DNA of 64,000 nt from Candidatus Helarchaeota archaeon (GTDB lineage Archaea > Asgardarchaeota > Lokiarchaeia > Helarchaeales > HEL-GB-A). A program made the translations under genes and the position numbers. Each line of letters starts with the position of its first letter. Position 1 is the first letter of the stretch. Of this stretch, positions 1 to 64,000 are shown piece by piece. The notes under the pieces were generated by a model, which did not search any database, had not been told where the DNA came from, and saw only the letters and a list, made by a program, of their open reading frames with translations. The DNA is taken from assembly GCA_013375455.1 (NCBI GenBank), contig JABXJT010000001.1, positions 108,738 to 172,737 on the forward strand, given 5' to 3'.

Positions 1-622
1 TCTCAGTTTCACTAACCAGAAAGTTCGGGGCAGACATATCAAACGCTTCAATCTTGTGAAGCGGGATGGTTGTAATGGGTTCTATATCGATCTCAAGCTC
101 AATGATAATTGCTACGAAATATTTGTTGGTTCTCGTTCTGCTGACGGTGATATGTCTAATCGGGTGGGTAATCTCCCTGTTATCTCGATATTTGACCCAC
201 CCCACTTTCGGGAGTCTGATTCTCTTGGATGCGTGATCGATTCGGATGTTGTTATTAATGTTATAGGTCGTGTAGCTCTGTTTCTGCTTCCTCGATTTGA
301 ATTTAGGGTAGCCAATCTTTTTCCCATTGCGAAGCCCTCGAAAGAAATTCTGAAACGCTTGGAGGAGGTTGCGGGTTTCTGATTGGAGGGCTTTGGAATC
401 CACCTCACTTAAGAAAGAAAACTCCTGTTTATACTGCTTCTCGGTCTTGTATTTGTGGGAATACAATTGATCCTTATCATCTTTAAGTTCCTCATACACC
501 TTCTTGCGTTCTTCCAACATTTTATTGTGGAGAAACCGACAGCACCCGAATGTTCTATTGAGAAGCTCCTGCTGTCGCTTATTCGGGTAGATTCTGACCT
601 TAATCCCTCTATTCAGCTTCAT
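1..622 (-). CDS. tnpB: TnpB, RNA-guided nuclease of an IS200/IS605-type element (5' part only)
   Basis: The minus-strand frame is open from an ATG at 622 to the left edge, giving the first 207 residues; the C-terminal part lies outside the window. It opens with the family's N-terminal helical domain (GIKVRIYPNKRQQELLNRTF, then FGCCRFLHNKM near residues 25-35), followed by FFRGLRNGKKIGYPKFKSR near 95-112 and the beta-rich RLPKVGWVKYR stretch. It ends at EAFDMSAPNF near 195, which fits the RuvC-I motif with its first catalytic Asp. TnpB proteins are guide-RNA-directed DNA nucleases that help IS200/IS605 elements persist. No stop interrupts the visible part, so it may be intact. An in-frame TAA ten codons upstream and no earlier ATG fix the start. 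No tnpA is seen on the visible side, so this could be a tnpB-only element. Confidence 0.9.
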   Translation of the reverse strand, partial: MKLNRGIKVRIYPNKRQQELLNRTFGCCRFLHNKMLEERKKVYEELKDDKDQLYSHKYKTEKQYKQEFSFLSEVDSKALQSETRNLLQAFQNFFRGLRNGKKIGYPKFKSRKQKQSYTTYNINNNIRIDHASKRIRLPKVGWVKYRDNREITHPIRHITVSRTRTNKYFVAIIIELEIDIEPITTIPLHKIEAFDMSAPNFLVSETE

Positions 623-723
623 TTTGACCTTAGACCAACACCTATTTCTTAGATTATTATTGGAGACCGTTCTATAAAAGCAAGAGAGATGCCTGAAAGT
701 ATTATCTTCTTCCATTCATCCAT

Positions 724-743
724 CCACTCCCTAAAGGAAGTGG
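724..743. repeat. Hairpin upstream of tnpB, candidate IS200/IS605 left-end structure
   Basis: Arms 724-731 and 736-743 pair in 7 of 8 positions around a TAAA loop, about 100 bases before the tnpB start. IS200/IS605 elements carry subterminal imperfect hairpins read as single strands by TnpA. The position fits a left end, but the other end and the exact cleavage site cannot be seen here. Confidence 0.5.
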
Positions 744-831
744 CTTTCACCTAAGGTAAAAACGGTAGTGAACAGTAAAAAAATAGAAATGCTTGGGAAT
801 GAGCTGTATGAGTTGATCAAGAAAAAGTATT

Positions 832-1683
832 TTAAGATACGAGATTTTTATAACATATTATCGTGTTTTGAAGCAGGCAGGCTACCGTCATTGGACCCAC
901 ACCCCCTGGCACGGGTGTTATTGCCTTAACCTTATTTAGAACCCCTTCAAAATCAACATCACCTGCAATTTTACCTTCAACGCGGCTGATTCCGGCATCA
1001 ATAATGACAGCATTTTCTTTAATCATATCTTTTTTTATTAAGTTGGGTGTTCCCGCACCAACTACAAGAATATCAGCCGTTTTTGTAATCGCCTTCAAAT
1101 TTTTTGTTTTAATGTGAGCCACCGAAACGGTTGCATCCCGATTCAAGAAGAGGAGTGCCAGCGGTTTTCCTAATATCGTGCTATGATTCACGATGACAAT
1201 GTCTTGCCCTGTAATGGGAATCTCATAATGTTCTAATAAGTGAATGATTCCCTTAGGAGTGCAGGGCACCAAGTCTTCTTTACCGATTAGGAGTTTTCCA
1301 AAATTCGTGGGATGAAAGCAATCTACATCTTTTTTCGGATCTATGGCTGAAAAAACAGTAACCAACTTGAAATGTGGTGGTAGGGGAAGTTGAACGAGAA
1401 TACCATGAACTGCTGGATCTTGATTTAACTCTTCAATTTTATCTAATAAATCCCGTTCCGTTTGATCTTTAGAAAGAGTTATTGTTGTCGAATTGATTCC
1501 CACCCGGTCGCACGCTTTCCCTTTTATATTGACATACATTTTAGATGCTGGATTTTCACCCACTAAGATAGTTGCCAATCCCGGAGTGATGGATGTCTCC
1601 TCTATTAATGATTCGATTTCAGTCTTTGCCTGGTTTTCAATGAATTCGGCTACCTTTTTTCCATCAAGGATTTTTTGATTCAT
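832..1683 (-). CDS. folD: Bifunctional methylene-tetrahydrofolate dehydrogenase/methenyl-THF cyclohydrolase
   Basis: FolD interconverts 5,10-methylene-THF, 5,10-methenyl-THF and 10-formyl-THF in the cytosol, linking the serine/glycine C1 pool to formyl donors. The 283 residues match the usual length. Visible motifs are Tyr50 and Lys54 of the active-site YVxxKxK motif (YVNIKGK), GILVQLPLPPH near 94, the substrate-binding DVDCFHPTNFG near 120, a Rossmann part with HSTILGKP near 165, and the C-terminal signature PVPGGVGPMT. It is the last of three minus-strand genes (glyS, glyA, folD), 99 bases downstream of glyA, so joint expression is likely though not shown. Use of folate rather than methanopterin for at least part of C1 metabolism is an inference. 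Confidence 0.96.
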   Translation of the reverse strand: MNQKILDGKKVAEFIENQAKTEIESLIEETSITPGLATILVGENPASKMYVNIKGKACDRVGINSTTITLSKDQTERDLLDKIEELNQDPAVHGILVQLPLPPHFKLVTVFSAIDPKKDVDCFHPTNFGKLLIGKEDLVPCTPKGIIHLLEHYEIPITGQDIVIVNHSTILGKPLALLFLNRDATVSVAHIKTKNLKAITKTADILVVGAGTPNLIKKDMIKENAVIIDAGISRVEGKIAGDVDFEGVLNKVKAITPVPGGVGPMTVACLLQNTIICYKNLVS

Positions 1684-1782
1684 ATAAGTTATTTCCTAAT
1701 TATTCTCATTTTTAAATTCATTGCCTTAAGCATTGAAAATGAATGGAATATGAAAAAAGTAAACGACTATTGGAGGCTACTA

Positions 1783-3132
1783 TCAATCAAGTTTCAAATA
1801 TTCATAAGCTTTCGTCTTATTTTCGAAACAAAAATGCACTTTTTGAAAATCCTTCCGAAATTCAGCGACTTCTTCTTTCACTGCTTTAATATCCTTTTGA
1901 TCAACCACGATTTGTTTGATAAACTCAGCAATTTGTTCCATTTCACTCTTTTTCATACCAAGCCGGGTAACTTCCGAAGTCCCGATGCGAAGACCGCCAG
2001 GATCTTTAAATCGCCTCCCAGCTTCAAAATCACCTGGAATCAAATTCCGATTCGCTATAATATTGGCATCTTCTAGCATTTTCTCAATTGTTTCCCCGTA
2101 CCCTACCGTTTCTCCAAATTTAGTAATGTCAATAATTATCGTATGTGATTCCGTGAAACCTCTATCCTCCATCAATACGTCAAATCCCCGTTCATAAAGT
2201 GCTTGGGCGAGATCCTTCGCATTTTGAATGACCAATTTATGATATTCCTTGCCAAATTCTAGCATTTCTGTAAGTGCTACGGCAAAACCAGCAACGTTAT
2301 GAAGGTGATGATTGCTCAGCATGTAAGGAAATGCAGCAGATTTAACTTTCTTATGGAGTTCTTCATTGTCATTACCCAAGATGCAGCCGTGCTGAGGTCC
2401 TGGAAAGGTTTTATGGGTGCTACAGGTCATAATATCTGCCCCTTCTTCTAAAGGTTGCTGAAAATACCCTGACCCGATTAATCCTACTACGTGCGCCGCA
2501 TCATATATAAAGGTCGCCCCAACGTCATGAACTGCTTCACTCAACTCTTTTACCGGATGGGGGAATAAGAAGACAGATGCGCCCACCAATACGATTTTGG
2601 GTTGTTTCTCTTTAATTAACTTAATATTGCTATCTATCTCGACTTCCATTTCCTTAGATTTGAAGTTCAAGTATTCGATATTTAAACCATGGACATGTCG
2701 CGAAGTAAGATTATGGGAGATATGACCACCATCAGGAATACGTAGGCACATGAATGTATCGCCTGGCTTGGAAATGGCAGTATATGTAATTAAATTAGCA
2801 ACCACCCCTGAAATCGGTCGAACATCTGCAAAACCCGCACGCCAATACTGTTTGGCTAATTCCATGCATTTGAGCTCAACCATATCGATATATTTACACC
2901 CTGCATACACGCGTTCCCCCGGCCAACCTTCAGCATATCGATGGCTAAAATCACATGCAATTGCCTCACGAACCGCGGGGCTCGTAACGTTTTCACTAGC
3001 GATGAGTGGAATCGAGTTTTCGAACATTTTGTGATGATTAATCATTAAATCCCGAAGTTCTTTGAAGATATCCTTATTTTTCACGGTTTTCGCACCCTTG
3101 CATTTAGAATTCATTGCACGATTTTCAAGCAT
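1783..3132 (-). CDS. glyA: Serine hydroxymethyltransferase, archaeal type
   Basis: PLP enzyme that moves the serine hydroxymethyl group to a pterin carrier, giving glycine and methylene-THF, the substrate of the adjacent FolD. Recognised from IPLIASENVTSPAVREA near 41-57, HRYAEGWPGERVYAGC near 64-79, DAAHVVGLIG near 211-220 and the PLP-lysine motif STHKTFPGPQHG, with Lys241. The archaeal SHMT type is suggested by the sequence around these motifs and by the length of 449. The ATG at 3132 gives about 20 residues more than needed before the first helix; an ATG six codons later (3114) is an alternative. The gene lies between glyS (118 bases upstream) and folD. Confidence 0.96.
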   Translation of the reverse strand: MLENRAMNSKCKGAKTVKNKDIFKELRDLMINHHKMFENSIPLIASENVTSPAVREAIACDFSHRYAEGWPGERVYAGCKYIDMVELKCMELAKQYWRAGFADVRPISGVVANLITYTAISKPGDTFMCLRIPDGGHISHNLTSRHVHGLNIEYLNFKSKEMEVEIDSNIKLIKEKQPKIVLVGASVFLFPHPVKELSEAVHDVGATFIYDAAHVVGLIGSGYFQQPLEEGADIMTCSTHKTFPGPQHGCILGNDNEELHKKVKSAAFPYMLSNHHLHNVAGFAVALTEMLEFGKEYHKLVIQNAKDLAQALYERGFDVLMEDRGFTESHTIIIDITKFGETVGYGETIEKMLEDANIIANRNLIPGDFEAGRRFKDPGGLRIGTSEVTRLGMKKSEMEQIAEFIKQIVVDQKDIKAVKEEVAEFRKDFQKVHFCFENKTKAYEYLKLD

Positions 3133-3250
3133 ATAGTCAAACTAATGTGAAATCCGAAACGTTTCATTTCATTTTAGATTATTTAACATAAACATTTGAA
3201 ATATAAAACTTTAGTTAGTTCAAAAAATGGTTTATAGGTCTTTATGAAAA

Positions 3251-4762
3251 TTAAACGAATTGAAGCCGCTTTCGGAAGAGGTCTGGCAATTCTTTAATGT
3301 TATGTCGTTCTTGTTCCATTGAGTCGCGGTTTCTAACTGTCACGGTATCATCATCGAGCGTTTGATAATCAATAGTAACAGCAAATGGAACGCCAATCTC
3401 ATCAACCCGTCGATATCGTCGCCCAATTTTTCCTTTTTCATCATAAAGGATCAAGAAATTATGCTCTTTAAGAATGGTCGCAACATCTTTGGCGCGCTCT
3501 AGTAATTCATCTCTATTACTTAGATGTGGAAATATGGCTATTTGAAAGGGGGCGATACATGGATTGAATCGAAATAGAGTGCGTTCAGGTTCTTCCGTAT
3601 AAGTACTTTCAAGTAATGCCTGTAATATACGTTCAAGCCCCCAAGAAGGTTCTATCACGTGAGGAACCACTTTGATATTTTCCTCTGTCAAGTGGATGTT
3701 CAGGTCTTTCTTTGAAAATTTTGCATGCTTCTTTAAATCATAATCCGTGCGATCTGCAATTCCCTGAAGTTCCTTCCAGCCAAATGAATATTGGAATTCC
3801 ACATCCCAACAATCACCTGCGTAATGTGCGCGTTCATTCGGTAGATGTTGGCGAATCCTCAATTTATTTGGATCCAATCCCACACGAATCAACCAATCAT
3901 AGCTAATTAAAGTCCAAAATAGTAACCACTTGCATGAGAACATCTTATTCTCCAGTAATTCGCTTGCTTTTATACTTTTTTCTGCTTCATTCTTCTCTTG
4001 CTGAACAATAGACAGAACAGAAACTTCTAACTCCTTTATCTTTACCCACCAGTCGTCTGGCACGTCATTTTTTTTCTCAGGATGTACAAAGAATTCAATT
4101 TCCAAGTGTTCAAATTCCCGAAGGCGAAAGAGGAAATTGCGCGGTGAAATTTCATTCCGGTAGCTGCGTCCAATCTGGGCAATTCCAAATGGTAAACTTG
4201 CACGCATCGTTTGTTGAATGCGCCTAAAATCAAGAAACATTGCTTGTGCTGTCTCTGGACGGAGAAAAGCTTCATTTTCCGACAGTTTAGAGGCACCAAT
4301 ATGTGTCTTAAACATTAAATTAAATTTCTGGGTTTGAGCCAATTCCCCTTTACAATTGGGGCATTTTATTTCATTCTTTACCAAGATTTCGGCTAATTCA
4401 TCCATAGTTTTTCCATCAGTTACGATATTTAAAGCATCTTGGATTAAATGATCCGCACGAAACTCTGCATGGCACTTTTTACATTCCACTAACACGTCGG
4501 TAAAGCCTTCCAAGTGTCCTGACGCATCCCACACGATTTTCGGCAAAATTATCGGGGTTTCTATTTCGTGAATGTTTTCCAGTTTGATGATAAACTCAGA
4601 CCGCCAAAAATTTCGGATTCGATTCTTTAATGTCACGCCTACCGGGCCATAATCATAAAACCCTGCAACTCCACCGTAAATCTCAGCTGCTGGAAAGATT
4701 ATCCCGCGTTTTGCACATAGGGCGACTAATTTCTCATTTAACTTTTCTATTACCATTGGCAT
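3251..4762 (-). CDS. glyS: Glycyl-tRNA synthetase, archaeal/eukaryotic homodimeric type
   Basis: Class II synthetase that charges tRNA-Gly with glycine. The N-terminus carries GGVAGFYDYGPVG near 30-42, as in alpha2-type GlyRS. A zinc-binding insertion shows CKKC (94-97) and CPNC (134-137). Motif 2 is visible as YRNEISPRNFLFRLREFEH near 201, and motif 3 as EPSWGLERIL. The C-terminal anticodon-binding domain contains LLERAKDVATILKEH. At 503 residues it is somewhat shorter than many archaeal homologues. The start is the first of two ATGs two codons apart. It heads the glycine/C1 gene set, coupling glycine supply by GlyA with its use in translation. The symbol glyS is used as commonly applied in archaea. 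Confidence 0.96.
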   Translation of the reverse strand: MPMVIEKLNEKLVALCAKRGIIFPAAEIYGGVAGFYDYGPVGVTLKNRIRNFWRSEFIIKLENIHEIETPIILPKIVWDASGHLEGFTDVLVECKKCHAEFRADHLIQDALNIVTDGKTMDELAEILVKNEIKCPNCKGELAQTQKFNLMFKTHIGASKLSENEAFLRPETAQAMFLDFRRIQQTMRASLPFGIAQIGRSYRNEISPRNFLFRLREFEHLEIEFFVHPEKKNDVPDDWWVKIKELEVSVLSIVQQEKNEAEKSIKASELLENKMFSCKWLLFWTLISYDWLIRVGLDPNKLRIRQHLPNERAHYAGDCWDVEFQYSFGWKELQGIADRTDYDLKKHAKFSKKDLNIHLTEENIKVVPHVIEPSWGLERILQALLESTYTEEPERTLFRFNPCIAPFQIAIFPHLSNRDELLERAKDVATILKEHNFLILYDEKGKIGRRYRRVDEIGVPFAVTIDYQTLDDDTVTVRNRDSMEQERHNIKELPDLFRKRLQFV

Positions 4763-4850
4763 AACCTTATTACTGCATGGTTAGGGCGATTTTTAATTTT
4801 ATTCCCATTTCATCATTTATTAAGAATATTAAATCACAATTATTATAAAT

Positions 4851-4858
4851 TTTAAATA
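4851..4858 (+). promoter_or_regulatory. TATA box of the PCMT-like gene
   Basis: TTTAAATA lies 24-31 bases before the ATG at 4882 in a very AT-rich stretch. That spacing is what an archaeal promoter giving a leaderless transcript would show. The same AT-rich block may also serve glyS on the other strand. Confidence 0.45.
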
Positions 4859-4881
4859 AAACTAAGCACATTCACTATTAG

Positions 4882-6000
4882 ATGGTGAATTCTAAGTTTG
4901 AAGAACGAAAAAATAAACTGATTGACGAACTTTTAGCTAGAAATTATATTTTTGATGCACATATAGAGGCGGCGTTTAGAAAAGTTCCAATGGAAAATTT
5001 TTTACCTGAAAGCGTGCAGAATTACTGCTACATGGATATTCCGCTTCCATTTTATCGGGATGTACGTCCCATAGCCGCCCCGCACATTAATGCTATTTTT
5101 CTCCAACTACTTCAAATAGAACCAGGGAATAGGATACTCCAATTGAGCTCAATGAGTGGCTATTTCGCTGCCCTTTCATCAGAAATTGCGGATTCGGAAA
5201 TACGCATCGTGGAAGAGGACCCCGAGATAGTTCAAGTCACGAGAGCCAATTTAAAACGAAGTGGCTATGATAAAATCGAAGTAGTTGAAATGGATCCAAT
5301 TAGGGCATTTTGGGAATTCCCTGATTCCAATCGCATCATCTTCTGTGGCGCAGTAGCTGCTTCAATTATTGATGAACTCTCAAAGGCAATGCCAAATGAT
5401 TCCATATTAATCGCACCGACTTTTCCAGGGCTGTTCAATCCATTGATTGGTCAAGATATGATACGAGTTACTAAATCTCGCACGGGCGAAATTAAAATGG
5501 AGTCTTTTGGAAAGGTTTCCTTTATTCTCATGCAGAGCAAGTCCTTCCAGAAGCAAACCTCTAAGACGCAACACCTCATTTATGACCAAATTGAGAAATC
5601 GCTCGAGGATTACTTTCAGAACATTTTCCCAAGAGAAGCGCCACTGTTAAATCTGAATCTTCCGGAGCATATAATGGAGGACTTTTTCGCTGCCAATACG
5701 CTATATAAAAAAGATTTCAAGAAAGCCGCAATTCTTCAGGCCCTCCTCACTATTAAAGAGGCCATTAATTATGTTCTCAAGGACGCCCCTATTGATTTCA
5801 CCCAATTAAAACAGGAAGAGGTACGTTCCAAACTAGAGCATGTATTAACTGAAGCGCAACTTCGAATTTTTGAGACTTTATTAGATATTGAATCTAGTAT
5901 TGTTAATTATAATCATCAAAATCCGCCAAATATCGAAAAATTAGCGAAAATGGCATTAGATATCGCTTCTGACTTTCTTGAGAACCGTTTCAGAGATTGA
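4882..6000 (+). CDS. PCMT-like methyltransferase family protein with degenerate SAM motif and long C-terminal extension
   Basis: Residues 10-115 follow protein-L-isoaspartate O-methyltransferases: an N-terminal helix with AFRKVPMENFLPE (31-43), then VRPIAAPHINAIFLQLL (61-77) in place of the usual GQTISAPHMV, and the position of SAM motif I near 85-96. The motif reads LQLSSMSGYFAAL where active enzymes have an acidic residue and GTGSGY, so Gly and acidic positions are missing. Residues beyond about 230 form a helical extension of some 140 residues absent from ordinary PCMT. It could be a catalytically dead relative that still binds damaged protein, or an enzyme with altered substrate. Its last 45 bases overlap the convergent Lrp gene. 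Confidence 0.7.
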   Translation: MVNSKFEERKNKLIDELLARNYIFDAHIEAAFRKVPMENFLPESVQNYCYMDIPLPFYRDVRPIAAPHINAIFLQLLQIEPGNRILQLSSMSGYFAALSSEIADSEIRIVEEDPEIVQVTRANLKRSGYDKIEVVEMDPIRAFWEFPDSNRIIFCGAVAASIIDELSKAMPNDSILIAPTFPGLFNPLIGQDMIRVTKSRTGEIKMESFGKVSFILMQSKSFQKQTSKTQHLIYDQIEKSLEDYFQNIFPREAPLLNLNLPEHIMEDFFAANTLYKKDFKKAAILQALLTIKEAINYVLKDAPIDFTQLKQEEVRSKLEHVLTEAQLRIFETLLDIESSIVNYNHQNPPNIEKLAKMALDIASDFLENRFRD

Positions 6001-6465
6001 GCTCTGAGATTTAATGTCATATAAGGCACCATTCGAGGGTTGAACGATCTCCGTGACAAACCAAGTTTTTAACTTTTGAATTTCTTCAACTTGACTTAAA
6101 TTTTTTATTAACATCGCTAAATTTGTCATAGAAATTACGGATAGATGGATTATTAAGTCTGGGTCTCCCATTAATACCGCAATTTTAGAAACTTCAGAAC
6201 AATTCTTCAGATAATCGATAATAGTGTTGATATGAATTCTAGACGTGGCATATATGACCAAATATGCCGAAATCTCATATCCAACTTTTTTTGGATCGAT
6301 CTGAATCGTGAATTTATCGATGATTCCACATTCTACTAATCGATCTATCCGGTACTTCACGGCTGAAGGTGTAAGATTTAGTTGAGTCCCTAAGTTGGTG
6401 AGCTTTTCACGAGAATTCTGTTTTAATGATTCCAGAAGTTGGATATCGATAACATCTAGAAACAT
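5956..6465 (-). CDS. Lrp/AsnC family transcriptional regulator
   Basis: The 169 residues show the standard two-part layout. Residues 4-55 are a winged helix-turn-helix (DIQLLESLKQNSREKLTNLG, then LTPSAVKYRIDRLVECGIID), and residues 65-145 are the RAM ligand-binding and oligomerisation domain (AYLVIYATSRI, GDPDLIIHL). Such proteins form octamers around DNA and sense amino acids or related small molecules. The gene converges on the PCMT-like gene and overlaps its end by 45 bases, so the two transcripts are antisense to each other there. The regulated genes cannot be told from the sequence. Confidence 0.93.
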   Translation of the reverse strand: MFLDVIDIQLLESLKQNSREKLTNLGTQLNLTPSAVKYRIDRLVECGIIDKFTIQIDPKKVGYEISAYLVIYATSRIHINTIIDYLKNCSEVSKIAVLMGDPDLIIHLSVISMTNLAMLIKNLSQVEEIQKLKTWFVTEIVQPSNGALYDIKSQSSISETVLKKVRSDI

Positions 6466-6592
6466 AACTTCTCTATTAAAAATCCAACAATTCTTAAAAA
6501 TGAAGAAGAAACCCTCTATTTCAACTACAAAATGCGCATTTTGAAAAACAAAATTTAGATTCCACTATGAATAGTCCATCCTTGAAATAATT

Positions 6593-7849
6593 CTATTTAC
6601 TACTCAATTTTTGATCTAATTTAAGGGCCAATTCAACTCCTATTACTCCCGAAATTTTTAATGCTTTGTCATCAATGAAATCGGCGGTATCTTTAGATGT
6701 ATGAAACCGTGATGCGAATGATCCAAGTAAGGTCACATCAAATCCCGCACCCTGGATGGGAACATGATCTGAGGCAGCTCCGATTGGTAAATAGAACTTG
6801 CGTATTTTGTTTTTCAGTGCATGCTCATCGGTAATTTCCTCGATAAAATCATTCAATGTTTGAGACGTCTTCTTCGGAGGAATACCATAGGAAGTAAGTA
6901 AAATTATTTTCCCCTTACCTCCAATCCCATCGTAGTTCAAGAAAAAAGTGGTTTCTGGATTTAATTGATTCTTTCGTCTTTTTACATAATCGGCGGCTCC
7001 ATAAAGTCCTATTTCTTCTGCCGCTGTAACAAGAAAAGTCAATTGCAGATTTTGAGGTGGGCTGGATTTGAATATTTTAGATAATTCCAATATAGTCGCC
7101 ACGCCCGTGGCATCGTCAAGAGCGCCAGGCGAACGATTACCAACATAATTGAAAGCCAGTGCAAAATTAGAGATAAAAACAATTAGGGCCGAATATAATT
7201 CAGGAGTCCAAAAGCTCGCTGGTGGATTTCCAGTTAGAATAATTATGGATCTGATGAATACTCGAATGCCATATAACAAACCTGATATCAGACCAACAAT
7301 AAATAGAATTACCCGTACAATACCGGGATAAAGCTGGCTCTTGGAGTCATAATGGGCCAGATAAATAAGATGTCCCTTAGGTTCGGGTGGGATTATTTCT
7401 GATATATAATTTTTCGTAGTGTAAATCTCGCCAATGTTGGGTACGCGCCCAAAACTTTTATTAATAATAGTACTTGAAAGCGCTAACCAAATTATACCAA
7501 ATAATGAAAACAATAAACTAATAATGGGATTATTCAAGCTTAATAATGGATCGGAGAATAACCAGGCAATTAATAAAAGTAATCCACCAATCGGCATAAT
7601 AAATCTAAAGACTATATTAATTACAAATTGCGAACACTTCAATTCCTCTGTATAAAATGAATTACCAATTAATTTTAATTCGTCGTTAATAATTTCTTGA
7701 GCTTTTTTTTCACCAACCGAACCCACCAATCTAGGAAATGCAATTTTTTTGGCAAATTCGTGTGCATTTTTCGCATTTTCTTCGGTATAGGGCATGTTAT
7801 TCACCTCATCCTTCACTAATGGATAAGCTCTTTGATTTCTCAAAATCAT
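6593..7849 (-). CDS. Membrane-embedded M28 family zinc aminopeptidase-like protein
   Basis: A di-zinc M28 peptidase domain carries likely metal ligands at His167 and nearby Asp169 (HYDSK), Asp245 or Asp246 (GALDDATG), the Glu pair 278/279 (AAEEIGLYGA), Asp307 (NYDGIG) and His383 (RFHTSKDTAD). All ligands are present, so activity is plausible. Hydrophobic segments near 76-98, 106-128, 178-198 and 217-235 place the protein in the membrane; the last two interrupt the peptidase domain between the first and second metal ligands, an unusual layout. The ATG at 7849 sits about 25-30 bases from a TATA-like element, favouring it over the ATG at 7795. Substrate unknown. Confidence 0.88.
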   Translation of the reverse strand: MILRNQRAYPLVKDEVNNMPYTEENAKNAHEFAKKIAFPRLVGSVGEKKAQEIINDELKLIGNSFYTEELKCSQFVINIVFRFIMPIGGLLLLIAWLFSDPLLSLNNPIISLLFSLFGIIWLALSSTIINKSFGRVPNIGEIYTTKNYISEIIPPEPKGHLIYLAHYDSKSQLYPGIVRVILFIVGLISGLLYGIRVFIRSIIILTGNPPASFWTPELYSALIVFISNFALAFNYVGNRSPGALDDATGVATILELSKIFKSSPPQNLQLTFLVTAAEEIGLYGAADYVKRRKNQLNPETTFFLNYDGIGGKGKIILLTSYGIPPKKTSQTLNDFIEEITDEHALKNKIRKFYLPIGAASDHVPIQGAGFDVTLLGSFASRFHTSKDTADFIDDKALKISGVIGVELALKLDQKLSSK

Positions 7850-7870
7850 CTGAAGTTTTTCGCATTCATG

Positions 7871-7883
7871 AATATTTAAATAA
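7871..7883. promoter_or_regulatory. Near-palindromic TATA element shared by divergent genes
   Basis: AATATTTAAATAA is close to its own reverse complement and lies between the divergent M28 peptidase and radical SAM genes. On the minus strand it sits 22-34 bases before the ATG at 7849. On the plus strand a transcript from it would start near 7900, after the first in-frame ATG at 7889, which argues for a later radical SAM start. Confidence 0.5.
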
Positions 7884-7948
7884 GTAAAATGTATATCCTA
7901 ATTAATTTTTCAATGAGTTGTCCAAATTCAACGTCGAGTAGCGATATC

Positions 7949-9409
7949 ATGAAATCATACGATGTAATCCTCATTCACCCTTCAAGGGTCTTCGATAAAA
8001 AAAGGGCACCAAATCGAAGCTTATTTTTACTCTTTCCAATGGGATTACTGGCTATTGCTGATTTATTAGACCGTGAAGGTATCTCTGTTAAAATCATTAA
8101 CTATCCCTTAGAACAGATTCTGAATAAAAATTTCTCTTTAGAAACCTTTCTAAGAACTATTGATTTTAAAATATGTGGAATTGCACTGCATTGGGCTCTC
8201 CATTCGTATGGTGCAATGGAAATTGCTAAAACTGTTAAAAAAGTGAATCCCAACGCGAAAGTCATCCTAGGTGGCTTCTCCGCCACATATTTTCACGATG
8301 AAATTTTGAAATACTTTAAATCAATCGACGGGGTCATTAAAGGCGAGGGGGAAGTGCCTTTCTTAGAGTACTGCCGAAATACCCTCAAGAACCAGTCCAT
8401 TGACTCCGTCCCCAATTTAAGTTACAAGAATTCTTCCAACCATGTTAGAATTAATCCAATAACCTATATTGCGAAAACGTTGGATGAGTTGAGTTTCTCA
8501 AATATTTCCCTACTACACAATGCCAAAAGATATCTTGCCCTGGGGGTTGATATCATGCGAATGCAATTCCCCCTCTCGATAGCAAGGGGCTGTCCCTACA
8601 ACTGCCCATATTGTGGAGGCGGTCAGCGTTCGCAATTAATCCTAACTAAACGAGAATCTGTCGTGTTTCGAAGTCCAGAGAAAGTTGTTGAAGACCTACA
8701 ATGCATAAATGATGCTTACAAAGCTGAAGGCGTTTTTTTCGGGCATGGTAGTTATCCTGGAAGTTTAAAGTATTGGAAAGCCCTGTTCAGCCTAATTCAG
8801 AAGGAAAAGCTTGACTTAGGCGCAGATTTAGAGATATGGCGGCTTCCCCTTAATAAGGAAATGTGGAATTTATATCAAAAAACTTTTGTACCGGAAATCT
8901 CCTCCATCTCCGTATGTCCCCGAAGCCTTTCACCTCGAGTCCAACGAAAAATTCGGGAAACTTGCGATCCATCTTATTACTTCCCCCGCAATCAAATTGA
9001 AAAGCTCATTAAAAATGCCATTCTCCATCAAATTGTTTTACGCATCTGGTTTACCGTTGGATTTCCTTTTCAAACTAGGATGGACCTCTTAAAGGATTAT
9101 TATTTTGTCTTGAAACAAGCACTTAAATATGGTAATTCAAAAAAATTCCCGATCACTGTTTTAAATGATTTAGTGACTGTAATCCCTGCCTCTCCTGCCT
9201 TTGAAAACCCAGAACGATTTGATATTTCACTCACCTTTAAATCCTTTCGGCAAACCGTAGAGATGTATAAACGCGCTAAATTTGTGATAGGGGGTTGGAA
9301 TTCCGTGATTAATTATGAGAATAAATTTTTATCCAATATAGAAATGCGTGTCTGGAACCGAATTTTCAATATGACTGAAATACCGATGTTTATCAATTCT
9401 ACACATTAA
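7949..9409 (+). CDS. B12-binding-type radical SAM protein
   Basis: A cluster-binding motif C-x3-C-x2-C is visible as ARGCPYNCPYCGGG. It follows an N-terminal Rossmann-like domain (DVILIHPSRVF, MGLLAIADLLDREG, KVILGGFSATYF, DGVIKGEGEVPF) typical of the cobalamin-binding radical SAM class, which includes methyltransferases and cyclases acting on unreactive carbons. A clear cobalamin DxHxxG motif is not seen, so cofactor binding is uncertain. ATG 7949 begins right at the domain (MKSYDVILIHPS). In-frame ATGs at 7889 and 7913 exist, but 7889 lies too close to the TATA element; 7913 remains possible. The TauE-like gene follows after 14 bases, so co-transcription is likely. Substrate unknown. Confidence 0.88.
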   Translation: MKSYDVILIHPSRVFDKKRAPNRSLFLLFPMGLLAIADLLDREGISVKIINYPLEQILNKNFSLETFLRTIDFKICGIALHWALHSYGAMEIAKTVKKVNPNAKVILGGFSATYFHDEILKYFKSIDGVIKGEGEVPFLEYCRNTLKNQSIDSVPNLSYKNSSNHVRINPITYIAKTLDELSFSNISLLHNAKRYLALGVDIMRMQFPLSIARGCPYNCPYCGGGQRSQLILTKRESVVFRSPEKVVEDLQCINDAYKAEGVFFGHGSYPGSLKYWKALFSLIQKEKLDLGADLEIWRLPLNKEMWNLYQKTFVPEISSISVCPRSLSPRVQRKIRETCDPSYYFPRNQIEKLIKNAILHQIVLRIWFTVGFPFQTRMDLLKDYYFVLKQALKYGNSKKFPITVLNDLVTVIPASPAFENPERFDISLTFKSFRQTVEMYKRAKFVIGGWNSVINYENKFLSNIEMRVWNRIFNMTEIPMFINSTH

Positions 9410-9423
9410 AAAGCTGAAGGTTT

Positions 9424-10242
9424 ATGATCCCTCTTGAAATAATTATTTTTTTAGTTATAGGAGTCGTTATCGCTACTGAAGGGGCCCTATTGGGCGTTGG
9501 TGGCGGATTCATGCTGGTACCCATTTTTATTTTTATGGGATTTAATAGCATGTATGGAGATAACCTTTTAGCCCCCGTTTTAAGTTCATTCGTGATTATT
9601 TTTATTAGCCTTTCAGCGTCTAGTAAATATGGGTCCAAAAAGTTAATCAATTATCGATTAGGATTAAGCTATGCCCCTTTTGCAATAGCTGGCGCTTTTA
9701 TTGGAACGAACCTTTTAAAATCCCTAGCAGACCTACGCGAAACTGGTCACCTTATTTTTCAGAGTATTTTTACCATAATAATTGTAGTTATTGGAATCCA
9801 AATTATTTTTAGAAAGTATAATGAATCGCACTTCGCTAAGAATGATCATGGAACTAATAAAAAGATAAGATCTTATTATTGGGCTATTCCTTTTGGATGT
9901 TTAACAGGACTTGCCGCAGGTTTAACAGGAATAGGGGGGGGAATTATCGACGTTCCAGTAATCCATTTATTCTTTTTAGAAACAATGCACGTTACTATTG
10001 CCACTTCCTTATTCATTGTGATTTTCACAGCCTCCTTTTCAACACTCTCCAATTATTTTATTTATGCAGGAGTGTTGGACACATATTTTTTCATGGCAGG
10101 TCTTATAATCGCAGCGGGAGCCATAATCGGCTCTCAAATTGGGAGCCATATTCAAACACGTCTAAAGGGAAAAACATTGCGGATCATCTTTGGGTTTTTC
10201 GAGGTAGGCGTAGCCCTTCCCCTTCTTTGGTTAGGGTCATGA
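9424..10242 (+). CDS. TauE/SafE family permease (first copy)
   Basis: A 272-residue polytopic membrane protein with about eight spans and internal two-fold symmetry. The glycine-rich signature appears once per half: GVGGGFMLVP near residue 24 and GIGGGIIDVP near 170. The family exports sulfite, sulfoacetate or related organic anions, or takes up sulfonates; the substrate cannot be read from sequence. It lies 14 bases after the radical SAM gene and has a close paralogue 541 bases further on, separated by a small membrane protein. The two copies match closely in TM1 (GVGGGFM), YAPF and GSQIGSHIQTRLKG. Confidence 0.9.
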   Translation: MIPLEIIIFLVIGVVIATEGALLGVGGGFMLVPIFIFMGFNSMYGDNLLAPVLSSFVIIFISLSASSKYGSKKLINYRLGLSYAPFAIAGAFIGTNLLKSLADLRETGHLIFQSIFTIIIVVIGIQIIFRKYNESHFAKNDHGTNKKIRSYYWAIPFGCLTGLAAGLTGIGGGIIDVPVIHLFFLETMHVTIATSLFIVIFTASFSTLSNYFIYAGVLDTYFFMAGLIIAAGAIIGSQIGSHIQTRLKGKTLRIIFGFFEVGVALPLLWLGS

Positions 10243-10271
10243 TCTATTTAAAAGCAATAACTCCAAAAATC

Positions 10272-10282
10272 TTTATATATTT
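10272..10282 (+). promoter_or_regulatory. TATA box before the small membrane protein gene
   Basis: TTTATATATTT ends 51 bases before the ATG at 10334, which would leave a leader of about 25-30 bases. It suggests that the small membrane gene, perhaps with the second permease, has its own promoter. Confidence 0.4.
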
Positions 10283-10333
10283 ACAAAAAAAAACGATTAT
10301 TACTACCTAAAATGGTAAAAAGATGGTGTAAAA

Positions 10334-10726
10334 ATGGGCGAAACTGAACCAAAAAATGAAGCAATTTATGATGGCTGGTACGGCGTTGCTGAACCGGTCA
10401 ATAAATTTGTAGCATTTGTAACGATGGGACTCGGAGTTCTAGCCTATCTCGTATATACAGCGCCTCTTGCAAGAATTTGGCCAACACTTTGGGTAAGGAA
10501 TATTTGGATCCTCATCTTTCCAGTTGTTGGTGGCATACTTTACCTCATTATGGTGCAAAAATCAGTGGCAGACAAGGATTTAAATAAAAAGATGCATATC
10601 TGGTTGTTGATATGTACAGGCGTGTCATGCGTGGGCTACTTATGGGCAGCCGGTCTAATGATCTTGCAGTTCGTGATGGTTGGTATCCTCAGTGACAAAC
10701 CCTTCTGGAAAGCATTCGGCGAATAA
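10334..10726 (+). CDS. Small four-span membrane protein of unknown function
   Basis: 130 residues with hydrophobic stretches near 26-44, 54-74, 90-108 and 100-120, a short charged N-terminus (ETEPKNEAIYDG) and the charged loop KSVADKDLNKKMH in the middle. I do not recognise a family. It lies between two TauE/SafE paralogues on the same strand, 91 bases after the first and 57 before the second, so it may be an accessory subunit or simply co-transcribed. Real coding is supported by the membrane pattern, the start context and the upstream TATA element. Confidence 0.75.
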   Translation: MGETEPKNEAIYDGWYGVAEPVNKFVAFVTMGLGVLAYLVYTAPLARIWPTLWVRNIWILIFPVVGGILYLIMVQKSVADKDLNKKMHIWLLICTGVSCVGYLWAAGLMILQFVMVGILSDKPFWKAFGE

Positions 10727-10783
10727 AGGAATTGAACTTCAAATTCCCTAATTTTTTTCTATTTTTAAAAAAAGCTGAGTTTC

Positions 10784-11581
10784 ATGGAACCTGTCGAAAT
10801 TATAATTTATTTAATAGTGGGATTAGCTGCAGCTACTAGTGGTTCTTTGATGGGCGTTGGCGGTGGCTTCATGATGGTGCCCGTTTTTATTTTTATGGGC
10901 TTTAATGAGGGCCCGAACCTTTTAGCCCCAGTCTTGAGTTTATTTGTAATTATTTTTATTGCGACTTCAGCGTCTCTGAGATATAGTCGGGAGAAGACCA
11001 TCAATTATCGCTTGGGATTAATGTATGCTCCCTTTTCAATCATAGGTGCCTTTTTGGGGTCAATAATCCTTCTAGAAAGTGGATTGATAGATCCATTTAT
11101 TTTTAAAATCATTTTTAGCGTTTTAATAGTTGTCATCGGAATCCGGCTCATCTTACGGAGAAGGAAATCCAATTCTGAAGATCAAAGTGATTCCCGCGAT
11201 CAAAGATGGTCTTATTATTGGGTGATTTTATGGGGATTTATGACGGGATTGTCCGCAAGTATTGTTGGGATTGGTGGAGGGCTCATTGCAGTTCCGGTAC
11301 TTCATCTATTCTTTTCAGAAAGAATTCATGTCGCAATTGCAACCTCGCTATTTATTATGATCTTTACAGCAGCAGCTTCAACATTATGGCATTCCTTGAA
11401 TTTAATCGGCGAGTTAGATACATACTTTTTCATTGCTGGTCTTCTTGTAGCAGCTGGAGCAGTAGCTGGCTCCCAGATTGGAAGCCACATTCAAACTCGG
11501 CTAAAAGGAAGGACATTACAACTAGTATTTGGCATTTTTATGATAGGCATTGCCATTCCCCTCTTATGGCTTGGACCTTGA
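10784..11581 (+). CDS. TauE/SafE family permease (second copy)
   Basis: 265 residues, about eight spans, clearly a paralogue of the gene at 9424: both begin with a short xPxEIIIxL stretch, then GVGGGFM near 24, and share INYRLGL, YAPF, GIGGG near 170 and the end GSQIGSHIQTRLKG. The family transports organosulfur or other small anions. The pair probably arose by local duplication; divergence is considerable, so the copies may differ in substrate. The gene ends 1 base before the stop of the convergent CBS gene. Confidence 0.9.
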   Translation: MEPVEIIIYLIVGLAAATSGSLMGVGGGFMMVPVFIFMGFNEGPNLLAPVLSLFVIIFIATSASLRYSREKTINYRLGLMYAPFSIIGAFLGSIILLESGLIDPFIFKIIFSVLIVVIGIRLILRRRKSNSEDQSDSRDQRWSYYWVILWGFMTGLSASIVGIGGGLIAVPVLHLFFSERIHVAIATSLFIMIFTAAASTLWHSLNLIGELDTYFFIAGLLVAAGAVAGSQIGSHIQTRLKGRTLQLVFGIFMIGIAIPLLWLGP

Positions 11582-11582
11582 C

Positions 11583-12473
11583 TTAACTCTGACTGATTGC
11601 CATGGCGCGGACGATATCGTGTTCCGTGATGATCCCCACTAGCTTATCATCCTCAACAACGGGGAGCCCCCCGATGCTTTTCTTCTTCAGGACGGAGGCA
11701 CATTGGGTAATGGCTGCCTCGGGGTCAATTGTAATAACGGGACGCACCATGATGGAATTAAGTTTTTCGTGAAAAATGGGGTCGACGTTGTGGTCTTGGA
11801 ATAATTTCACCACGCCATCTTGGATAAAATACCGTAAGAGATCCTTTACGGTGAAATACCCGACCAAATTGCCATTTTCTACCACTGGTATTCGACGGAA
11901 TCCTTTCTCACAAATTATGTGTAGCGCATCCCCAATTGTCTGAGAAGGCGTGCAGGTAATGACGTTAGGAGTCATGATGTCCTTCACTTTTACCTCTAGA
12001 TTTTGCTTCGTGTCGGCAAGGAGAAAGGCAATGTGGCGCTCGGTAATAATACCAATTAAATCGCTATCCTTATCGATGAGCGGGAGCATTCCGATATTTT
12101 GTTCATTCATGATATGAACGCCAATGAAAAGCGGCGTCTCATGGTGTAATTTGATCACTGGACGTGCACGTGCAAGAACGGAAATGGGTTGCTCGTAGAT
12201 TTGATAGTAATGCGACGGGAATTTTGAGCAATATTCGCAAGACTCTCCCTTCAAGAGAAAATGGCAGATGTCAGATGTTGCAATAATACCTTTAATATGA
12301 TATTTATCCTGATCAGTAAGAATTACCAATCGTTTGTCACGTTTCTTCATTAATTTGAATACATCTAAAACTTTAGTGGTCTCAATCGCAGTTAACGGTT
12401 TTTTTTCACCGAAAAACATTATTTTTCCTTTCACGTTAATGAATTTCTCAACTTCAATCCGCGGTTTCCTCAT
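11583..12473 (-). CDS. Protein with four CBS domains
   Basis: Two CBS pairs fill the 296 residues. Each module shows the family pattern of a polar start and a GIIT or GYFT ending: residues about 15-75 (HIKGIIATSDI), 95-155 (DLIGIITERHI), 165-225 (NLVGYFTVKDLL) and 235-293 (KLVGIITEHDIV). CBS pairs bind adenine nucleotides such as AMP, ATP or SAM and report energy state. The linker after module 1 has CEYC, possibly a metal or redox site. There is no attached enzyme or DNA-binding domain, so the target is unknown. A TATA-like element (12489-12500) about 20 bases upstream supports the ATG at 12473. Confidence 0.9.
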   Translation of the reverse strand: MRKPRIEVEKFINVKGKIMFFGEKKPLTAIETTKVLDVFKLMKKRDKRLVILTDQDKYHIKGIIATSDICHFLLKGESCEYCSKFPSHYYQIYEQPISVLARARPVIKLHHETPLFIGVHIMNEQNIGMLPLIDKDSDLIGIITERHIAFLLADTKQNLEVKVKDIMTPNVITCTPSQTIGDALHIICEKGFRRIPVVENGNLVGYFTVKDLLRYFIQDGVVKLFQDHNVDPIFHEKLNSIMVRPVITIDPEAAITQCASVLKKKSIGGLPVVEDDKLVGIITEHDIVRAMAISQS

Positions 12474-12687
12474 CTACGCTGCCCCAAGGATTAATATACT
12501 TGTTTTTAATTGCTCATATTTAATTTCTTTTTTTTTTACGCTTTATTTTTATACGCTTGATAATTCAAGTTATCCTAATCAGTTAAAGGATTTACTTATA
12601 TTAAATTTGTTCCAAAAAAAAATTGATTAAATTCAAAGCTCTTTAAGTGAATCCCAGGGAAGTACCAAAGAATACAGTGGTGACAAG

Positions 12688-14352
12688 ATGTCTAATGAGT
12701 CCGACATTTTCGAGAAACCATCGGTGGAGCGGCTGGTGACCGGCGGGCTCTATGTTCTCATTTTTGGATTATTAGCTGCAGTACTTGGTTGGGCATTCGT
12801 GGCTGTTGCCAGTCAAGATCCACCACTTGGGGTAGGACCAGATCTATTATTCTATACAACTTCTGGAATGGCATTTCATGTCATAGCAATATGCATATCT
12901 ACTGGATTTCATCAAGCCCTCTCAAAATATCTTTCAGAAGCATTGGTCGAGTCTAAGGAGAAAGCACTTAAATACGCTAAAGCTGGTTTCCTTATCTTTA
13001 ATATCATCGGAATAATTTTCTTTACAATTTTTATCACAATTGCAGCTGTAATACTTCCCTATAACCTAGGCCTCGGCCTATTATTTGCAACATTGGCTGT
13101 CGCGTATTTTTTAACCTTTTTAAAAGACAATTTTATTGGAAATCTCGCTGCGGAACATCGATTTGATTATATTGGAAAAATAATTTTAATTGCCGGAATC
13201 ACTGGCACCATAATATCGTTTGGGATCCTGTTTCTCCTACCTGAACCCATTAATGCCTATCTGCTTCCGTTACCAATTACATTCAATCTCACTATTTCAA
13301 TTATTTTCGCCCTTCATTATGGTAAAAAAGTAATGCCATACTCATTCTCATCTATTTTTAGGGGTGCTCGAAGAAATGAACTAATTCAAGTAGTAAAATA
13401 TGGGCTATTTTGCACGGTTCCGAGCATCATTTTCTCAGGTGCAATCATGTGGATTCAGAATTTCTATTATATTGGATTTTTTTCTATCAGCAACCCCTAT
13501 ATCCCGGCAATGAATGGTCTAATTATTGGATATGCAGGCGTAGTTTTCGCAATTTGCCAATTTGGCTGGCCTCAAATTCCAGCCATCTCGGAAGCAAAAG
13601 CAATGGGCGACACTAAATTGATTGATGATTATATGAAAAATACCCTCCATACTGGCTTTAATCTTACCGCATTTTTTCTCATTTTTTATTTCGGAATGTC
13701 GAATATTTTGTTGCAGCTTTTTCATGGATCTAAATATCTCATTGCTCATTGGCCATTTTCCATATTATCGGTTTCTGTCGCAATACTTGGCATTGAATTT
13801 TTGATCTGCACGCTCTTAATGGGATTGGGCAAAGGTAAGCAAGCTGCATACCTCATTATATCTTTAGCAGTCATCCAACTCGTGTTAGTGCCTCTCCTAA
13901 TAATAATTTTACAAAGTGCCTTTGGGGTTGATGCAACTCTCTTCGCAGGACCTTGTTGCCTTTTAATCTCTGGTCTCGCCATCTTTCCCTTTGCCTATCG
14001 CTATATGGCCAGAAACACGAATACTCCAACAAAAGTTTATAGGGATATTCTCTGGAAGGGAATTGTCAGCGTTACTTTAACGTTAGTCTTTCATGCAATT
14101 ATAGATATGACGCTGTTAACCTTACTGGATAATCTGATAATTGCACTAGTCGTGCGGACATCCATCTTAATTGGCCTTTTTATTCTATTTATGCTAATTT
14201 TCGCAGGATTTGATGATAAAGATTTGGGAATGTATAAATTCATGGGGCCTGTCGCTGGCGGAATGCGGTGGTTATTGCACCATTCACCCTTCTACGAGAA
14301 AGAGGAAGACGAAGATGAGGTTGCGGAAATCAACAATGAGAGGCTCCCTTAA
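12688..14352 (+). CDS. Multi-span MOP-type flippase-like membrane protein
   Basis: 554 residues with about 14 hydrophobic spans and the general layout of polysaccharide or lipid-linked oligosaccharide flippases (Wzx/MurJ/MATE superfamily): a first span followed by an amphipathic stretch, paired six-to-seven-span halves, and an internal YGKKVMPYSF loop. The charged C-terminus (EKEEDEDEVAEINNE) is cytosolic. A GGTGA ribosome-binding element lies 4 bases before the ATG. Its stop is 2 bases before the TPR-JAMM start, implying coupled translation. Given the Asn-sequon-rich giant downstream, a role in surface glycan assembly is a reasonable guess but no more than that. Confidence 0.75.
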   Translation: MSNESDIFEKPSVERLVTGGLYVLIFGLLAAVLGWAFVAVASQDPPLGVGPDLLFYTTSGMAFHVIAICISTGFHQALSKYLSEALVESKEKALKYAKAGFLIFNIIGIIFFTIFITIAAVILPYNLGLGLLFATLAVAYFLTFLKDNFIGNLAAEHRFDYIGKIILIAGITGTIISFGILFLLPEPINAYLLPLPITFNLTISIIFALHYGKKVMPYSFSSIFRGARRNELIQVVKYGLFCTVPSIIFSGAIMWIQNFYYIGFFSISNPYIPAMNGLIIGYAGVVFAICQFGWPQIPAISEAKAMGDTKLIDDYMKNTLHTGFNLTAFFLIFYFGMSNILLQLFHGSKYLIAHWPFSILSVSVAILGIEFLICTLLMGLGKGKQAAYLIISLAVIQLVLVPLLIIILQSAFGVDATLFAGPCCLLISGLAIFPFAYRYMARNTNTPTKVYRDILWKGIVSVTLTLVFHAIIDMTLLTLLDNLIIALVVRTSILIGLFILFMLIFAGFDDKDLGMYKFMGPVAGGMRWLLHHSPFYEKEEDEDEVAEINNERLP

Positions 14353-14354
14353 GA

Positions 14355-15812
14355 ATGGAATTCGAAGAAAAAGCCAAAGCAGCTGAGATGGAAGGGGATT
14401 ACATTTCAGCAATTAAATACTATTTTCAAGCATTAGAATTAATAAAAGAAATGGGACTGGTGGAGGGGCTCCAATTTGATACTGGGAATGTTCTCAATCG
14501 AATTGCCAATCTTTATTCAGAAGTCGGCAATTTTAATTCAGCCATAAAATACTACATAGAAGCAAGTAACTATTATTTAGAGAGTGAAGAGCCCTTAACC
14601 AAGATTTACCGCCTGGTTGGTGAGTGCCATTCAAATATCGGAGCCTGCAATCTTGCAATGTCCAATTATGAAGCAGCAATTGATAATTTTCAACAATCAG
14701 TCGAAAAAATTCAAAAAGCCGCCGATTTAGAAGAAGAGATTCTCCGTAAATATGTTATTGAACGAGCTGTTCTAAATCAGGCATTATCAGCACTTGCTTT
14801 AATTAATTTAAACAAATTGAAGGATGTTTCATCTCTCTTGGATAAGGCCTCTGAATTGAGCTCGCGACATAAAGTAACAGGGATTGCTATTCACATTACT
14901 CAATTTCTTAAGAATATTATTACAAAAAAATATGGAGAAGCCCGAATTCTTTTACAAGAAAAAATAGAAGATGCTACTGAATCTCTATTATTCACCTCCA
15001 AATTGCGGGCAGCTATAATGGGGCTCATTCTGGACTTAGCAAGCAAGCACATCCCCGAAGCTCGCATTCTAATAGAGGATAAACTACTTGAAGAGAAGGG
15101 CGAAGTCATTCTCACAACAAAAATTTACCAAGATATGCTATTACATGCCCTAAGTTTTGCCAATAAAGAAATGCCCCGTGGGGAACAAAAAGAAGTATTG
15201 GCTCTAATTGTTGGTAAAATAAAGAAAGATGATGTGATTGTCTCTGAGATCGTTCCAATCGCTTCAGGATCAAAGGTTGAGGTAGAATTTCGAGAAGAAC
15301 ATTACACGAAAGCCGCAATGATCGACTCAATGGCGGCTGAACGAGGCGAATTCATTGTAGGATGGTTTCACACGCACCCAGATCTGGGCTTGTTCTTATC
15401 ACCAACGGATGTCATCAATCAATTAGGTTATCAAGCATTGAATAATAAGGCAATAGCCATCGTATTCGACTTCACCCAAATGACATTAACAACGCCAGGC
15501 TTCTCAATTTTTCGCTTGGATGACACTTCCCTCGGGGCTGCATCAAGCTATCATTCCGTCCGCTGGCGAATTAAAGACGCATCTAAAGAAGTTTTTGCTG
15601 AAAACCTCTCTCATTTTGATAAATTCATTACCAACCTGAATGAAATCATCCTTAAAAATAAACAAATGGATCTCACTCAATTAGCCAAGACGCTTAACCG
15701 CTCTGAAAGTCTTCTTGAAGAGATTATTCCCCAATTCATCTCCCTACGATGTCTGCCTAACACCCAATATGATCCAAACACGAAAAGAATTTCTTTAAGA
15801 GAAATTGCTTAG
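14355..15812 (+). CDS. TPR repeats - JAMM/MPN metalloprotease - winged-helix-like fusion
   Basis: Three parts are visible in 485 residues. Residues 1-265 are helical repeats of TPR type (DYISAIKYYFQALEL, NFNSAIKYYIEAS, NYEAAIDNFQQS). Residues about 270-400 are a JAMM/MPN domain with a complete zinc protease motif: Glu280 (KEVLALIVG), then His339-x-His341-Pro342-x6-Ser349-x2-Asp352. Residues 435-485 look like a winged helix (DLTQLAKTLNRSESLLEEII). JAMM domains cleave isopeptide bonds of ubiquitin-like modifiers in Rpn11, CSN5 and archaeal/bacterial homologues. Helical repeats plus winged helix next to MPN recall the PCI and MPN subunits of the proteasome lid and COP9 signalosome, here in one chain; homology of the flanking parts to PCI is inference. 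It is translationally coupled to the flippase gene. Confidence 0.88.
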   Translation: MEFEEKAKAAEMEGDYISAIKYYFQALELIKEMGLVEGLQFDTGNVLNRIANLYSEVGNFNSAIKYYIEASNYYLESEEPLTKIYRLVGECHSNIGACNLAMSNYEAAIDNFQQSVEKIQKAADLEEEILRKYVIERAVLNQALSALALINLNKLKDVSSLLDKASELSSRHKVTGIAIHITQFLKNIITKKYGEARILLQEKIEDATESLLFTSKLRAAIMGLILDLASKHIPEARILIEDKLLEEKGEVILTTKIYQDMLLHALSFANKEMPRGEQKEVLALIVGKIKKDDVIVSEIVPIASGSKVEVEFREEHYTKAAMIDSMAAERGEFIVGWFHTHPDLGLFLSPTDVINQLGYQALNNKAIAIVFDFTQMTLTTPGFSIFRLDDTSLGAASSYHSVRWRIKDASKEVFAENLSHFDKFITNLNEIILKNKQMDLTQLAKTLNRSESLLEEIIPQFISLRCLPNTQYDPNTKRISLREIA

Positions 15813-15818
15813 TAAAAA

Positions 15819-16175
15819 TCATGCTTTTACTTTTGCCAATTCATTGATAATTTTTTCTAAGGCATCCACTGATCGAAGCCCCACTAAACGGTCTATATCC
15901 CCCTCTTCAGTTTTAAACACCACCAACGACCCATTTTTGAAGAATTGAAGCGTTGGCACTGCGTGAATGTTTAATTCTTGTGCCATTTGCATGTTTTGAT
16001 CAATATCTATGCTAATAATTTTAACATTATCAAGTTTCTTTTCTAATTCGTCTAACACTTCATGCTGCATTCTACAAGGACCGCACCAAACGGCCGAGTA
16101 ATCTACTAAAACAAGTGGTTCCTCTTTGATGAGTTCTTTAAATTCTGCCTCCATGACTTCCTTTACCATTTTCAA
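15819..16175 (-). CDS. trxA: Thioredoxin
   Basis: 118 residues with the thioredoxin fold. The active site WCGPC has Cys31 and Cys34, the cis-proline loop is AVPTL near 74, and the last strand carries GSLVVFKTE. It reduces protein disulfides in the cytosol. It sits convergently, 6 bases after the TPR-JAMM stop, and is the only minus-strand gene inside this plus-strand run, so it is probably controlled separately. The start used is the ATG at 16175; an ATG two codons later would serve equally. Confidence 0.95.
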   Translation of the reverse strand: MKMVKEVMEAEFKELIKEEPLVLVDYSAVWCGPCRMQHEVLDELEKKLDNVKIISIDIDQNMQMAQELNIHAVPTLQFFKNGSLVVFKTEEGDIDRLVGLRSVDALEKIINELAKVKA

Positions 16176-16306
16176 AAACTCCGTGAAAAAGGATTAAGTA
16201 AATTCCTTTTTAAATCTTTAGAGATACGCAGAACGGCTTTATCCTTGGAAAACCTAATAAATAATAACCTCCTAAGGATTAAAAGATGAATTCGTGAGGA
16301 ATTTCT

Positions 16307-16870
16307 ATGGATGAAAAAGAGGATGATATAATCACCATTAAAATTCATCAAAGCCAATTTGATCTCCTTTATAGCGAGTTGCTCAGTACTCTTTTTGAGG
16401 GAGATGTTAAGCAAATGGTGGATGTGCTCTATCGCACTGTGAGAGTCCCCTTTCGGAACAAAGATGGACAACTAGCAATCATCATTCTAGATAGGCGACG
16501 TCAAAAAATCATTGCTGCATTTCACATCAAAATGCGGGCTGGTGGGAATATACAATCGATTGAATCCATTCCACTAGATCTCAGTTCTGATGGACAGATA
16601 CTATCTGATACTTTTAAAGTAAAGCATACCGAGTTTCCCGAAGCATTAGAACGAGCAAGAATCCTTCTTCAAAACGAGCATGGAGAACTTTGGACATTAA
16701 TCGTCGTCGATTTCATCCAAATTGCTAAACTCTATAGTTTGCTTGATTTCGAGCCCACAAAACAATTAGTAGGGAAAGTTACTAAATCCGCCCTAGATCA
16801 TATAAAGCAGGGGAAGATCAAATTAATTCCCGTCCCTGAGGTTGTCAATGCTCTTGAGAGAATAGTATAA
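16307..16870 (+). CDS. Unrecognised cytosolic protein, coupled to next gene
   Basis: 187 residues without signal peptide or membrane span. An alternating pattern of strands and helices is visible: ITIKIHQSQFDLLYSELLSTLF, then LAIIILDRRRQKIIAAFHIKM, an acidic loop, and LWTLIVVDFIQIAKLYSLLD. This may be a small alpha/beta domain, but I know no family for it. TGAGGA (16295-16300) sits 6 bases ahead of the ATG as a ribosome-binding site. The stop TAA shares its last base with the ATG of the next gene, so the two proteins are probably made together and may form a complex. Confidence 0.72.
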   Translation: MDEKEDDIITIKIHQSQFDLLYSELLSTLFEGDVKQMVDVLYRTVRVPFRNKDGQLAIIILDRRRQKIIAAFHIKMRAGGNIQSIESIPLDLSSDGQILSDTFKVKHTEFPEALERARILLQNEHGELWTLIVVDFIQIAKLYSLLDFEPTKQLVGKVTKSALDHIKQGKIKLIPVPEVVNALERIV

Positions 16871-18366
16871 TGGATAGAGAGGTCAAACTCTTGCAAGATC
16901 GCTTAATAATACAGAAACTACGCAAGTTTGCTTTAAAAGAATACAAAGAAAAACGCCCCACCGAAATTTTCGGCTACCGGGTCAAAAAGTCAATCCTTTT
17001 ACAACGTGGATTCGGACCTTCCATCATTCTCTCTGGTCTAAAGGGAAAGGTTGCTCCTTTTCTAATTTTAGCGAATTATGGTGACCATTATCGGCTGTAT
17101 TTCATCCTTGAAAATGGCGTTACTCTGAATGCCATCAATATTCCAGCAAAGGAATTCGAGCGAGAACGCCTTAAGTTCCAAAAGGCAACAACCCAATTAT
17201 TTCAAATTCCCCGCCCTGAAGTACCCAAGAAGAAACTTGAAAAGATCAAGAAGCAGATCAATGAAAAATTTCATCAATACGTGGCTTTAATTGAAAAACA
17301 GACTTCATGCAAAATAAAAAATGTACCAATAATAACCATTTATCAATCTCCCGTGGAATCTAAATTAGTCATTAAACGCGAGCGGGATTTTATAAAACTC
17401 CCTTTAGAATTAATTTCACACAAATTAATTGATGGATTTATTGCAAGAGAGGCTTATAGACAATTATTCCCAGTATTTATTCGCAAGACGGAACATTCAA
17501 AACTCTTCGGATTAATTGGAACTTTCTTTTTACTCCCAAAAACTCTTAAAGAAGACTGGTTACAATATTGGGAACCTAAAGTAAAATTTAAGAAAAAACT
17601 CACTCAAATAAATGAGCCCCTTTTCAACCTCCTCCTACGGTTTCTCTGGTACCTTGGAAAGCATGAAACTTCACCCTTCTCAGATGCTCAACTTAAGAAA
17701 ATATATAAAATTTTTCCTAAATTAGCAAAAAAAACCGAAAATTTACCCGATATTGCTGCCCAATGCTATTTACAATTGGCTAATCATAAAGGCTATTTTA
17801 TTCTAAAAGCCTCCTTCTTTTTTATATTAGCCAATCGACTAAAAGACGCAAGGCAAGCGTTAAAGGAGCTCTCTAAATTCACTCAATCAGATGAGATTCG
17901 TGATCTGAGAATCCAATGTGAATATCTATTAACCTTTCAATTGGCGAAAATCTATTCCAGTGATTTAAATTTGGAATCTTACGCCCCAGATGTTCAAGGA
18001 CTTTTCAGTGAAATCTTAAACCACATCAAAAACCAAGTACTTGAAGTAAAACGTATTCATAAACAAAAAGGGTCCCCCTCTAAATCCATTAAAATTAAGT
18101 TTAATATAAGAAATCTCTCCGATTTAACCTTGAACAATATTAAGCTTGTTGATAATCTGCCCAAGAAGTCTCAAGCCGAAGTGGTAGGTCCAAACAGTTT
18201 TAATTTTTCTCAGCTTAGCCCAAAACAAAATGTTACTTGTAAATATAAAATCACTTCTAACGTGCCTCAAAAAATTTGGTTTAAAAATGGTAATCTCACT
18301 TTTCAGGATTCCCATGGCAATCATTACGTTCAAACTATTTCTTCAACGGTACTTCACATCGAATGA
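16870..18366 (+). CDS. Unrecognised protein with C-terminal beta-sandwich
   Basis: 498 residues. The N-terminal 110 residues look alpha/beta, followed by a basic coiled segment near 115-145 (KKKLEKIKKQINEK) and a mostly helical middle near 180-390. The last 90 residues or so read as one beta-sandwich (SIKIKFNIRNLSDLTLNNI, ending in NLTFQDSHGNHY) with the spacing of CARDB/DUF11-like or adaptor-ear-like domains. No signal peptide or clear span is seen, so it should be cytosolic despite a domain type often found outside cells. Its start overlaps the stop of the 187-residue gene by one base, and the giant surface protein gene follows after 129 bases. Confidence 0.7.
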   Translation: MDREVKLLQDRLIIQKLRKFALKEYKEKRPTEIFGYRVKKSILLQRGFGPSIILSGLKGKVAPFLILANYGDHYRLYFILENGVTLNAINIPAKEFERERLKFQKATTQLFQIPRPEVPKKKLEKIKKQINEKFHQYVALIEKQTSCKIKNVPIITIYQSPVESKLVIKRERDFIKLPLELISHKLIDGFIAREAYRQLFPVFIRKTEHSKLFGLIGTFFLLPKTLKEDWLQYWEPKVKFKKKLTQINEPLFNLLLRFLWYLGKHETSPFSDAQLKKIYKIFPKLAKKTENLPDIAAQCYLQLANHKGYFILKASFFFILANRLKDARQALKELSKFTQSDEIRDLRIQCEYLLTFQLAKIYSSDLNLESYAPDVQGLFSEILNHIKNQVLEVKRIHKQKGSPSKSIKIKFNIRNLSDLTLNNIKLVDNLPKKSQAEVVGPNSFNFSQLSPKQNVTCKYKITSNVPQKIWFKNGNLTFQDSHGNHYVQTISSTVLHIE

Positions 18367-18495
18367 CATTCAATCATGTACCAATACAAAAATTGCCCAT
18401 ATTTATTTCAAATCCACATCCATAAACTATTTATTTCAACTTTCCATTCCAATCCAAAAGACATTTTCTTCTTTAGTTTTTGTGAGTTGATTTCG

Positions 18496-21400
18496 ATGAA
18501 AAAAAGATACCTCCTACCTCTCCTAATTATAATTTTTCTAATATTTCCGCTCATTATTTCTAACCTAAATTCTAAAAGCTCAGCTGATCACATAGTAAAT
18601 CCTATTAACGTCCCCCATCCTATTAATTCCAAGTCATATTCTACAATAACACCCGCGTTGAACGTGACAGAACGTGCCAACCGAACCGATGCTGGTCAAA
18701 CCGTTCTCCTTAATTATAATGCAACTTCTGGTACTACCACAAATGGTTCTGCCTACGCCATTCTCCCCCCAAGTTGGGTAGGAAACGAAATCTCCGTCGA
18801 TCTATACAACATTTATGAGAATCGATGTTGGAATTTAAACCCTGAGTTTAATGGCCCAGATTATGGTGGAGTCAGCAACAATATTTCAGTTGTATTCAAC
18901 TATGATACCAATCAAATTGCTGGATTACGGATACAAAATGGCTCTGATAAGATTTTTTATATGCCGTTCGTTTTTGGGAAAATCACTAATGCTACAAATG
19001 ACTTCGATAGTACTTCTATTAAGGATGAAATTTTAAATCGTACTTTAAATTGGATGGGATTGGATACTTCAGCATCTGTCCTTATTATAGATGATGATCG
19101 GGAGAAAGATGGTAGAACTGATAGCGCAGATAATCCGTATGAATGGTATTATGAAACCAGTCTAACTAACCTGGGGTTTCCTGGGCCTAATGTGGATACA
19201 CATGAAGCTCCTCCGCCACCAAATCCCCCTGCCTTTCCGGGGTATGATTTGATAATTTGGGAAACGGGAGTTGAATGGCAAAGTATTGAGGACCCAAGCT
19301 ATTATCAAGATGATGTTATCGCGTATTTGAATCAGGCAGGCGCGCAGAATCTGATTGTTTCGGGTGAAGATGTTGGATATTGCTTGGACGAAGATGATGC
19401 TGACTATGGCTCTTCGGATGTGGTGGGAAGTCATTTTTATAATAATTTCTTAATGTCAAACTTTGTCTATGATGATGCAAATACTGACGTTGTTTTAGGA
19501 ACTACAGGCGATCCGATTGGCGATAATTTATCCTTTTTCATCAATGGAACAGGTACTTGGTTTTACCCTGATGTAATTATGCCACATATTCAGAACGATG
19601 ATACTCTAATTTATAATTGGACATCAGATGAATTTGGTAATCAGAATAATGACGATTGGTATCATCGCCTTGAAAAAAATGGGCATGGAACTAATGATGA
19701 TTGCGCGCTCTTGTTTATTGAAGATGAAAATGATGATGGATATGATACGGGTGATAAAGTATGGATTGAGCAAGAACTATATGTCGATCGATCAGAATTA
19801 GTTTGGGCAGGGATTAACTTTGATTATTGGGCGTATAATACATGGGCTCCATTTACTGGAAATTTCAGAATTTATATTTCAATTAACGATACAATAATGT
19901 ATTCAAAGTCGCTTACTACCATATCCGCCCATCGTCAATGGTTTAATACTGGAATGATACCCATAAACATCTCAGCTATTCCACTTCCAAATATTAATAT
20001 CAAGATTGGCTTGGAAGTGGTTTATGGAAGTAATTACCATCCAGATATGAAGTCAACGGTGATGATTGATAATTTTAAATTGTATCTTCAAACCAAAGTA
20101 ACACCTTCTCAAATAAATTTGAAAATGGATGGCATAGATGTGGAAGGAGGTTTGGGTTATGGCCTTTGCAATCTAACACCAAGTAATCCTTGGACAAATT
20201 CACCCGTTCAAGTTAATTTTTCTTGGAATCCCACTCCCACGCCTGATCCAGATTTGGACATAGAAGTTAGTTTTAAGTGTGATACAAACCTCTTCGCCTC
20301 AAAAATCGGTCAAACCCTTTACACTGCTGATCCAACTAAATATGGGCTCCTTCTCGATGTAGATCAGGGAATAAATACTTCGTGGTCATTCCAATATTAT
20401 GTAACTCTTCCCAATGGATATTGGAACCATTCTTTTACAATTTTTCATCCAACTGATTGGAATGTTACCTTTGTGTCTGAGCCCCAGTTACCTGCTGTTA
20501 ATAGAATCGGTGATTGTGTGAAAGGGCTCGATAATATTACCATCCCTGCTACAAGCATAACCACTTCTCCCGATGGTTATTGGCGTTTTGAAGCGACCTC
20601 CCTCAATTATCTTCAAGATATTCAACCCCAAGTTTACAATGGAACCCATTGGATTAATTCAGGAGACTTTTTTGTGACGAATCTCACACGAATCACTAGT
20701 TACATCTCCAATGCAACGGGACCGCCTCCTAATTTAGCCTCGAGTACTATTAATCTTACCATTCTCGATCCAAATGGACAACCATGGTATACTACTACTT
20801 CTGCAACTTATTCAAATGGATGGGCAATCTTCCCCAATTTAACCATTTTCGGGTCTAATACGACAGCAGGACAACATGCAGTCTCGGTATCTTGGAATAG
20901 TGGGGTCGAAGGCGGGTATGGCGATTCGAGTTTTAATATTGTACATAATTCAGAATTAGTGTTGGCTAAACCGACAGACGCAATCGCAGACCAAACAACA
21001 GAAGTGAACTTCGGAGAATTATTTTTAATTCGTATTGGCCTCAACGACACTGACCGAAATGAATTAGCAAAGGGCATCGATGTGACGCTAAATTGGACTC
21101 AAGGCGGAGGGCCGGTTCAAATGAATTTGACAGATCTGGAAACTGGTCAGTATGAAATTGTCCTAGATACTTCAGACCTCCCAACAATAGATAATTATAC
21201 AATTATAATAAATTCCTATAGCCCATACTTTACTAACGCTACTTATACCTTAAATCTAATTGTCACGACTGAAACGCTCCTTTCCTCACCTCAGTTTCCA
21301 AAGGTACTTTCTGAATGGGGTGAAAATATTACTATTCAAGTAAATTACCAACGTGCTCTAGATGAAGTCGGGCTTAATAATTCAGTTGTACTTGTAAACT

Positions 21401-24400
21401 GGACACTTGGCCCTCACACCATTGTAGAAATAGGAAATGGGCAATATGACATTGAAATTGATCTTTCTTATGCAGAAATCACTGAATATACCCTTGTAAT
21501 CAACGCTACAAAACCGAATTCTGCATATAAAGAATTGAATCTCAAATTAGAAGTAAAATTAATTGATACCGAATTAACTTCTCCAGATTATCCGCGTGTC
21601 ATTGTAGAATGGGGGAACAATGTTACTCTTTCGATTAATTATCGGACCTTGACAGGATTAACCGGAATTAACAACTCCATAATTTCACTTAACTGGACAC
21701 AGAACTATTACAATATAGCCGAATTGGGAAATGGAATTTATCAGATCGAATTAAACACGAGTTGGTGTAACATACGTGATTACATATTAATGATAAATGC
21801 TTCCAAGCTCTATCACCAAAATAGGACGCTTTTTATTACAGTTCGGATTAACGCCATTGAAACAGAACTCATCTCACCAGATTATCCTCGCGTGATTGGC
21901 GAATGGGGCAATAACATCACTTTCTCAATTAATTATCGAACTCTTATTGGACTAACCGGTATTGAAACCGCACAAATCTCTATCAATTGGACACAAAATT
22001 ACTATACCATTATTGATTCGGGGAGTGGCATTTACCAGATTGAACTGAACACCAGCTGGTGCAACATACAAGACTATCAATTGATAATTAACGCATCAAA
22101 ATCTAAACATACCAATGCCACAATTTCAATTACAATAGAGGTTGATTCAATTGAAACGGAATTAATATCACCCGATTATCCACGCGTTATTGGCGAGTGG
22201 GGTAGTAATTTAACGCTCACAGCCAACTTCCGAACTATACCTGGATTAATTGGAATTGATAATTCATTAATTACTATCAACTGGACTCCCGGGTATTATT
22301 CAATTATTGAAATGGGAAGTGGATTGTATCAAATAGAACTTAATACTAGTTGGTGTAATTTACAAGATTATCTTTTAGAGATCAGTGCCTCCAAAACTAA
22401 ACATGAAAATAAAACAATATTTATCACTATAGAAATCAATGCCATTGAAACAGAACTTATTTCTCCTAATTATCCACGTGTTATTGGGGAATGGAATACA
22501 AATATCACCATTACCCTCGAATATCGTACCATTAATCCACACGGCATAAATAATTCTGTAATTTCTATTAATTGGACCCAGAACTATTATTCTATCAGTG
22601 AGATTGGAAATGGATATTATCAAATAGAACTAAATACCAGTTGGTGTGATACTCAAGAATATTTGTTAGAAATCAATGCGTCAAAACAATATCACCAAAA
22701 CAAAACGCTTCGCATAACCAATGATATTATTCCCTTTGAGACCGAATTAATTTCCGATAATTACCCCAGAACCATTGAAGAATGGAATAGTAACATTACA
22801 ATTGAAGTAACTTATCGCACTGTAACTGGATTGCAGGGTATTCCAGGGGCAACAATCACTGCTAACTGGACCTTAGGATATTATACAATTATCGAAATAG
22901 GAAGCGGTATCTATCAAATTGAGTTAAACACTAGCTGGTCCAGTATCGGAGAATATATTTTAGAAATCAATGCCTCAAAACAATATTACCTCGCGAAAAC
23001 ACTCAGTATTAAAATCGACATCACTAGTATAGCAGCTGAGTTAGTATCGCCGAATTATCCAAGGGCAATAGGTGAATGGAATACGAATCTTACTATTGAA
23101 CTTACCTACCGCACTGTCGAAGGTTTGCAGGGAATTCCAGGGGGCACGCTGGTAATAAATTGGACTTCAGGTTACTATACGATAATAGAAGTTGGGAGTG
23201 GCGTCTATCAGATTGAGTTGAATACGAGTTGGTGCAGCATTCAGGAGTACATCTTAGAAATCAATATTTCCCAACTCAATCATGAAGCTAAATCATTAAG
23301 TATTACTATTGACGTCACCACAATAGCGACAGAGTTAGTTTCCCCAGATTATCCACGAGCTATAGTTGAATGGGGCTTCAATCTTACCATTGAGCTCACA
23401 TACCAGACAGTCAATGGGTTAATGGGCATTCCAGGTGCAATTATTGATTTGAATTGCACGCCTGGGTACTACAATATTTTGGAGATTGGAAGTGGGGTTT
23501 ATCACATCGAGCTAAATTCGAGTTGTTACCCACCAGGAGAATATTTACTTGAAATGAACGCCTCGAAACAAAACCATCAAAATAGAACCTTACGGATAAC
23601 CATTCAAATTGATCCCGTTAAAACTGATCTAGTCTCTGATCAATACCCCAGAGTCATTGCAGAATGGAATTTCAATGTCAGTATGATCGTTAATTATCGA
23701 GCTGTAAGCGGTGCGCAGGGAATTTTAAATGCCTTTATTTCCATCAATTGGAGTCTAAGTGCATTTACAACTCTCGAATTGGGCAATGGACTATATCAAA
23801 TAGAACTTAATACCAGCATCGTTCCCGGTGAGTATCTCTTGGAAATCAACACATCAAGACAGTTCCACGAGAATAAAACAATCTTAATAATAGTGCAAGT
23901 AAATTCCGTTGAAGCTGAACTCGTTTCAAATGCTTATCCGAGAGTTGTTATTGAATGGGGCAAAAATATTACAATTGAAGTGAATTATCGGACGGCAAGC
24001 GGGCACTATGGCATTAATAATTCGCTAATAACCGTGAATTGGACCCTTGGTTATTTCAGCATATCCAGCAGTGGAAGTGGTCTTTATCAAATCGAGTGCA
24101 ATACCAGTTGGTGTGATATTCGAGAGTACGTGATAGAGATTAACGCCTCAAGACTCTATCATTCTAATAGAACGATCCGAATCGTAGTCCAAATTAACGT
24201 CGTAGAGACCGTCTTGATATATCAATCCATCGAGTCAATCCCGTATGGCCAAAATGCAACAATTTACCTGAAGTATACCGACTTAACAGGGAACCCAATT
24301 CCATCTGAGTCAGATGGATCCGATATTTTGACCATTAATAATACTCACTGGGTATCTTATAATGCTTCAAACGAATATTCACTATCAATCGTAGTTGCAT

Positions 24401-25887
24401 CGACTGGACTGAACCAATCGGATTTATTGAACATTACAGCATCAAAATCAAAGTATAAACCTCAATCAATTTTAGTCTTTTTAACTTATCGTCCCATCTT
24501 CACTTCATTTACAAATCTCAATAATACGATAATATCCTTACCCGTCGAAGAATCCACCTTCATTCTCGTTATTTATAACGATACGGATTTTAACCAAGGT
24601 ATTTCAGGTGCAAATCTCACATTTTACGGTTACAATAACATCTCTTTTACGGATTTAGGGAGTGGGAATTACCGGATCAATATCAATGGTACTAGTATTG
24701 CTGATGCTTATTCGATTCTCGTGACGATAAAGAAATTTGGCTACGTGGAAAACAGCATTCAATTTGTAGTTCAAGTTAAAGAATGGACTGATTTCACAAC
24801 TTATACTTTCTCGTCCCCTGTCGAAACACGCCCTGTCGGATCTTCCGCCACTTTTTCCGTTCTATTGGAAGATGATTTCACCGGTACTACATTTGAAAAT
24901 ATAAGCGTATTCTATGTTTGGGAGTTTGGAACAGGGAATTTAACCTACATCGGTAATGGAAATTATTCCTTTACATTAGATACTACGGGGAAAACACCTG
25001 GTACCTATATAATTACTATTAATGCGACTAAGGATGACCATCTTTTAATGAGTGAAACCGTGAGGCTGGTAATTACCAGCGGGGAAGTGCCTTGGTGGGT
25101 GCAATTTTCGTGGATATTCGGAATTCTTGGAGCCATACTTGCAATTGGAACTGGATATATTGCTCGGAATAGATGGAGGCAGCGCCATTGGGAGAAAAAA
25201 GTGAAACATATCTATGTGCTCACAAAAGTAGGCATTCCATTATATGATAAACGCCTTGCTGGCATAGAAGCCGTTGATCCCAGCCTTGTCACGAGCGCTC
25301 TAATCGGAATCTCATCAATTGTCCAAGAAATCGTTCATTCCAAGCGAGTCCTCAAGACAATTGACCACATGGATAATAAAATTTTATTCCAACATGGATT
25401 TCATATCATTGTAGCCATTCTAGCTTCAGTAGATCTACCAGTTATTCGGAGAAAGTTGGCTCAATTTACTAACCGATTTGAATACCATTACCAAAAGGAC
25501 CTGAGCGAGTGGAAGGGTGACGTGGATGCCTTCTTTGGGACTAGTAAAATAATTAATGAATTCTTTCCAATTGAAGAATATATCAAGGATAAAGAAATTT
25601 CTGCTGAATGGGCTCTCGAGAATCTCTTTAGTGTATACGGATTGCCTGGGATTGTTACACTTCTTGCACTAGAGCTAGGCCTGAAAGAACCGAAGAAAAT
25701 TACAGCTGGAACTGGTGTTGCAGAAAAGAAAATTCCAATCATCCTTAGAACTCTTCAAGACCTTCTATTGATCGATTCTCAAAAGACTCTCACGAAGAAA
25801 GGTAAAAATGCAATTGCACTCTATAAAAAGAGAAAGGAGCGGTACATTAGAATTCTTCGAATGTCAAAAGAAAAAGAAATGAATTAA
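18496..25887 (+). CDS. Giant receptor-like surface protein: Ig-like repeats, one span, longin-like and winged-helix-like tail
   Basis: 2463 residues from ATG 18496. The frame is open 40 codons further upstream, but the signal peptide starts here (MKKRYLLPLLIIIFLIF). Outside part: a domain with LIIDDDR and NLIVSGEDVGY (19080-19620), resembling ThuA/glutamine-amidotransferase-like domains of secreted proteins; beta-rich linkers; ten tandem repeats of about 98 residues (21270-24210); and further Ig-like domains. Asn-x-Ser/Thr sequons are very frequent. A single span (near 25100-25165) is followed by basic residues, placing the last 230 residues in the cytosol. That tail starts IYVLTKVGIPLYDK, then a helix, the strands LKTIDHMDNKILFQHG and IIVAILAS, and a final helix pair, as in longin domains; a winged-helix-like end follows (VAEKKIPIILRTLQDLLLI). 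Domain names are inferred by eye. Confidence 0.85.
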   Translation: MKKRYLLPLLIIIFLIFPLIISNLNSKSSADHIVNPINVPHPINSKSYSTITPALNVTERANRTDAGQTVLLNYNATSGTTTNGSAYAILPPSWVGNEISVDLYNIYENRCWNLNPEFNGPDYGGVSNNISVVFNYDTNQIAGLRIQNGSDKIFYMPFVFGKITNATNDFDSTSIKDEILNRTLNWMGLDTSASVLIIDDDREKDGRTDSADNPYEWYYETSLTNLGFPGPNVDTHEAPPPPNPPAFPGYDLIIWETGVEWQSIEDPSYYQDDVIAYLNQAGAQNLIVSGEDVGYCLDEDDADYGSSDVVGSHFYNNFLMSNFVYDDANTDVVLGTTGDPIGDNLSFFINGTGTWFYPDVIMPHIQNDDTLIYNWTSDEFGNQNNDDWYHRLEKNGHGTNDDCALLFIEDENDDGYDTGDKVWIEQELYVDRSELVWAGINFDYWAYNTWAPFTGNFRIYISINDTIMYSKSLTTISAHRQWFNTGMIPINISAIPLPNINIKIGLEVVYGSNYHPDMKSTVMIDNFKLYLQTKVTPSQINLKMDGIDVEGGLGYGLCNLTPSNPWTNSPVQVNFSWNPTPTPDPDLDIEVSFKCDTNLFASKIGQTLYTADPTKYGLLLDVDQGINTSWSFQYYVTLPNGYWNHSFTIFHPTDWNVTFVSEPQLPAVNRIGDCVKGLDNITIPATSITTSPDGYWRFEATSLNYLQDIQPQVYNGTHWINSGDFFVTNLTRITSYISNATGPPPNLASSTINLTILDPNGQPWYTTTSATYSNGWAIFPNLTIFGSNTTAGQHAVSVSWNSGVEGGYGDSSFNIVHNSELVLAKPTDAIADQTTEVNFGELFLIRIGLNDTDRNELAKGIDVTLNWTQGGGPVQMNLTDLETGQYEIVLDTSDLPTIDNYTIIINSYSPYFTNATYTLNLIVTTETLLSSPQFPKVLSEWGENITIQVNYQRALDEVGLNNSVVLVNWTLGPHTIVEIGNGQYDIEIDLSYAEITEYTLVINATKPNSAYKELNLKLEVKLIDTELTSPDYPRVIVEWGNNVTLSINYRTLTGLTGINNSIISLNWTQNYYNIAELGNGIYQIELNTSWCNIRDYILMINASKLYHQNRTLFITVRINAIETELISPDYPRVIGEWGNNITFSINYRTLIGLTGIETAQISINWTQNYYTIIDSGSGIYQIELNTSWCNIQDYQLIINASKSKHTNATISITIEVDSIETELISPDYPRVIGEWGSNLTLTANFRTIPGLIGIDNSLITINWTPGYYSIIEMGSGLYQIELNTSWCNLQDYLLEISASKTKHENKTIFITIEINAIETELISPNYPRVIGEWNTNITITLEYRTINPHGINNSVISINWTQNYYSISEIGNGYYQIELNTSWCDTQEYLLEINASKQYHQNKTLRITNDIIPFETELISDNYPRTIEEWNSNITIEVTYRTVTGLQGIPGATITANWTLGYYTIIEIGSGIYQIELNTSWSSIGEYILEINASKQYYLAKTLSIKIDITSIAAELVSPNYPRAIGEWNTNLTIELTYRTVEGLQGIPGGTLVINWTSGYYTIIEVGSGVYQIELNTSWCSIQEYILEINISQLNHEAKSLSITIDVTTIATELVSPDYPRAIVEWGFNLTIELTYQTVNGLMGIPGAIIDLNCTPGYYNILEIGSGVYHIELNSSCYPPGEYLLEMNASKQNHQNRTLRITIQIDPVKTDLVSDQYPRVIAEWNFNVSMIVNYRAVSGAQGILNAFISINWSLSAFTTLELGNGLYQIELNTSIVPGEYLLEINTSRQFHENKTILIIVQVNSVEAELVSNAYPRVVIEWGKNITIEVNYRTASGHYGINNSLITVNWTLGYFSISSSGSGLYQIECNTSWCDIREYVIEINASRLYHSNRTIRIVVQINVVETVLIYQSIESIPYGQNATIYLKYTDLTGNPIPSESDGSDILTINNTHWVSYNASNEYSLSIVVASTGLNQSDLLNITASKSKYKPQSILVFLTYRPIFTSFTNLNNTIISLPVEESTFILVIYNDTDFNQGISGANLTFYGYNNISFTDLGSGNYRININGTSIADAYSILVTIKKFGYVENSIQFVVQVKEWTDFTTYTFSSPVETRPVGSSATFSVLLEDDFTGTTFENISVFYVWEFGTGNLTYIGNGNYSFTLDTTGKTPGTYIITINATKDDHLLMSETVRLVITSGEVPWWVQFSWIFGILGAILAIGTGYIARNRWRQRHWEKKVKHIYVLTKVGIPLYDKRLAGIEAVDPSLVTSALIGISSIVQEIVHSKRVLKTIDHMDNKILFQHGFHIIVAILASVDLPVIRRKLAQFTNRFEYHYQKDLSEWKGDVDAFFGTSKIINEFFPIEEYIKDKEISAEWALENLFSVYGLPGIVTLLALELGLKEPKKITAGTGVAEKKIPIILRTLQDLLLIDSQKTLTKKGKNAIALYKKRKERYIRILRMSKEKEMN
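21271..24210 (+). repeat. Ten tandem coding repeats of about 98 residues
   Basis: Each unit opens with a TELISPDYPRVIGEW-like stretch, then an NITIEVNYRT-like strand, G-x-x-G-I, INWTxxYYTI, GSGIYQIELNTSW and a closing INASK. Units differ most at the first and last copies and least in the middle, as expected from stepwise internal duplication. Every unit carries several Asn-x-Ser/Thr sequons. They are probably Ig-like or fibronectin-like domains forming a stalk. Confidence 0.85.
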
Positions 25888-26011
25888 TTCAAACTTAACC
25901 AAAAATACTGTCACTATAACATCCGACAATAATCAACAAATTATTTTAACCCCTTTTTATAGAATCATTTTATATTATTTTATGAAACAACTTAAAATGA
26001 TGTAAGTCAGA

Positions 26012-27064
26012 ATGCCAGCTAAAAAGAAGAGTAAGAAAAAGGAAGAATCAACTGCAGATGACGAATTTGAGCAAGAAATCATAGGGGAAGAAGAGTCAAC
26101 AGAGTCTCAAGGGATTAGTACTGCAGAACAGACAAACCTCTCTGAATTACCGGGAGTTGGACCAAAAACTGCAGAAAAATTGAAGGAAGCGGGATTTCAA
26201 ACAGTAATCTCAATTGCAGTTGCAAGTCCGGCAGAATTGGCGGCGGCGGCGGAGATTGGGAATGCAACCGCCCAAAAATTGATTGTTGCTGCTAGACAAA
26301 AAGCTGAGTTCGGATTCAAACCTGCGGATTTGTTGTACAAACAAAGATTACAAGTTGGGAAAATTACAACAAGTTCAGAGAATCTCGATGGTTTAATAGG
26401 CGGCGGTGTAGAAGCTCAAGCAATAACGGAAGTTTTTGGGGAATTTCGCACGGGAAAGACCCAGATCGCGCACCAACTTGCCGTAAATGTTCAATTACCC
26501 AAGGAAAAGGGTGGACTGAATGGCGGCGTTATTTATATCGATACTGAAGGCACATTTCGACCTGAACGCATCGTTCAGATGGCCACCGCCATTGACGAGG
26601 ATCCTGGAAAAATTTTATCAAGAATTCAAGTCGCGAGAGTTTATAATTCGGACCATCAAATCTTTGTAACCGATAAGGCTCAAGAAATTATTTTAGAGAA
26701 CAATGTGAAACTCATAGTGGTGGATTCAGTAACCTCCCATTTTCGGGCAGAATATATTGGTCGCCAAAATCTTCCAACACGTCAAGGGAAGCTTAATAAA
26801 CACCTTCATGCATTGCAACGGATGGCTGATATTTATAGTTGCGCAGTATTTTTAACCAATCAAGCAATGGCAGATCCCGCCGCGTTTTTTGGAGACCCAA
26901 CAAGAGCGGTTGGAGGCCACGTCTTGGCACACGTCCCACAAACACGACTTAAATTGAGAAAGAGCAAGGATGATCGCCGGGTTGCAAAATTAATCGATAG
27001 CCCCAGCCTTCCCGAAGGAGAGTGCATTTTCACGATCAAAGCAGAGGGTATTCGGGATCCTTAA
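26012..27064 (+). CDS. radA: RadA, archaeal RecA/Rad51 family recombinase
   Basis: RadA forms filaments on single-stranded DNA and carries out strand exchange in homologous recombination. Residues 44-66 are the helix-hairpin-helix of the N-terminal domain (LPGVGPKTAEKL). The ATPase core shows Walker A GEFRTGKTQ (143-151), IYIDTEGTFRPERI and Walker B LIVVDSVTSHFRAEY, and the L1/L2 loop regions follow (RQNLPTRQGKLN, NQAMADPAAFFGDP). Walker A has Arg-Thr where Gly/Ser-Gly/Ser is common. A lysine-rich and acidic N-terminal tail of 40 residues precedes the core. The hisA-like gene starts 17 bases after the stop. Confidence 0.97.
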   Translation: MPAKKKSKKKEESTADDEFEQEIIGEEESTESQGISTAEQTNLSELPGVGPKTAEKLKEAGFQTVISIAVASPAELAAAAEIGNATAQKLIVAARQKAEFGFKPADLLYKQRLQVGKITTSSENLDGLIGGGVEAQAITEVFGEFRTGKTQIAHQLAVNVQLPKEKGGLNGGVIYIDTEGTFRPERIVQMATAIDEDPGKILSRIQVARVYNSDHQIFVTDKAQEIILENNVKLIVVDSVTSHFRAEYIGRQNLPTRQGKLNKHLHALQRMADIYSCAVFLTNQAMADPAAFFGDPTRAVGGHVLAHVPQTRLKLRKSKDDRRVAKLIDSPSLPEGECIFTIKAEGIRDP

Positions 27065-27081
27065 GTTATAGCGCGATACTC

Positions 27082-27816
27082 ATGCGGATCATACCAGTAA
27101 TCGACATACTAGGAGCTCAGGTAGTTCACGGCGTGAAAGGTGAACGCCATAAATATCCCCCGATTAAAAGCACAATTACAGTCAGTACCAGTCCTTTAGA
27201 AGTAGCGAAAGCTTTTAAGAAGCACTTTTCCGTTGCAGAACTCTATATTGCAGATTTAGATGCAATATTACATCGAAATTTTACGTTTGCATATCTTGAG
27301 GAAATAATTTCTAAAACTCAGTTACGAATCATGCTAGATGCAGGCATCAATGAGCCTGATCTTGCTCAAGAACTGCTGAAAAAAGGCGTTAAAAAAGTCA
27401 TTATAGGTACTGAAACTCTCCCATCTATTAAAAACCTCCAAAAAATTTTAACAATCCTCTCTCCAGAAAAGATTATTGTAAGCTTAGATTTGAAAGGGGG
27501 AAAAATCCTTTCCCAAGCAGCCGATCTCCAAAGAAAATCGCCATTTGAAGCCAGCCATTATCTTGAAGACTTAGGAATACAAGAAGTCATTGTCCTCGAA
27601 TTGACGAGGGTCGGCTCAGAATCTGGAGTTATGACCGAGATCTTAAGAAAAATCCTTCAACAAACCTCCCTGACCATCATCACTGGTGGGGGCGCAAGAA
27701 ATATCCGGGACCTGAAAGAATTACAAAATGCAGGAGTTTCTGGGGTTTTAATTGCCACTGCTTTACATAATGGCTCCATTACACCTCAAGATTTAACCTC
27801 ATTTTTACATTTTTAA
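27082..27816 (+). CDS. HisA/HisF-related TIM-barrel protein, archaeal type
   Basis: 244 residues with phosphate-binding barrel features of HisA and HisF: IIPVIDILGAQVVHGVKGER at the start, YIADLDAI, VSLDLKGGKI and the final ITGGGARNIRDLKEL with GVLIATALHNG. This set matches the archaeal HisA/HisF-related family (known as hisAF_rel), found in methanogens and relatives, which is distinct from the histidine enzymes and has no firmly known reaction. The frame is open upstream into radA, but the ATG at 27082 begins exactly at the first barrel strand. No other histidine genes are nearby, which also speaks against true HisA. Confidence 0.85.
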   Translation: MRIIPVIDILGAQVVHGVKGERHKYPPIKSTITVSTSPLEVAKAFKKHFSVAELYIADLDAILHRNFTFAYLEEIISKTQLRIMLDAGINEPDLAQELLKKGVKKVIIGTETLPSIKNLQKILTILSPEKIIVSLDLKGGKILSQAADLQRKSPFEASHYLEDLGIQEVIVLELTRVGSESGVMTEILRKILQQTSLTIITGGGARNIRDLKELQNAGVSGVLIATALHNGSITPQDLTSFLHF

Positions 27817-27942
27817 ATGGGAAAAACGTAATTAAAGGAATTTCAATTGAAATGGCTAATTTTCTCTTAAACATCAACATAAAAATATAAATATGAGTTC
27901 TAATTCAAAGTTACTCATAACACCGGAATTGAGGAGATACTC

Positions 27943-28485
27943 ATGTCGGGAAAAATTCAGAAAGATGAAAAAGAGATCAGCCCGGAAGTAAAGCCGGAGA
28001 CGCTCGACGCGATGCTCAATCTTTTTAAAGACAGCTTTTCCATTGAAGAAGCTCGGAAAAATACATTGGAAAGTAAAGCAAGTATGGTCTTGGGTTTTTC
28101 AGGCATTATCGTTGGTTTAGTAACTGGGTTAATTTCCCAGGCTGGCGGCTCATTTGGAGTCAACGTTTTCACGTTCGCATTCATTGCGAGCATCATATGC
28201 TTCACGGTCAGTGGCGTTTTTGCACTCCTCACTGTTAGATTACGGAACTACATGCAACCCTTCGCAACTTTGACCCCAGAACAAATAGATGAGCTGCTAG
28301 GCAAGGAAGAGACCGATATCAAGAATGAAATTTGCAAGAATTACTCTGATGTACTCTTAAATAATCAGACGCTTAACAACCAGAAAGCTGGTAAATTGAA
28401 CATTGCTTTTTATAGTGCGACACTTGGTATTTTTCTAACTCTAGTGACTGCAGTAACCGCAGTGATATCTGGTTTAGGAATATAA
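27943..28485 (+). CDS. Small membrane protein with three spans, coupled to zinc-finger partner
   Basis: 180 residues: an acidic N-terminal helix (ETLDAMLNLFKDSFSIEEARKNTLESKAS), two adjacent spans near 48-68 and 74-98, a soluble acidic loop (LTPEQIDELLGKEETDIKNE) and a last span near 155-178. The motif of a helix ending in ESKAS followed by a span pair resembles small two-span modules found in effector or sensor membrane proteins, but a family cannot be named safely. A TATA-like element is near 27881-27893. Its stop shares a base with the next start codon, so the zinc-finger protein is probably its partner. Confidence 0.7.
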   Translation: MSGKIQKDEKEISPEVKPETLDAMLNLFKDSFSIEEARKNTLESKASMVLGFSGIIVGLVTGLISQAGGSFGVNVFTFAFIASIICFTVSGVFALLTVRLRNYMQPFATLTPEQIDELLGKEETDIKNEICKNYSDVLLNNQTLNNQKAGKLNIAFYSATLGIFLTLVTAVTAVISGLGI

Positions 28486-28934
28486 TGGAGATGAGAAAAA
28501 TGGGTAATGAAAAAGAATATGTAATTGAAATACCTATCCAAGGAAAGAAACACGTATTCAAGACGGATCTAATTTGTAATTGCTGTGGAAAAAAAATACA
28601 AAATGGCGAATATCTCTATTTTTGCGTAAATGATAAAGATGACTTGTGCTCAAAATACGATTGTTTAAAGGAACACGCCGGCCATCAATTCTTTCGCTGG
28701 GGTAAGGTTCAATTACAATCAGACCCTGACACACAAAAACAAACCCCAATTATCACCAGTAGCCTCACGTCCTTGGTACCTAAAAGACCCGCGCCTCCAG
28801 CGGCACCTGCACCAGGAGCACCAGCAACTAAAGGCCCTTTAGTTAATACTGCCACATTATCGCTCCGATCAGCCTTATTAAGCGAATTGAAAAGCTTACA
28901 TTGTGTTATGGAAGAAGAAGATTACGGAACCTAA
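28485..28934 (+). CDS. ZZ-like zinc-finger protein with Pro/Ala-rich linker
   Basis: 149 residues. Residues 31-67 hold likely zinc ligands Cys31/Cys34 (ICNCCGKKI), Cys47, Cys55, Cys60, His64 and His67, with aromatic residues placed as in ZZ-type fingers (YLYFC, DLCSKYDC, HQFFRW). A low-complexity Pro/Ala segment follows (PAPPAAPAPGAPA, near 97-110), then a short helix with Cys139. ZZ fingers bind peptides or modified N-termini in eukaryotes; the assignment is by eye. The start overlaps the stop of the three-span membrane protein (TAATG); the ATG five codons later (28500) is possible. It could be the cytosolic adaptor of that membrane protein. Confidence 0.68.
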   Translation: MEMRKMGNEKEYVIEIPIQGKKHVFKTDLICNCCGKKIQNGEYLYFCVNDKDDLCSKYDCLKEHAGHQFFRWGKVQLQSDPDTQKQTPIITSSLTSLVPKRPAPPAAPAPGAPATKGPLVNTATLSLRSALLSELKSLHCVMEEEDYGT

Positions 28935-28996
28935 GCTGTCGTACCACACGTTTGACGCCAGAACTTTTACTAACTCTCAATTACTTCTTTTTTTGG

Positions 28997-29614
28997 TCAA
29001 AGTCGAATGATTTCAGTAGGTGTTAGGGCGATTTGCACTTTGACATCCTGGGGCTCCATGAGTTCCATAAAATTATCCAATACTTGCATGTCGTGAACTA
29101 CAGTAATCACGAGAGTTTGGTCATCGATGACCCCTTCTTGCTTGAGGAGATGAAATTCTCGATCTCCATACCCCTTCCCCTTCCCCAGCCGATTACCTTT
29201 CCGGTCAATTGCCACGCTACCCTGGCAAAAGATGTCCAAGGGACTGGCGATCTGATTAAGGCGGATTTGAGCTCCAAACTTATACATGCCCTTGATCGTA
29301 ACTGCTTTCCTGACCATCCGGGGTGGAATATTCCTCAGTATTATAAACTCGGTGATGTGAGGCGTTGCTACTAAGAGATCTTTCCGATTTTGTAAAATGA
29401 GTTCACGCACGCGATGAAGCACGTAATCAGGGGCAGAAAAGATAAAACGAGCTTTTCTGAATTCAGGCAATTTTAAAATCATTTTGGAGGCTTCTTCAGA
29501 ACCCAGAAAATTAGGAATTCGCCCAAAACATGGAAGCGGAAACTGTGCTATCTCGTCCTCAGCCATTTTGTCCCAGATCTGCTCACGGATTTGTTGTTTC
29601 GTTTCCAGCTTCAC
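28997..29614 (-). CDS. 5-formyltetrahydrofolate cyclo-ligase family protein
   Basis: 205 residues of the MTHFS family, which closes 5-formyl-THF to 5,10-methenyl-THF using ATP. Visible are an N-terminal KQQIREQIWDKM helix, FIFSAPDYVLHRVRELIL and the nucleotide-site signature LGKGKGYGDREFHLLK near 145-160. In place of the Lys/Arg-rich start of bacterial enzymes the N-terminus is divergent, closer to archaeal and MTHFSD-like members, some of which have no proven activity. With folD and glyA in the same window it fits a folate-based C1 pool. Confidence 0.85.
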   Translation of the reverse strand: MKLETKQQIREQIWDKMAEDEIAQFPLPCFGRIPNFLGSEEASKMILKLPEFRKARFIFSAPDYVLHRVRELILQNRKDLLVATPHITEFIILRNIPPRMVRKAVTIKGMYKFGAQIRLNQIASPLDIFCQGSVAIDRKGNRLGKGKGYGDREFHLLKQEGVIDDQTLVITVVHDMQVLDNFMELMEPQDVKVQIALTPTEIIRL

Positions 29615-29673
29615 GATAAACCCATAACATATTACACGTAACTTGTTAAGACAATAAATGATTATACTTGGTT

Positions 29674-30372
29674 TTATAAATTTCGAAATTTCTTAAATCT
29701 AGCAGCTTTTTCTTCAATCCACTCCTCTTCTTTTAACTCCTCAAGAATCACGCCAATTTCACGTCGCACTTTCTTTATCTCTTTTTCCATTCCCAAATCC
29801 GTAAAGATCTCGAGCGCTAACTGGAGATTAGGTAATCCTCCTTCAACGTCCTCCGTATCAACCTGCTCTACTCCAAGTTCATATAAAGTCATTGCTTCGC
29901 CTTTCCTATTCCCCACTTCCCGCTGTAATTGTAATCCCCGCTGTAGGGTGGAGAGAGCTTTAAAATGGTTTTTGGTTATTGAGTATAATGACCCTAGCGA
30001 TCTCGTTACTTCCGCTTCAGTTGAAGTATCTTGGACTTCTTTTAATTTTTCCAGACATTTTTCGTTACATTTAATTGCTTCCTCATAACTTTTAGCCTGA
30101 AAGCACACGCGACCCATTTGTTGAAGGAGCTTGACCTCGACCTCAATTTCATTCAATTCGGCTGCAATTTTCAGCGCATTAGTGTAATGGATGATTGCCT
30201 GCTTAATTTGAGTAATTTTACCATAAACTTCTCCAAGCGATTTGTATATATCTATTTGCTGTGTTTTATCTGATTTCGGTAGAGCTTTGTTCAATAATTT
30301 AATTGCTTCTTCATAATTCTCGTCTGAAACTGCTTTTTTTCCCAATTTGAAATAATCTACTAATTCAGCCAT
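29674..30372 (-). CDS. TPR repeat protein
   Basis: 232 residues made of about five 34-40-residue helix pairs: NYEEAIKLLNKALPKS, QIKQAIIHYTNALKIA, SYEEAIKCNEKCLEKL, HFKALSTLQRGLQLQ and GLPNLQLALEIFTDLG. A basic, charged C-terminus follows. No enzymatic domain is present, so it is probably a protein-protein scaffold. It lies divergently upstream of the histidine kinase gene, sharing a short intergenic region of about 130 bases. Partner unknown. Confidence 0.88.
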   Translation of the reverse strand: MAELVDYFKLGKKAVSDENYEEAIKLLNKALPKSDKTQQIDIYKSLGEVYGKITQIKQAIIHYTNALKIAAELNEIEVEVKLLQQMGRVCFQAKSYEEAIKCNEKCLEKLKEVQDTSTEAEVTRSLGSLYSITKNHFKALSTLQRGLQLQREVGNRKGEAMTLYELGVEQVDTEDVEGGLPNLQLALEIFTDLGMEKEIKKVRREIGVILEELKEEEWIEEKAARFKKFRNL

Positions 30373-30503
30373 TGCATGTCCAACCTTTCATAGTAAAATT
30401 ACTTCTTGACACGCATTAATTTCCTAAAAATTAAATTAAATTTTGCGTTATATTTTAACTGGTCTCTATAACTAATTGAAATAATTAAAGAATTGGGAGA
30501 ATC

Positions 30504-33032
30504 ATGTCAAAAACAGAAATTTCCAGCGAAAAATACCAGCAACTCTTGAAGAAACTCGATGCACTTAAAAAGACAGAAGAAGAACTTAGAAGGACTAAAG
30601 ACATCCTTGCGGAAGCACAACGGATCGCTCGAATCGGTAACTGGCACTGGCGAATCCCTAAGAATACATTAGAATGGTCTGATGAAATATACCGCATTTT
30701 CGGATTAAAACCGCAAGAGTTTGGAGCAACTTATGAAGCTTTTTTAAATTCTGTTCATCCGGATGATCAAGATTTTGTTAAAACTTCTGTAAATGAAGCT
30801 CTAGAGCATGACAAGCCTTATAGCATTGACCATCGCATTGTACTTCCTGATGGCACGGTGCGCACCGTCCATGAACAGGCTGAAGTGTTCTTTGGAAAAG
30901 ATGGAAAGCCTATTCGAATGTTAGGAACGGTTCAGGACATTACCGAACGTAAGCAAATGGAAGAAGCACTACGAATAAATGAAGAAAATTTCCGTACCGT
31001 GGCAGATTTCACTTATGATTGGGAGTACTGGATTGCGCCCGATGGGAATTATATTTATGTTTCCCCATCATGCGAACGTATCATAGGATATCAAGCTAGT
31101 GAATTCTTACAAGATTCCAAATTCATAGAAACTATCATCCATCCGGATGACACTATAAAATTTACAAAGCATATTCGTGAAGAATTAAATATAGATAAAG
31201 CAGTTCAGATTAATTTCCGAGTTATCACATCCACCGGCGATGAACGCTGGATTGACCATATTTGCCAATCCGTATATAGTTCCGATAATGTTTGGCGCGG
31301 CAGGCGGGCGAGTAATCGTGACATTACCGAACGAAAAAAGGCAGAACAACAAATTATCAGACAAAATGCCTTGTTAAATGCAATCAATCTGGTATTTCAG
31401 GAAACATTGAGGAGCGAAAGGCTGGAAGATGTTGCCAATACGTGCCTTACTGTGGCTGAAGGATTAACTGGGAGTAATTTTGGTTTTATTGGAGAGATAA
31501 ACCAAGCCGGTCGCTATGACACTATTGCAATTAGTAACCCCGGATGGGATGCTTGTAAAATGCCAGAATCTGAGGCAACCAAATTAATTAAGAATATGGA
31601 ATTGCGTGGAATTTGGAGCATAGTGCTAAAAGATGAAAAAACTCATTTAATTAATGATCCTAAATCCCATCCCGCAAGTGTAGGAGTACCCGTGGGGCAT
31701 CCAAAGATAACTTCCTTTTTAGGTGTCCCATTGAAACATTTAGGAAAGACTTTCGGCATGATTGCCCTAGGAAATAAAGAAAGCGGCTACAATCAATACG
31801 ATCAAGAAGCGGTTGAGGCATTATCTGTAGCAATTGTTGAGGCAATAATGCGAAAAAGGGCAGAATTAGAGTTAAATAGATATCAAATCCATCTCGAGGA
31901 ATTAGTTAAGGAACGTACCTTAGAATTAGAACAAAGCAATGAATTAAATGAAACCCTCTTGGACTCACTGCCTTTCCCTACCATGCTTATTAGTAAAAAC
32001 AGAACCATTTTACATGCAAATCAAATTGCACGGGAGATCGGCGCTAAAATTGGCGAATTTTGTTGGAAGAGTTTCGCGCAGAGCGCCTACATTCCTAAAG
32101 CTGATAAAGATTATATTACTCAGCACGGTGAAATCCCCCCTAAGGGCACACATTGTCAGTTTTGTATGGCAGACGAAGTATTTAAAACTCAAGAACCAAG
32201 GGCAAAGATAATCGAGGCCTGGGAAAAAACATGGGATACCCACTGGATTCCAATCGATAATGAGAAATATCTTCACTACACTATCGATATCTCCGAGCGC
32301 ATTGAATTTGAAAACTTGCGGAGACAATTCATATACACGGTATCTCACGAATTACGTACTCCGGTTTCGGTTATTTCACAATCCATCTCCAACCTGCAAA
32401 AATATAAGGAAAAATTAACACCTGATCAACGGGATAAGGTAATGAGTGGTCTAACGCGAAATGCAACCTTACTTACTGAAATAATAGAAGACCTTCTACT
32501 TGTTTCAAGGCTGGACAGGGAAAAAATTCGATTAAATTGGAAAGAGTACAACTTGGTAGATGTCTTACAGGATGTTCTAATTCAATTAGAACCTCGCCAA
32601 AAGGCGAAAGAAATCATGATCAAACAAGAAGTAGATGGTCCAATTCAATTGCTCGGAGATAAAATGCGAATTGCGCAAATATTTCGAATTCTTATCGATA
32701 ATGCAATAAAATATTCTAGTAAAAACACAAAAGTAGAGATAAAGGCTGAAGATCATTATCAAGGTGAATACAACCCAATTGCAATTGATGGTGTTCTAGT
32801 TCAGATCATCGATGAGGGACGTGGAATTCGCGAGGAGGACATTCCAAATATTTTCCAAAGATTTTTCCGTGCAGAAGACGTGTCAGACATTCCTGGGACT
32901 GGATTAGGACTATCCATTGCACAAGAATTAGCTCAACTTCATCAAAGCACCACATATGTTGAAAGTTCATACGGTCAAGGAAGTACATTTTTCATATTCC
33001 TCCCTCGATTAAAAGCTCCCCCTAAGTCTTGA
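30504..33032 (+). CDS. Cytosolic PAS-PAS-GAF-PAS sensor histidine kinase
   Basis: 842 residues with no membrane span. Order: short coiled coil (1-40); PAS with PAC (about 45-150, ending MLGTVQDITERKQ); second PAS (160-280, ending NRDITERKKAE); GAF (290-455); coiled coil; a third PAS-like part (480-600) that contains CQFC; HisKA with phospho-acceptor His615 (VSHELRTPVSVI); and HATPase with the N box LIDNAIKYSS, DEGRGI and GTGLGLSIAQ. It would phosphorylate the response regulator encoded 116 bases downstream. The GAF domain and CQFC pair may sense a small molecule, metal or redox state; the ligand is unknown. Confidence 0.94.
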   Translation: MSKTEISSEKYQQLLKKLDALKKTEEELRRTKDILAEAQRIARIGNWHWRIPKNTLEWSDEIYRIFGLKPQEFGATYEAFLNSVHPDDQDFVKTSVNEALEHDKPYSIDHRIVLPDGTVRTVHEQAEVFFGKDGKPIRMLGTVQDITERKQMEEALRINEENFRTVADFTYDWEYWIAPDGNYIYVSPSCERIIGYQASEFLQDSKFIETIIHPDDTIKFTKHIREELNIDKAVQINFRVITSTGDERWIDHICQSVYSSDNVWRGRRASNRDITERKKAEQQIIRQNALLNAINLVFQETLRSERLEDVANTCLTVAEGLTGSNFGFIGEINQAGRYDTIAISNPGWDACKMPESEATKLIKNMELRGIWSIVLKDEKTHLINDPKSHPASVGVPVGHPKITSFLGVPLKHLGKTFGMIALGNKESGYNQYDQEAVEALSVAIVEAIMRKRAELELNRYQIHLEELVKERTLELEQSNELNETLLDSLPFPTMLISKNRTILHANQIAREIGAKIGEFCWKSFAQSAYIPKADKDYITQHGEIPPKGTHCQFCMADEVFKTQEPRAKIIEAWEKTWDTHWIPIDNEKYLHYTIDISERIEFENLRRQFIYTVSHELRTPVSVISQSISNLQKYKEKLTPDQRDKVMSGLTRNATLLTEIIEDLLLVSRLDREKIRLNWKEYNLVDVLQDVLIQLEPRQKAKEIMIKQEVDGPIQLLGDKMRIAQIFRILIDNAIKYSSKNTKVEIKAEDHYQGEYNPIAIDGVLVQIIDEGRGIREEDIPNIFQRFFRAEDVSDIPGTGLGLSIAQELAQLHQSTTYVESSYGQGSTFFIFLPRLKAPPKS

Positions 33033-33148
33033 GCCATTTCAAAGGTTTAAATGTAAAATTAGACAGTATTTTCGTTAAAGCTATTAGCGTCATGTATAAA
33101 TGAATTAAAAAATTGAAAAGTGTACAGTTAAACAAAGAGGTAGAATGA

Positions 33149-34036
33149 ATGAATCCATTGTTATTAGTTGTTGATGACAATACAGATATCTTGTATAACT
33201 TGAAGCTCACTTTAGAGTTTAATGAATACGAAGTGATTACGGCAGAGGACGGGGAAGAAGCTTTAGAGATACTTTCTAAACTCGGGAATCCACCTGATCT
33301 CATCATATCTGATATAATGATGCCAAAAATGAATGGATATGATTTCTTTAAAACAGTTTCCGAGAATCCTCTTTGGAGTAACATTCCCTTCATCTTTTTA
33401 ACAGCGCGCACCTCCCCTAGGGATATTCGGTTTGGTAAAATGCTGGGGGTGGATGATTATATCATTAAACCTTTCAAGGAAGAAGATTTACTTGCGAGTA
33501 TCGCTGGAAAAATTACTCGAAATAAAAAATCTAGGTCAATTAATGAGAAAATTGAGGAGCTTTTTACTTCATTTGAAGTCACTACACTTCCCTCGATTGC
33601 CGAGCACGAAAAAGGTTCCGTCATTTTATTACATATGCATTGGGACGATAAGCTCGGTCCAAAAATCGCATCATATTTCCCACCAGATTTACAGTTCTCA
33701 GTACCGATTGAAACGATTGGGTTTCAATTATTTAATGGAGTAGCCTCTATTTATGGGCACGCACACATTCATGAAGCACAAGGGCTTTTGCTTGCCATTG
33801 AAAACATCCAAAGCCAAGGGTACATCTATTTTGATGCAATTGAAGATCAAGCTGCAAGAGGGGGTCAAAGACCCATAATGCTGGGAGTTATTGCTCCGAG
33901 AATCAATTATTTTGATTCATTAAAAATAAGAGCAGTACTTAATAAGATATTTCCCAAGATAAAACAAGGATTGGAGTGGGATATTAAATTATATTGGGAA
34001 GAAATTTCAAAAATTCTATCTACCCCGGTACTCTAA
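33149..34036 (+). CDS. Response regulator with unusual longin-like output domain
   Basis: Residues 1-120 are a receiver with Asp9/Asp10, phospho-acceptor Asp55 (IISDIMMPKMNGYDF), Thr86 (FLTA) and Lys107 (DDYIIKPF). A basic linker follows, and residues 150-295 form an output domain that is neither DNA-binding nor enzymatic by eye. It starts with the strand VILLHMHWDDKLGPKIASYFP and then shows strand and helix segments (YGHAHIHEAQGLLLAIENI, MLGVIAPRI). The DDKLGPKI turn between two strands recalls the first hairpin of longin domains of the NPRL2 kind; this is a guess to be tested by structure. It lies directly after the histidine kinase gene. Confidence 0.85.
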   Translation: MNPLLLVVDDNTDILYNLKLTLEFNEYEVITAEDGEEALEILSKLGNPPDLIISDIMMPKMNGYDFFKTVSENPLWSNIPFIFLTARTSPRDIRFGKMLGVDDYIIKPFKEEDLLASIAGKITRNKKSRSINEKIEELFTSFEVTTLPSIAEHEKGSVILLHMHWDDKLGPKIASYFPPDLQFSVPIETIGFQLFNGVASIYGHAHIHEAQGLLLAIENIQSQGYIYFDAIEDQAARGGQRPIMLGVIAPRINYFDSLKIRAVLNKIFPKIKQGLEWDIKLYWEEISKILSTPVL

Positions 34037-34092
34037 TTTTCTATAATAATATATATCGCTCAACTTATTAACTGGAATACACACAAACGTGA

Positions 34093-35439
34093 TTGACGAA
34101 ATTGCAGCACCCCAACAAAACTGGAATAAAGGAAATTTTACCCATAGTGGCTCAATTCCTGGAGGATCCGACCTCATCTATTCCTGAAAAATATTTATCC
34201 CATCCTAAAATCTTCCATTACTATAAAGAAATCGTTCGCTATTGGAACCAATTGAATTTCATTATCCGAAGAACGCTTCAAGCTCTAAATCAACTTTCCA
34301 CGTTCAACCAAACGGCTGATTCTAACTTACAAGCTGCCTATTTTTACGCGACATATCGCATTACTCGGGAAAATGCTTTAGATGATGTTATATATCGGGA
34401 ATTAAATACTCATCAGAAAAATTTGGGGCTAGAATTTCGCCAATTTTTGAAAAAATTACAAACCTTCAGCTGGGAACGTGCTTTACATGGGAAATCTACT
34501 TTAGAACGCTTAAGCATAGAGGAAGCGGTCCCTTCCTTCGTCATCATCCACCTTCAGCCGGTCATGTCATTCGAATTTTTGAGAGACAACCTCCATTTCA
34601 TGAATGCCATCAAGGAACGAACGGAAATCACGGTTCGGATCAATGATCTTGATGCCGAACCCGCAATAATTGAAAGCATTCAGGATGCGTTAACCCAAAA
34701 ACAAATTTCAATCCGGCAGGATCCCGACATTCCTGAACTATTCCACGTCCCAGCTGAAAAGAAATTAAAAATCTTACAAAATAAATGGTATAAATCTGGA
34801 AGGTTAATTATTCAGGATAAGGCCTCCGCGGCTGTTGTTCAAGTCCTGAATCCCAAACCAGATGATTTAATTTGTGATATGTGTGCAGCGCCGGGTATCA
34901 AAACCAGCCAAGTTGGTCAAAAAATGAGGAATTCAGGAGTCATATTAGCTAGTGATGTTCATTCATTCCGAATGTTTCAGATGAAAAATCTTAAAAAAAG
35001 TTTTCATTTACGAAACACTCATTTGATAAATGCGGACAGCATTAATCTCCCCGTCAATCCTGGTCATTTATTTGATCGAGTGCTTTTAGATGCACCTTGC
35101 ACGGGCAGTGGCACTTTCCTTACAAATCCAGAACTGAAATGGCGTCAAAATAATGTTTTTTTAACACAAATGCAGGTTCTTCAACGAAAATTACTCAAAA
35201 CTGCCAGTTCCCTCTTAAAACCCAAAGGGATTCTCGTTTATTCAACGTGTAGCCTATACCCCGAGGAAGGTGAATTCCAGATTTTCCGATTCTTAAAGGA
35301 GTTTAAACCGTCTGAACTACCCAACTGGTTATCCGCTAGTTATCTAATTGATGATGCACAGATTCCGGGAACTGGACGCTTATTTCCAGCCAAAAACAAC
35401 ACGCAAGGCTTCTTTATAGCCAAGTTCCAAAAAAAATAG
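34093..35439 (+). CDS. RNA cytosine-C5 methyltransferase of the NOL1/NOP2/Sun (RsmB-like) family
   Basis: The N-terminal 150 residues are helical and NusB-like. The catalytic part shows the SAM motif DMCAAPGIKTSQ near 262-273, the two catalytic cysteines in LLDAPCTGSGTF and VYSTCSLYPEEGE, and the final GFFIAKF strand. It methylates C5 of cytosines in tRNA or rRNA. No ATG is usable near the start, so TTG at 34093 is chosen, 37 bases after a TATA-like AATAATATATA (34046-34056). Another TTG lies three codons on. Target RNA is not evident. Confidence 0.92.
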   Translation: MTKLQHPNKTGIKEILPIVAQFLEDPTSSIPEKYLSHPKIFHYYKEIVRYWNQLNFIIRRTLQALNQLSTFNQTADSNLQAAYFYATYRITRENALDDVIYRELNTHQKNLGLEFRQFLKKLQTFSWERALHGKSTLERLSIEEAVPSFVIIHLQPVMSFEFLRDNLHFMNAIKERTEITVRINDLDAEPAIIESIQDALTQKQISIRQDPDIPELFHVPAEKKLKILQNKWYKSGRLIIQDKASAAVVQVLNPKPDDLICDMCAAPGIKTSQVGQKMRNSGVILASDVHSFRMFQMKNLKKSFHLRNTHLINADSINLPVNPGHLFDRVLLDAPCTGSGTFLTNPELKWRQNNVFLTQMQVLQRKLLKTASSLLKPKGILVYSTCSLYPEEGEFQIFRFLKEFKPSELPNWLSASYLIDDAQIPGTGRLFPAKNNTQGFFIAKFQKK

Positions 35440-35477
35440 GGCACTATTGAATAAATAAGACATAAAAAAACCAAATA

Positions 35478-36581
35478 TTATTCCTCTTTGCTAAAGATCG
35501 AGATTCCTCGATGTTCCAGTTCCTTCAGCATTTTGCTGATATTTAAATCGGGACAACCTTCCGGGGGGAATACGCCTGGGGTTCCAATATCTTCTTCAAT
35601 GATCATCTGAGCGGCGATAGAAGCAGGGGTTGCCGTTAGCTTTGCCACTGGACCAACAATCGCGAACGAGAGGTGGACATTTTTATGTTTCCGAAGGCCT
35701 AACACGTCGCTTCTAAACGCTGAAGTAATAGTCCTTTCTTCCGTTTTTCCAGTAAGTAGTGGAAAAATCCGTAAAAAGAATTTACAAACCAATTTGAGAA
35801 TTTTCACGTTCTTAATGGGAAGGAGCTTATCTATGGTTCGAGTTAATAATATATCCGATTCAGGTAGGACTCCGCCTTTACAGACTGTCTCATTGGTCTG
35901 GATATAACGGGGGATGGATACGGGTTCTGGATGTCCTACATAAAACATCGGAATTGGAGAATTTGACAGCGGACCTGGGAATTTGACGACTTCTCGCCCG
36001 CTCAATGCCCTGACTTTTCGCCAATCTCCGTCTCTATAGATCGGAACTTCCCCCATCGCGATATGAGCCCAGTGCATTAATTGGCCCAATCCAATTGTCT
36101 CGCCCGTATCCTCGTACCATAATACTCGTACTGAATTTACTTTATCTAGTTTTGCAGCCCCCATCTTTGCCATAATATTTGTTAATCCTGGAGATGCCCC
36201 AAAATTGATTCGAAATATTAATCCTTCTCGCTCCACTCGCTCATGCAGGCTGAGAAAACGGGCTGTCACGTCGTGGTCATCGCAGATATCCACGTAGTTA
36301 ATTCCCGCCTGGATAGCCGCTTTAGGAATCCAGTCTCCAAATTCGAAATAGGGACCAATATTATTGATAACGAGTTTATAGTCTTTGAGAACTTCCACTA
36401 ATTTATCAAACTGCCTAATATCCAATTTTTGGAACTTTGCTCTTTTTCCCAAACGCTTTGCAATTTCTTTCCCTTCAAATTCCCTTATATCTGCGATTGC
36501 CACATTAAAGCCGCTCTTTACCAGATCAGCTGCAATAAAACGCCCAATCTCCCCACAGCCACCTAAAATGATGATGCTCAT
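35478..36581 (-). CDS. Saccharopine dehydrogenase-like oxidoreductase
   Basis: 367 residues. The Rossmann start IIILGGCGEIGRFIAADLVKSG (residues 3 onward) is followed by VAIADIREFEGK, LVINNIGPYFEFG and NYVDICDDHDV, all typical of the saccharopine dehydrogenase family (lysine or spermidine metabolism, or trans-acting enoyl reductase relatives). The substrate-binding half carries NFGASPGLTNIMAKMGA and YVGHPEPVSIPRYI. The reaction cannot be settled from sequence. It stands convergent to the methyltransferase gene with 38 bases between. Confidence 0.88.
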   Translation of the reverse strand: MSIIILGGCGEIGRFIAADLVKSGFNVAIADIREFEGKEIAKRLGKRAKFQKLDIRQFDKLVEVLKDYKLVINNIGPYFEFGDWIPKAAIQAGINYVDICDDHDVTARFLSLHERVEREGLIFRINFGASPGLTNIMAKMGAAKLDKVNSVRVLWYEDTGETIGLGQLMHWAHIAMGEVPIYRDGDWRKVRALSGREVVKFPGPLSNSPIPMFYVGHPEPVSIPRYIQTNETVCKGGVLPESDILLTRTIDKLLPIKNVKILKLVCKFFLRIFPLLTGKTEERTITSAFRSDVLGLRKHKNVHLSFAIVGPVAKLTATPASIAAQMIIEEDIGTPGVFPPEGCPDLNISKMLKELEHRGISIFSKEE

Positions 36582-36715
36582 CCAATAACCTCTTAAAATA
36601 AAAATTTTAGAATTAACGCTGTAATCAAACCTTGTTATAGATAAGTTTTGTTTTGCGAATTAAAAGCGTATCCAATGCTTCACAGGAAAAAGTAAAAAAA
36701 AGAGAAAAATTAAAG

Positions 36716-36949
36716 CTACGGATGAGGTGTAGGGTTCGCGCCTGGTCTATCTTTATCTTTATCTTTATCTTTATCCTTATCTTTTTCTACGGGTACCCCA
36801 TCAATACTAACCCTTTTTGCCGGATGTGGTGTAGGATTTGCGCTTAACTTTTCTACGGGTACCCCATCAATTTTCGCGCTTGGTTTTTCGACTGGTACCC
36901 CGTCAATTTTCGCGCTTTTTGGACGACGTCTTCTTCTTAATAAGCCCAT
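36716..36949 (-). CDS. Repeat-rich basic mini-protein
   Basis: 77 residues built from a few short units: a start MGLLRRRRRPK, then IDGVPVEK three times, ANPTPHP twice, and a KDKDKDKDKD run encoded by a six-base DNA repeat (near 36749-36784). I recognise no family. The three IDGVPVEK copies also repeat at DNA level with only scattered changes, suggesting recent duplication. It is open from ATG to TAG in an otherwise non-coding 460-base region. The positively charged N-terminus could bind membrane or nucleic acid, but this is speculative; whether it is translated is uncertain. Confidence 0.6.
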   Translation of the reverse strand: MGLLRRRRRPKSAKIDGVPVEKPSAKIDGVPVEKLSANPTPHPAKRVSIDGVPVEKDKDKDKDKDKDRPGANPTPHP

Positions 36950-37047
36950 CTTGTTTCACCTAGTTTTTTTGGGTAGGATAATGGAAATTTACAAATTATC
37001 TAACCTTATTAAAAGGATGCTATTTCAAGGATTTCATTCCTCTTAAA

Positions 37048-38190
37048 TTATTGTAATTTGTGAAGACGTTCTCCTGCCGCCTCAAGAACTTCATTCTTTT
37101 TCGCAAAACAAAAGCGTACTAAATTTGTTACTGGGCCTGATTCGGAATAAAAAGCACTCATGGGGATCGCTGCCACCCCTATTTTCTTAATTAGAAATTC
37201 GCAGAATTGTACATCATCTTTATAATTGAAATTTGAGATATCTGTTACAATATAATACGAGCCTTGTGGAAGGAATGTTTTAAATCCTGCGTCCTCTAAA
37301 ATGGAGTTTAATAAATCCCGTTTCTCCCAATAATTCTGTTTTAGGGTTTCGTAATACGACTTAGGGGCTCGTAAAGCTTCAGCCATCGCATGTTGAAGTG
37401 GAGTGGAAGTGCAAAAAGTAACAAACTGATGGACCATCCGAATCCGTTTCGATATGATTGCATCTGCTAAACTATAGCCGATCTTCCAACCAGTTAGACT
37501 GTATGTTTTAGCAGTAGAGGAGATGGTAATCGCCCGGTCACGAAATTTAGAAATGGGTGAGATCGGAACATGCGGATCTTCATATGTTATGTGTTCATAA
37601 ACCTCATCTGTAATAATGAAGCAATCTGAACAGATATTACCAATACGCTCAAGCTCCTTTTTGCTAAATATTTTCCCCATTGGATTGTGTGGATTTGTAA
37701 GCACGACGCATTTTGTTTTAGAACTTACTTGGGCTTCAAGTTGTTCGAAATCAATCGAAAAATCAGGCGCTAGTCGGACGAATCTGGGAATTGCACCCGT
37801 AAAATAACAAAGAGCTCGGTACGCATCATAAAAGGGCTCAAATAAGATTACTTCATCTGACGGATTCAAAAGAGCAAATAATGTTGAGAAGATGGCTTCT
37901 GTAGCTCCCGAATAAACAGTTATTTCGGTATTGGGATCAAATTGGACTCCATAGAATTTTTCATATTTTTCAGCGATCGCCGTTCGCAATTCCTTGATTC
38001 CAATACTTTGACAATATTGGTTCTTTCCTTCTTCAATAGCTTGTTTTGCCGCATTTTTAACGAAATCTGGACCGTCAAAATCTGGAAAGCCTTGCCCGAG
38101 ATTAATTGCGTTGTATTCGTTCGCTAAATTGGTAATGTGACTGAATATGGTCGGTTTAATCATATCCAGTCTCCTGGAAAATTGCCTCAT
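37048..38190 (-). CDS. Class I/II PLP aminotransferase
   Basis: 380 residues, the usual length for aspartate/aromatic/kynurenine-type aminotransferases. Visible: NLGQGFPDFDGP near 30-41, YSGATEAI near 93-100, TNPHNPMGKIF with Asn167, TDEVYEH with Asp195, the PLP-lysine motif SSTAKTYSLTGWKIGY with Lys228, and RFCFAKK near the end supplying the carboxylate-binding Arg. It transfers amino groups between an amino acid and 2-oxoglutarate or pyruvate; which amino acid is not evident. It is divergent from the ferredoxin-nitroreductase gene. Confidence 0.94.
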   Translation of the reverse strand: MRQFSRRLDMIKPTIFSHITNLANEYNAINLGQGFPDFDGPDFVKNAAKQAIEEGKNQYCQSIGIKELRTAIAEKYEKFYGVQFDPNTEITVYSGATEAIFSTLFALLNPSDEVILFEPFYDAYRALCYFTGAIPRFVRLAPDFSIDFEQLEAQVSSKTKCVVLTNPHNPMGKIFSKKELERIGNICSDCFIITDEVYEHITYEDPHVPISPISKFRDRAITISSTAKTYSLTGWKIGYSLADAIISKRIRMVHQFVTFCTSTPLQHAMAEALRAPKSYYETLKQNYWEKRDLLNSILEDAGFKTFLPQGSYYIVTDISNFNYKDDVQFCEFLIKKIGVAAIPMSAFYSESGPVTNLVRFCFAKKNEVLEAAGERLHKLQ

Positions 38191-38220
38191 TTCAAAATCA
38201 CTTCTTGAATCGAAATAGAT

Positions 38221-38235
38221 ATTTATTAAATAAAT
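38221..38235. promoter_or_regulatory. Palindromic TATA element between divergent genes
   Basis: ATTTATTAAATAAAT is almost its own reverse complement. It lies 22-36 bases before the ATG of the nitroreductase gene (38257) and 31-45 bases before that of the aminotransferase (38190), so it could direct transcription both ways. Its position supports ATG 38257 as start and a leaderless mRNA. Confidence 0.5.
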
Positions 38236-38256
38236 TATTTCTCATTGGGTGTTTCA

Positions 38257-39129
38257 ATGAGAATTATCGGGATCAATCAGGAGAAATGCATAAAATGCGA
38301 GCAATGTGTTAACGAATGTCGACACCATATGTTTTTCAAGGAAGATGAAAGCATAAAATTCGAGGACCCAGATGATACTTGCATTAAATGTGGACATTGC
38401 TTGGCAGTCTGTCCAACGGATGCGGTAATCGCTGAAGATGCGGAGGTTTTTGAATTTGAAGAAGCACGGGACCCTAGCCAAATTATTGAATATGAATATT
38501 TGATGCGATTCATTAGGGGGCGACGTTCAATCAGGCAATTCAAGGATAAAGAAATCCCCAAAGAACAGATTGAAAAAATCCTCGAGGCGATGAGGTATGC
38601 ACCCAGCGGGAGCAACAAACAGAGCTGGAACTACGTTGTCATCACGGATCCTGAGAAAATCAAATTTTTTAGCGACCAAACAATGAAACTACTATATCTG
38701 CTCAAAAAAGCCCTGAAATTGAAATTCATATTACGGTTCTTCGTGTTTGGTGGGGCTCGCAAGTTATTGCTAGACCCGAAAAATGCAATGCGGCTCGAGA
38801 GGGTTATAGCCGACTATGAGGCTGGAAAGGATGTAATTTTCTTTGAGGCACCGTGCGTGATCGTTTTACATGCGCCCAGCTACGGTAGCGTTGCAGGATG
38901 GGATGCAGGCATTGCATTAACCCACGGTATGTTCGCAGCCCAAGCTTTAGGCATTGGCACGTGCAACATGGGCTTCGCTCAAGAAGCCGCACGACGGAAT
39001 AAGAAATTAAAAAAATGGCTTGGAATCCCTAAGGGTCGGAAGGTCCAAGCCGTGCTCGCTCTCGGGTATCCCAGCGTGCAGTTTCACCGAGCACCACCTC
39101 GAAATGAATTACGAGTAAAATATATGTAG
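38257..39129 (+). CDS. Ferredoxin-nitroreductase fusion
   Basis: The first 55 residues carry two [4Fe-4S] motifs: Cys11, 14, 17, 21 and Cys42, 45, 48, 52 (CIKCGHCLAVCP). From about residue 80 a nitroreductase/FMN oxidoreductase domain follows (RGRRSIRQFKDKEI, MRYAPSGSNKQSWNYVV, GWDAGIALTHGMFAAQALGIG, VLALGYP). Such fusions move electrons from ferredoxin to FMN and on to an organic acceptor. The frame extends to a TTG at 38245, but ATG 38257 is chosen because of the TATA spacing and because the ferredoxin strand begins there. A flavodoxin gene follows after 21 bases, so the two probably share an mRNA and an electron path. Confidence 0.94.
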   Translation: MRIIGINQEKCIKCEQCVNECRHHMFFKEDESIKFEDPDDTCIKCGHCLAVCPTDAVIAEDAEVFEFEEARDPSQIIEYEYLMRFIRGRRSIRQFKDKEIPKEQIEKILEAMRYAPSGSNKQSWNYVVITDPEKIKFFSDQTMKLLYLLKKALKLKFILRFFVFGGARKLLLDPKNAMRLERVIADYEAGKDVIFFEAPCVIVLHAPSYGSVAGWDAGIALTHGMFAAQALGIGTCNMGFAQEAARRNKKLKKWLGIPKGRKVQAVLALGYPSVQFHRAPPRNELRVKYM

Positions 39130-39150
39130 AATTATAAAGAAGGAATTAAT

Positions 39151-39627
39151 ATGAAAACTATTGTGTTGTATAGCTCCTATTTTGGGAATACTAAATCGCT
39201 TGCAGAAAAACTTGCCGAAATGACGAATGCTGACATACAAGGTATCGTGCACGGTCGCCATTTCAGGGTCTTTTTACATATGATCGGCATTAGAGGTGGG
39301 GATTATCCCATCATAGACCTGAATGACTATGATGTTATTTATGCGGGTGGACCGATCTGGATGGGAACCTATGCCCCCGGCTTTAAGAGGCTATTAAAAA
39401 ATCTTGATATAACTGGAAGGGAGATCAAATTCTTTTTCCGTGCGGGTGGTGGGAACGACAGTAGGCTCGAGAAAAAATTGAAAAATTTAGCTGCGGAACT
39501 GCAATTCACAACCGCTCATACTGTCACAATCAATGGCGAGGACCGAACGGGAATAATTGAGGAGAAACTCAAGGCGCTAATTGAGGGACGCGCCCCAATT
39601 ATAGAGGATCCAACGGAAGAAGAATAA
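39151..39627 (+). CDS. Flavodoxin-like protein
   Basis: 158 residues. The FMN phosphate loop is visible as LYSSYFGNTKSLAEKLA (residues 5-21), followed by YAGGPIWMGTYAPGFKRLL near 66-84, as in flavodoxin and the flavodoxin domain of protoporphyrinogen oxidase-type proteins. It would carry one or two electrons in the cytosol. Placement 21 bases after the ferredoxin-nitroreductase suggests that they act together. An ATTAAT-ATG context with GAAGGA upstream provides a reasonable ribosome-binding site. Confidence 0.9.
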   Translation: MKTIVLYSSYFGNTKSLAEKLAEMTNADIQGIVHGRHFRVFLHMIGIRGGDYPIIDLNDYDVIYAGGPIWMGTYAPGFKRLLKNLDITGREIKFFFRAGGGNDSRLEKKLKNLAAELQFTTAHTVTINGEDRTGIIEEKLKALIEGRAPIIEDPTEEE

Positions 39628-39681
39628 TCTCTCCTTCTCCCTAAGATCTTTTTGCATATGAAAAATTTATGTCCAAAATGA

Positions 39682-39696
39682 GACCACCGAGTGGTC
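39682..39696 (+). terminator. Hairpin downstream of flavodoxin gene
   Basis: GACCAC and GTGGTC pair perfectly around CGA, 55 bases after the flavodoxin stop. A second small inverted repeat (39705-39716) follows. No T-run comes directly after the stem, so it may be a transcript 3'-end structure rather than a true terminator. The remaining 200 bases up to 39903 show nothing else clear. Confidence 0.3.
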
Positions 39697-39903
39697 GTCT
39701 TCGAGTCTTAAAAGACCCTCAAACTTAATTATTGCCCAATGTGAATCAAATTCTTTCCTAATAGCTGACATCAACATCAAGATCAAAAGTACTAACTACA
39801 TTAATATGCTTCTTCAGAAAATTTTTCCATTTAAAGATAGGTTACTAAAACTAAATATTAGGAGAATTACAAATAGAATATAAAATTCAGAGAGGGAGTT
39901 AAT

Positions 39904-40743
39904 GTGAAGAAATCAGAGGATTCGTCGGAACAGGAGACAGGTTCAGAAGGAGGAAAGAACCCAATTGTTTCACTTAGAATTCTAATTTTGATTAATTTAA
40001 TTGGGTGGGGTGGAATTATGGGTGGGATTACTTTAGCTTTTTTTGATTTTACTGTAGGTATCCTCTTAGTTTTTGGGATTGGGCTGGGACTTTGGCTCAT
40101 CAATCTTACTCTGTTAATAAAGCAGAAAATAACCAAGGAGATTCTTCTTTTAAATCTTATTTGCGGAGGATTGATGATTATAGCATCGATTCTTGCTCAA
40201 TTTACCTCATCCTTGTATTTAACTGAAAGATCCTTCTTGGACTCTTTTTTAATCATGGCTCCCTTTTTTTGGGGGGGATTTTTAATCGCCGATTCCATTA
40301 GATTCTATCGCCGCCGAACTCAACAACCCCCAAAAAAACCTCCAACTCTTTCCCCTCGGCTCAGTTTTTTAGGAGGTTTCATTTCTATTTCTGTGTTTGG
40401 GACAGCAATCTATATCCTCTTCATCTCAACAGATCCTATTCTAATGGTAATTTGTTTGTTGGTTGGGTTTACAAGTATAATTCCCTTAAATTATGTCCTT
40501 CGACGTTATCTTCCCAGTATCTCATCTGAAATCAGTAAAGAATTACTGGAAAAAATGAAAAAGTTCATATTCATTGGAATATTAGGGGTTACAGGTTTGT
40601 TTATATTAAATTCCATTCTCTTCTTAACCGAGATCCCCATTCCTATCAATATTTTACTGGCGGCTCTCCTCCTCCTCTTACAAACCTTCATAGTTCTATA
40701 CTACATCCTGAAATATTTCTATTATCCCGAAAAACTCAAATAA
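39904..40743 (+). CDS. Polytopic membrane protein of unknown function
   Basis: 279 residues with about eight hydrophobic spans (near 22-42, 48-70, 80-98, 110-128, 152-172, 178-198, 218-240 and 246-268) after a charged N-terminal tail. The start is GTG at 39904: an ATG two bases earlier is closed at once by TGA, and GGGAG at 39894-39898 lies 5 bases before the GTG. No family is recognised. The next gene starts 3 bases after the stop, so the two are co-expressed and possibly form one membrane complex. Confidence 0.78.
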   Translation: MKKSEDSSEQETGSEGGKNPIVSLRILILINLIGWGGIMGGITLAFFDFTVGILLVFGIGLGLWLINLTLLIKQKITKEILLLNLICGGLMIIASILAQFTSSLYLTERSFLDSFLIMAPFFWGGFLIADSIRFYRRRTQQPPKKPPTLSPRLSFLGGFISISVFGTAIYILFISTDPILMVICLLVGFTSIIPLNYVLRRYLPSISSEISKELLEKMKKFIFIGILGVTGLFILNSILFLTEIPIPINILLAALLLLLQTFIVLYYILKYFYYPEKLK

Positions 40744-40746
40744 AAA

Positions 40747-41244
40747 ATGGGGTTAGAATTGAGTTTGAGAAACGATGGGGCGCTCTTGCGAATTAATGAA
40801 TCGCTTGATATTCCTAGAATGTCGAAGTTCGTATTTTGGATTGCACTGGGATCTGGATTGGTAATTATTGGTCTGTTGCCCTTGTTATTTGTTATGTTTC
40901 CTATTATTCAGCCGTTATTCACTCCCGAATATTTAGCCTTCCCAGTATGCTGGTTAGGTTTGTGGTTATTAGCAGCTTTGGGACTCTTTCATTCCATCTG
41001 TTATCCAAAAACTAAGATTATTGAGGGGGGATTAATGATTGGGGGTACCAGCTACCGCTGGGAGGAATTTTCTGCATTTAAAATCCAAAGAGAACGGAGC
41101 TGGACGTCTTATGCAACCGTAACCAAAAATTTCTTATTCTTATATTTAAAAAGCAACACGGAACCAATGAAGATAGATTTAGGAAAAAGAAACCCAACAA
41201 TTATTCAAAATTTTTTACAGGAGAAGATTACTCCTGTAAAATGA
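40747..41244 (+). CDS. Two-span membrane protein with PH-like domain
   Basis: 165 residues: an N-terminal soluble part with two strands (LELSLRNDGALLRINESL), two spans (near 30-52 and 62-84), and a C-terminal part of short strands (KIIEGGLMIGGTSYRWEEFSAFKIQ, NFLFLYLKS) with the look of bacterial PH/YcxB-like domains. These occur in small membrane proteins of uncertain role. It starts 3 bases after the stop of the eight-span protein and probably belongs to the same transcript. Confidence 0.72.
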   Translation: MGLELSLRNDGALLRINESLDIPRMSKFVFWIALGSGLVIIGLLPLLFVMFPIIQPLFTPEYLAFPVCWLGLWLLAALGLFHSICYPKTKIIEGGLMIGGTSYRWEEFSAFKIQRERSWTSYATVTKNFLFLYLKSNTEPMKIDLGKRNPTIIQNFLQEKITPVK

Positions 41245-41268
41245 GGGTGTACGGGAGCAAGATAGGTT

Positions 41269-41537
41269 ATGCCTTTTGAAGACTTAATTGACGAATCCCT
41301 CAATGCTATCAAAATCTTTTTAAAAAGTGCTCATCACCCAAAACGGTCGCCCAGCACTGGACCAACGCCATCCAGGATCTGCTGACCTGCTTCCCGTGGG
41401 ACCACGCCGACGACGTCGCCACCATCATCCTCAACGGGCTGCTGGACCTCCGTGACTCCCAGGATGGGGACGCCTTGGACGCCGCCATCGCGGAGGGGCT
41501 GGGGAAGGGGGCGTGGTACCGGAACCAAGAGCCTTAA
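41269..41537 (+). pseudogene. Frameshifted small gene with GC-rich 3' part
   Basis: ATG 41269 opens a frame (MPFEDLIDESLNAIKIFLKS) that breaks at TGA soon after 41340. Adding one A to the four-A run at 41340-41343 joins it to a second open frame (PKTVAQHWTNAIQDLLTCF and on to AWYRNQEP) ending at TAA 41535-41537, giving an 89-residue acidic protein with no known family. The 41345-41531 part is strikingly GC-rich with G/C at most third codon positions, unlike anything else in the window. It could be a recently acquired segment, a decayed gene, or a sequencing/assembly error. The antisense 80-residue open frame over it is a by-product of the composition. Confidence 0.6.
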
Positions 41538-41553
41538 TACTACCCCTTGCGTT

Positions 41554-41694
41554 CTAGATCTCTTTCGACGAAACAAATAGATTCCGATATTTTTCTCGAA
41601 TTTTTACTAATAGCTTATCTCTATCTTTTTTATCCATTAAATATAATTTTTCGCGTATTTCATGTATTTCTTTTAGGGGTTTTTCTTCATTCAT
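41554..41694 (-). CDS. 46-residue charged helical protein, antitoxin-like
   Basis: The frame starts at ATG 41694 (MNEEKPLKEIHEIREKLYLM) and ends at TAG 41554-41556. The protein is almost entirely one or two amphipathic helices rich in Glu, Lys and Arg. Short proteins with an EIREKLY-type helix are common as putative antitoxins in archaea and bacteria, but no toxin is beside it, only the frameshifted gene on one side and an SDR on the other. Coding is supported by composition only. Confidence 0.45.
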   Translation of the reverse strand: MNEEKPLKEIHEIREKLYLMDKKDRDKLLVKIREKYRNLFVSSKEI

Positions 41695-41794
41695 TCAACT
41701 ATTTCCTCCGGTGTACAGATAACGATATCCTTTAATAAAAAGATACTTAACTCAATAAGAAATATCCGTTCAAAAAAAGCAAGGCGAGAGAAAA

Positions 41795-42556
41795 ATGGTT
41801 CGAAAAAATATCTTAATTACAGGTTCGGGTTCTGGTCTTGGCAGAGCGATGGCGATAAGATTAGCAGAGGAAGGAAATAATATCATTTTAAACGGTAGAA
41901 CTGAAAGTAAGTTGCTTGAAACTGAAAAAATATTACAAAATTATGATGTTAAGACATTAATCAAGATAGGAGATATCTCGGATTCTAAATTTGTTGAACC
42001 TATGATTTCAGAAATAGTGTCCGAACTAGAATTACTTCATATAGCTATTAATAACGCTGGGATAAGTGGCAGACCTATCTCAATTCTTAGAACATCAGAA
42101 AAAGAAATGCAGGAACTTATGGACATAAATTTCAAAGGAACGTGGCTGGTATCTAAGTACGCTGCAAGAGCAATGAAAAAACAAAGACAATTAGAGCCCT
42201 TTAGGGGGAAAATCATTAATGTTTCTTCTTTTGCCGGACTGGAACCTATGCCCAATCTAGGAATTTATAGTTGCAGTAAAGCGGCAGTGAATTGTTTAAC
42301 ACATACTTTGGCAAAAGAATTAGCCCCAACAATCACGGTGAACGCAATTTGTCCCGGCTACCATGCTACACCCATGTACAATAACGACCCTAATTTATGT
42401 CAAGCTATGTGGAATTCAATAAATATGAAACCTCTGTTAAAAAGAGCAGGCACAGCTGAGGATGTTGTTGGATTAATTTCCTTTTTAGTCTCAGATGATT
42501 CCAATTATATAACCGGCCAAATCATTAGCGTCTGTGGTGGCGTTGTTCTTCATTAG
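41795..42556 (+). CDS. Short-chain dehydrogenase/reductase (first copy)
   Basis: 253 residues of the classical SDR type. The NAD(P)-binding TGxxxGxG motif is TGSGSGLG near residue 9, NNAG is present (NNAGISG), and the catalytic Ser/Tyr/Lys are in NVSSFAG and YSCSKAA. The C-terminal signature SNYITGQIISVCGG is similar to FabG-type 3-oxoacyl reductases. The second SDR at 50590 has the same ending (SDYITGQALNVTGG). Candidate substrates are 3-hydroxy or 3-oxo acids linked to the acyl-CoA ligases of this window, which is an inference. Confidence 0.93.
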   Translation: MVRKNILITGSGSGLGRAMAIRLAEEGNNIILNGRTESKLLETEKILQNYDVKTLIKIGDISDSKFVEPMISEIVSELELLHIAINNAGISGRPISILRTSEKEMQELMDINFKGTWLVSKYAARAMKKQRQLEPFRGKIINVSSFAGLEPMPNLGIYSCSKAAVNCLTHTLAKELAPTITVNAICPGYHATPMYNNDPNLCQAMWNSINMKPLLKRAGTAEDVVGLISFLVSDDSNYITGQIISVCGGVVLH

Positions 42557-42624
42557 TCTCGAAAAGAGAAATGATACTTTTTGGGTAAACTCCCACGAGT
42601 CCCACAATTTGAGGATACTTGTTA

Positions 42625-43260
42625 TTATAAAAAGATACTAAGGATGCTTTCCATTTGCAGTTGTAAATATGCTTCAATTCCAATGATTATTATGAAAATT
42701 ATTAGAAATTTCCTATTTTTGATAATGTTCCAAAAAGATTTTGCCTCCCATAAGGTCTCGTTCCCGCTTGAGTTTATCTTCCATAAAATGCCATAACAGA
42801 GCAAAGCAGCGCCCACTCCAATCAAAGCACATATTATACTGTTGATAAGCAATTCAATGTATCCCCCTTGCATTAATCCATTCAAAACAAATAGTATGAA
42901 GGAAAGGAAAATTACACTAGCACCAATTACGAGTGAAACCAAGAAATTCTTAGAGGGGGCAATAAAAGATTTGCCTATGAAAAAAATCGCTGAAATAATG
43001 AAAAGGATAAGGGGTATAATTTTATATACCGCTAAAAGACTTAATCCGGAAGGTAAAGTGGCTATGTATACAATAAGATGAATACTAACGAGTACCCACA
43101 CGCCTCCGAGCATCAACTCGAAAATCATGGACCCATCTTTTCGGGGAAGATCCCCACCCCCCAAGGGTTTAGTGGTTTCAGCCAGATAATAAATAGTAAA
43201 TACGAGCACTCCTATAAGGAAATATCCAGATTGTATTTCAACCATCATACATTCCTCCAC
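42625..43260 (-). CDS. Polytopic membrane protein of unknown function
   Basis: 211 residues with about six spans (near 11-29, 48-68, 76-96, 106-126, 136-158 and 184-205). The N-terminal MEEC precedes a valine start (VEIQSGYF). I do not recognise a family. Its start overlaps the 3' end of the phosphatase gene by 16 bases on the same strand, so translation is probably coupled and the two may be expressed together at the membrane. Confidence 0.75.
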   Translation of the reverse strand: MEECMMVEIQSGYFLIGVLVFTIYYLAETTKPLGGGDLPRKDGSMIFELMLGGVWVLVSIHLIVYIATLPSGLSLLAVYKIIPLILFIISAIFFIGKSFIAPSKNFLVSLVIGASVIFLSFILFVLNGLMQGGYIELLINSIICALIGVGAALLCYGILWKINSSGNETLWEAKSFWNIIKNRKFLIIFIIIIGIEAYLQLQMESILSIFL

Positions 43261-44438
43261 GCCGTTAAATTAAATTGATCGATCACTAGATTATTGTAAT
43301 CCACGCATGTCATTGTCAATTGAGAGCCATTGACTAATACGTCACAGAATTCGTAAGTATTTGAATAAGCTTGCGTCCACTGCGTTCCACTGAGGTAAAG
43401 CTCTAATTCGGCCCCACCACCACCCGTGACTACATAAGGAATACCATCTACCAATAGCCTCTCGTAATGGTGATGGTGCCCAACAAAGACCAAATCTACC
43501 TTAAAAGGAATAAAATACGGCTGGACAACCCTATTAATAATTCCAGAGTGGATTCCTACCGCACTATATGGTGGAACATGAAAATAAACGATAATCCAAT
43601 TTATTTCGGAGCTGCTGTTTGCAGCCACCAACGTGTTGCTGAGCCACGTGAGTTGTGTTGCTGTAATACTACTCCCTGATTCGATGTTCATACTGATGAA
43701 ACAAATATTGCTATAATTGAACGCGTAATATTCTTCCACTCCGGGATAATTCATATATTTCAAGTAGGTTTTTCCTGCATCCGCCGCTCCCCCCCATTCG
43801 TGATGTTCATGGTTCCCCATTGAAACCATGTAGGGGACGTTTTTTGCAACCCCGTGAATTTCAGAAAAGAAGCGGTCCCAATGATCATTTCGCGTAGGTC
43901 CCATGACTATATCCCCCACATTTAGAACAAAATCTGGATTTCGTAGCTTGATGAGTTCCAATAAGTGTGAATGTTTAGTAAGCCCGAATATATCAGGACG
44001 CGTATCCCCTAAAACTGCAAATCGAATTGGCGTCTGGCTCCCCAGCGGTGGTGCCGTATGAAAGGATTCCACCACATTCATAAAATCATAATTCACTTCT
44101 GTTGCATTAATTAAATAGTAATATGTTGTATTTGGGAGTAGATTCGTGAGATTAAAGAAGTGAAGCGTACGAATGATGTTCTCATTTTGGGACATATTCA
44201 AATTTGATGCCCCTAATCCGTAATATACCGTTGCGTTACACGCTTGTGGTGTTTCAAAACTAATTCCTATACTATTCTGCGGATCTCCGATAAACGAGAG
44301 ATATGGGGGCTTGTAATTGGGATTGAATAGCCACGGTCCTATATTATTAAGAAATAACAACCCAAATATTCCTAAAACAATTAATAAAAAGACTCCAAAC
44401 TTTTTTAAATCGATAAAAAAATATTTCTTGCGACTCAT
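43245..44438 (-). CDS. Membrane-anchored purple-acid-phosphatase-like metallophosphoesterase
   Basis: 397 residues. A single N-terminal span (14-31) anchors an outside part with a fibronectin-like domain (about 42-125; ACNATVYYGLG, LTNLLPNTTYYYLINA). The phosphoesterase domain has the metal-binding motifs GDTRPD, NVGDIV, GNHEHHEW, YFHVPP and GHHHHYER. The layout of an Fn3-like domain before the catalytic domain is that of purple acid phosphatases. It probably removes phosphate from organic compounds outside the cell. Expression appears linked to the membrane protein that overlaps its 3' end. Confidence 0.92.
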   Translation of the reverse strand: MSRKKYFFIDLKKFGVFLLIVLGIFGLLFLNNIGPWLFNPNYKPPYLSFIGDPQNSIGISFETPQACNATVYYGLGASNLNMSQNENIIRTLHFFNLTNLLPNTTYYYLINATEVNYDFMNVVESFHTAPPLGSQTPIRFAVLGDTRPDIFGLTKHSHLLELIKLRNPDFVLNVGDIVMGPTRNDHWDRFFSEIHGVAKNVPYMVSMGNHEHHEWGGAADAGKTYLKYMNYPGVEEYYAFNYSNICFISMNIESGSSITATQLTWLSNTLVAANSSSEINWIIVYFHVPPYSAVGIHSGIINRVVQPYFIPFKVDLVFVGHHHHYERLLVDGIPYVVTGGGGAELELYLSGTQWTQAYSNTYEFCDVLVNGSQLTMTCVDYNNLVIDQFNLTAWRNV

Positions 44439-44596
44439 TTCACGAATTTCTCCTCTACTCGTAAATAATTATTTAATAAATAATTTATTTTTTTTCCGAT
44501 TACAAAATGAAGCATATGGGAAAATCAATGATTACCAGTTTATTTGGTTTTTAAAAAATGAAAAGATTCTGGAAAAATTAAATATATAAAAAAAAA

Positions 44597-46270
44597 TTAT
44601 GATAATTTTTTAGCTTCTTCATCTCGGAGCACACGTCGTAAGATTTTACCCACCGCACTTTTGGGTAGACTCCCCACGATTTCCACGATCCGAGGATATT
44701 TATACGCCGCCATATTTTCTTTTGCCCAATCGATGATCTCTTGTTCCGTAATTTTGTCCTTGTATTCGGGTTGAAGCGTGCAAAAAGCCTTGATGTTTTC
44801 GCCTTTCACTGGATCTTTAACACCTATAACAGTGCACTCAAGAATGGCAGGATGCTCATATAGAACTTCTTCAATTTCTCTAGGATAGACACTATGACCC
44901 TTGTATTTGATGAGATCTTTGACGCGATCGATCAGAAAAATGTAGCCTTCTTCATCGAGTCGAGCCCAATCCCCCGTTCGTAACCACCTGTAACCACCTG
45001 CCTCAAAGAATACCTTCTTGTTTTCCTCAGGTTTATTATGATATCCAAGCATTACTTGTGGACCAGCGACAACTAATTCCCCATCTTCACCGATAGGTAA
45101 AAATTCTAGATCCTCATTAACAATGCCCACTAAAGTCCTAGCCATTGGATGTCCACAACTTCCTAGTTTTTTCTTTGCCCAAGGAGGCGCAGTAGTCACG
45201 CCTGGACTCGTCTCGCTCAAGCCATATCCTTCTCCCATTTCAAACCCAGTCTTCTCCTTCCATTGCTTCATCATTTCCACGGGCATGGCTCCTGCGCCTA
45301 CATTAACGTATTTGAGACATGATAAGTCTACATCTTTGGTTAGGGGCGAATTCAAGAGATTGATGAACATTGTAGGCACTCCAAGCATCGTATTAGGCTT
45401 ATAATTCTTTACCAAATCGAGAATTTTACCAATATCAAAGACAGCTAAAACGTAAGCTATTGCCCCAATCGCCGGCGAAAGGGCTAATTCGCAAGTGACG
45501 CCATAGATGTGGTACCAGGGCAAGATAGAGATGGTTCTTATCTCTTCCTTAAGGAATTCATTTTGCATGTACTCTGAGATTTGTTGAATCTGATAAATAT
45601 TAGCAATTATGTTGTAATGCGATAGTTTCGCCCCTTTCGGTAGCCCCGTTGTTCCACCCGTATACTGAATGAGCGCAACATCCTCCTTTGGATTAATCTT
45701 AACTTCTGGAAGCGGTTCAGGCTCTGGATTTTGATCCATCAGGGTATTATAATGGATGACCATGTCTGTTTCAGGTTTTTTAGGAGTTTTTCCCTCTACG
45801 TTGAGAAGGATGACTTTTTCAAGGGATAATTCATCGCTTACTTTTTTCCAGTGACGAAAGAACCGATCGATTAGGATTAGATATTTTGCCCCTGAATCTT
45901 TGATTTGATAGGTCATCTCGCGAGCGACAAAAAGCGGGCTGATGGCTGTCAAGGTCGCCCCAATACTCAAGGTTGCGAAGTAGCAAATGCTGAAATGCGG
46001 GCAGTTTGGGAGCCATAACGCCACCACGTCCCCCTTCTTCACGCCTAGTTTTACCAAGGCCGTAGCAAATCTCCTTGTCAAATGATCCAGCTGGCTAAAC
46101 GTAAATTCATTCCCATAATAATCCATAGCAACTTTATCGCCAAATTTTTCGGCTCCTTGCGCAAAATGATCACCTAACGTCATATCTTCTGGAATATCAA
46201 TATCTAAAGTTACTCCAGCAGGAAGATAATCCTTCCAATAGCGGTTCTTAATATAATCTGGTATGTCCAT
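44597..46270 (-). CDS. Long-chain acyl-CoA synthetase-like AMP-forming ligase
   Basis: 557 residues of the ANL superfamily: the AMP/phosphate loop YTGGTTGLPKGAKLSH, the adenine motif GYGLSETSPGVT, TGDWARLDEEGYIFLIDRVKDLI with the hinge Asp, and the catalytic Lys in PKSAVGKILRR near the C-terminus. It activates a carboxylic acid to acyl-AMP and then acyl-CoA. Similarity is greatest to FadD-type ligases, but chain length is not certain. It is divergent from the beta-helix surface protein. A second, more distant ligase lies at 53039. Confidence 0.94.
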   Translation of the reverse strand: MDIPDYIKNRYWKDYLPAGVTLDIDIPEDMTLGDHFAQGAEKFGDKVAMDYYGNEFTFSQLDHLTRRFATALVKLGVKKGDVVALWLPNCPHFSICYFATLSIGATLTAISPLFVAREMTYQIKDSGAKYLILIDRFFRHWKKVSDELSLEKVILLNVEGKTPKKPETDMVIHYNTLMDQNPEPEPLPEVKINPKEDVALIQYTGGTTGLPKGAKLSHYNIIANIYQIQQISEYMQNEFLKEEIRTISILPWYHIYGVTCELALSPAIGAIAYVLAVFDIGKILDLVKNYKPNTMLGVPTMFINLLNSPLTKDVDLSCLKYVNVGAGAMPVEMMKQWKEKTGFEMGEGYGLSETSPGVTTAPPWAKKKLGSCGHPMARTLVGIVNEDLEFLPIGEDGELVVAGPQVMLGYHNKPEENKKVFFEAGGYRWLRTGDWARLDEEGYIFLIDRVKDLIKYKGHSVYPREIEEVLYEHPAILECTVIGVKDPVKGENIKAFCTLQPEYKDKITEQEIIDWAKENMAAYKYPRIVEIVGSLPKSAVGKILRRVLRDEEAKKLS

Positions 46271-46365
46271 TCTATCACCATCTGATTTTTAAATATCTAT
46301 TTTGAAATTAGTTCTTAATTAGAATTAAAATTTATCTCATCCCTGTAAAAGCGGTAGGGACGCGT

Positions 46366-49300
46366 ATGAAGAAGATTGTTAGAATTTTACCTATTATTTT
46401 CATTTTTCTAATCATTTCAACGTGCTTTATAGGTTTATTATATTCAGATAGGTCTTACGGAAAAGAGCCTCATGATTTTCCAGCGATTTTTGCCACTGAT
46501 ATTGACATTGATGGGAATGGGCAGCTTGCCGCAGCTGCTAGTTCTGGAAATGGTTCTGTTGGAAATCCTTTTATCCTGGAAAATTATTTCATCAATTCAA
46601 CCCTCAATATGGGAATCCAAATTAGAAATACTGATGCTTTTTTCATCCTCCGAAATTGTACCGTTAGAAATGGAATCGGCTGGGGTATCTATTTAGATAA
46701 TGTAAAAAACGGCTATTTAATAAACAACACTGCTGAAAATTGTTTCAATTTTGGATTTTATGTAGCATCATCCACGAATAATTACTTCTGTAATAACACT
46801 GTCAAATACCATGGTTATGGATTTTATATTGCTACCAATTCAAATAATAACACCCTCATAAACAACTCCGCCACGCTCAATACTCAATATGGATTCCAAA
46901 TCCAAAATTCCAATAATATCACCTTGATGGGTAATACTGCCAATTACAATGGGATAAGTGCAAACGGTTATGGAATTTACATTCAATCTTCTCACAATAG
47001 TACAATAAGCCACAATAATATCGCTAACAATGATGAAGGTATCCTTTTTGCGTCGTCTTATTATGGTCAAATATTCGACAATACCATCTCTAATAATACC
47101 TATCATGGAATTCAAGTCTCTAATTCAAATACCACTAAAATATACAACAATACATTTTATCGAGATGGGATTAGATTAGTTGGGGGCTCCATCCCGTATT
47201 GTAACGTAGAAATATCCAATGATAACTTAATTGATGGTCGCCCAATCTATTACTATATAAATCAAGAGGCGTTGAGTATTCCTAGCAATGCAGGACAAAT
47301 AATTCTAGTCAATTGCTCCTCATTTCTCATCTCAAATCATAATGTTTCATGGGGATCTTTAGGAATTTCGCTGTTATACTCCAATAATAATACAATTTCT
47401 CACAACTTGGTAAATAATAATTATGAAGGCATTTATTGTTACGGATCAAACAATAACACCTTAAAAAACAACACTGCTACCTCATGTGTGATTGGAATTC
47501 AGCTATACTTTTCAAACAATAACAGTCTTCTTGATAATATTGCCAACTTTTGTACAGGTGGGCTTTATTTAGTATATTCAAATAATACAAGAGTTATGAA
47601 CAATACAATTAATAGTAATACATGGGCTGGACTTTATTTAGGAAGTTCTCATAATAATACGTTATTCAATAATAGCGCACTAAGAAATAGTCTGTATAGT
47701 CTATATTTGTTTAATTCTAATTATAATAATGTATCATGGAATAAATTGTGGGGAAGTCAGGTAGGTCTTTCTGAAAGTGGTTGTGTTGGGAACATCTTTT
47801 CTAACACTTATTACACTATTATAATCGGTAGAAATATAGATTTCGAGATCTTCAAGAGCTATGGAAATGGTTCATTGGGAAATCCATATGTGATTGAGAA
47901 TTATATCCTATATGGTGGGGGAGTACATGCTGTCTGGATTGAAAATACAACGGTCTATTTTAAGCTTAAAGATATTATAGTGATAAACACAGATCCGGGT
48001 TATGATGGCATTAGGTTGGTAAATATTACTAATGCTTTAATCATCAACAATTCTATTCTCTCAAGTTCGCAATACGGAATTTATTTGGAATCATCTAATT
48101 ATATTGAAATCTTTAATAATTCGGTTCAAAATTCACAATATGGAATATTTTTAAACGCATCAAGTAATAATACGATGACTTACAATAGCGCCAATAATAA
48201 TGCGCGAGGATTTTATATCACTTCAAATAGTAGTGAGAACCTCATTTCAAATAATTCTGCTATAACGAATACGGCGTGGGGAATCTATCTAGAAGACTCA
48301 GATTTCAATAATGTCACGTATAATGAATTATGGGGTAGCTATCGAGCTTTCGGTGAGTCTAATTGTGTTGGAACCATTTTTCTCTATAATCGGTATAACA
48401 TTACAATTCATAACAACGCGGATTTCGAATCTTTTAAAAGTCAGGGTGATGGATCCACGGAGAATCCGTTTATAATAGAGAACTACCCTATAAGTGTTTA
48501 CGGAACGGGGTGGCACGGAATTTGGATTGAAAATACGAATGCTCATTTCATTTTGAGAAATTGTTCAGTTGCGAACGCTGATTATGATAAAGAGGGGATC
48601 AGGCTTGAAAATGTCACGAACGCTAACATTATAAATAATACAATCGTAAATAACGGCGGTCATGGAATATATTTATCCTCATCAACCCAAAATAATCTCA
48701 TTTCAAACATCGCCAATAATAATGCTCACGATGTTTCAATCTTTGAATTTGATCATGCCGGAATTTTCCTAGAAAACTCTAATAACAATAATCTTACGGG
48801 TAATACTGCTAATAATAATTACGTCTTAGATGATGGCGGCGGAATTTACTTGAAGAACTCGAACAATAACACGCTGGTTGAAAATATAGTCAATAATATT
48901 AATGATCTTGGTTCTTGGACCTTCCTTGGCGGGATTTTTCTGCATGATTCCCAGTTCAATTTGTTATTAAACAACACCGTCTCTCAGATAAGTCAACCAG
49001 GTACTGCAGGGTTCTTATTACGGGGGTCGAGCAATTGGAATAATTTGACGAATAATACTGCTTCTAATAATCGGGATGGATTTAGAATTGAATCCGGTTT
49101 GAATCGAGTAATATCCAACGTGGCTACTCAAAATTCTGACGATGGATTTCAATTATCGGGATCGTCTCTAATACTTGATAATATTGCTTACAAGAACGCT
49201 GTGGGGATTGGAGTTGGTGGGAGTGTTTCTACTATTCAGGGTAATACTGCATATAACAATACTCATGGATTCATCATTGGGGGGGGCCAACATACCCTGA

Positions 49301-50544
49301 CCAATAACACTGCTTATTTCAATACTAATGGTTTCTATCTTGGGGGGAGCAAACATACCCTGACCAACAACACAGCGTACCAGAATACTAATGGGTTTAA
49401 CTTAGTGGGGAGCCAAATTACCCTGACCAATAACTCTGCTTATCAGGGTACTAATGGTTTCCATCTTGATGGAACCCAACATTACCTAGCCAATAATACT
49501 GTTTTTAATAATCTTTATGGTATCAACATCGGTGGAAGCCAACATAGCGTGGTAATGAACACCGTGTATACAAATATTAATTCAGGAATTTATCTAAGAG
49601 CGTCGAGCGATGTTAATACGGTGGGAACAAATTTAATCTTCGATAATCCCATTGGCGTTTTATTAAATTCTTCAAATAGTAATTATGTAAACTACAACAA
49701 AATCAATGGAAACGATATTGGGATTTTAACGGCTAATTCAAGCAATTACAACTGGTTTTTAGAGAATATTGTAACGGATAACCAGGGTGTGGGTATTATA
49801 ATTACTGGTACTTATAACGAATTACAGAGGAACAATATTTCATATAACGATGCGGATGGGCTCATAATAACTGGAAATCAAAATAGCATTGTAAATAATA
49901 TAATACCAGATAATATTGATTATGGAATTAATGTTTCGGGAGATTCTAATTATTTCTATCGTAATCTTATTTGGAATAACAATGATGAGAATTGGTGGAA
50001 CCAAACCTATGATACAGGATTAAATATCTGGATTGAAAACTTATTTAACGATGAAATCGATACGGATGGGGATGGAATCCTGAATGGCGATGAAAGCTCT
50101 TTCGGAACAGACCCATTTCTAATCGATACTGATAGTGACAATCTAGAGGATGGCTTTGAAATTAACTATGGAACCAATCCACTTGAAGAAGATACTGATA
50201 GTGATGGTTTGACGGATTATAGTGAGATTTATGCATTTTCCACCAATGCAACTAATGCTGATACTGATGGTGATGGCTACTCTGATGGATTGGAGATTGC
50301 AAACGGAAATAACCCGTTAGATCCAAATAATTACCCTGGGATGCCGATGCCTACTCAAGATCTTAGTGATCTAGTAATAATTTTCTTAGTTGGAATGATA
50401 ATTGCAATTGGTATTTCCCTAGTATCAATTGCTGTAAACTTCCATCTCGCAAGGAAATTAAAACAGCACTCTTCAAATCACCCTCCAGTAAAAATGAAAC
50501 ATGTAAATAAAAATCTTTCCAATAAAAAACTCGAGAATGACTGA
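46366..50544 (+). CDS. Giant beta-helix (NosD/CASH-like) surface protein with calcium-binding repeats and C-terminal anchor
   Basis: 1392 residues: signal peptide (MKKIVRILPIIFIFLIIS); three modules that each open with a GNGSVGNPFILENY-like stretch (near 46550, 47870 and 48450) and continue with many Asn-rich turns of a right-handed parallel beta-helix (NNTL, GIYLxxSxNNxIxxN); from about 49080 irregular helix turns with a Gly/His-rich repeat (HTLTNNTAYFNTNGF); then thrombospondin type-3/EF-hand-like DTDGDG repeats at 50060-50335; and a single span (50365-50450) with a basic tail. Such folds bind or cleave polysaccharides or act as adhesins. No catalytic residues could be picked out. Confidence 0.9.
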   Translation: MKKIVRILPIIFIFLIISTCFIGLLYSDRSYGKEPHDFPAIFATDIDIDGNGQLAAAASSGNGSVGNPFILENYFINSTLNMGIQIRNTDAFFILRNCTVRNGIGWGIYLDNVKNGYLINNTAENCFNFGFYVASSTNNYFCNNTVKYHGYGFYIATNSNNNTLINNSATLNTQYGFQIQNSNNITLMGNTANYNGISANGYGIYIQSSHNSTISHNNIANNDEGILFASSYYGQIFDNTISNNTYHGIQVSNSNTTKIYNNTFYRDGIRLVGGSIPYCNVEISNDNLIDGRPIYYYINQEALSIPSNAGQIILVNCSSFLISNHNVSWGSLGISLLYSNNNTISHNLVNNNYEGIYCYGSNNNTLKNNTATSCVIGIQLYFSNNNSLLDNIANFCTGGLYLVYSNNTRVMNNTINSNTWAGLYLGSSHNNTLFNNSALRNSLYSLYLFNSNYNNVSWNKLWGSQVGLSESGCVGNIFSNTYYTIIIGRNIDFEIFKSYGNGSLGNPYVIENYILYGGGVHAVWIENTTVYFKLKDIIVINTDPGYDGIRLVNITNALIINNSILSSSQYGIYLESSNYIEIFNNSVQNSQYGIFLNASSNNTMTYNSANNNARGFYITSNSSENLISNNSAITNTAWGIYLEDSDFNNVTYNELWGSYRAFGESNCVGTIFLYNRYNITIHNNADFESFKSQGDGSTENPFIIENYPISVYGTGWHGIWIENTNAHFILRNCSVANADYDKEGIRLENVTNANIINNTIVNNGGHGIYLSSSTQNNLISNIANNNAHDVSIFEFDHAGIFLENSNNNNLTGNTANNNYVLDDGGGIYLKNSNNNTLVENIVNNINDLGSWTFLGGIFLHDSQFNLLLNNTVSQISQPGTAGFLLRGSSNWNNLTNNTASNNRDGFRIESGLNRVISNVATQNSDDGFQLSGSSLILDNIAYKNAVGIGVGGSVSTIQGNTAYNNTHGFIIGGGQHTLTNNTAYFNTNGFYLGGSKHTLTNNTAYQNTNGFNLVGSQITLTNNSAYQGTNGFHLDGTQHYLANNTVFNNLYGINIGGSQHSVVMNTVYTNINSGIYLRASSDVNTVGTNLIFDNPIGVLLNSSNSNYVNYNKINGNDIGILTANSSNYNWFLENIVTDNQGVGIIITGTYNELQRNNISYNDADGLIITGNQNSIVNNIIPDNIDYGINVSGDSNYFYRNLIWNNNDENWWNQTYDTGLNIWIENLFNDEIDTDGDGILNGDESSFGTDPFLIDTDSDNLEDGFEINYGTNPLEEDTDSDGLTDYSEIYAFSTNATNADTDGDGYSDGLEIANGNNPLDPNNYPGMPMPTQDLSDLVIIFLVGMIIAIGISLVSIAVNFHLARKLKQHSSNHPPVKMKHVNKNLSNKKLEND

Positions 50545-50589
50545 AATTTCACTCCAGAATCCTTGATTTATTTATAGATTCAATTTTTT

Positions 50590-51381
50590 TTAATGGAAGA
50601 TGATTCCCCCTGTTACGTTGAGGGCTTGACCCGTGATGTAATCGCTTTCTGATGAGGCGAGGAATACGGCAACGGGAGCTACATCCTCTGGCGTGCCAAT
50701 TCGTTTTAAAAGAAGGTTTATATTCATCGTTTTTGGTACCTCATCGAGCTTGGCCTCTGCATAACCCCACAAGGACGTTTTAATAATTCCAGGGCAGATG
50801 GCATTCACCGTAATGCGAGGTGCAACTTCTTTAGCCATTGCTTGCGTGAGCCCGAGAACGCCAAACTTCGTCGCGCAATATGCACTTAAAAGATCCCACC
50901 CTTCCTTTCCCGCTACGCTGGACATGTTAATAATTTTTCCACGCAGTGAACTTCCAGGTATTTTTTTCTGCCGTAGCATTTTTTTCCCCACATATTTTGA
51001 ACAGAGAAAAGTCCCTCGTAGATTTATCGCCACGCATCTATCAAATACCTCTTCGGATAATTGAACAAGGCTGGTTCCAGCTGGTAAAATCCCGGCGTTA
51101 TTTACTAAAATATCTATCCTTTCAAAAGCTTCATACGCATTAGCAACCATCATTTGCACGTCATCGCTTTTAGAAACATCTGTCTCGATAAAGAGTGATT
51201 CTCGCCCCAATTCTTCAACGAGTGCGGTAGTTCCTTTACCCCCTTCCAGATCTACATCTGCAACTATGATATTTGCCCCTTCCTTCGCAAACTGAATTGC
51301 CATTGCCCGTCCGATACCGCGCCCTGCCCCTGTAATTAGGGCCACCCGATTTTCCAACCGTAACTTTTGGTTTTTACTCAA
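50590..51381 (-). CDS. Short-chain dehydrogenase/reductase (second copy)
   Basis: 263 residues: TGAGRGIGRAMA near residue 16, NNAG at the expected place (VNNAGILPAG), catalytic SSVAG and YCATKFG, and the FabG-like end SDYITGQALNVTGG. FabG-type enzymes reduce 3-oxoacyl thioesters, but many relatives act on other alcohols. It resembles the SDR at 41795 closely around PTITVNAICPGY/APRITVNAICPG, so the two are probably paralogues. A 47-base gap separates its 5' end from the WD40-RING gene. Confidence 0.93.
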   Translation of the reverse strand: MSKNQKLRLENRVALITGAGRGIGRAMAIQFAKEGANIIVADVDLEGGKGTTALVEELGRESLFIETDVSKSDDVQMMVANAYEAFERIDILVNNAGILPAGTSLVQLSEEVFDRCVAINLRGTFLCSKYVGKKMLRQKKIPGSSLRGKIINMSSVAGKEGWDLLSAYCATKFGVLGLTQAMAKEVAPRITVNAICPGIIKTSLWGYAEAKLDEVPKTMNINLLLKRIGTPEDVAPVAVFLASSESDYITGQALNVTGGIIFH

Positions 51382-51436
51382 TTCTGTTCTCTCCTAAATG
51401 TCCATTAAAAATGCTCTTGATGATTAATAAAATGAA

Positions 51437-52789
51437 TTATACAACAATAATGAATAGATTGTTGCACTCTGGACAAATTACCCTCCCTTCTTCAAGAACC
51501 CATTTTAAAATACATTTCGAATGATATACAGTTCCACAATAATGACACTCGGATAATTCATCTACCGTAAGGAATTCTTGAAAGCAGATCGTGCAGCTTT
51601 TCGTTTTTTTCGATTTTTCCGATATTTTTATTTTCTCTGGAGTTTTTATAGCGAATTCGCCGGAAATGGTGGTAACCCAGTTGAAAATAATGATTCTATT
51701 GTTTTTTCTCTCCCATGCTGCAAGCGCGTTCCCTTTAGGAGACCATAATGCCTTATCATCATAATCTCCTGTATCCTCTTCCCTAAAAATGGCTAATGGA
51801 GTTACGGATATGCGAGTCTTTCTTATGAAATTTAGTTTCCCTGTCCCAATGCATTCCCATTCTCTGTTCCAGAACCGTAGCGTGCCATCATTGAATGTAG
51901 ATGCTATTGTTTTACCATCGGATGACCAAGAGATGCTCCTCGGTACCGAAAAAAATTGAGATCCAGATCGTAAATCCGCAACTTGGATCATTTTAAGACA
52001 TTTCCCATTCGTGTCCCAAATTAATATTGTACGATCCCAAGAGGCAGATGCAAGAAGAGTGCTATCAGGAGACCATTTTATATCTATTATATCCTCGGTA
52101 TGAGCGTGTGCATGTTTTTCCTCAAAGGTGAGGGCTCTTAATGGCTTTCCCTCTTTACTCCAAAGCGCTATTCTCCCACCACCAAAGCTGGCTAAGAATT
52201 CTCCGTTGGGAGACCACTTAATTCGAGTTATAGACCCTTTCATCCCTTTTTGATATTCCCTAGTGAAGTTCCAATCTTTATCCCAAAATAGAATTTCCCC
52301 TTCACCACGTGAAGAGACAAGTAAGCCACTTTCGGGTGCCCAAGCCAAGCTATATACGGTACCTTCATGCTCTCTGAGTACTTTGATAAGTTTTCCGTTT
52401 CTATCCCAGAGACGTATCGCGTTATCAACTGATCCAGTAGCGAAATACTCACCATTAGGCGTCCAAGCTAGAGCGCGGACAGGCGAAGTTTTAAACCAGG
52501 TTTTGGGTTCTCCATTTCTGTGCCAAAGCCATACAACTGCTGGTACATCATCACTTCCCTCCCTTCCTGATTCAACTGATACGAGTAATTCCCCATCAGG
52601 TGCCCACGCAAGAAAATGTACCTCCTTTTTGTGCCCTTCAAGCACCTTAAGACATTCTCCATCCCTTTCCCAAATTCGTATGGTGTTATCAGAAGAGGCT
52701 GACGCAAGCAATTTACCCTCGGGCGCCCAAGCTAGGGTTCTTACTCCCTTGTTATGACCTTCAAGCAATCTACTTTGCATGGCTTTCAA
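51437..52789 (-). CDS. WD40 beta-propeller with C-terminal C4HC3 RING-like finger
   Basis: Residues 1-330 contain about seven WD40 repeats with the typical GHxxxVxxLAWxPxGxxLASxSxDxTIRIW pattern (for example DNTIRIWERDG, DNAIRLWDRNG, DRTILIWDTNG). A lysine-rich linker (ISEKSKKTK) leads to a zinc finger with Cys399, Cys402, Cys415, Cys418, His423, Cys426, Cys439 and Cys442, spaced C-x2-C-x12-C-x2-C-x4-H-x2-C-x12-C-x2-C, as in RING-CH/PHD-type fingers. In eukaryotes RING fingers recruit E2 enzymes and propellers recruit substrates. The layout is that of a ubiquitin-ligase-like protein, but no E2 or modifier gene is present here. Localisation is cytosolic, with no signal peptide. Confidence 0.9.
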   Translation of the reverse strand: MKAMQSRLLEGHNKGVRTLAWAPEGKLLASASSDNTIRIWERDGECLKVLEGHKKEVHFLAWAPDGELLVSVESGREGSDDVPAVVWLWHRNGEPKTWFKTSPVRALAWTPNGEYFATGSVDNAIRLWDRNGKLIKVLREHEGTVYSLAWAPESGLLVSSRGEGEILFWDKDWNFTREYQKGMKGSITRIKWSPNGEFLASFGGGRIALWSKEGKPLRALTFEEKHAHAHTEDIIDIKWSPDSTLLASASWDRTILIWDTNGKCLKMIQVADLRSGSQFFSVPRSISWSSDGKTIASTFNDGTLRFWNREWECIGTGKLNFIRKTRISVTPLAIFREEDTGDYDDKALWSPKGNALAAWERKNNRIIIFNWVTTISGEFAIKTPEKIKISEKSKKTKSCTICFQEFLTVDELSECHYCGTVYHSKCILKWVLEEGRVICPECNNLFIIVV

Positions 52790-53022
52790 TCTCTATTAAA
52801 AAGTTAAGATTACTCTTTCAACTTCTTTCCAACGTTCCAACATTTACCAAGTTTGTGATTGTTTCCTTAAATTACCGTCAGATCTAATCAACTTAAAACT
52901 ACGTATTTAAGGTCATCGGTAAAAATTAGCGTACCCTCTAACATTCTCGACTAAAACATCTAATTAGATTTAAATAATTGATGAGGGGAATAATTTACCA
53001 CATGAATTGTCAAACAAGAATG

Positions 53023-53028
53023 AAGGAG
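53023..53028 (+). promoter_or_regulatory. Ribosome-binding site deciding a TTG start
   Basis: AAGGAG ends 10 bases before TTG 53039. The nearby ATG at 53020 reads in another frame, so the Shine-Dalgarno-like element supports TTG as the true initiation codon of the ligase gene. Confidence 0.55.
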
Positions 53029-53038
53029 TTGAAAAAAA

Positions 53039-54643
53039 TTGGCGATAGAGACACCCTACAAAAATGTAAATGAAGCAATAAAAGCCATAGTAGATAAATA
53101 TCCGGATAACATTGCAATTAATTACCCTTTTAAAAACGTACAATTAACTTATAAAGAATTATTTGAAAAAATTGTAAAATTTGCAAATGCGCTAAAGGAA
53201 TTAGGAGTCAAGAAAGGTGACCGTGTAGGAATTGTTTTAGCAAATAATCCCGAATTTGTCATTTCATTTTATGCATTGCTTCAGATCGGAGCAGTAGGTT
53301 GTTCCATCATTAAGATGCTGAAGCCTGCGGAAATTGCGGATATTGCATCGAACGCGGAATTGAAAGGTCTTATAATAGCCGATGATGGAAAACGGACAAT
53401 TAAAAAAACTAAAAAAGTGACCCCCTCCCTTGACTTTGTAATCGTGGTTGGACCCAATGAAATTGAAGGGACTTTGAAATTTTGGGAAGTTCTTGAAGAA
53501 CGTGGGTCCTTAGCTCCTATCCCAGAAGCCAGCGAACTTGAACTCGATGATTGGGCAACGATAAATTTCACCAGTGGAACCACGGGTAAGCCAAAGGGAA
53601 CCATTCACACTCATCGTAATTATGTATTTGCAGCGAAAGCCCAACAATTGTCGACAAAAATCACGTCTGACGAAGCTATCGTGCTTTGCCTCCCGATGTA
53701 TCATATTTTTGGATTGACTGTTATGAATGTCATCCTTAATGTAGGTGGAAGACTAGATATGCTGCCTGGCTTCCTCGTGCAGGATGTTCTCAAAATGCTT
53801 TGCGATTCGAAGGTAACTAACTTCGCCGCAGTTCCTGCCATGTACCAAATAATGCTTAAACAAGCAAATATTCAGGATTTCGTCGGTAAATTCAGCCCGA
53901 ATTTAAAAAGTCTAATCTCTGGAGGTGCACCTCTACCATTAGGATTAGTCAAGCGTATGGAAGAAGTATTCCTCGATACGAATGGTCGAGCCATTCCCGT
54001 AACTGAAGGGTTTGGAACTACTGAAGACAGTGTATATGGCGCGATAAATCCGTGGGATGGCAAGATTAAATTAGGTACAGTGGGGCTACCAATGCCTGGC
54101 GGCAAAATCCTATGCGTTGATGATGATGGTAATCCAGTTCCACCTGGAGAACGTGGAGAAATAGTAGTCCAGAATCCAGGAGTGATGTTAGGTTATTTTA
54201 AGATGCCATTAGAAACTGAGAAAGCCTTGAAGCCCGTTAAAGGAGAAGAAGGAACTTGGTATTATACGGGTGATATTGGTGTGATTGATGACGAGGGTTA
54301 TATCTCCATCGTTGATCGCAAGAAAGACTTAATCATCGTAGGAGGCCGGAACGTGATTCCGCGCGATGTAGAAGAAGTCCTTTTCAAACATCCCAAAATT
54401 ATCGATGCAACCGTAATCGGAGCACCGCATGAAACAATGGGTGAAACAGTTCGGACGATCGTTGTATTAAAAGAAGGCGAAGAGATGACGGAGAAAGAAG
54501 TCACGGACTGGTGTGCGGAAAATTTGGCAGACTATAAAGTCCCACGGATTATTGAATTTGTTGGATTACTGAAAAAGACCGCCACGGGTAAAGTGCTGAA
54601 GAAGGATTATCGAGCCAGTTTCAAAGAAATTAAGGGCGATTAA
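53039..54643 (+). CDS. AMP-forming acyl-CoA/aryl-CoA ligase
   Basis: 534 residues of the ANL superfamily: the phosphate loop FTSGTTGKPKGTIHTH near 178, the adenine motif EGFGTTEDSVYG, YTGDIGVIDDEGYISIVDRKKDLI and the catalytic Lys in KKTATGKVLKKDYR. It makes acyl-CoA from an unknown acid; overall it is nearer to 4-coumarate- or medium-chain-type ligases than to the ligase at 44597. The start is TTG with an AAGGAG element 10 bases upstream. It leads a plus-strand block that includes an epimerase, AOR and amidohydrolase. Confidence 0.94.
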   Translation: MAIETPYKNVNEAIKAIVDKYPDNIAINYPFKNVQLTYKELFEKIVKFANALKELGVKKGDRVGIVLANNPEFVISFYALLQIGAVGCSIIKMLKPAEIADIASNAELKGLIIADDGKRTIKKTKKVTPSLDFVIVVGPNEIEGTLKFWEVLEERGSLAPIPEASELELDDWATINFTSGTTGKPKGTIHTHRNYVFAAKAQQLSTKITSDEAIVLCLPMYHIFGLTVMNVILNVGGRLDMLPGFLVQDVLKMLCDSKVTNFAAVPAMYQIMLKQANIQDFVGKFSPNLKSLISGGAPLPLGLVKRMEEVFLDTNGRAIPVTEGFGTTEDSVYGAINPWDGKIKLGTVGLPMPGGKILCVDDDGNPVPPGERGEIVVQNPGVMLGYFKMPLETEKALKPVKGEEGTWYYTGDIGVIDDEGYISIVDRKKDLIIVGGRNVIPRDVEEVLFKHPKIIDATVIGAPHETMGETVRTIVVLKEGEEMTEKEVTDWCAENLADYKVPRIIEFVGLLKKTATGKVLKKDYRASFKEIKGD

Positions 54644-54745
54644 CCTTCAGTTAACTTTAATTTCCTTTTTTTTAAATTTCTTATGAAAAAGAGAAGAAGT
54701 ATTTTTGGAATTGGAGATATTAACCTAAAGAATTCTTTGTTATAT

Positions 54746-54919
54746 TTATTCTTTTTCCCTATGTTTCTCTAAATGCTTCGTAATTACTTCTTTATCTTCA
54801 TCACTTGTTTTTAAATCGCCTACTTTAGTAGCATATTCTTTCCGCTTTTTTTCAGCCGTTTCCTTTGCTTTATCAATCATTTTCTTTAATTCTTCTTCGC
54901 TTGGCTTTTCCTCAGACAT
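54746..54919 (-). CDS. 57-residue highly charged helical protein
   Basis: The ATG at 54919 begins MSEEKPSEEELKKMI; the frame continues upstream only to a TTG. The sequence is Lys/Glu-rich, probably one long amphipathic helix (KAKETAEKKRKEYA) with a second helix near the end (DEDKEVITKHLEKH). No family is known to me. It lies on the opposite strand inside the plus-strand ligase-to-AOR block. Possible roles are a coiled-coil adaptor or nucleic-acid-linked small protein; neither is supported further. Confidence 0.55.
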   Translation of the reverse strand: MSEEKPSEEELKKMIDKAKETAEKKRKEYATKVGDLKTSDEDKEVITKHLEKHREKE

Positions 54920-55287
54920 TTTATACAACCCAAATATATTTAATTAATAAGTTTGTATTTACACTAATTTAAAAAAATTATTATTTTTCAACTCAATCTC
55001 ATAAAGAGATGAGCAGGGTGATAACCGGTAATTTATCGAAGTTAATTGAAGTTCTTACACTCTTCGCTGGAATCATTGGGATAGCTGTCGGTTCTGAATC
55101 CCAACTAAATCATCCCGCCCGGAACCTATCTTATTTTTACGCTTAGAATATTTGGAAATTGCCATATAGAACCTCTCCTATAGAAAAGTATTGCTCTATC
55201 AAAAATGCTTTAAGTCTTTTTTTAGGTTCAGATCATGTAATAACTCATTCGAAAATTTTTTTTTATTATAAGAAATGTGAATTAGTG
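54920..55287. other. Intergenic region with a doubtful 45-codon frame
   Basis: 368 bases of AT-rich sequence. A plus-strand frame from ATG 55009 to TAG 55144-55146 gives 45 residues with one hydrophobic stretch (EVLTLFAGIIGIAVGSE); it may be a decayed membrane-protein fragment. An open frame from 55159 runs into the epimerase gene, but its first 43 codons lack conserved sequence and are read here as the upstream region. Nothing else is seen. Confidence 0.4.
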
Positions 55288-56448
55288 ATGAAGATGAATG
55301 GTAAATTGCTCATAACAGGCGCGAATGGGTCCTATGGGGCGGCGCTCTGCAAGATTGCGAAAGAGTGGGGCTATGAGGTTTATGGTACCGATATAGTCAA
55401 TATAGATCCCGGGTTATTAGATGCTGATCACTTCATTAAAGCGGACATCACGAAAATTGACCAAATTAAACCATTAGCTAAGTTGGGCCTTGATGCTGTA
55501 ATCCATGCCGCTGGCATAATCGATATGACAAAGACGGAATTACACCAAAAAGTCCACGTTGAGGGCACTTCTCAACTCATTGATTTATTTAAAAAAACCG
55601 ACTTGAAAGTATGGGTAACAGTGTCCACGGCTGCAATCCACGGCGGGACACGTGAAGATAAATTCATTACAGAAGAAAATTCGCGGATTCTGAAGGATAG
55701 CTACACTAGTACCAAAGCCAAAGAGCATGACTTGACTTTGGAAAAATTTGCAGAAAAGAGCATCATCACCCAACCGGCGTTAGTCTATGATGAACGGAAT
55801 CGTTATTTGTTTAAAGAGATAGCTGAATTGGTAGCGTTACAATTATTCCCTGCTCTCCCAGATAATGGAAACTTTTGGGTGGGATTGGTTCATCCACACG
55901 ATCTAGCAACAGGTACATTAATGGCAATGGAGCGGGCCGATTTCGGCGAGAGTTACATTCTTTGTGATGAAAAACCCCAGAGGCTAAGAGAAATCGTGGA
56001 GATGGTTTGTAAAGTGACGAATGCCCGAATACCCAGGCGTAATATTAAACTGAAAATGTTAGATCAAATTATAAAAATGCTGGGAATGATAGACACCCTT
56101 CTACCAGCTTTGGAAGGAATGGAGCCAATGGCTTCAATGATGGCCGATATGGGAATTGATTTAGCCAATTTTCAACTACCAATGGACCCAGAATATCTGC
56201 GCACACACCATAAATATACGAGTGCCAAATTGATGGAAGTTACAAAACGAAATACAAAACAATACCGCGTGAATCAAGCAACTTTACAGAAATTCCCGGA
56301 TGGATGGAAGGCAGAAATAGACCCCAAAGTAGAAGTGCCGAAAGTTTTGAAATATTGGACGGAACAAGATCCTCCTATAATCGTGAAAGATGCTGAATAT
56401 CCAGATGTGATTGAATTTCTTTTTGATAGAATGAGTGGGTTTTTCTGA
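55288..56448 (+). CDS. NAD-dependent epimerase/dehydratase family protein (extended SDR)
   Basis: 386 residues from ATG 55288, chosen because the Rossmann strand starts at once (KLLITGANGSYGAALC). The extended-SDR pattern follows: VYGTDIV, DAVIHAAGIIDMT, VWVTVSTAAIHGG and the catalytic Tyr-x3-Lys in SYTSTKAK. The C-terminal half (from about 250) resembles 3-beta-hydroxysteroid dehydrogenase/sterol-type members (RTHHKYTSAKLMEVT). Substrates may be nucleotide sugars or lipid alcohols. The AOR gene starts 16 bases after the stop, so they share a transcript. Confidence 0.88.
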   Translation: MKMNGKLLITGANGSYGAALCKIAKEWGYEVYGTDIVNIDPGLLDADHFIKADITKIDQIKPLAKLGLDAVIHAAGIIDMTKTELHQKVHVEGTSQLIDLFKKTDLKVWVTVSTAAIHGGTREDKFITEENSRILKDSYTSTKAKEHDLTLEKFAEKSIITQPALVYDERNRYLFKEIAELVALQLFPALPDNGNFWVGLVHPHDLATGTLMAMERADFGESYILCDEKPQRLREIVEMVCKVTNARIPRRNIKLKMLDQIIKMLGMIDTLLPALEGMEPMASMMADMGIDLANFQLPMDPEYLRTHHKYTSAKLMEVTKRNTKQYRVNQATLQKFPDGWKAEIDPKVEVPKVLKYWTEQDPPIIVKDAEYPDVIEFLFDRMSGFF

Positions 56449-56464
56449 TTCAGTTTAAGTAGGT

Positions 56465-58228
56465 ATGAAAATGTCCTCCTCTCAACTGTTGGGATACGTT
56501 GGTAAATTACTAGAAGTCGATCTCACGGAGGCAAAAGTTTCCTCTCAACTAATTACCCCTCAATTAGAGCAGTTTTTGGGAGGTACAGGATTTGGAACTA
56601 AGCTGCTTTATGATTTGCTGCCAAAGGGGACCGATCCGCTCTCCCCTGCGAATATTCTGATGTTTATGACTGGGCCAATGACGGGATCTGGCTCGGTAAT
56701 GACGGGTCGGCATGCAGCCATAGCGAAGTCTCCCCTCACAGGAATATTCGGCTATGCAATGTGCGGTGGTTTTTTTGGTTTTCAATTGAAAAGAGCAGGA
56801 TATGATGGGATCATACTCACTGGGAAAGCGGAAAAGCCTATTTATATAGTAATTCAAGATGGATTGGTAGAAATCCGGGATGCCTCTGCGTTTTGGGGAA
56901 AGGGAACTCACTCAATGGGTAAAATTTTAGATGAAGAATTTAAAAAAACATACTACTTGGGAATTGGTCTTGCGGGTGAAAACCTAGTTAGAATCGCAAG
57001 CATAATGGATAATGATGAGCGTGCACATGGACGAACTGGCTTAGGAGCGGTAATGGGATCAAAAAATTTAAAGGTTATTGTAGCAAAAGGCTCTGGAAAA
57101 ATACCAACTGCCGACCCTGAAGCTGTAAAGATGTTTAACCAAGCTGCTATTGAAGAAACGAAAACTAATTTCATGAAAAAGGTCCTGGTGGATAATTATC
57201 ACAAATTTGGAACTTCTGCTATGTTCGGCCTTTCTGCCATCGGTTATAATTTGGGCATTAAGAATTGGCAACTGCGGACTTGGAAGGAATACACTTCGAT
57301 CTCCGGTCAAAAATTAAACAAGGAATTTGTCACGAAGAATTACCACTGTTACATGTGCATGATTGGATGCGGCAGGAGGGTAGGCGATCGAAAGGGTCCT
57401 GAATATGAGACGCTTGGTGCTTTAGGAAGCATGTGTCTAAATACTAACCTAGAATCCATCATAGAAATGAACAAGTTGTGTGATGATTTCGGAATGGACA
57501 CCATCGCGACGGGTGGCATACTCGCCTACTTGATGGAATGTTCTGAAAAAGGCTTGATCGATGAAAAGATCGAGTGGGGTGATTCCGAAATGATGACTCA
57601 ACTCATCAAGGATATTGCCACCAAAGCATCGGAATTGGCAGTGGTCCTGGGTCAAGGCACGAAAAAAGCTGCAGAACACATTCCGAATAGTTCTGATTAT
57701 GCCATAAACGTGAAGGGTATGGAAATTCCAATGCATGATCCTCGCGGCGGAATGGATTTATTTTATGCAACTGCAAGCCGCGGAGCAGATCACCTTCAGG
57801 GCGTTGCGCTCACAAAATTTCTCGGCATCCCTGAATTCAAATTGAGCATGTTAACTTCAAATGAGAAGTTCTGTAAAATCTCCCAAGACTTCAACGCAAC
57901 GTTAGATTCGCTCTGTATATGCAAATTTGGCGTTGTTCCCCAAGGACCAATGACGGTGACGCAGATCCTGCAACAATTCAAGAACGTGACTGGCACCGAT
58001 TTGAGCCCAGAGCAACTGCTCGAAATCGGAGAACGCATCTTTAACTTGCAACGGCTTTTTAATCTACGTGAAGCAAAATTAACTCCAGAAGATGACAATC
58101 TTCAACCCCGGTTTCTAGAGAAAAATCCTACTTTGGCAAAAGAAGTCAGGCGTTATTACCGCGCTCGAAAGTGGGATCGTGATGGCGTTCCCAAAGCGGA
58201 AACTCTAAAACGATTAGGACTTGAATGA
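56465..58228 (+). CDS. aor: Tungsten-containing aldehyde:ferredoxin oxidoreductase
   Basis: 587 residues, typical length. AOR oxidises aldehydes to acids, passing electrons to ferredoxin, or works in reverse. Domain 1 shows GYVGKLLEVDLTE, GGTGFGTKLLYD and GPMTGSGSVMTGRHAAIAKSP; the pterin-binding region has MDNDERAHGRTGLGAVMGSKNLK; the [4Fe-4S] cysteines are in CYMCMIGC near 295-303, with a fourth (DSLCICKFG) near 480. Tungsten with bis-pterin in the cytosol is known for the family. The epimerase precedes it by 16 bases and an amidohydrolase follows, so the gene belongs to a small catabolic or biosynthetic operon. Confidence 0.95.
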   Translation: MKMSSSQLLGYVGKLLEVDLTEAKVSSQLITPQLEQFLGGTGFGTKLLYDLLPKGTDPLSPANILMFMTGPMTGSGSVMTGRHAAIAKSPLTGIFGYAMCGGFFGFQLKRAGYDGIILTGKAEKPIYIVIQDGLVEIRDASAFWGKGTHSMGKILDEEFKKTYYLGIGLAGENLVRIASIMDNDERAHGRTGLGAVMGSKNLKVIVAKGSGKIPTADPEAVKMFNQAAIEETKTNFMKKVLVDNYHKFGTSAMFGLSAIGYNLGIKNWQLRTWKEYTSISGQKLNKEFVTKNYHCYMCMIGCGRRVGDRKGPEYETLGALGSMCLNTNLESIIEMNKLCDDFGMDTIATGGILAYLMECSEKGLIDEKIEWGDSEMMTQLIKDIATKASELAVVLGQGTKKAAEHIPNSSDYAINVKGMEIPMHDPRGGMDLFYATASRGADHLQGVALTKFLGIPEFKLSMLTSNEKFCKISQDFNATLDSLCICKFGVVPQGPMTVTQILQQFKNVTGTDLSPEQLLEIGERIFNLQRLFNLREAKLTPEDDNLQPRFLEKNPTLAKEVRRYYRARKWDRDGVPKAETLKRLGLE

Positions 58229-58331
58229 TCTTTTCTTAATTATAGATTTTATTTTCATGCTAATTTTTCAATACTTTTTTTAAATCAAAAAATGAAACAA
58301 TATTAGTATTCGATTTGAGGGGTCACCACTA

Positions 58332-59270
58332 ATGAAAATTGTAGATTTTCACATTCACCTTTGGAAAGAGGAGTTCCTAACAAATGAATTTAAAAAAATG
58401 CTGAACAATTTTGCAATGATGCTCGATAAAGAGGAGTTTCCAGTTGTAGATTCTTCACCTGAAAAATATTTAGAATTGATTGAACCTAAAAAAGATGTCC
58501 AAAAGAAATTTCCCATTAATCAAGCCATTATATATCCCATAGATTACACATTTACTAATGTAAAATTTAAAATCTCTTATGAGGATTACTTAGAATTCGT
58601 GGTCAGGACTTGCGATGAGCATAAAGGATTTTTTTATTCATTAGTTGGCCCAGATCCCCGACATGGTTCAAAGGCACTAGAAATAATCGACAATGCTTTA
58701 GGACAAGAACCTTTCAAAGGACTAATTTTAACCCCGTCTACTGGATTTTCACTTGATGATCCCTTAGTCGATAAAATGGTCCAGAAGGCAGGAGAGTATA
58801 AGGTACCTGTCGTGATTCACGATCCCGCCCTGGTTCCCCCTCCCCTTGAATTATTTACTGAATTCAAAAAATTAGAACAGCTGATTTCGAGGTTCATGGA
58901 GCAACTATTCATCATTTGTCCTTTTTCCCAAATGGATCAGCTGTTAATGAGGGCGGTAATTCGTCACAGGAATCATATAATGGTAGATAATACAGGATAT
59001 GATTCACAATATATTGGACAAAAAATTCCAGACATGTTCTTTGCACAATTTTTTGCCATGTTAAAAGAAACATTTGGGTCTCAGAGAATAATATTTGGCT
59101 CCGACTGGCCATGGTGGGAAGCAACCGTCCCCATACAAAAATGGCTAACCTATGTCCGAAAAATGAAACTTCCCATTTTCTTAAGCCCTTTTGGGCTACC
59201 TACTCTGAAGAAAAAAGATAAGGAAAATATTTTGGGATTAAATGCCCAGCGAATTCTAAATCTTCCTTAA
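58332..59270 (+). CDS. Amidohydrolase-2 family TIM-barrel protein
   Basis: 312 residues. The metal site begins at DFHIHLW (His7 and His9), followed by VVIHDPAL with a further His on strand five, ICPFSQMD, and FGSDWPWWEAT, which carries the conserved Asp late in the barrel. Members include decarboxylases (for example of aminocarboxymuconate or hydroxybenzoate type) and hydrolases, usually with one zinc or manganese. Context with AOR and a CoA ligase is compatible with degradation of aromatic or other organic acids. It starts 103 bases after the AOR stop. Confidence 0.88.
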   Translation: MKIVDFHIHLWKEEFLTNEFKKMLNNFAMMLDKEEFPVVDSSPEKYLELIEPKKDVQKKFPINQAIIYPIDYTFTNVKFKISYEDYLEFVVRTCDEHKGFFYSLVGPDPRHGSKALEIIDNALGQEPFKGLILTPSTGFSLDDPLVDKMVQKAGEYKVPVVIHDPALVPPPLELFTEFKKLEQLISRFMEQLFIICPFSQMDQLLMRAVIRHRNHIMVDNTGYDSQYIGQKIPDMFFAQFFAMLKETFGSQRIIFGSDWPWWEATVPIQKWLTYVRKMKLPIFLSPFGLPTLKKKDKENILGLNAQRILNLP

Positions 59271-59440
59271 AAAAAAGAAAAATTAATGATTCCGTGAAAT
59301 CATTTATAATCAAAAATTCATTTTGAAGAAAAAAGGCAGACAATATCCATTAAAAATATACTTTTATATATTTTATAGTCATAAAATATATGTATACCCT
59401 AAATTACCATTTCGGCACACCTAAGACCAGGTAAAGAGAG

Positions 59441-59492
59441 ATGGGATAAGAAGGGAAGAGATGAGATGATGAGAGATGGCGCATTCATATAA
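59441..59492 (+). promoter_or_regulatory. Purine-rich leader with three minimal upstream ORFs
   Basis: ATG-Gly-TAA at 59441-59449, ATG-Arg-TGA at 59461-59469 and an eight-codon frame at 59466-59492 precede or overlap the ATG of the next gene (59476). The leader is a run of GAGATG-like repeats. It may make ribosomes initiate and stop repeatedly before the gene; chance is also possible in such sequence. Confidence 0.3.
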
Positions 59493-60648
59493 TGAAATCC
59501 CGGACACCATAAGAACGAAACGATTTTTCCCACTAGGGAGGCATCTCTGGCGAATTTTCAAAGATCTAGGATGGGATTATCTAGGGAGCAATATCGGTGA
59601 AGCGATTAATCTCATAAGTTATGATCTCGTTAAAATAAGACTAAATGAAGCAATTATGACCGCTAAATCTACAATAGAAGGAAAAATAAAGCATCCAGAA
59701 ATCACTATTGCAGATACTTTATTCCCACCAGGCGGAAGTATTCGTGCAGACCTCTCACAGGGCGCCATGAAACTTTATTATGGCGAATCAGTCGATTGTA
59801 CTTATGCGGGTATTCGTGATGATAACCAAGAAATTTGTATTATGCTCAATGGGCATTTGGAAGATGGCATTCCTGTGGATTGGTGGTTAGTCGGACAGGA
59901 TGATGAGCTTTTAGATCGCCGCCATATCAAATTAGGGTATAAATTAAGAAATATTCCGAAAAAAACCAAAAGTTTGACACAAATGGGATTCCGGTTTATT
60001 GATATCCTTCGAGATGTGCGAAATGAACGAACTCCTCAATGGAGTACATCCGCATATCAATCTTCTGTAGCTTGGGGAACAGGCGCATGGAATTTAGGTT
60101 TTGAATTCTCCAGTTATGAGGCAATTGCGGGTTTATATGATGGAATTGCAGCAAAGACATATGGTTTACCTGATCAATGGTATAGTTATGTTCCATGGCC
60201 CCCAATTGTCCAGACTGCGATTTATTCTGGGCGCAGGAAATTCATCCTTTTCTCAGTTGGGCTGATGTCTGAAAGTCGCTTATATTTCCAGCACGTAGAA
60301 CCGGAATGGATTGAAGTTACTAAAAGGAACTATCCAGAGATTTGGGATGTTGGAATTGTCAAACAATGGGAGACCATGGGCGTTCCCTTTCCAATACAAA
60401 GTATAGATTGTCAGCTACCTAATTACAAGAAGGATAAAATATATACCGACGAAGAATTCGATTGGAACTTTCCTCCAGGTCCATGGATTACGCTTGATAT
60501 GTTTCACACTGATTTTGATGATCTTTTCAAGGGGTATTATTTTAATATCAATCATGAAACTAATCCCGAAGAAGTAAAAGATATTCGTCCATTCATTATC
60601 TCTACTGGCATTGGAAGAAATACAGAAATCATCAATCTCCCTACTTAA
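59476..60648 (+). CDS. Unrecognised tryptophan-rich protein
   Basis: 390 residues, no signal peptide or span. It is full of Trp/Tyr/Gly: GWDYLGSNIGEA, PVDWWLVGQDD, SSVAWGTGAWNLGFEF, QWYSYVPWPP, FDWNFPPGPWITLD. The strand-and-loop pattern suggests a compact, mainly beta protein, perhaps binding a hydrophobic ligand. I know no family. It follows the amidohydrolase by 205 bases on the same strand, at the end of the ligase-epimerase-AOR block. It might be a substrate-binding or heterogeneous oxygenase-like component, but there is no motif to support any reaction. Confidence 0.75.
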   Translation: MAHSYNEIPDTIRTKRFFPLGRHLWRIFKDLGWDYLGSNIGEAINLISYDLVKIRLNEAIMTAKSTIEGKIKHPEITIADTLFPPGGSIRADLSQGAMKLYYGESVDCTYAGIRDDNQEICIMLNGHLEDGIPVDWWLVGQDDELLDRRHIKLGYKLRNIPKKTKSLTQMGFRFIDILRDVRNERTPQWSTSAYQSSVAWGTGAWNLGFEFSSYEAIAGLYDGIAAKTYGLPDQWYSYVPWPPIVQTAIYSGRRKFILFSVGLMSESRLYFQHVEPEWIEVTKRNYPEIWDVGIVKQWETMGVPFPIQSIDCQLPNYKKDKIYTDEEFDWNFPPGPWITLDMFHTDFDDLFKGYYFNINHETNPEEVKDIRPFIISTGIGRNTEIINLPT

Positions 60649-60811
60649 ACTTCTATCATCCTTGGAATAATACTTCAAATAAAAGTCAATTGAACTAGTA
60701 GAATGGTCAATATTTTAATACCAATTATCAGGATTCATTATTTTTAGACCAGATTTTATAAATGTTTCGTAATATAAAGGATATTTGACTACTTGGAGGT
60801 TATTTTTTAAT

Positions 60812-61519
60812 CTAATTTCTAAAACTATCATAAATTAATAAGGCGGCAATCACTATAGTAATTGGTGATACTATAAAAAGGGCATTGACTAACGTCTCCA
60901 TTAATGATGATAATTTTCCATACTCTATTAAGTTTTCAGGTCTAAATAAATAACCAAAAAACAAAAGTATCGCAGCTCTATTAACTTTAAACGCATCCAA
61001 TCGTGCTTTACCAGTAGACTTTTTGGCTACATATAAATATATCAATGGAAACATTACATAACCCAGAGCAATTAAGATTAAAAACAAAATTTGAAGTAGA
61101 CCGATGTCTTTTAGCATCCATGTTGGGATAACACTATTGATGAGGATTGTAATCCAAATTATAGGGGAAAAATAATATCGCCCATACCATCCTAACCTAA
61201 TTAATGATTTTTCAATTTTAAATACCCTTATGAAACATGCAAAATAAAAAAGTGAATTACCCGTTCTTTCAAAGATTTCTATTAATAATGAATTAGAAAT
61301 TCCAAATCTCCACGTTAAATGAAATATGTTGGCAATTGCTAGTATTAAGAAAAAATAAAACCATGTAACTAAATTTTCTCTTTGTGCTTCATCAAGCTCT
61401 CCTTTTTTCTTTTTAGATAATCTTAAACTAATTATTGAAATAATTAATGCTAAAATCGCGCAGCTCGTCCATAAAATGAAACTTGCTAAGTTAAGTGGTT
61501 CTCCTAAACTTTCTATAAT
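60812..61519 (-). CDS. Seven-span-like membrane protein with non-ATG start
   Basis: The obvious ATG (61117) would give only 101 residues, but the same frame is open and clearly membrane-coding up to a stop at 61538-61540 (LASFILWTSCAILALII, WFYFFLILAIANIFHL, YYFSPIIWITILI ahead of that ATG). No ATG, GTG or TTG is in frame in that extension. ATT at 61519, with AGAGGGG eight bases upstream, is the best start and gives 235 residues with about seven spans. The alternative is a frameshift or assembly error upstream, where a GGAGG element lies without an open frame. Function unknown. Confidence 0.6.
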   Translation of the reverse strand: MIESLGEPLNLASFILWTSCAILALIISIISLRLSKKKKGELDEAQRENLVTWFYFFLILAIANIFHLTWRFGISNSLLIEIFERTGNSLFYFACFIRVFKIEKSLIRLGWYGRYYFSPIIWITILINSVIPTWMLKDIGLLQILFLILIALGYVMFPLIYLYVAKKSTGKARLDAFKVNRAAILLFFGYLFRPENLIEYGKLSSLMETLVNALFIVSPITIVIAALLIYDSFRN

Positions 61520-61642
61520 ATAGATACCCCTCTTATATTAGATATGATATTAAATTCCTCCTTCTCTCTTTTTAAATGTAACTTAAAAATCATATTAGAA
61601 AAATCGGTAATTGAAAGTTGATACTCTAGCTATCTCGATACT

Positions 61643-62371
61643 CTAACCTTCACTATCGGTTGGAGAAAAAACATCATTTAATTTATTTTTAGCATACTTT
61701 TTTCCAATTTCGAGTTCCTTACGCACTATTTTGATGATGGGTTTTCGCACCAAGGAACTGATTTTAAGCAGTTTATTTTTGATTGCAAATTCCACATGGT
61801 CTTCCGTGTTACGCATTAATTCCGTGTAAGCTTTTTCAGCTGCATCTTTCGTTTTATAAGCATCGAAAATCAAGTCGTAATACGTTTCCCCCTCACTATT
61901 TAACAGGTTATTAGCTCTTTTCACCAACAAGAGAAATTGGTGTTTTATTCTCTCTACTATTTCGGGAGTTTTTGGGTGATTCTTTTCAATTCTGGCATAT
62001 GCAGGATCGTTTTTCAAATATTCATCAAAATATTTATCTAAAATTTCCTCTGGATTTTCGTCATATTCTTTGCCTACTTCTAAAATGAGTTCAAATTGAG
62101 ATAAAACCTTCTTTCTTATTTCACTTGAAAAAAATAATTTATAAATGAGTACTATTATCCTATTAAATAAGAGTCCCCATACCCCACTGTAGAAATCCTC
62201 TCGAATTAATTTCTTTATTTCTCTTAGGGTCGCCTCAAATTCTTTTATCCACTGAGTTATTAAGATTTCTGCATTCTTTTGATATTTTTCTTCATCTACT
62301 ATTTTCATGGGTTTCTTCACTTTCGGAAAAGAATTCCTGAACTTACTTGCTTTTTGAAAAGAGTCGTCCAC
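61643..62371 (-). CDS. Helical protein of unknown function, overlapping the transglutaminase-like gene
   Basis: 242 residues, mostly charged amphipathic helix (EFEATLREIKKLIREDF, ENPEEILDKYFDEYLKN, PEIVERIKHQFLLLVKRANNLL) with one hydrophobic segment near 67-84 (LLFNRIIVLIYKLFF) that could be a membrane-associated helix. I recognise no family. Its first 29 bases overlap the 3' end of the upstream transglutaminase-like gene in another frame, so translation is probably coupled and the proteins may interact. Confidence 0.7.
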   Translation of the reverse strand: MDDSFQKASKFRNSFPKVKKPMKIVDEEKYQKNAEILITQWIKEFEATLREIKKLIREDFYSGVWGLLFNRIIVLIYKLFFSSEIRKKVLSQFELILEVGKEYDENPEEILDKYFDEYLKNDPAYARIEKNHPKTPEIVERIKHQFLLLVKRANNLLNSEGETYYDLIFDAYKTKDAAEKAYTELMRNTEDHVEFAIKNKLLKISSLVRKPIIKIVRKELEIGKKYAKNKLNDVFSPTDSEG

Positions 62372-63443
62372 CCAAGTCGGACTGAACGCTCTGTGCCGCT
62401 AGGGCTAATGAAATTAGCATGGTAATGAAGGTCAGTTGTGGAAATAATAATTGGGGAAACAAGATATGACTAAAGGAAAGGGCAAGAAACCACCCAACTA
62501 GCAAAATTACACTTGCAAGTATCCCATTTTTTAGATACCTTTTCTTTTCTGCTTGTGTACATCGAATTGCCACTGTCATTATTAATCCTATACCACAGAG
62601 CGCGGGCCAGATACCAATAGTTACTTCCTCTATTGAAAATAATTCGTAAATTTTGTCATAGAATCGAAGCCCAAAGACGACATTCCCTAATCGCTCAAAA
62701 ACATTCATTGTATAGATTACTTCTTCATGATTAAACATGATCTGGGGATCAGTCCAGTTTAAACGATAATAGAAATGCGGATCAGTGCGACTGGCCCCAA
62801 GAAAAACGCAGGTATACCAATGAAAGGGTGCTTCGCACGCCCACGCATCATAACCATGAAAGATAAAGTACGAAGTCATTACGATAGTGCGGGAATGACA
62901 ATCCCCTTTTCCATGCCAAATAGCTTCAGGGGTAGAGGATACGTAATCTATTACACCATAGACCTCTGGGATAAAATAGTATACAATAACCCAATCCAGA
63001 ATATAATTAGTCATGTTTCCAAGGCGCTGATCATCGTTCATAGTATTATAAAAATAATCAGGGGTGATGAGCCCACTAGACGTGCTGTTGAGATAATCCC
63101 ACATGTATCCAGGTTCCGTGCTATTCAATTGCTGAACTGAAGAATGATATGGTTGGATTACGAGGGAAGTATCCACGTGGCGCACGATTTGTGAGGGCCA
63201 GAATAAGTAGTTCGAAATCATCAAGGAGAAGAATAACATCATTCCTAAAGCTAACTTACTAAGCCCGGGATAGATTTTCTTTTTAGAGAAACGCATGCAA
63301 CCAATACCAAGAAGCAGGGCAATTAAAAACAATGTTGAGATGAAAGCATAGAATATAATGATGATAAATACGTAGAATGCGAGTAACGGTAGCCCTACAC
63401 AAAAGAAAAACTTCTTCCAATTCACCTTAACATACCTCAGCAT
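62343..63443 (-). CDS. Membrane transglutaminase-like protein
   Basis: 366 residues. Three N-terminal spans (near 12-32, 34-50 and 62-82) and three C-terminal ones flank an outside transglutaminase-like domain of about 190 residues. The catalytic set is visible: Cys182 in GKGDCHSRT, His208 in FHWYTCV, and Asp221 or Asp232 (RTDPHFYY, NWTDP). Such proteases or cross-linking-like domains occur in archaeal membrane proteins of unknown substrate. The TM-domain-TM arrangement resembles membrane TgpA-type proteins in outline only. It is coupled to the downstream 242-residue gene. Confidence 0.82.
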   Translation of the reverse strand: MLRYVKVNWKKFFFCVGLPLLAFYVFIIIIFYAFISTLFLIALLLGIGCMRFSKKKIYPGLSKLALGMMLFFSLMISNYLFWPSQIVRHVDTSLVIQPYHSSVQQLNSTEPGYMWDYLNSTSSGLITPDYFYNTMNDDQRLGNMTNYILDWVIVYYFIPEVYGVIDYVSSTPEAIWHGKGDCHSRTIVMTSYFIFHGYDAWACEAPFHWYTCVFLGASRTDPHFYYRLNWTDPQIMFNHEEVIYTMNVFERLGNVVFGLRFYDKIYELFSIEEVTIGIWPALCGIGLIMTVAIRCTQAEKKRYLKNGILASVILLVGWFLALSFSHILFPQLLFPQLTFITMLISLALAAQSVQSDLGGRLFSKSK

Positions 63444-63637
63444 CTAATTTTTAGTAAAATTCAATAGATGAATTAAAATACAAGTTTAAAAATTTAATCC
63501 ACTTAAACCGGGTAATAGGAATTAAATCATTTACATTCTAAAACGTAACGACTAGTTCGTGCTGATTCTAAATCAGAAATTGCTACTAAAATTTTTTTGA
63601 TCAATTCTAGAGCTCCAACATACTTTTTGATTCTCAA

Positions 63638-64000
63638 TTATAAAGATTTGGAATAAACCCTCCGATATATATCCTTAATAAATAAAGGGTATTTCTTTAG
63701 AATTGTCTCGGGGTTATCTGCAATTAATATAAAGCGATAAACTGCAAAATTATCTAATCGCCATAAGAAAAACTGAGGTTTATAACCAAATTCAGATTCC
63801 CATGCCTCTACTGCTTCTCCTAATATTGTTTTTAACTTCTTTGGTTTTTGACGAGTAAGTTCTAAAGAAAATGCATAACGTGTAATTTCTTTTCTGAGAA
63901 ATACATGTTTAAACCATTTCAATTTGGATTGATTTTTTTCAGTTTTTTCCGTAGCTTGGATGGTATAATTAGTTAAATTAGAATTTATGACATTTCGATT
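63638..64000 (-). CDS. Hypothetical protein, 5' end beyond the window
   Basis: The frame remains open from the stop at 63638 to the right edge, giving at least 120 residues; a TTG at 63922 is not a necessary start. The visible part is a compact alpha/beta domain (RKEITRYAFSLELTRQKP, ILGEAVEAWESEFGYKP, FFLWRLDNFAVYRFILIADN). Family unknown to me. It is separated from the transglutaminase-like gene by 194 bases in which only AT-rich sequence with possible promoter elements is seen. Confidence 0.55.
   Translation of the reverse strand, partial: NRNVINSNLTNYTIQATEKTEKNQSKLKWFKHVFLRKEITRYAFSLELTRQKPKKLKTILGEAVEAWESEFGYKPQFFLWRLDNFAVYRFILIADNPETILKKYPLFIKDIYRRVYSKSL

Follow-up and report, generated by a model that had tools for sequence, protein, structure and literature searches.

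A giant surface protein with a predicted longin and winged-helix tail in a Helarchaeal genome, and longin tails on other Asgard membrane proteins

A 64,000-nucleotide stretch of Helarchaeal DNA (hereafter the window) encodes a giant single-span surface protein whose cytosolic tail is predicted to consist of a longin domain followed by a winged helix, and longin tails were found computationally on many membrane proteins of other Asgard archaea. Among known prokaryotes, Asgard archaea are most closely related to eukaryotes, which use the longin fold to steer vesicle traffic. The longin is a known domain; what is new here is its place in a receptor, an architecture for which no description was found in the literature searched.

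Gene model and topology

An open frame extends from position 18376 to 25887, and translation from the ATG at 18496 gives a protein of 2463 aa, the Helarchaeal receptor (Table 1). The gene caller's version (P0002) takes a later start and is without the signal peptide. By hydropathy, the span at residues 2200-2223 is the only one besides the signal peptide, with weaker peaks at residues 2296 and 2377 both lying inside the folded tail. Before the span, 93 N-x-S/T sequons were counted; 500 shuffles that kept the composition had 35 on average and never more than 49. Net charge is -137 outside and +14 in the inside tail of 240 residues. The tail holds no sequon, an absence that is uninformative on orientation because composition predicts merely 0.64. 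Sequon excess outside, signal peptide and charges place the tail inside the cell. These computed features add up to the layout of a type I membrane receptor, in which a signal peptide and an outside domain are followed by a single span and a cytosolic tail.

An earlier note on this DNA had proposed a signal peptide, a ThuA-like head, ten Ig-like repeats, one span and an inside tail with a longin-like and a winged-helix-like domain. Both the order of parts and the topology were upheld, as were the ten stalk repeats of about 98 residues (97-98 aa each), beside which three weaker repeat matches were found. The Ig-like reading of the repeats draws on weak sequence matches. For the head, no Pfam match was obtained with any of five aligned heads at E 0.5, nor was anything relevant matched among PDB sequences, so that the ThuA-like identity is without sequence support from either source.

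Table 1. Positions in the window of the Helarchaeal receptor, its parts and the gene downstream
Feature	Positions	Strand	Basis or remark
Longin-tailed single-span surface protein, 2463 aa	18496..25887	+	Open reading frame, hydropathy, 5 close relatives
Signal peptide, about residues 1-25	18496..18570	+	Hydropathy; starts of P0004, P0006 and P0007 in register (agreement with 18496 judged by eye)
Conserved head domain, about residues 184-385	19045..19650	+	Conserved among relatives
Ten strong tandem repeats, 97-98 aa, residues 924-1900	21265..24195	+	Repeat detection; read as Ig-like
Membrane span, residues 2200-2223, basic stretch after	25093..25164	+	Hydropathy
Longin domain, residues 2236-2360	25201..25575	+	AlphaFold model, structural comparison, weak sequence matches
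Winged-helix domain, residues 2370-2462	25603..25881	+	
radA-like recombinase gene	26012..27064	+	124 bp downstream of receptor; common to most class B loci

Fold of the tail and comparison with known systems

For the tail, an AlphaFold model (pLDDT 88.6) confirmed, at the level of a confident prediction, a longin fold followed by a winged-helix fold, with no other fold in its place. The model has the longin order of elements, beta-beta-alpha-beta-beta-beta-alpha(-alpha) (E13-20, E25-30, H39-57, E65-68, E71-77, E81-87 and H92-108, then shorter helices up to 133). In the structural search that had been suggested, the closest matches were the longins of TRAPP Trs23, Fuzzy, Sec22b and VAMP7, and solved longins matched the model across the whole domain, C-terminal helix included. 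Sequence comparison gave a weak independent match to TRAPPC1/Bet5 (E 0.025). Among 28 aligned members, weak matches were obtained to Sybindin (6 members, best E 8e-4), Fuz_longin_1 (4 members, best E 0.002) and Intu_longin_1 (3 members, best E 0.004), and the receptor's own tail matched no curated longin family at E 0.1. The winged-helix family PF24409 (cut-off 27) scored 28.5 bits with the tail alone and 24.8 bits with the whole protein.

TRAPPC4/Trs23 and TRAPPC1/Bet5 are soluble complex subunits, whereas here the longin belongs to the tail of a giant surface protein with one span. In longin SNAREs, a SNARE helix and then an anchor come after the longin, and hardly any part lies outside. In contrast to those of Sec22b, VAMP7 and Ykt6, the longin here follows a signal peptide, about 2200 residues outside and a span; since the span precedes the longin and a winged helix comes after it, reading the protein as a longin SNARE was rejected. 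NPRL2 and NPRL3 of GATOR1 are soluble proteins in which the longin is followed by winged-helix parts, an order that the Helarchaeal tail resembles; the 17 families listed as matches of these 28 members at E 0.1 include no NPR2/NPR3 entry. An 'NPRL2-like longin domain' is mentioned for Ca. Lokiarchaeum ossiferum in the available text of PMC9834061, which also notes longin enrichment in this organism. In PMC10933270, the sections available predict 41 longins for Loki; the main text of this account of Asgard longin and roadblock proteins holds neither 'transmembrane' nor 'membrane protein', and no receptor is described in the sections available. PDB entry 8yqg is a Lokiarchaeota roadblock-longin protein. 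Asgard longins are also mentioned in accessible parts of PMC11291895 and PMC7997004. In the titles, openings of abstracts and accessible passages of open-access literature on Asgard longins and Lokiarch_08060, no longin-tailed surface protein was described, in agreement with the earlier statement that no described system has this order of parts.

Constant and variable parts among close relatives

Five close relatives of 1664-3311 aa were found, with tails 68-73% identical to that of the Helarchaeal receptor. One is named Helarchaeota and one Promethearchaeota; among relatives that are named precisely, P0003, from a Helarchaeota genome, is the nearest, and P0006 is locus L001 of Helarchaeota Hel_GB_A. 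Across the six proteins, mean pairwise identity is 76% for the longin (71-84), 62% for the winged helix (55-75) and 58% for the juxtamembrane outside (51-72); for the head it is 60% (57-65) in five proteins, P0005 being left out as its head is cut. By these alignments, the longin is the best conserved segment, above head and stalk.

The relatives carry 2 to 19 strong repeats, compared with 10 in the Helarchaeal receptor, while the tail stays constant. Such variation would fit a structural adhesin, whose function would lie in its outside, with the longin serving for no more than dimerisation and anchoring. The better conservation of the longin than of head or stalk speaks against this account, which we consider unlikely.

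Beyond the close set, a relative in G108 (L167) is split over two frames on the minus strand (9776-13408 and 8666-9772), with a radA-like gene about 7 kb downstream on its contig and other genes between. Intact copies are present in other genomes.

Longin-tailed proteins across Asgard genomes

The earlier note had proposed looking for this tail on further Asgard membrane proteins, and the search was positive for both receptors and multi-span proteins. With an E limit of 1e-6, the tail query matched in 116 of 148 sampled Asgard genomes. Among the matches listed, it was the longin part that was covered, except in the Hel_GB_A relative, which matched whole; Hel_GB_A gave 30 matches at E 1 or better. 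Open frames were then fetched for a chosen subset. In other Asgard genomes, these include longin-tailed proteins with a large part outside and a length of about 750-3000 residues, built from a sequon-rich outside, a span directly before the longin and a C-terminal extension after it. Nearly all of their sequons precede the longin (before and after it, 108 and 4 in L059, 47 and 2 in L065 and 18 and 0 in L070, for example).

Class B comprises 11 loci (L059-L067, L074 and L075, of which L066, L074 and L075 are truncated where their contigs end), with proteins of up to 3031 aa in which the longin is followed by 278-478 residues; class C (L068-L071) has 757-797 aa and class D (L072 and L073) 1056-1093 aa. 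Further receptors of Hel_GB_A are L039 (2449 aa) and L043 (complete as L169, about 1716 aa). Spans in these proteins were called by hydropathy only, and L060, L064 and L169 show one additional peak outside; with the start codon chosen, L063, L071 and L072 lack a signal peptide. Similarity to the repeats of the Helarchaeal receptor extends to class B outsides (e.g. L061, E 2e-19). The Helarchaeal head was found in 2 of 20 outsides compared, its own and that of P0006, and class B outsides are without it. The longin is the constant inside part, and head and C-terminal extension vary between classes.

At E 1e-40 or better, class B is present in 50 of 227 genomes; class D is present in 2 of 227, with tails 92% identical. 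Class B protein relatives number 171 at E 1e-10. Depositors' names among the 120 of these listed are Loki-, Hod-, Hermod-, Thor-, Heimdall- and Odinarchaeota, and Lokiarch_08060 (Lokiarchaeum GC14_75, 2731 aa) is a class B relative. One class B match was found in 49 of the 50 genomes and two in the other, a copy number that again fits a structural adhesin. Class B, however, keeps the longin and about 280 further residues inside at 58-75% identity to the reference in 22 aligned loci, more than such an adhesin would lead one to expect; in remoter loci this part is 31-54% identical.

For one closed genome (G096; one contig, 4.36 Mb), the tail query gave 43 matches, and 40 regions around them yielded 44 longin open frames, the L198 region yielding none. 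Most (28) are spanless and 10 are multi-span with the longin last; one is a receptor of 3031 aa and one a fusion to a small GTPase, while two have one to three spans before the longin and two a span after it. Multi-span Asgard proteins ending in a longin (L003-L007, L020-L038, L173-L178, L183, L186 and L209) have 4-11 hydropathy peaks and about 325-850 aa where complete. A Pfam scan of four multi-span proteins (L050, L076, L077 and L078) gave no match or weak ones below the cut-off. Spanless longins of Hel_GB_A join UFL1/DDRGK-like and PCI winged helices, an FG-GAP/BBS-like propeller, TPR or V4R. Both L041 and L045 combine a spanless longin with UFL1/DDRGK-like and PCI winged helices, and L041 also has the propeller and a weak zinc-ribbon match.

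One domain at the end of so many membrane proteins, among them the 10 multi-span proteins and the giant receptor of G096, might be a sorting or assembly tag, a zip code read by coat-like or scaffold proteins that place membrane proteins in zones. The longins of Sec22b and VAMP7, which are among the structural matches, are used in coat recognition. With 28 of 44 longin frames spanless, and with class-specific C-terminal extensions that suggest more than a tag, we regard this as rather improbable, though a stronger contender than a structural adhesin.

Origins of the longin tails

A quick tree was built from 85 longins and 135 columns, in which 34 of 82 inner branches were left open. Class A, to which the Helarchaeal receptor belongs, groups with class C and multi-span proteins (support 87, not starred), and class B with spanless longins (99, starred). 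The receptor label requires eight changes on this tree, at least four of them forced by starred branches, with labels taken from crude hydropathy rules that are wrong at least for L078, a multi-span protein labelled receptor. Comparison of classes A and B by hhalign detected a relationship for the longins (98.75) and none for the post-longin parts (0.12). Taken together, tree changes and hhalign contrast suggest that the longin tail was joined to receptors, or exchanged, several times. At least four changes between receptor and other topology are also what would be expected of a portable sorting tag.

The same comparison bears on a link to transcription, which the earlier note had suggested as one role of the tail and which has the winged-helix fold as its sole support. 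In such a membrane-bound regulator, the winged helix would bind DNA at the membrane, or after cleavage, upon contact outside. The post-longin part is not detectably common to class B, at E 0.1 PF24409 was matched by only 3 of the 28 aligned members, and winged helices often bind proteins; we therefore hold a regulator of this kind to be very improbable.

GTPase genes and a proposed mechanism

Longins of this fold group are often GTPase platforms. Since this is so, since one longin-GTPase fusion exists and since the longin is the constant piece, we favour, at even weight, a receptor or adhesin whose longin tail serves as a platform, tethered to the membrane, on which a small GTPase docks. On this proposal, the cytosolic longin of a type I receptor or adhesin would dock a Rab/Rag/Arf-like GTPase at the membrane, probably as a dimer. 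The long, length-variable and putatively glycosylated stalk would contact a ligand or cluster outside and so gather the tails; the GTPase would be recruited or switched at that membrane patch, and local remodelling of membrane or cytoskeleton would follow. The winged helix would most likely be a second protein-binding module. Glycosylation, ligand contact, dimerisation, GTPase binding and downstream effect are all inferred. The role of longins in SNAREs and coat adaptors is a point against a GTPase platform.

Gene neighbours give mixed evidence for the link to trafficking that had been proposed, which remains plausible from the fold. Rab-like genes lie near several longin genes. In both class D genomes a GTPase gene is directly downstream of the receptor on the same strand, which, with the fusion in G096, favours docking; a spanless longin gene of Hel_GB_A (L054) comes immediately after a Rab-like gene. 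In 9 of 21 class B loci (L117-L120, L122, L125, L128, L065 and L061, the last cut off at 313), a gene 0.8-2.7 kb upstream of the receptor encodes a GTPase of 360-407 aa whose N-terminal extension is putatively roadblock-like; this gene is divergent in eight loci and in tandem in one. Its repeated type and position hint at a link to the receptor, but could also come from shared descent. On the other side, no small GTPase gene was found within the window, and enrichment near class B is not significant: 7 of 20 class B loci hold such a gene, and so do 5 of the 20 control regions (Fisher p 0.73); counted per base, 197 kb of flanking DNA contain 7 and 340 kb of control DNA contain 6 (Poisson p 0.06). 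Because of these values, no link by frequency is drawn between GTPase genes and class B. In MK-D1, GTPase genes are generally outside operons with longin genes, according to the available sections of PMC10933270.

With longins on giant surface proteins (class B in 50 of 227 genomes), some Asgard longins may act at the cell surface. A wider proposal, which we put forward as possible but doubtful, is that surface receptors and multi-span proteins with TRAPP-like longins couple the outside to membrane control by Rab-like GTPases throughout the Asgard archaea. If true, this would be a prokaryotic surface-to-trafficking system predating eukaryotic endomembranes, and the longin SNAREs or coat adaptors of eukaryotes could derive from it. 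Cryo-tomography of Ca. Lokiarchaeum ossiferum showed complex surface proteins on a single membrane, as stated in the available text of PMC9834061, and longin-tailed receptors are candidates for them. Pull-downs and structures of the Helarchaeal tail are feasible, as it is small and confidently modelled.

The receptor locus and its other neighbours

The radA-like gene downstream of the Helarchaeal receptor is present in 29 of 30 class B loci (L079-L108), the exception (L103) being without downstream DNA, and in none of 20 control regions (L129-L148). Among 21 longer class B loci (L121 was left out as too short), radA is downstream on the other strand, 77-875 bp away, in 17; L124, L125, L127 and L128 are without it. 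In Hel_GB_A the contig ends about 200 bp past the receptor gene; a radA 81% identical lies near the start of another contig, with a relative of the window gene at 27943 among those after it. Given this common neighbour, most class B receptors occupy the same genomic place as the Helarchaeal receptor, despite differing extensions and longins that lie in separate parts of the longin tree. Exchange of tails at a fixed locus is one possibility for such an arrangement.

Upstream of the receptor, the window encodes a TPR and JAB/MPN protein (14355-15812; PF01398, 46.6 bits, cut-off 22.5) and a protein of 498 aa (16870-18366) that ends 129 bp before the receptor start and has a C-terminal TRAP_beta match (24.6 bits, cut-off 22.4). 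A second giant surface protein, of 1392 aa, is encoded at 46366-50544; it has a signal peptide, NosD/beta-helix repeats, a TSP3 repeat and one span near its end, followed by a short tail with no longin match.
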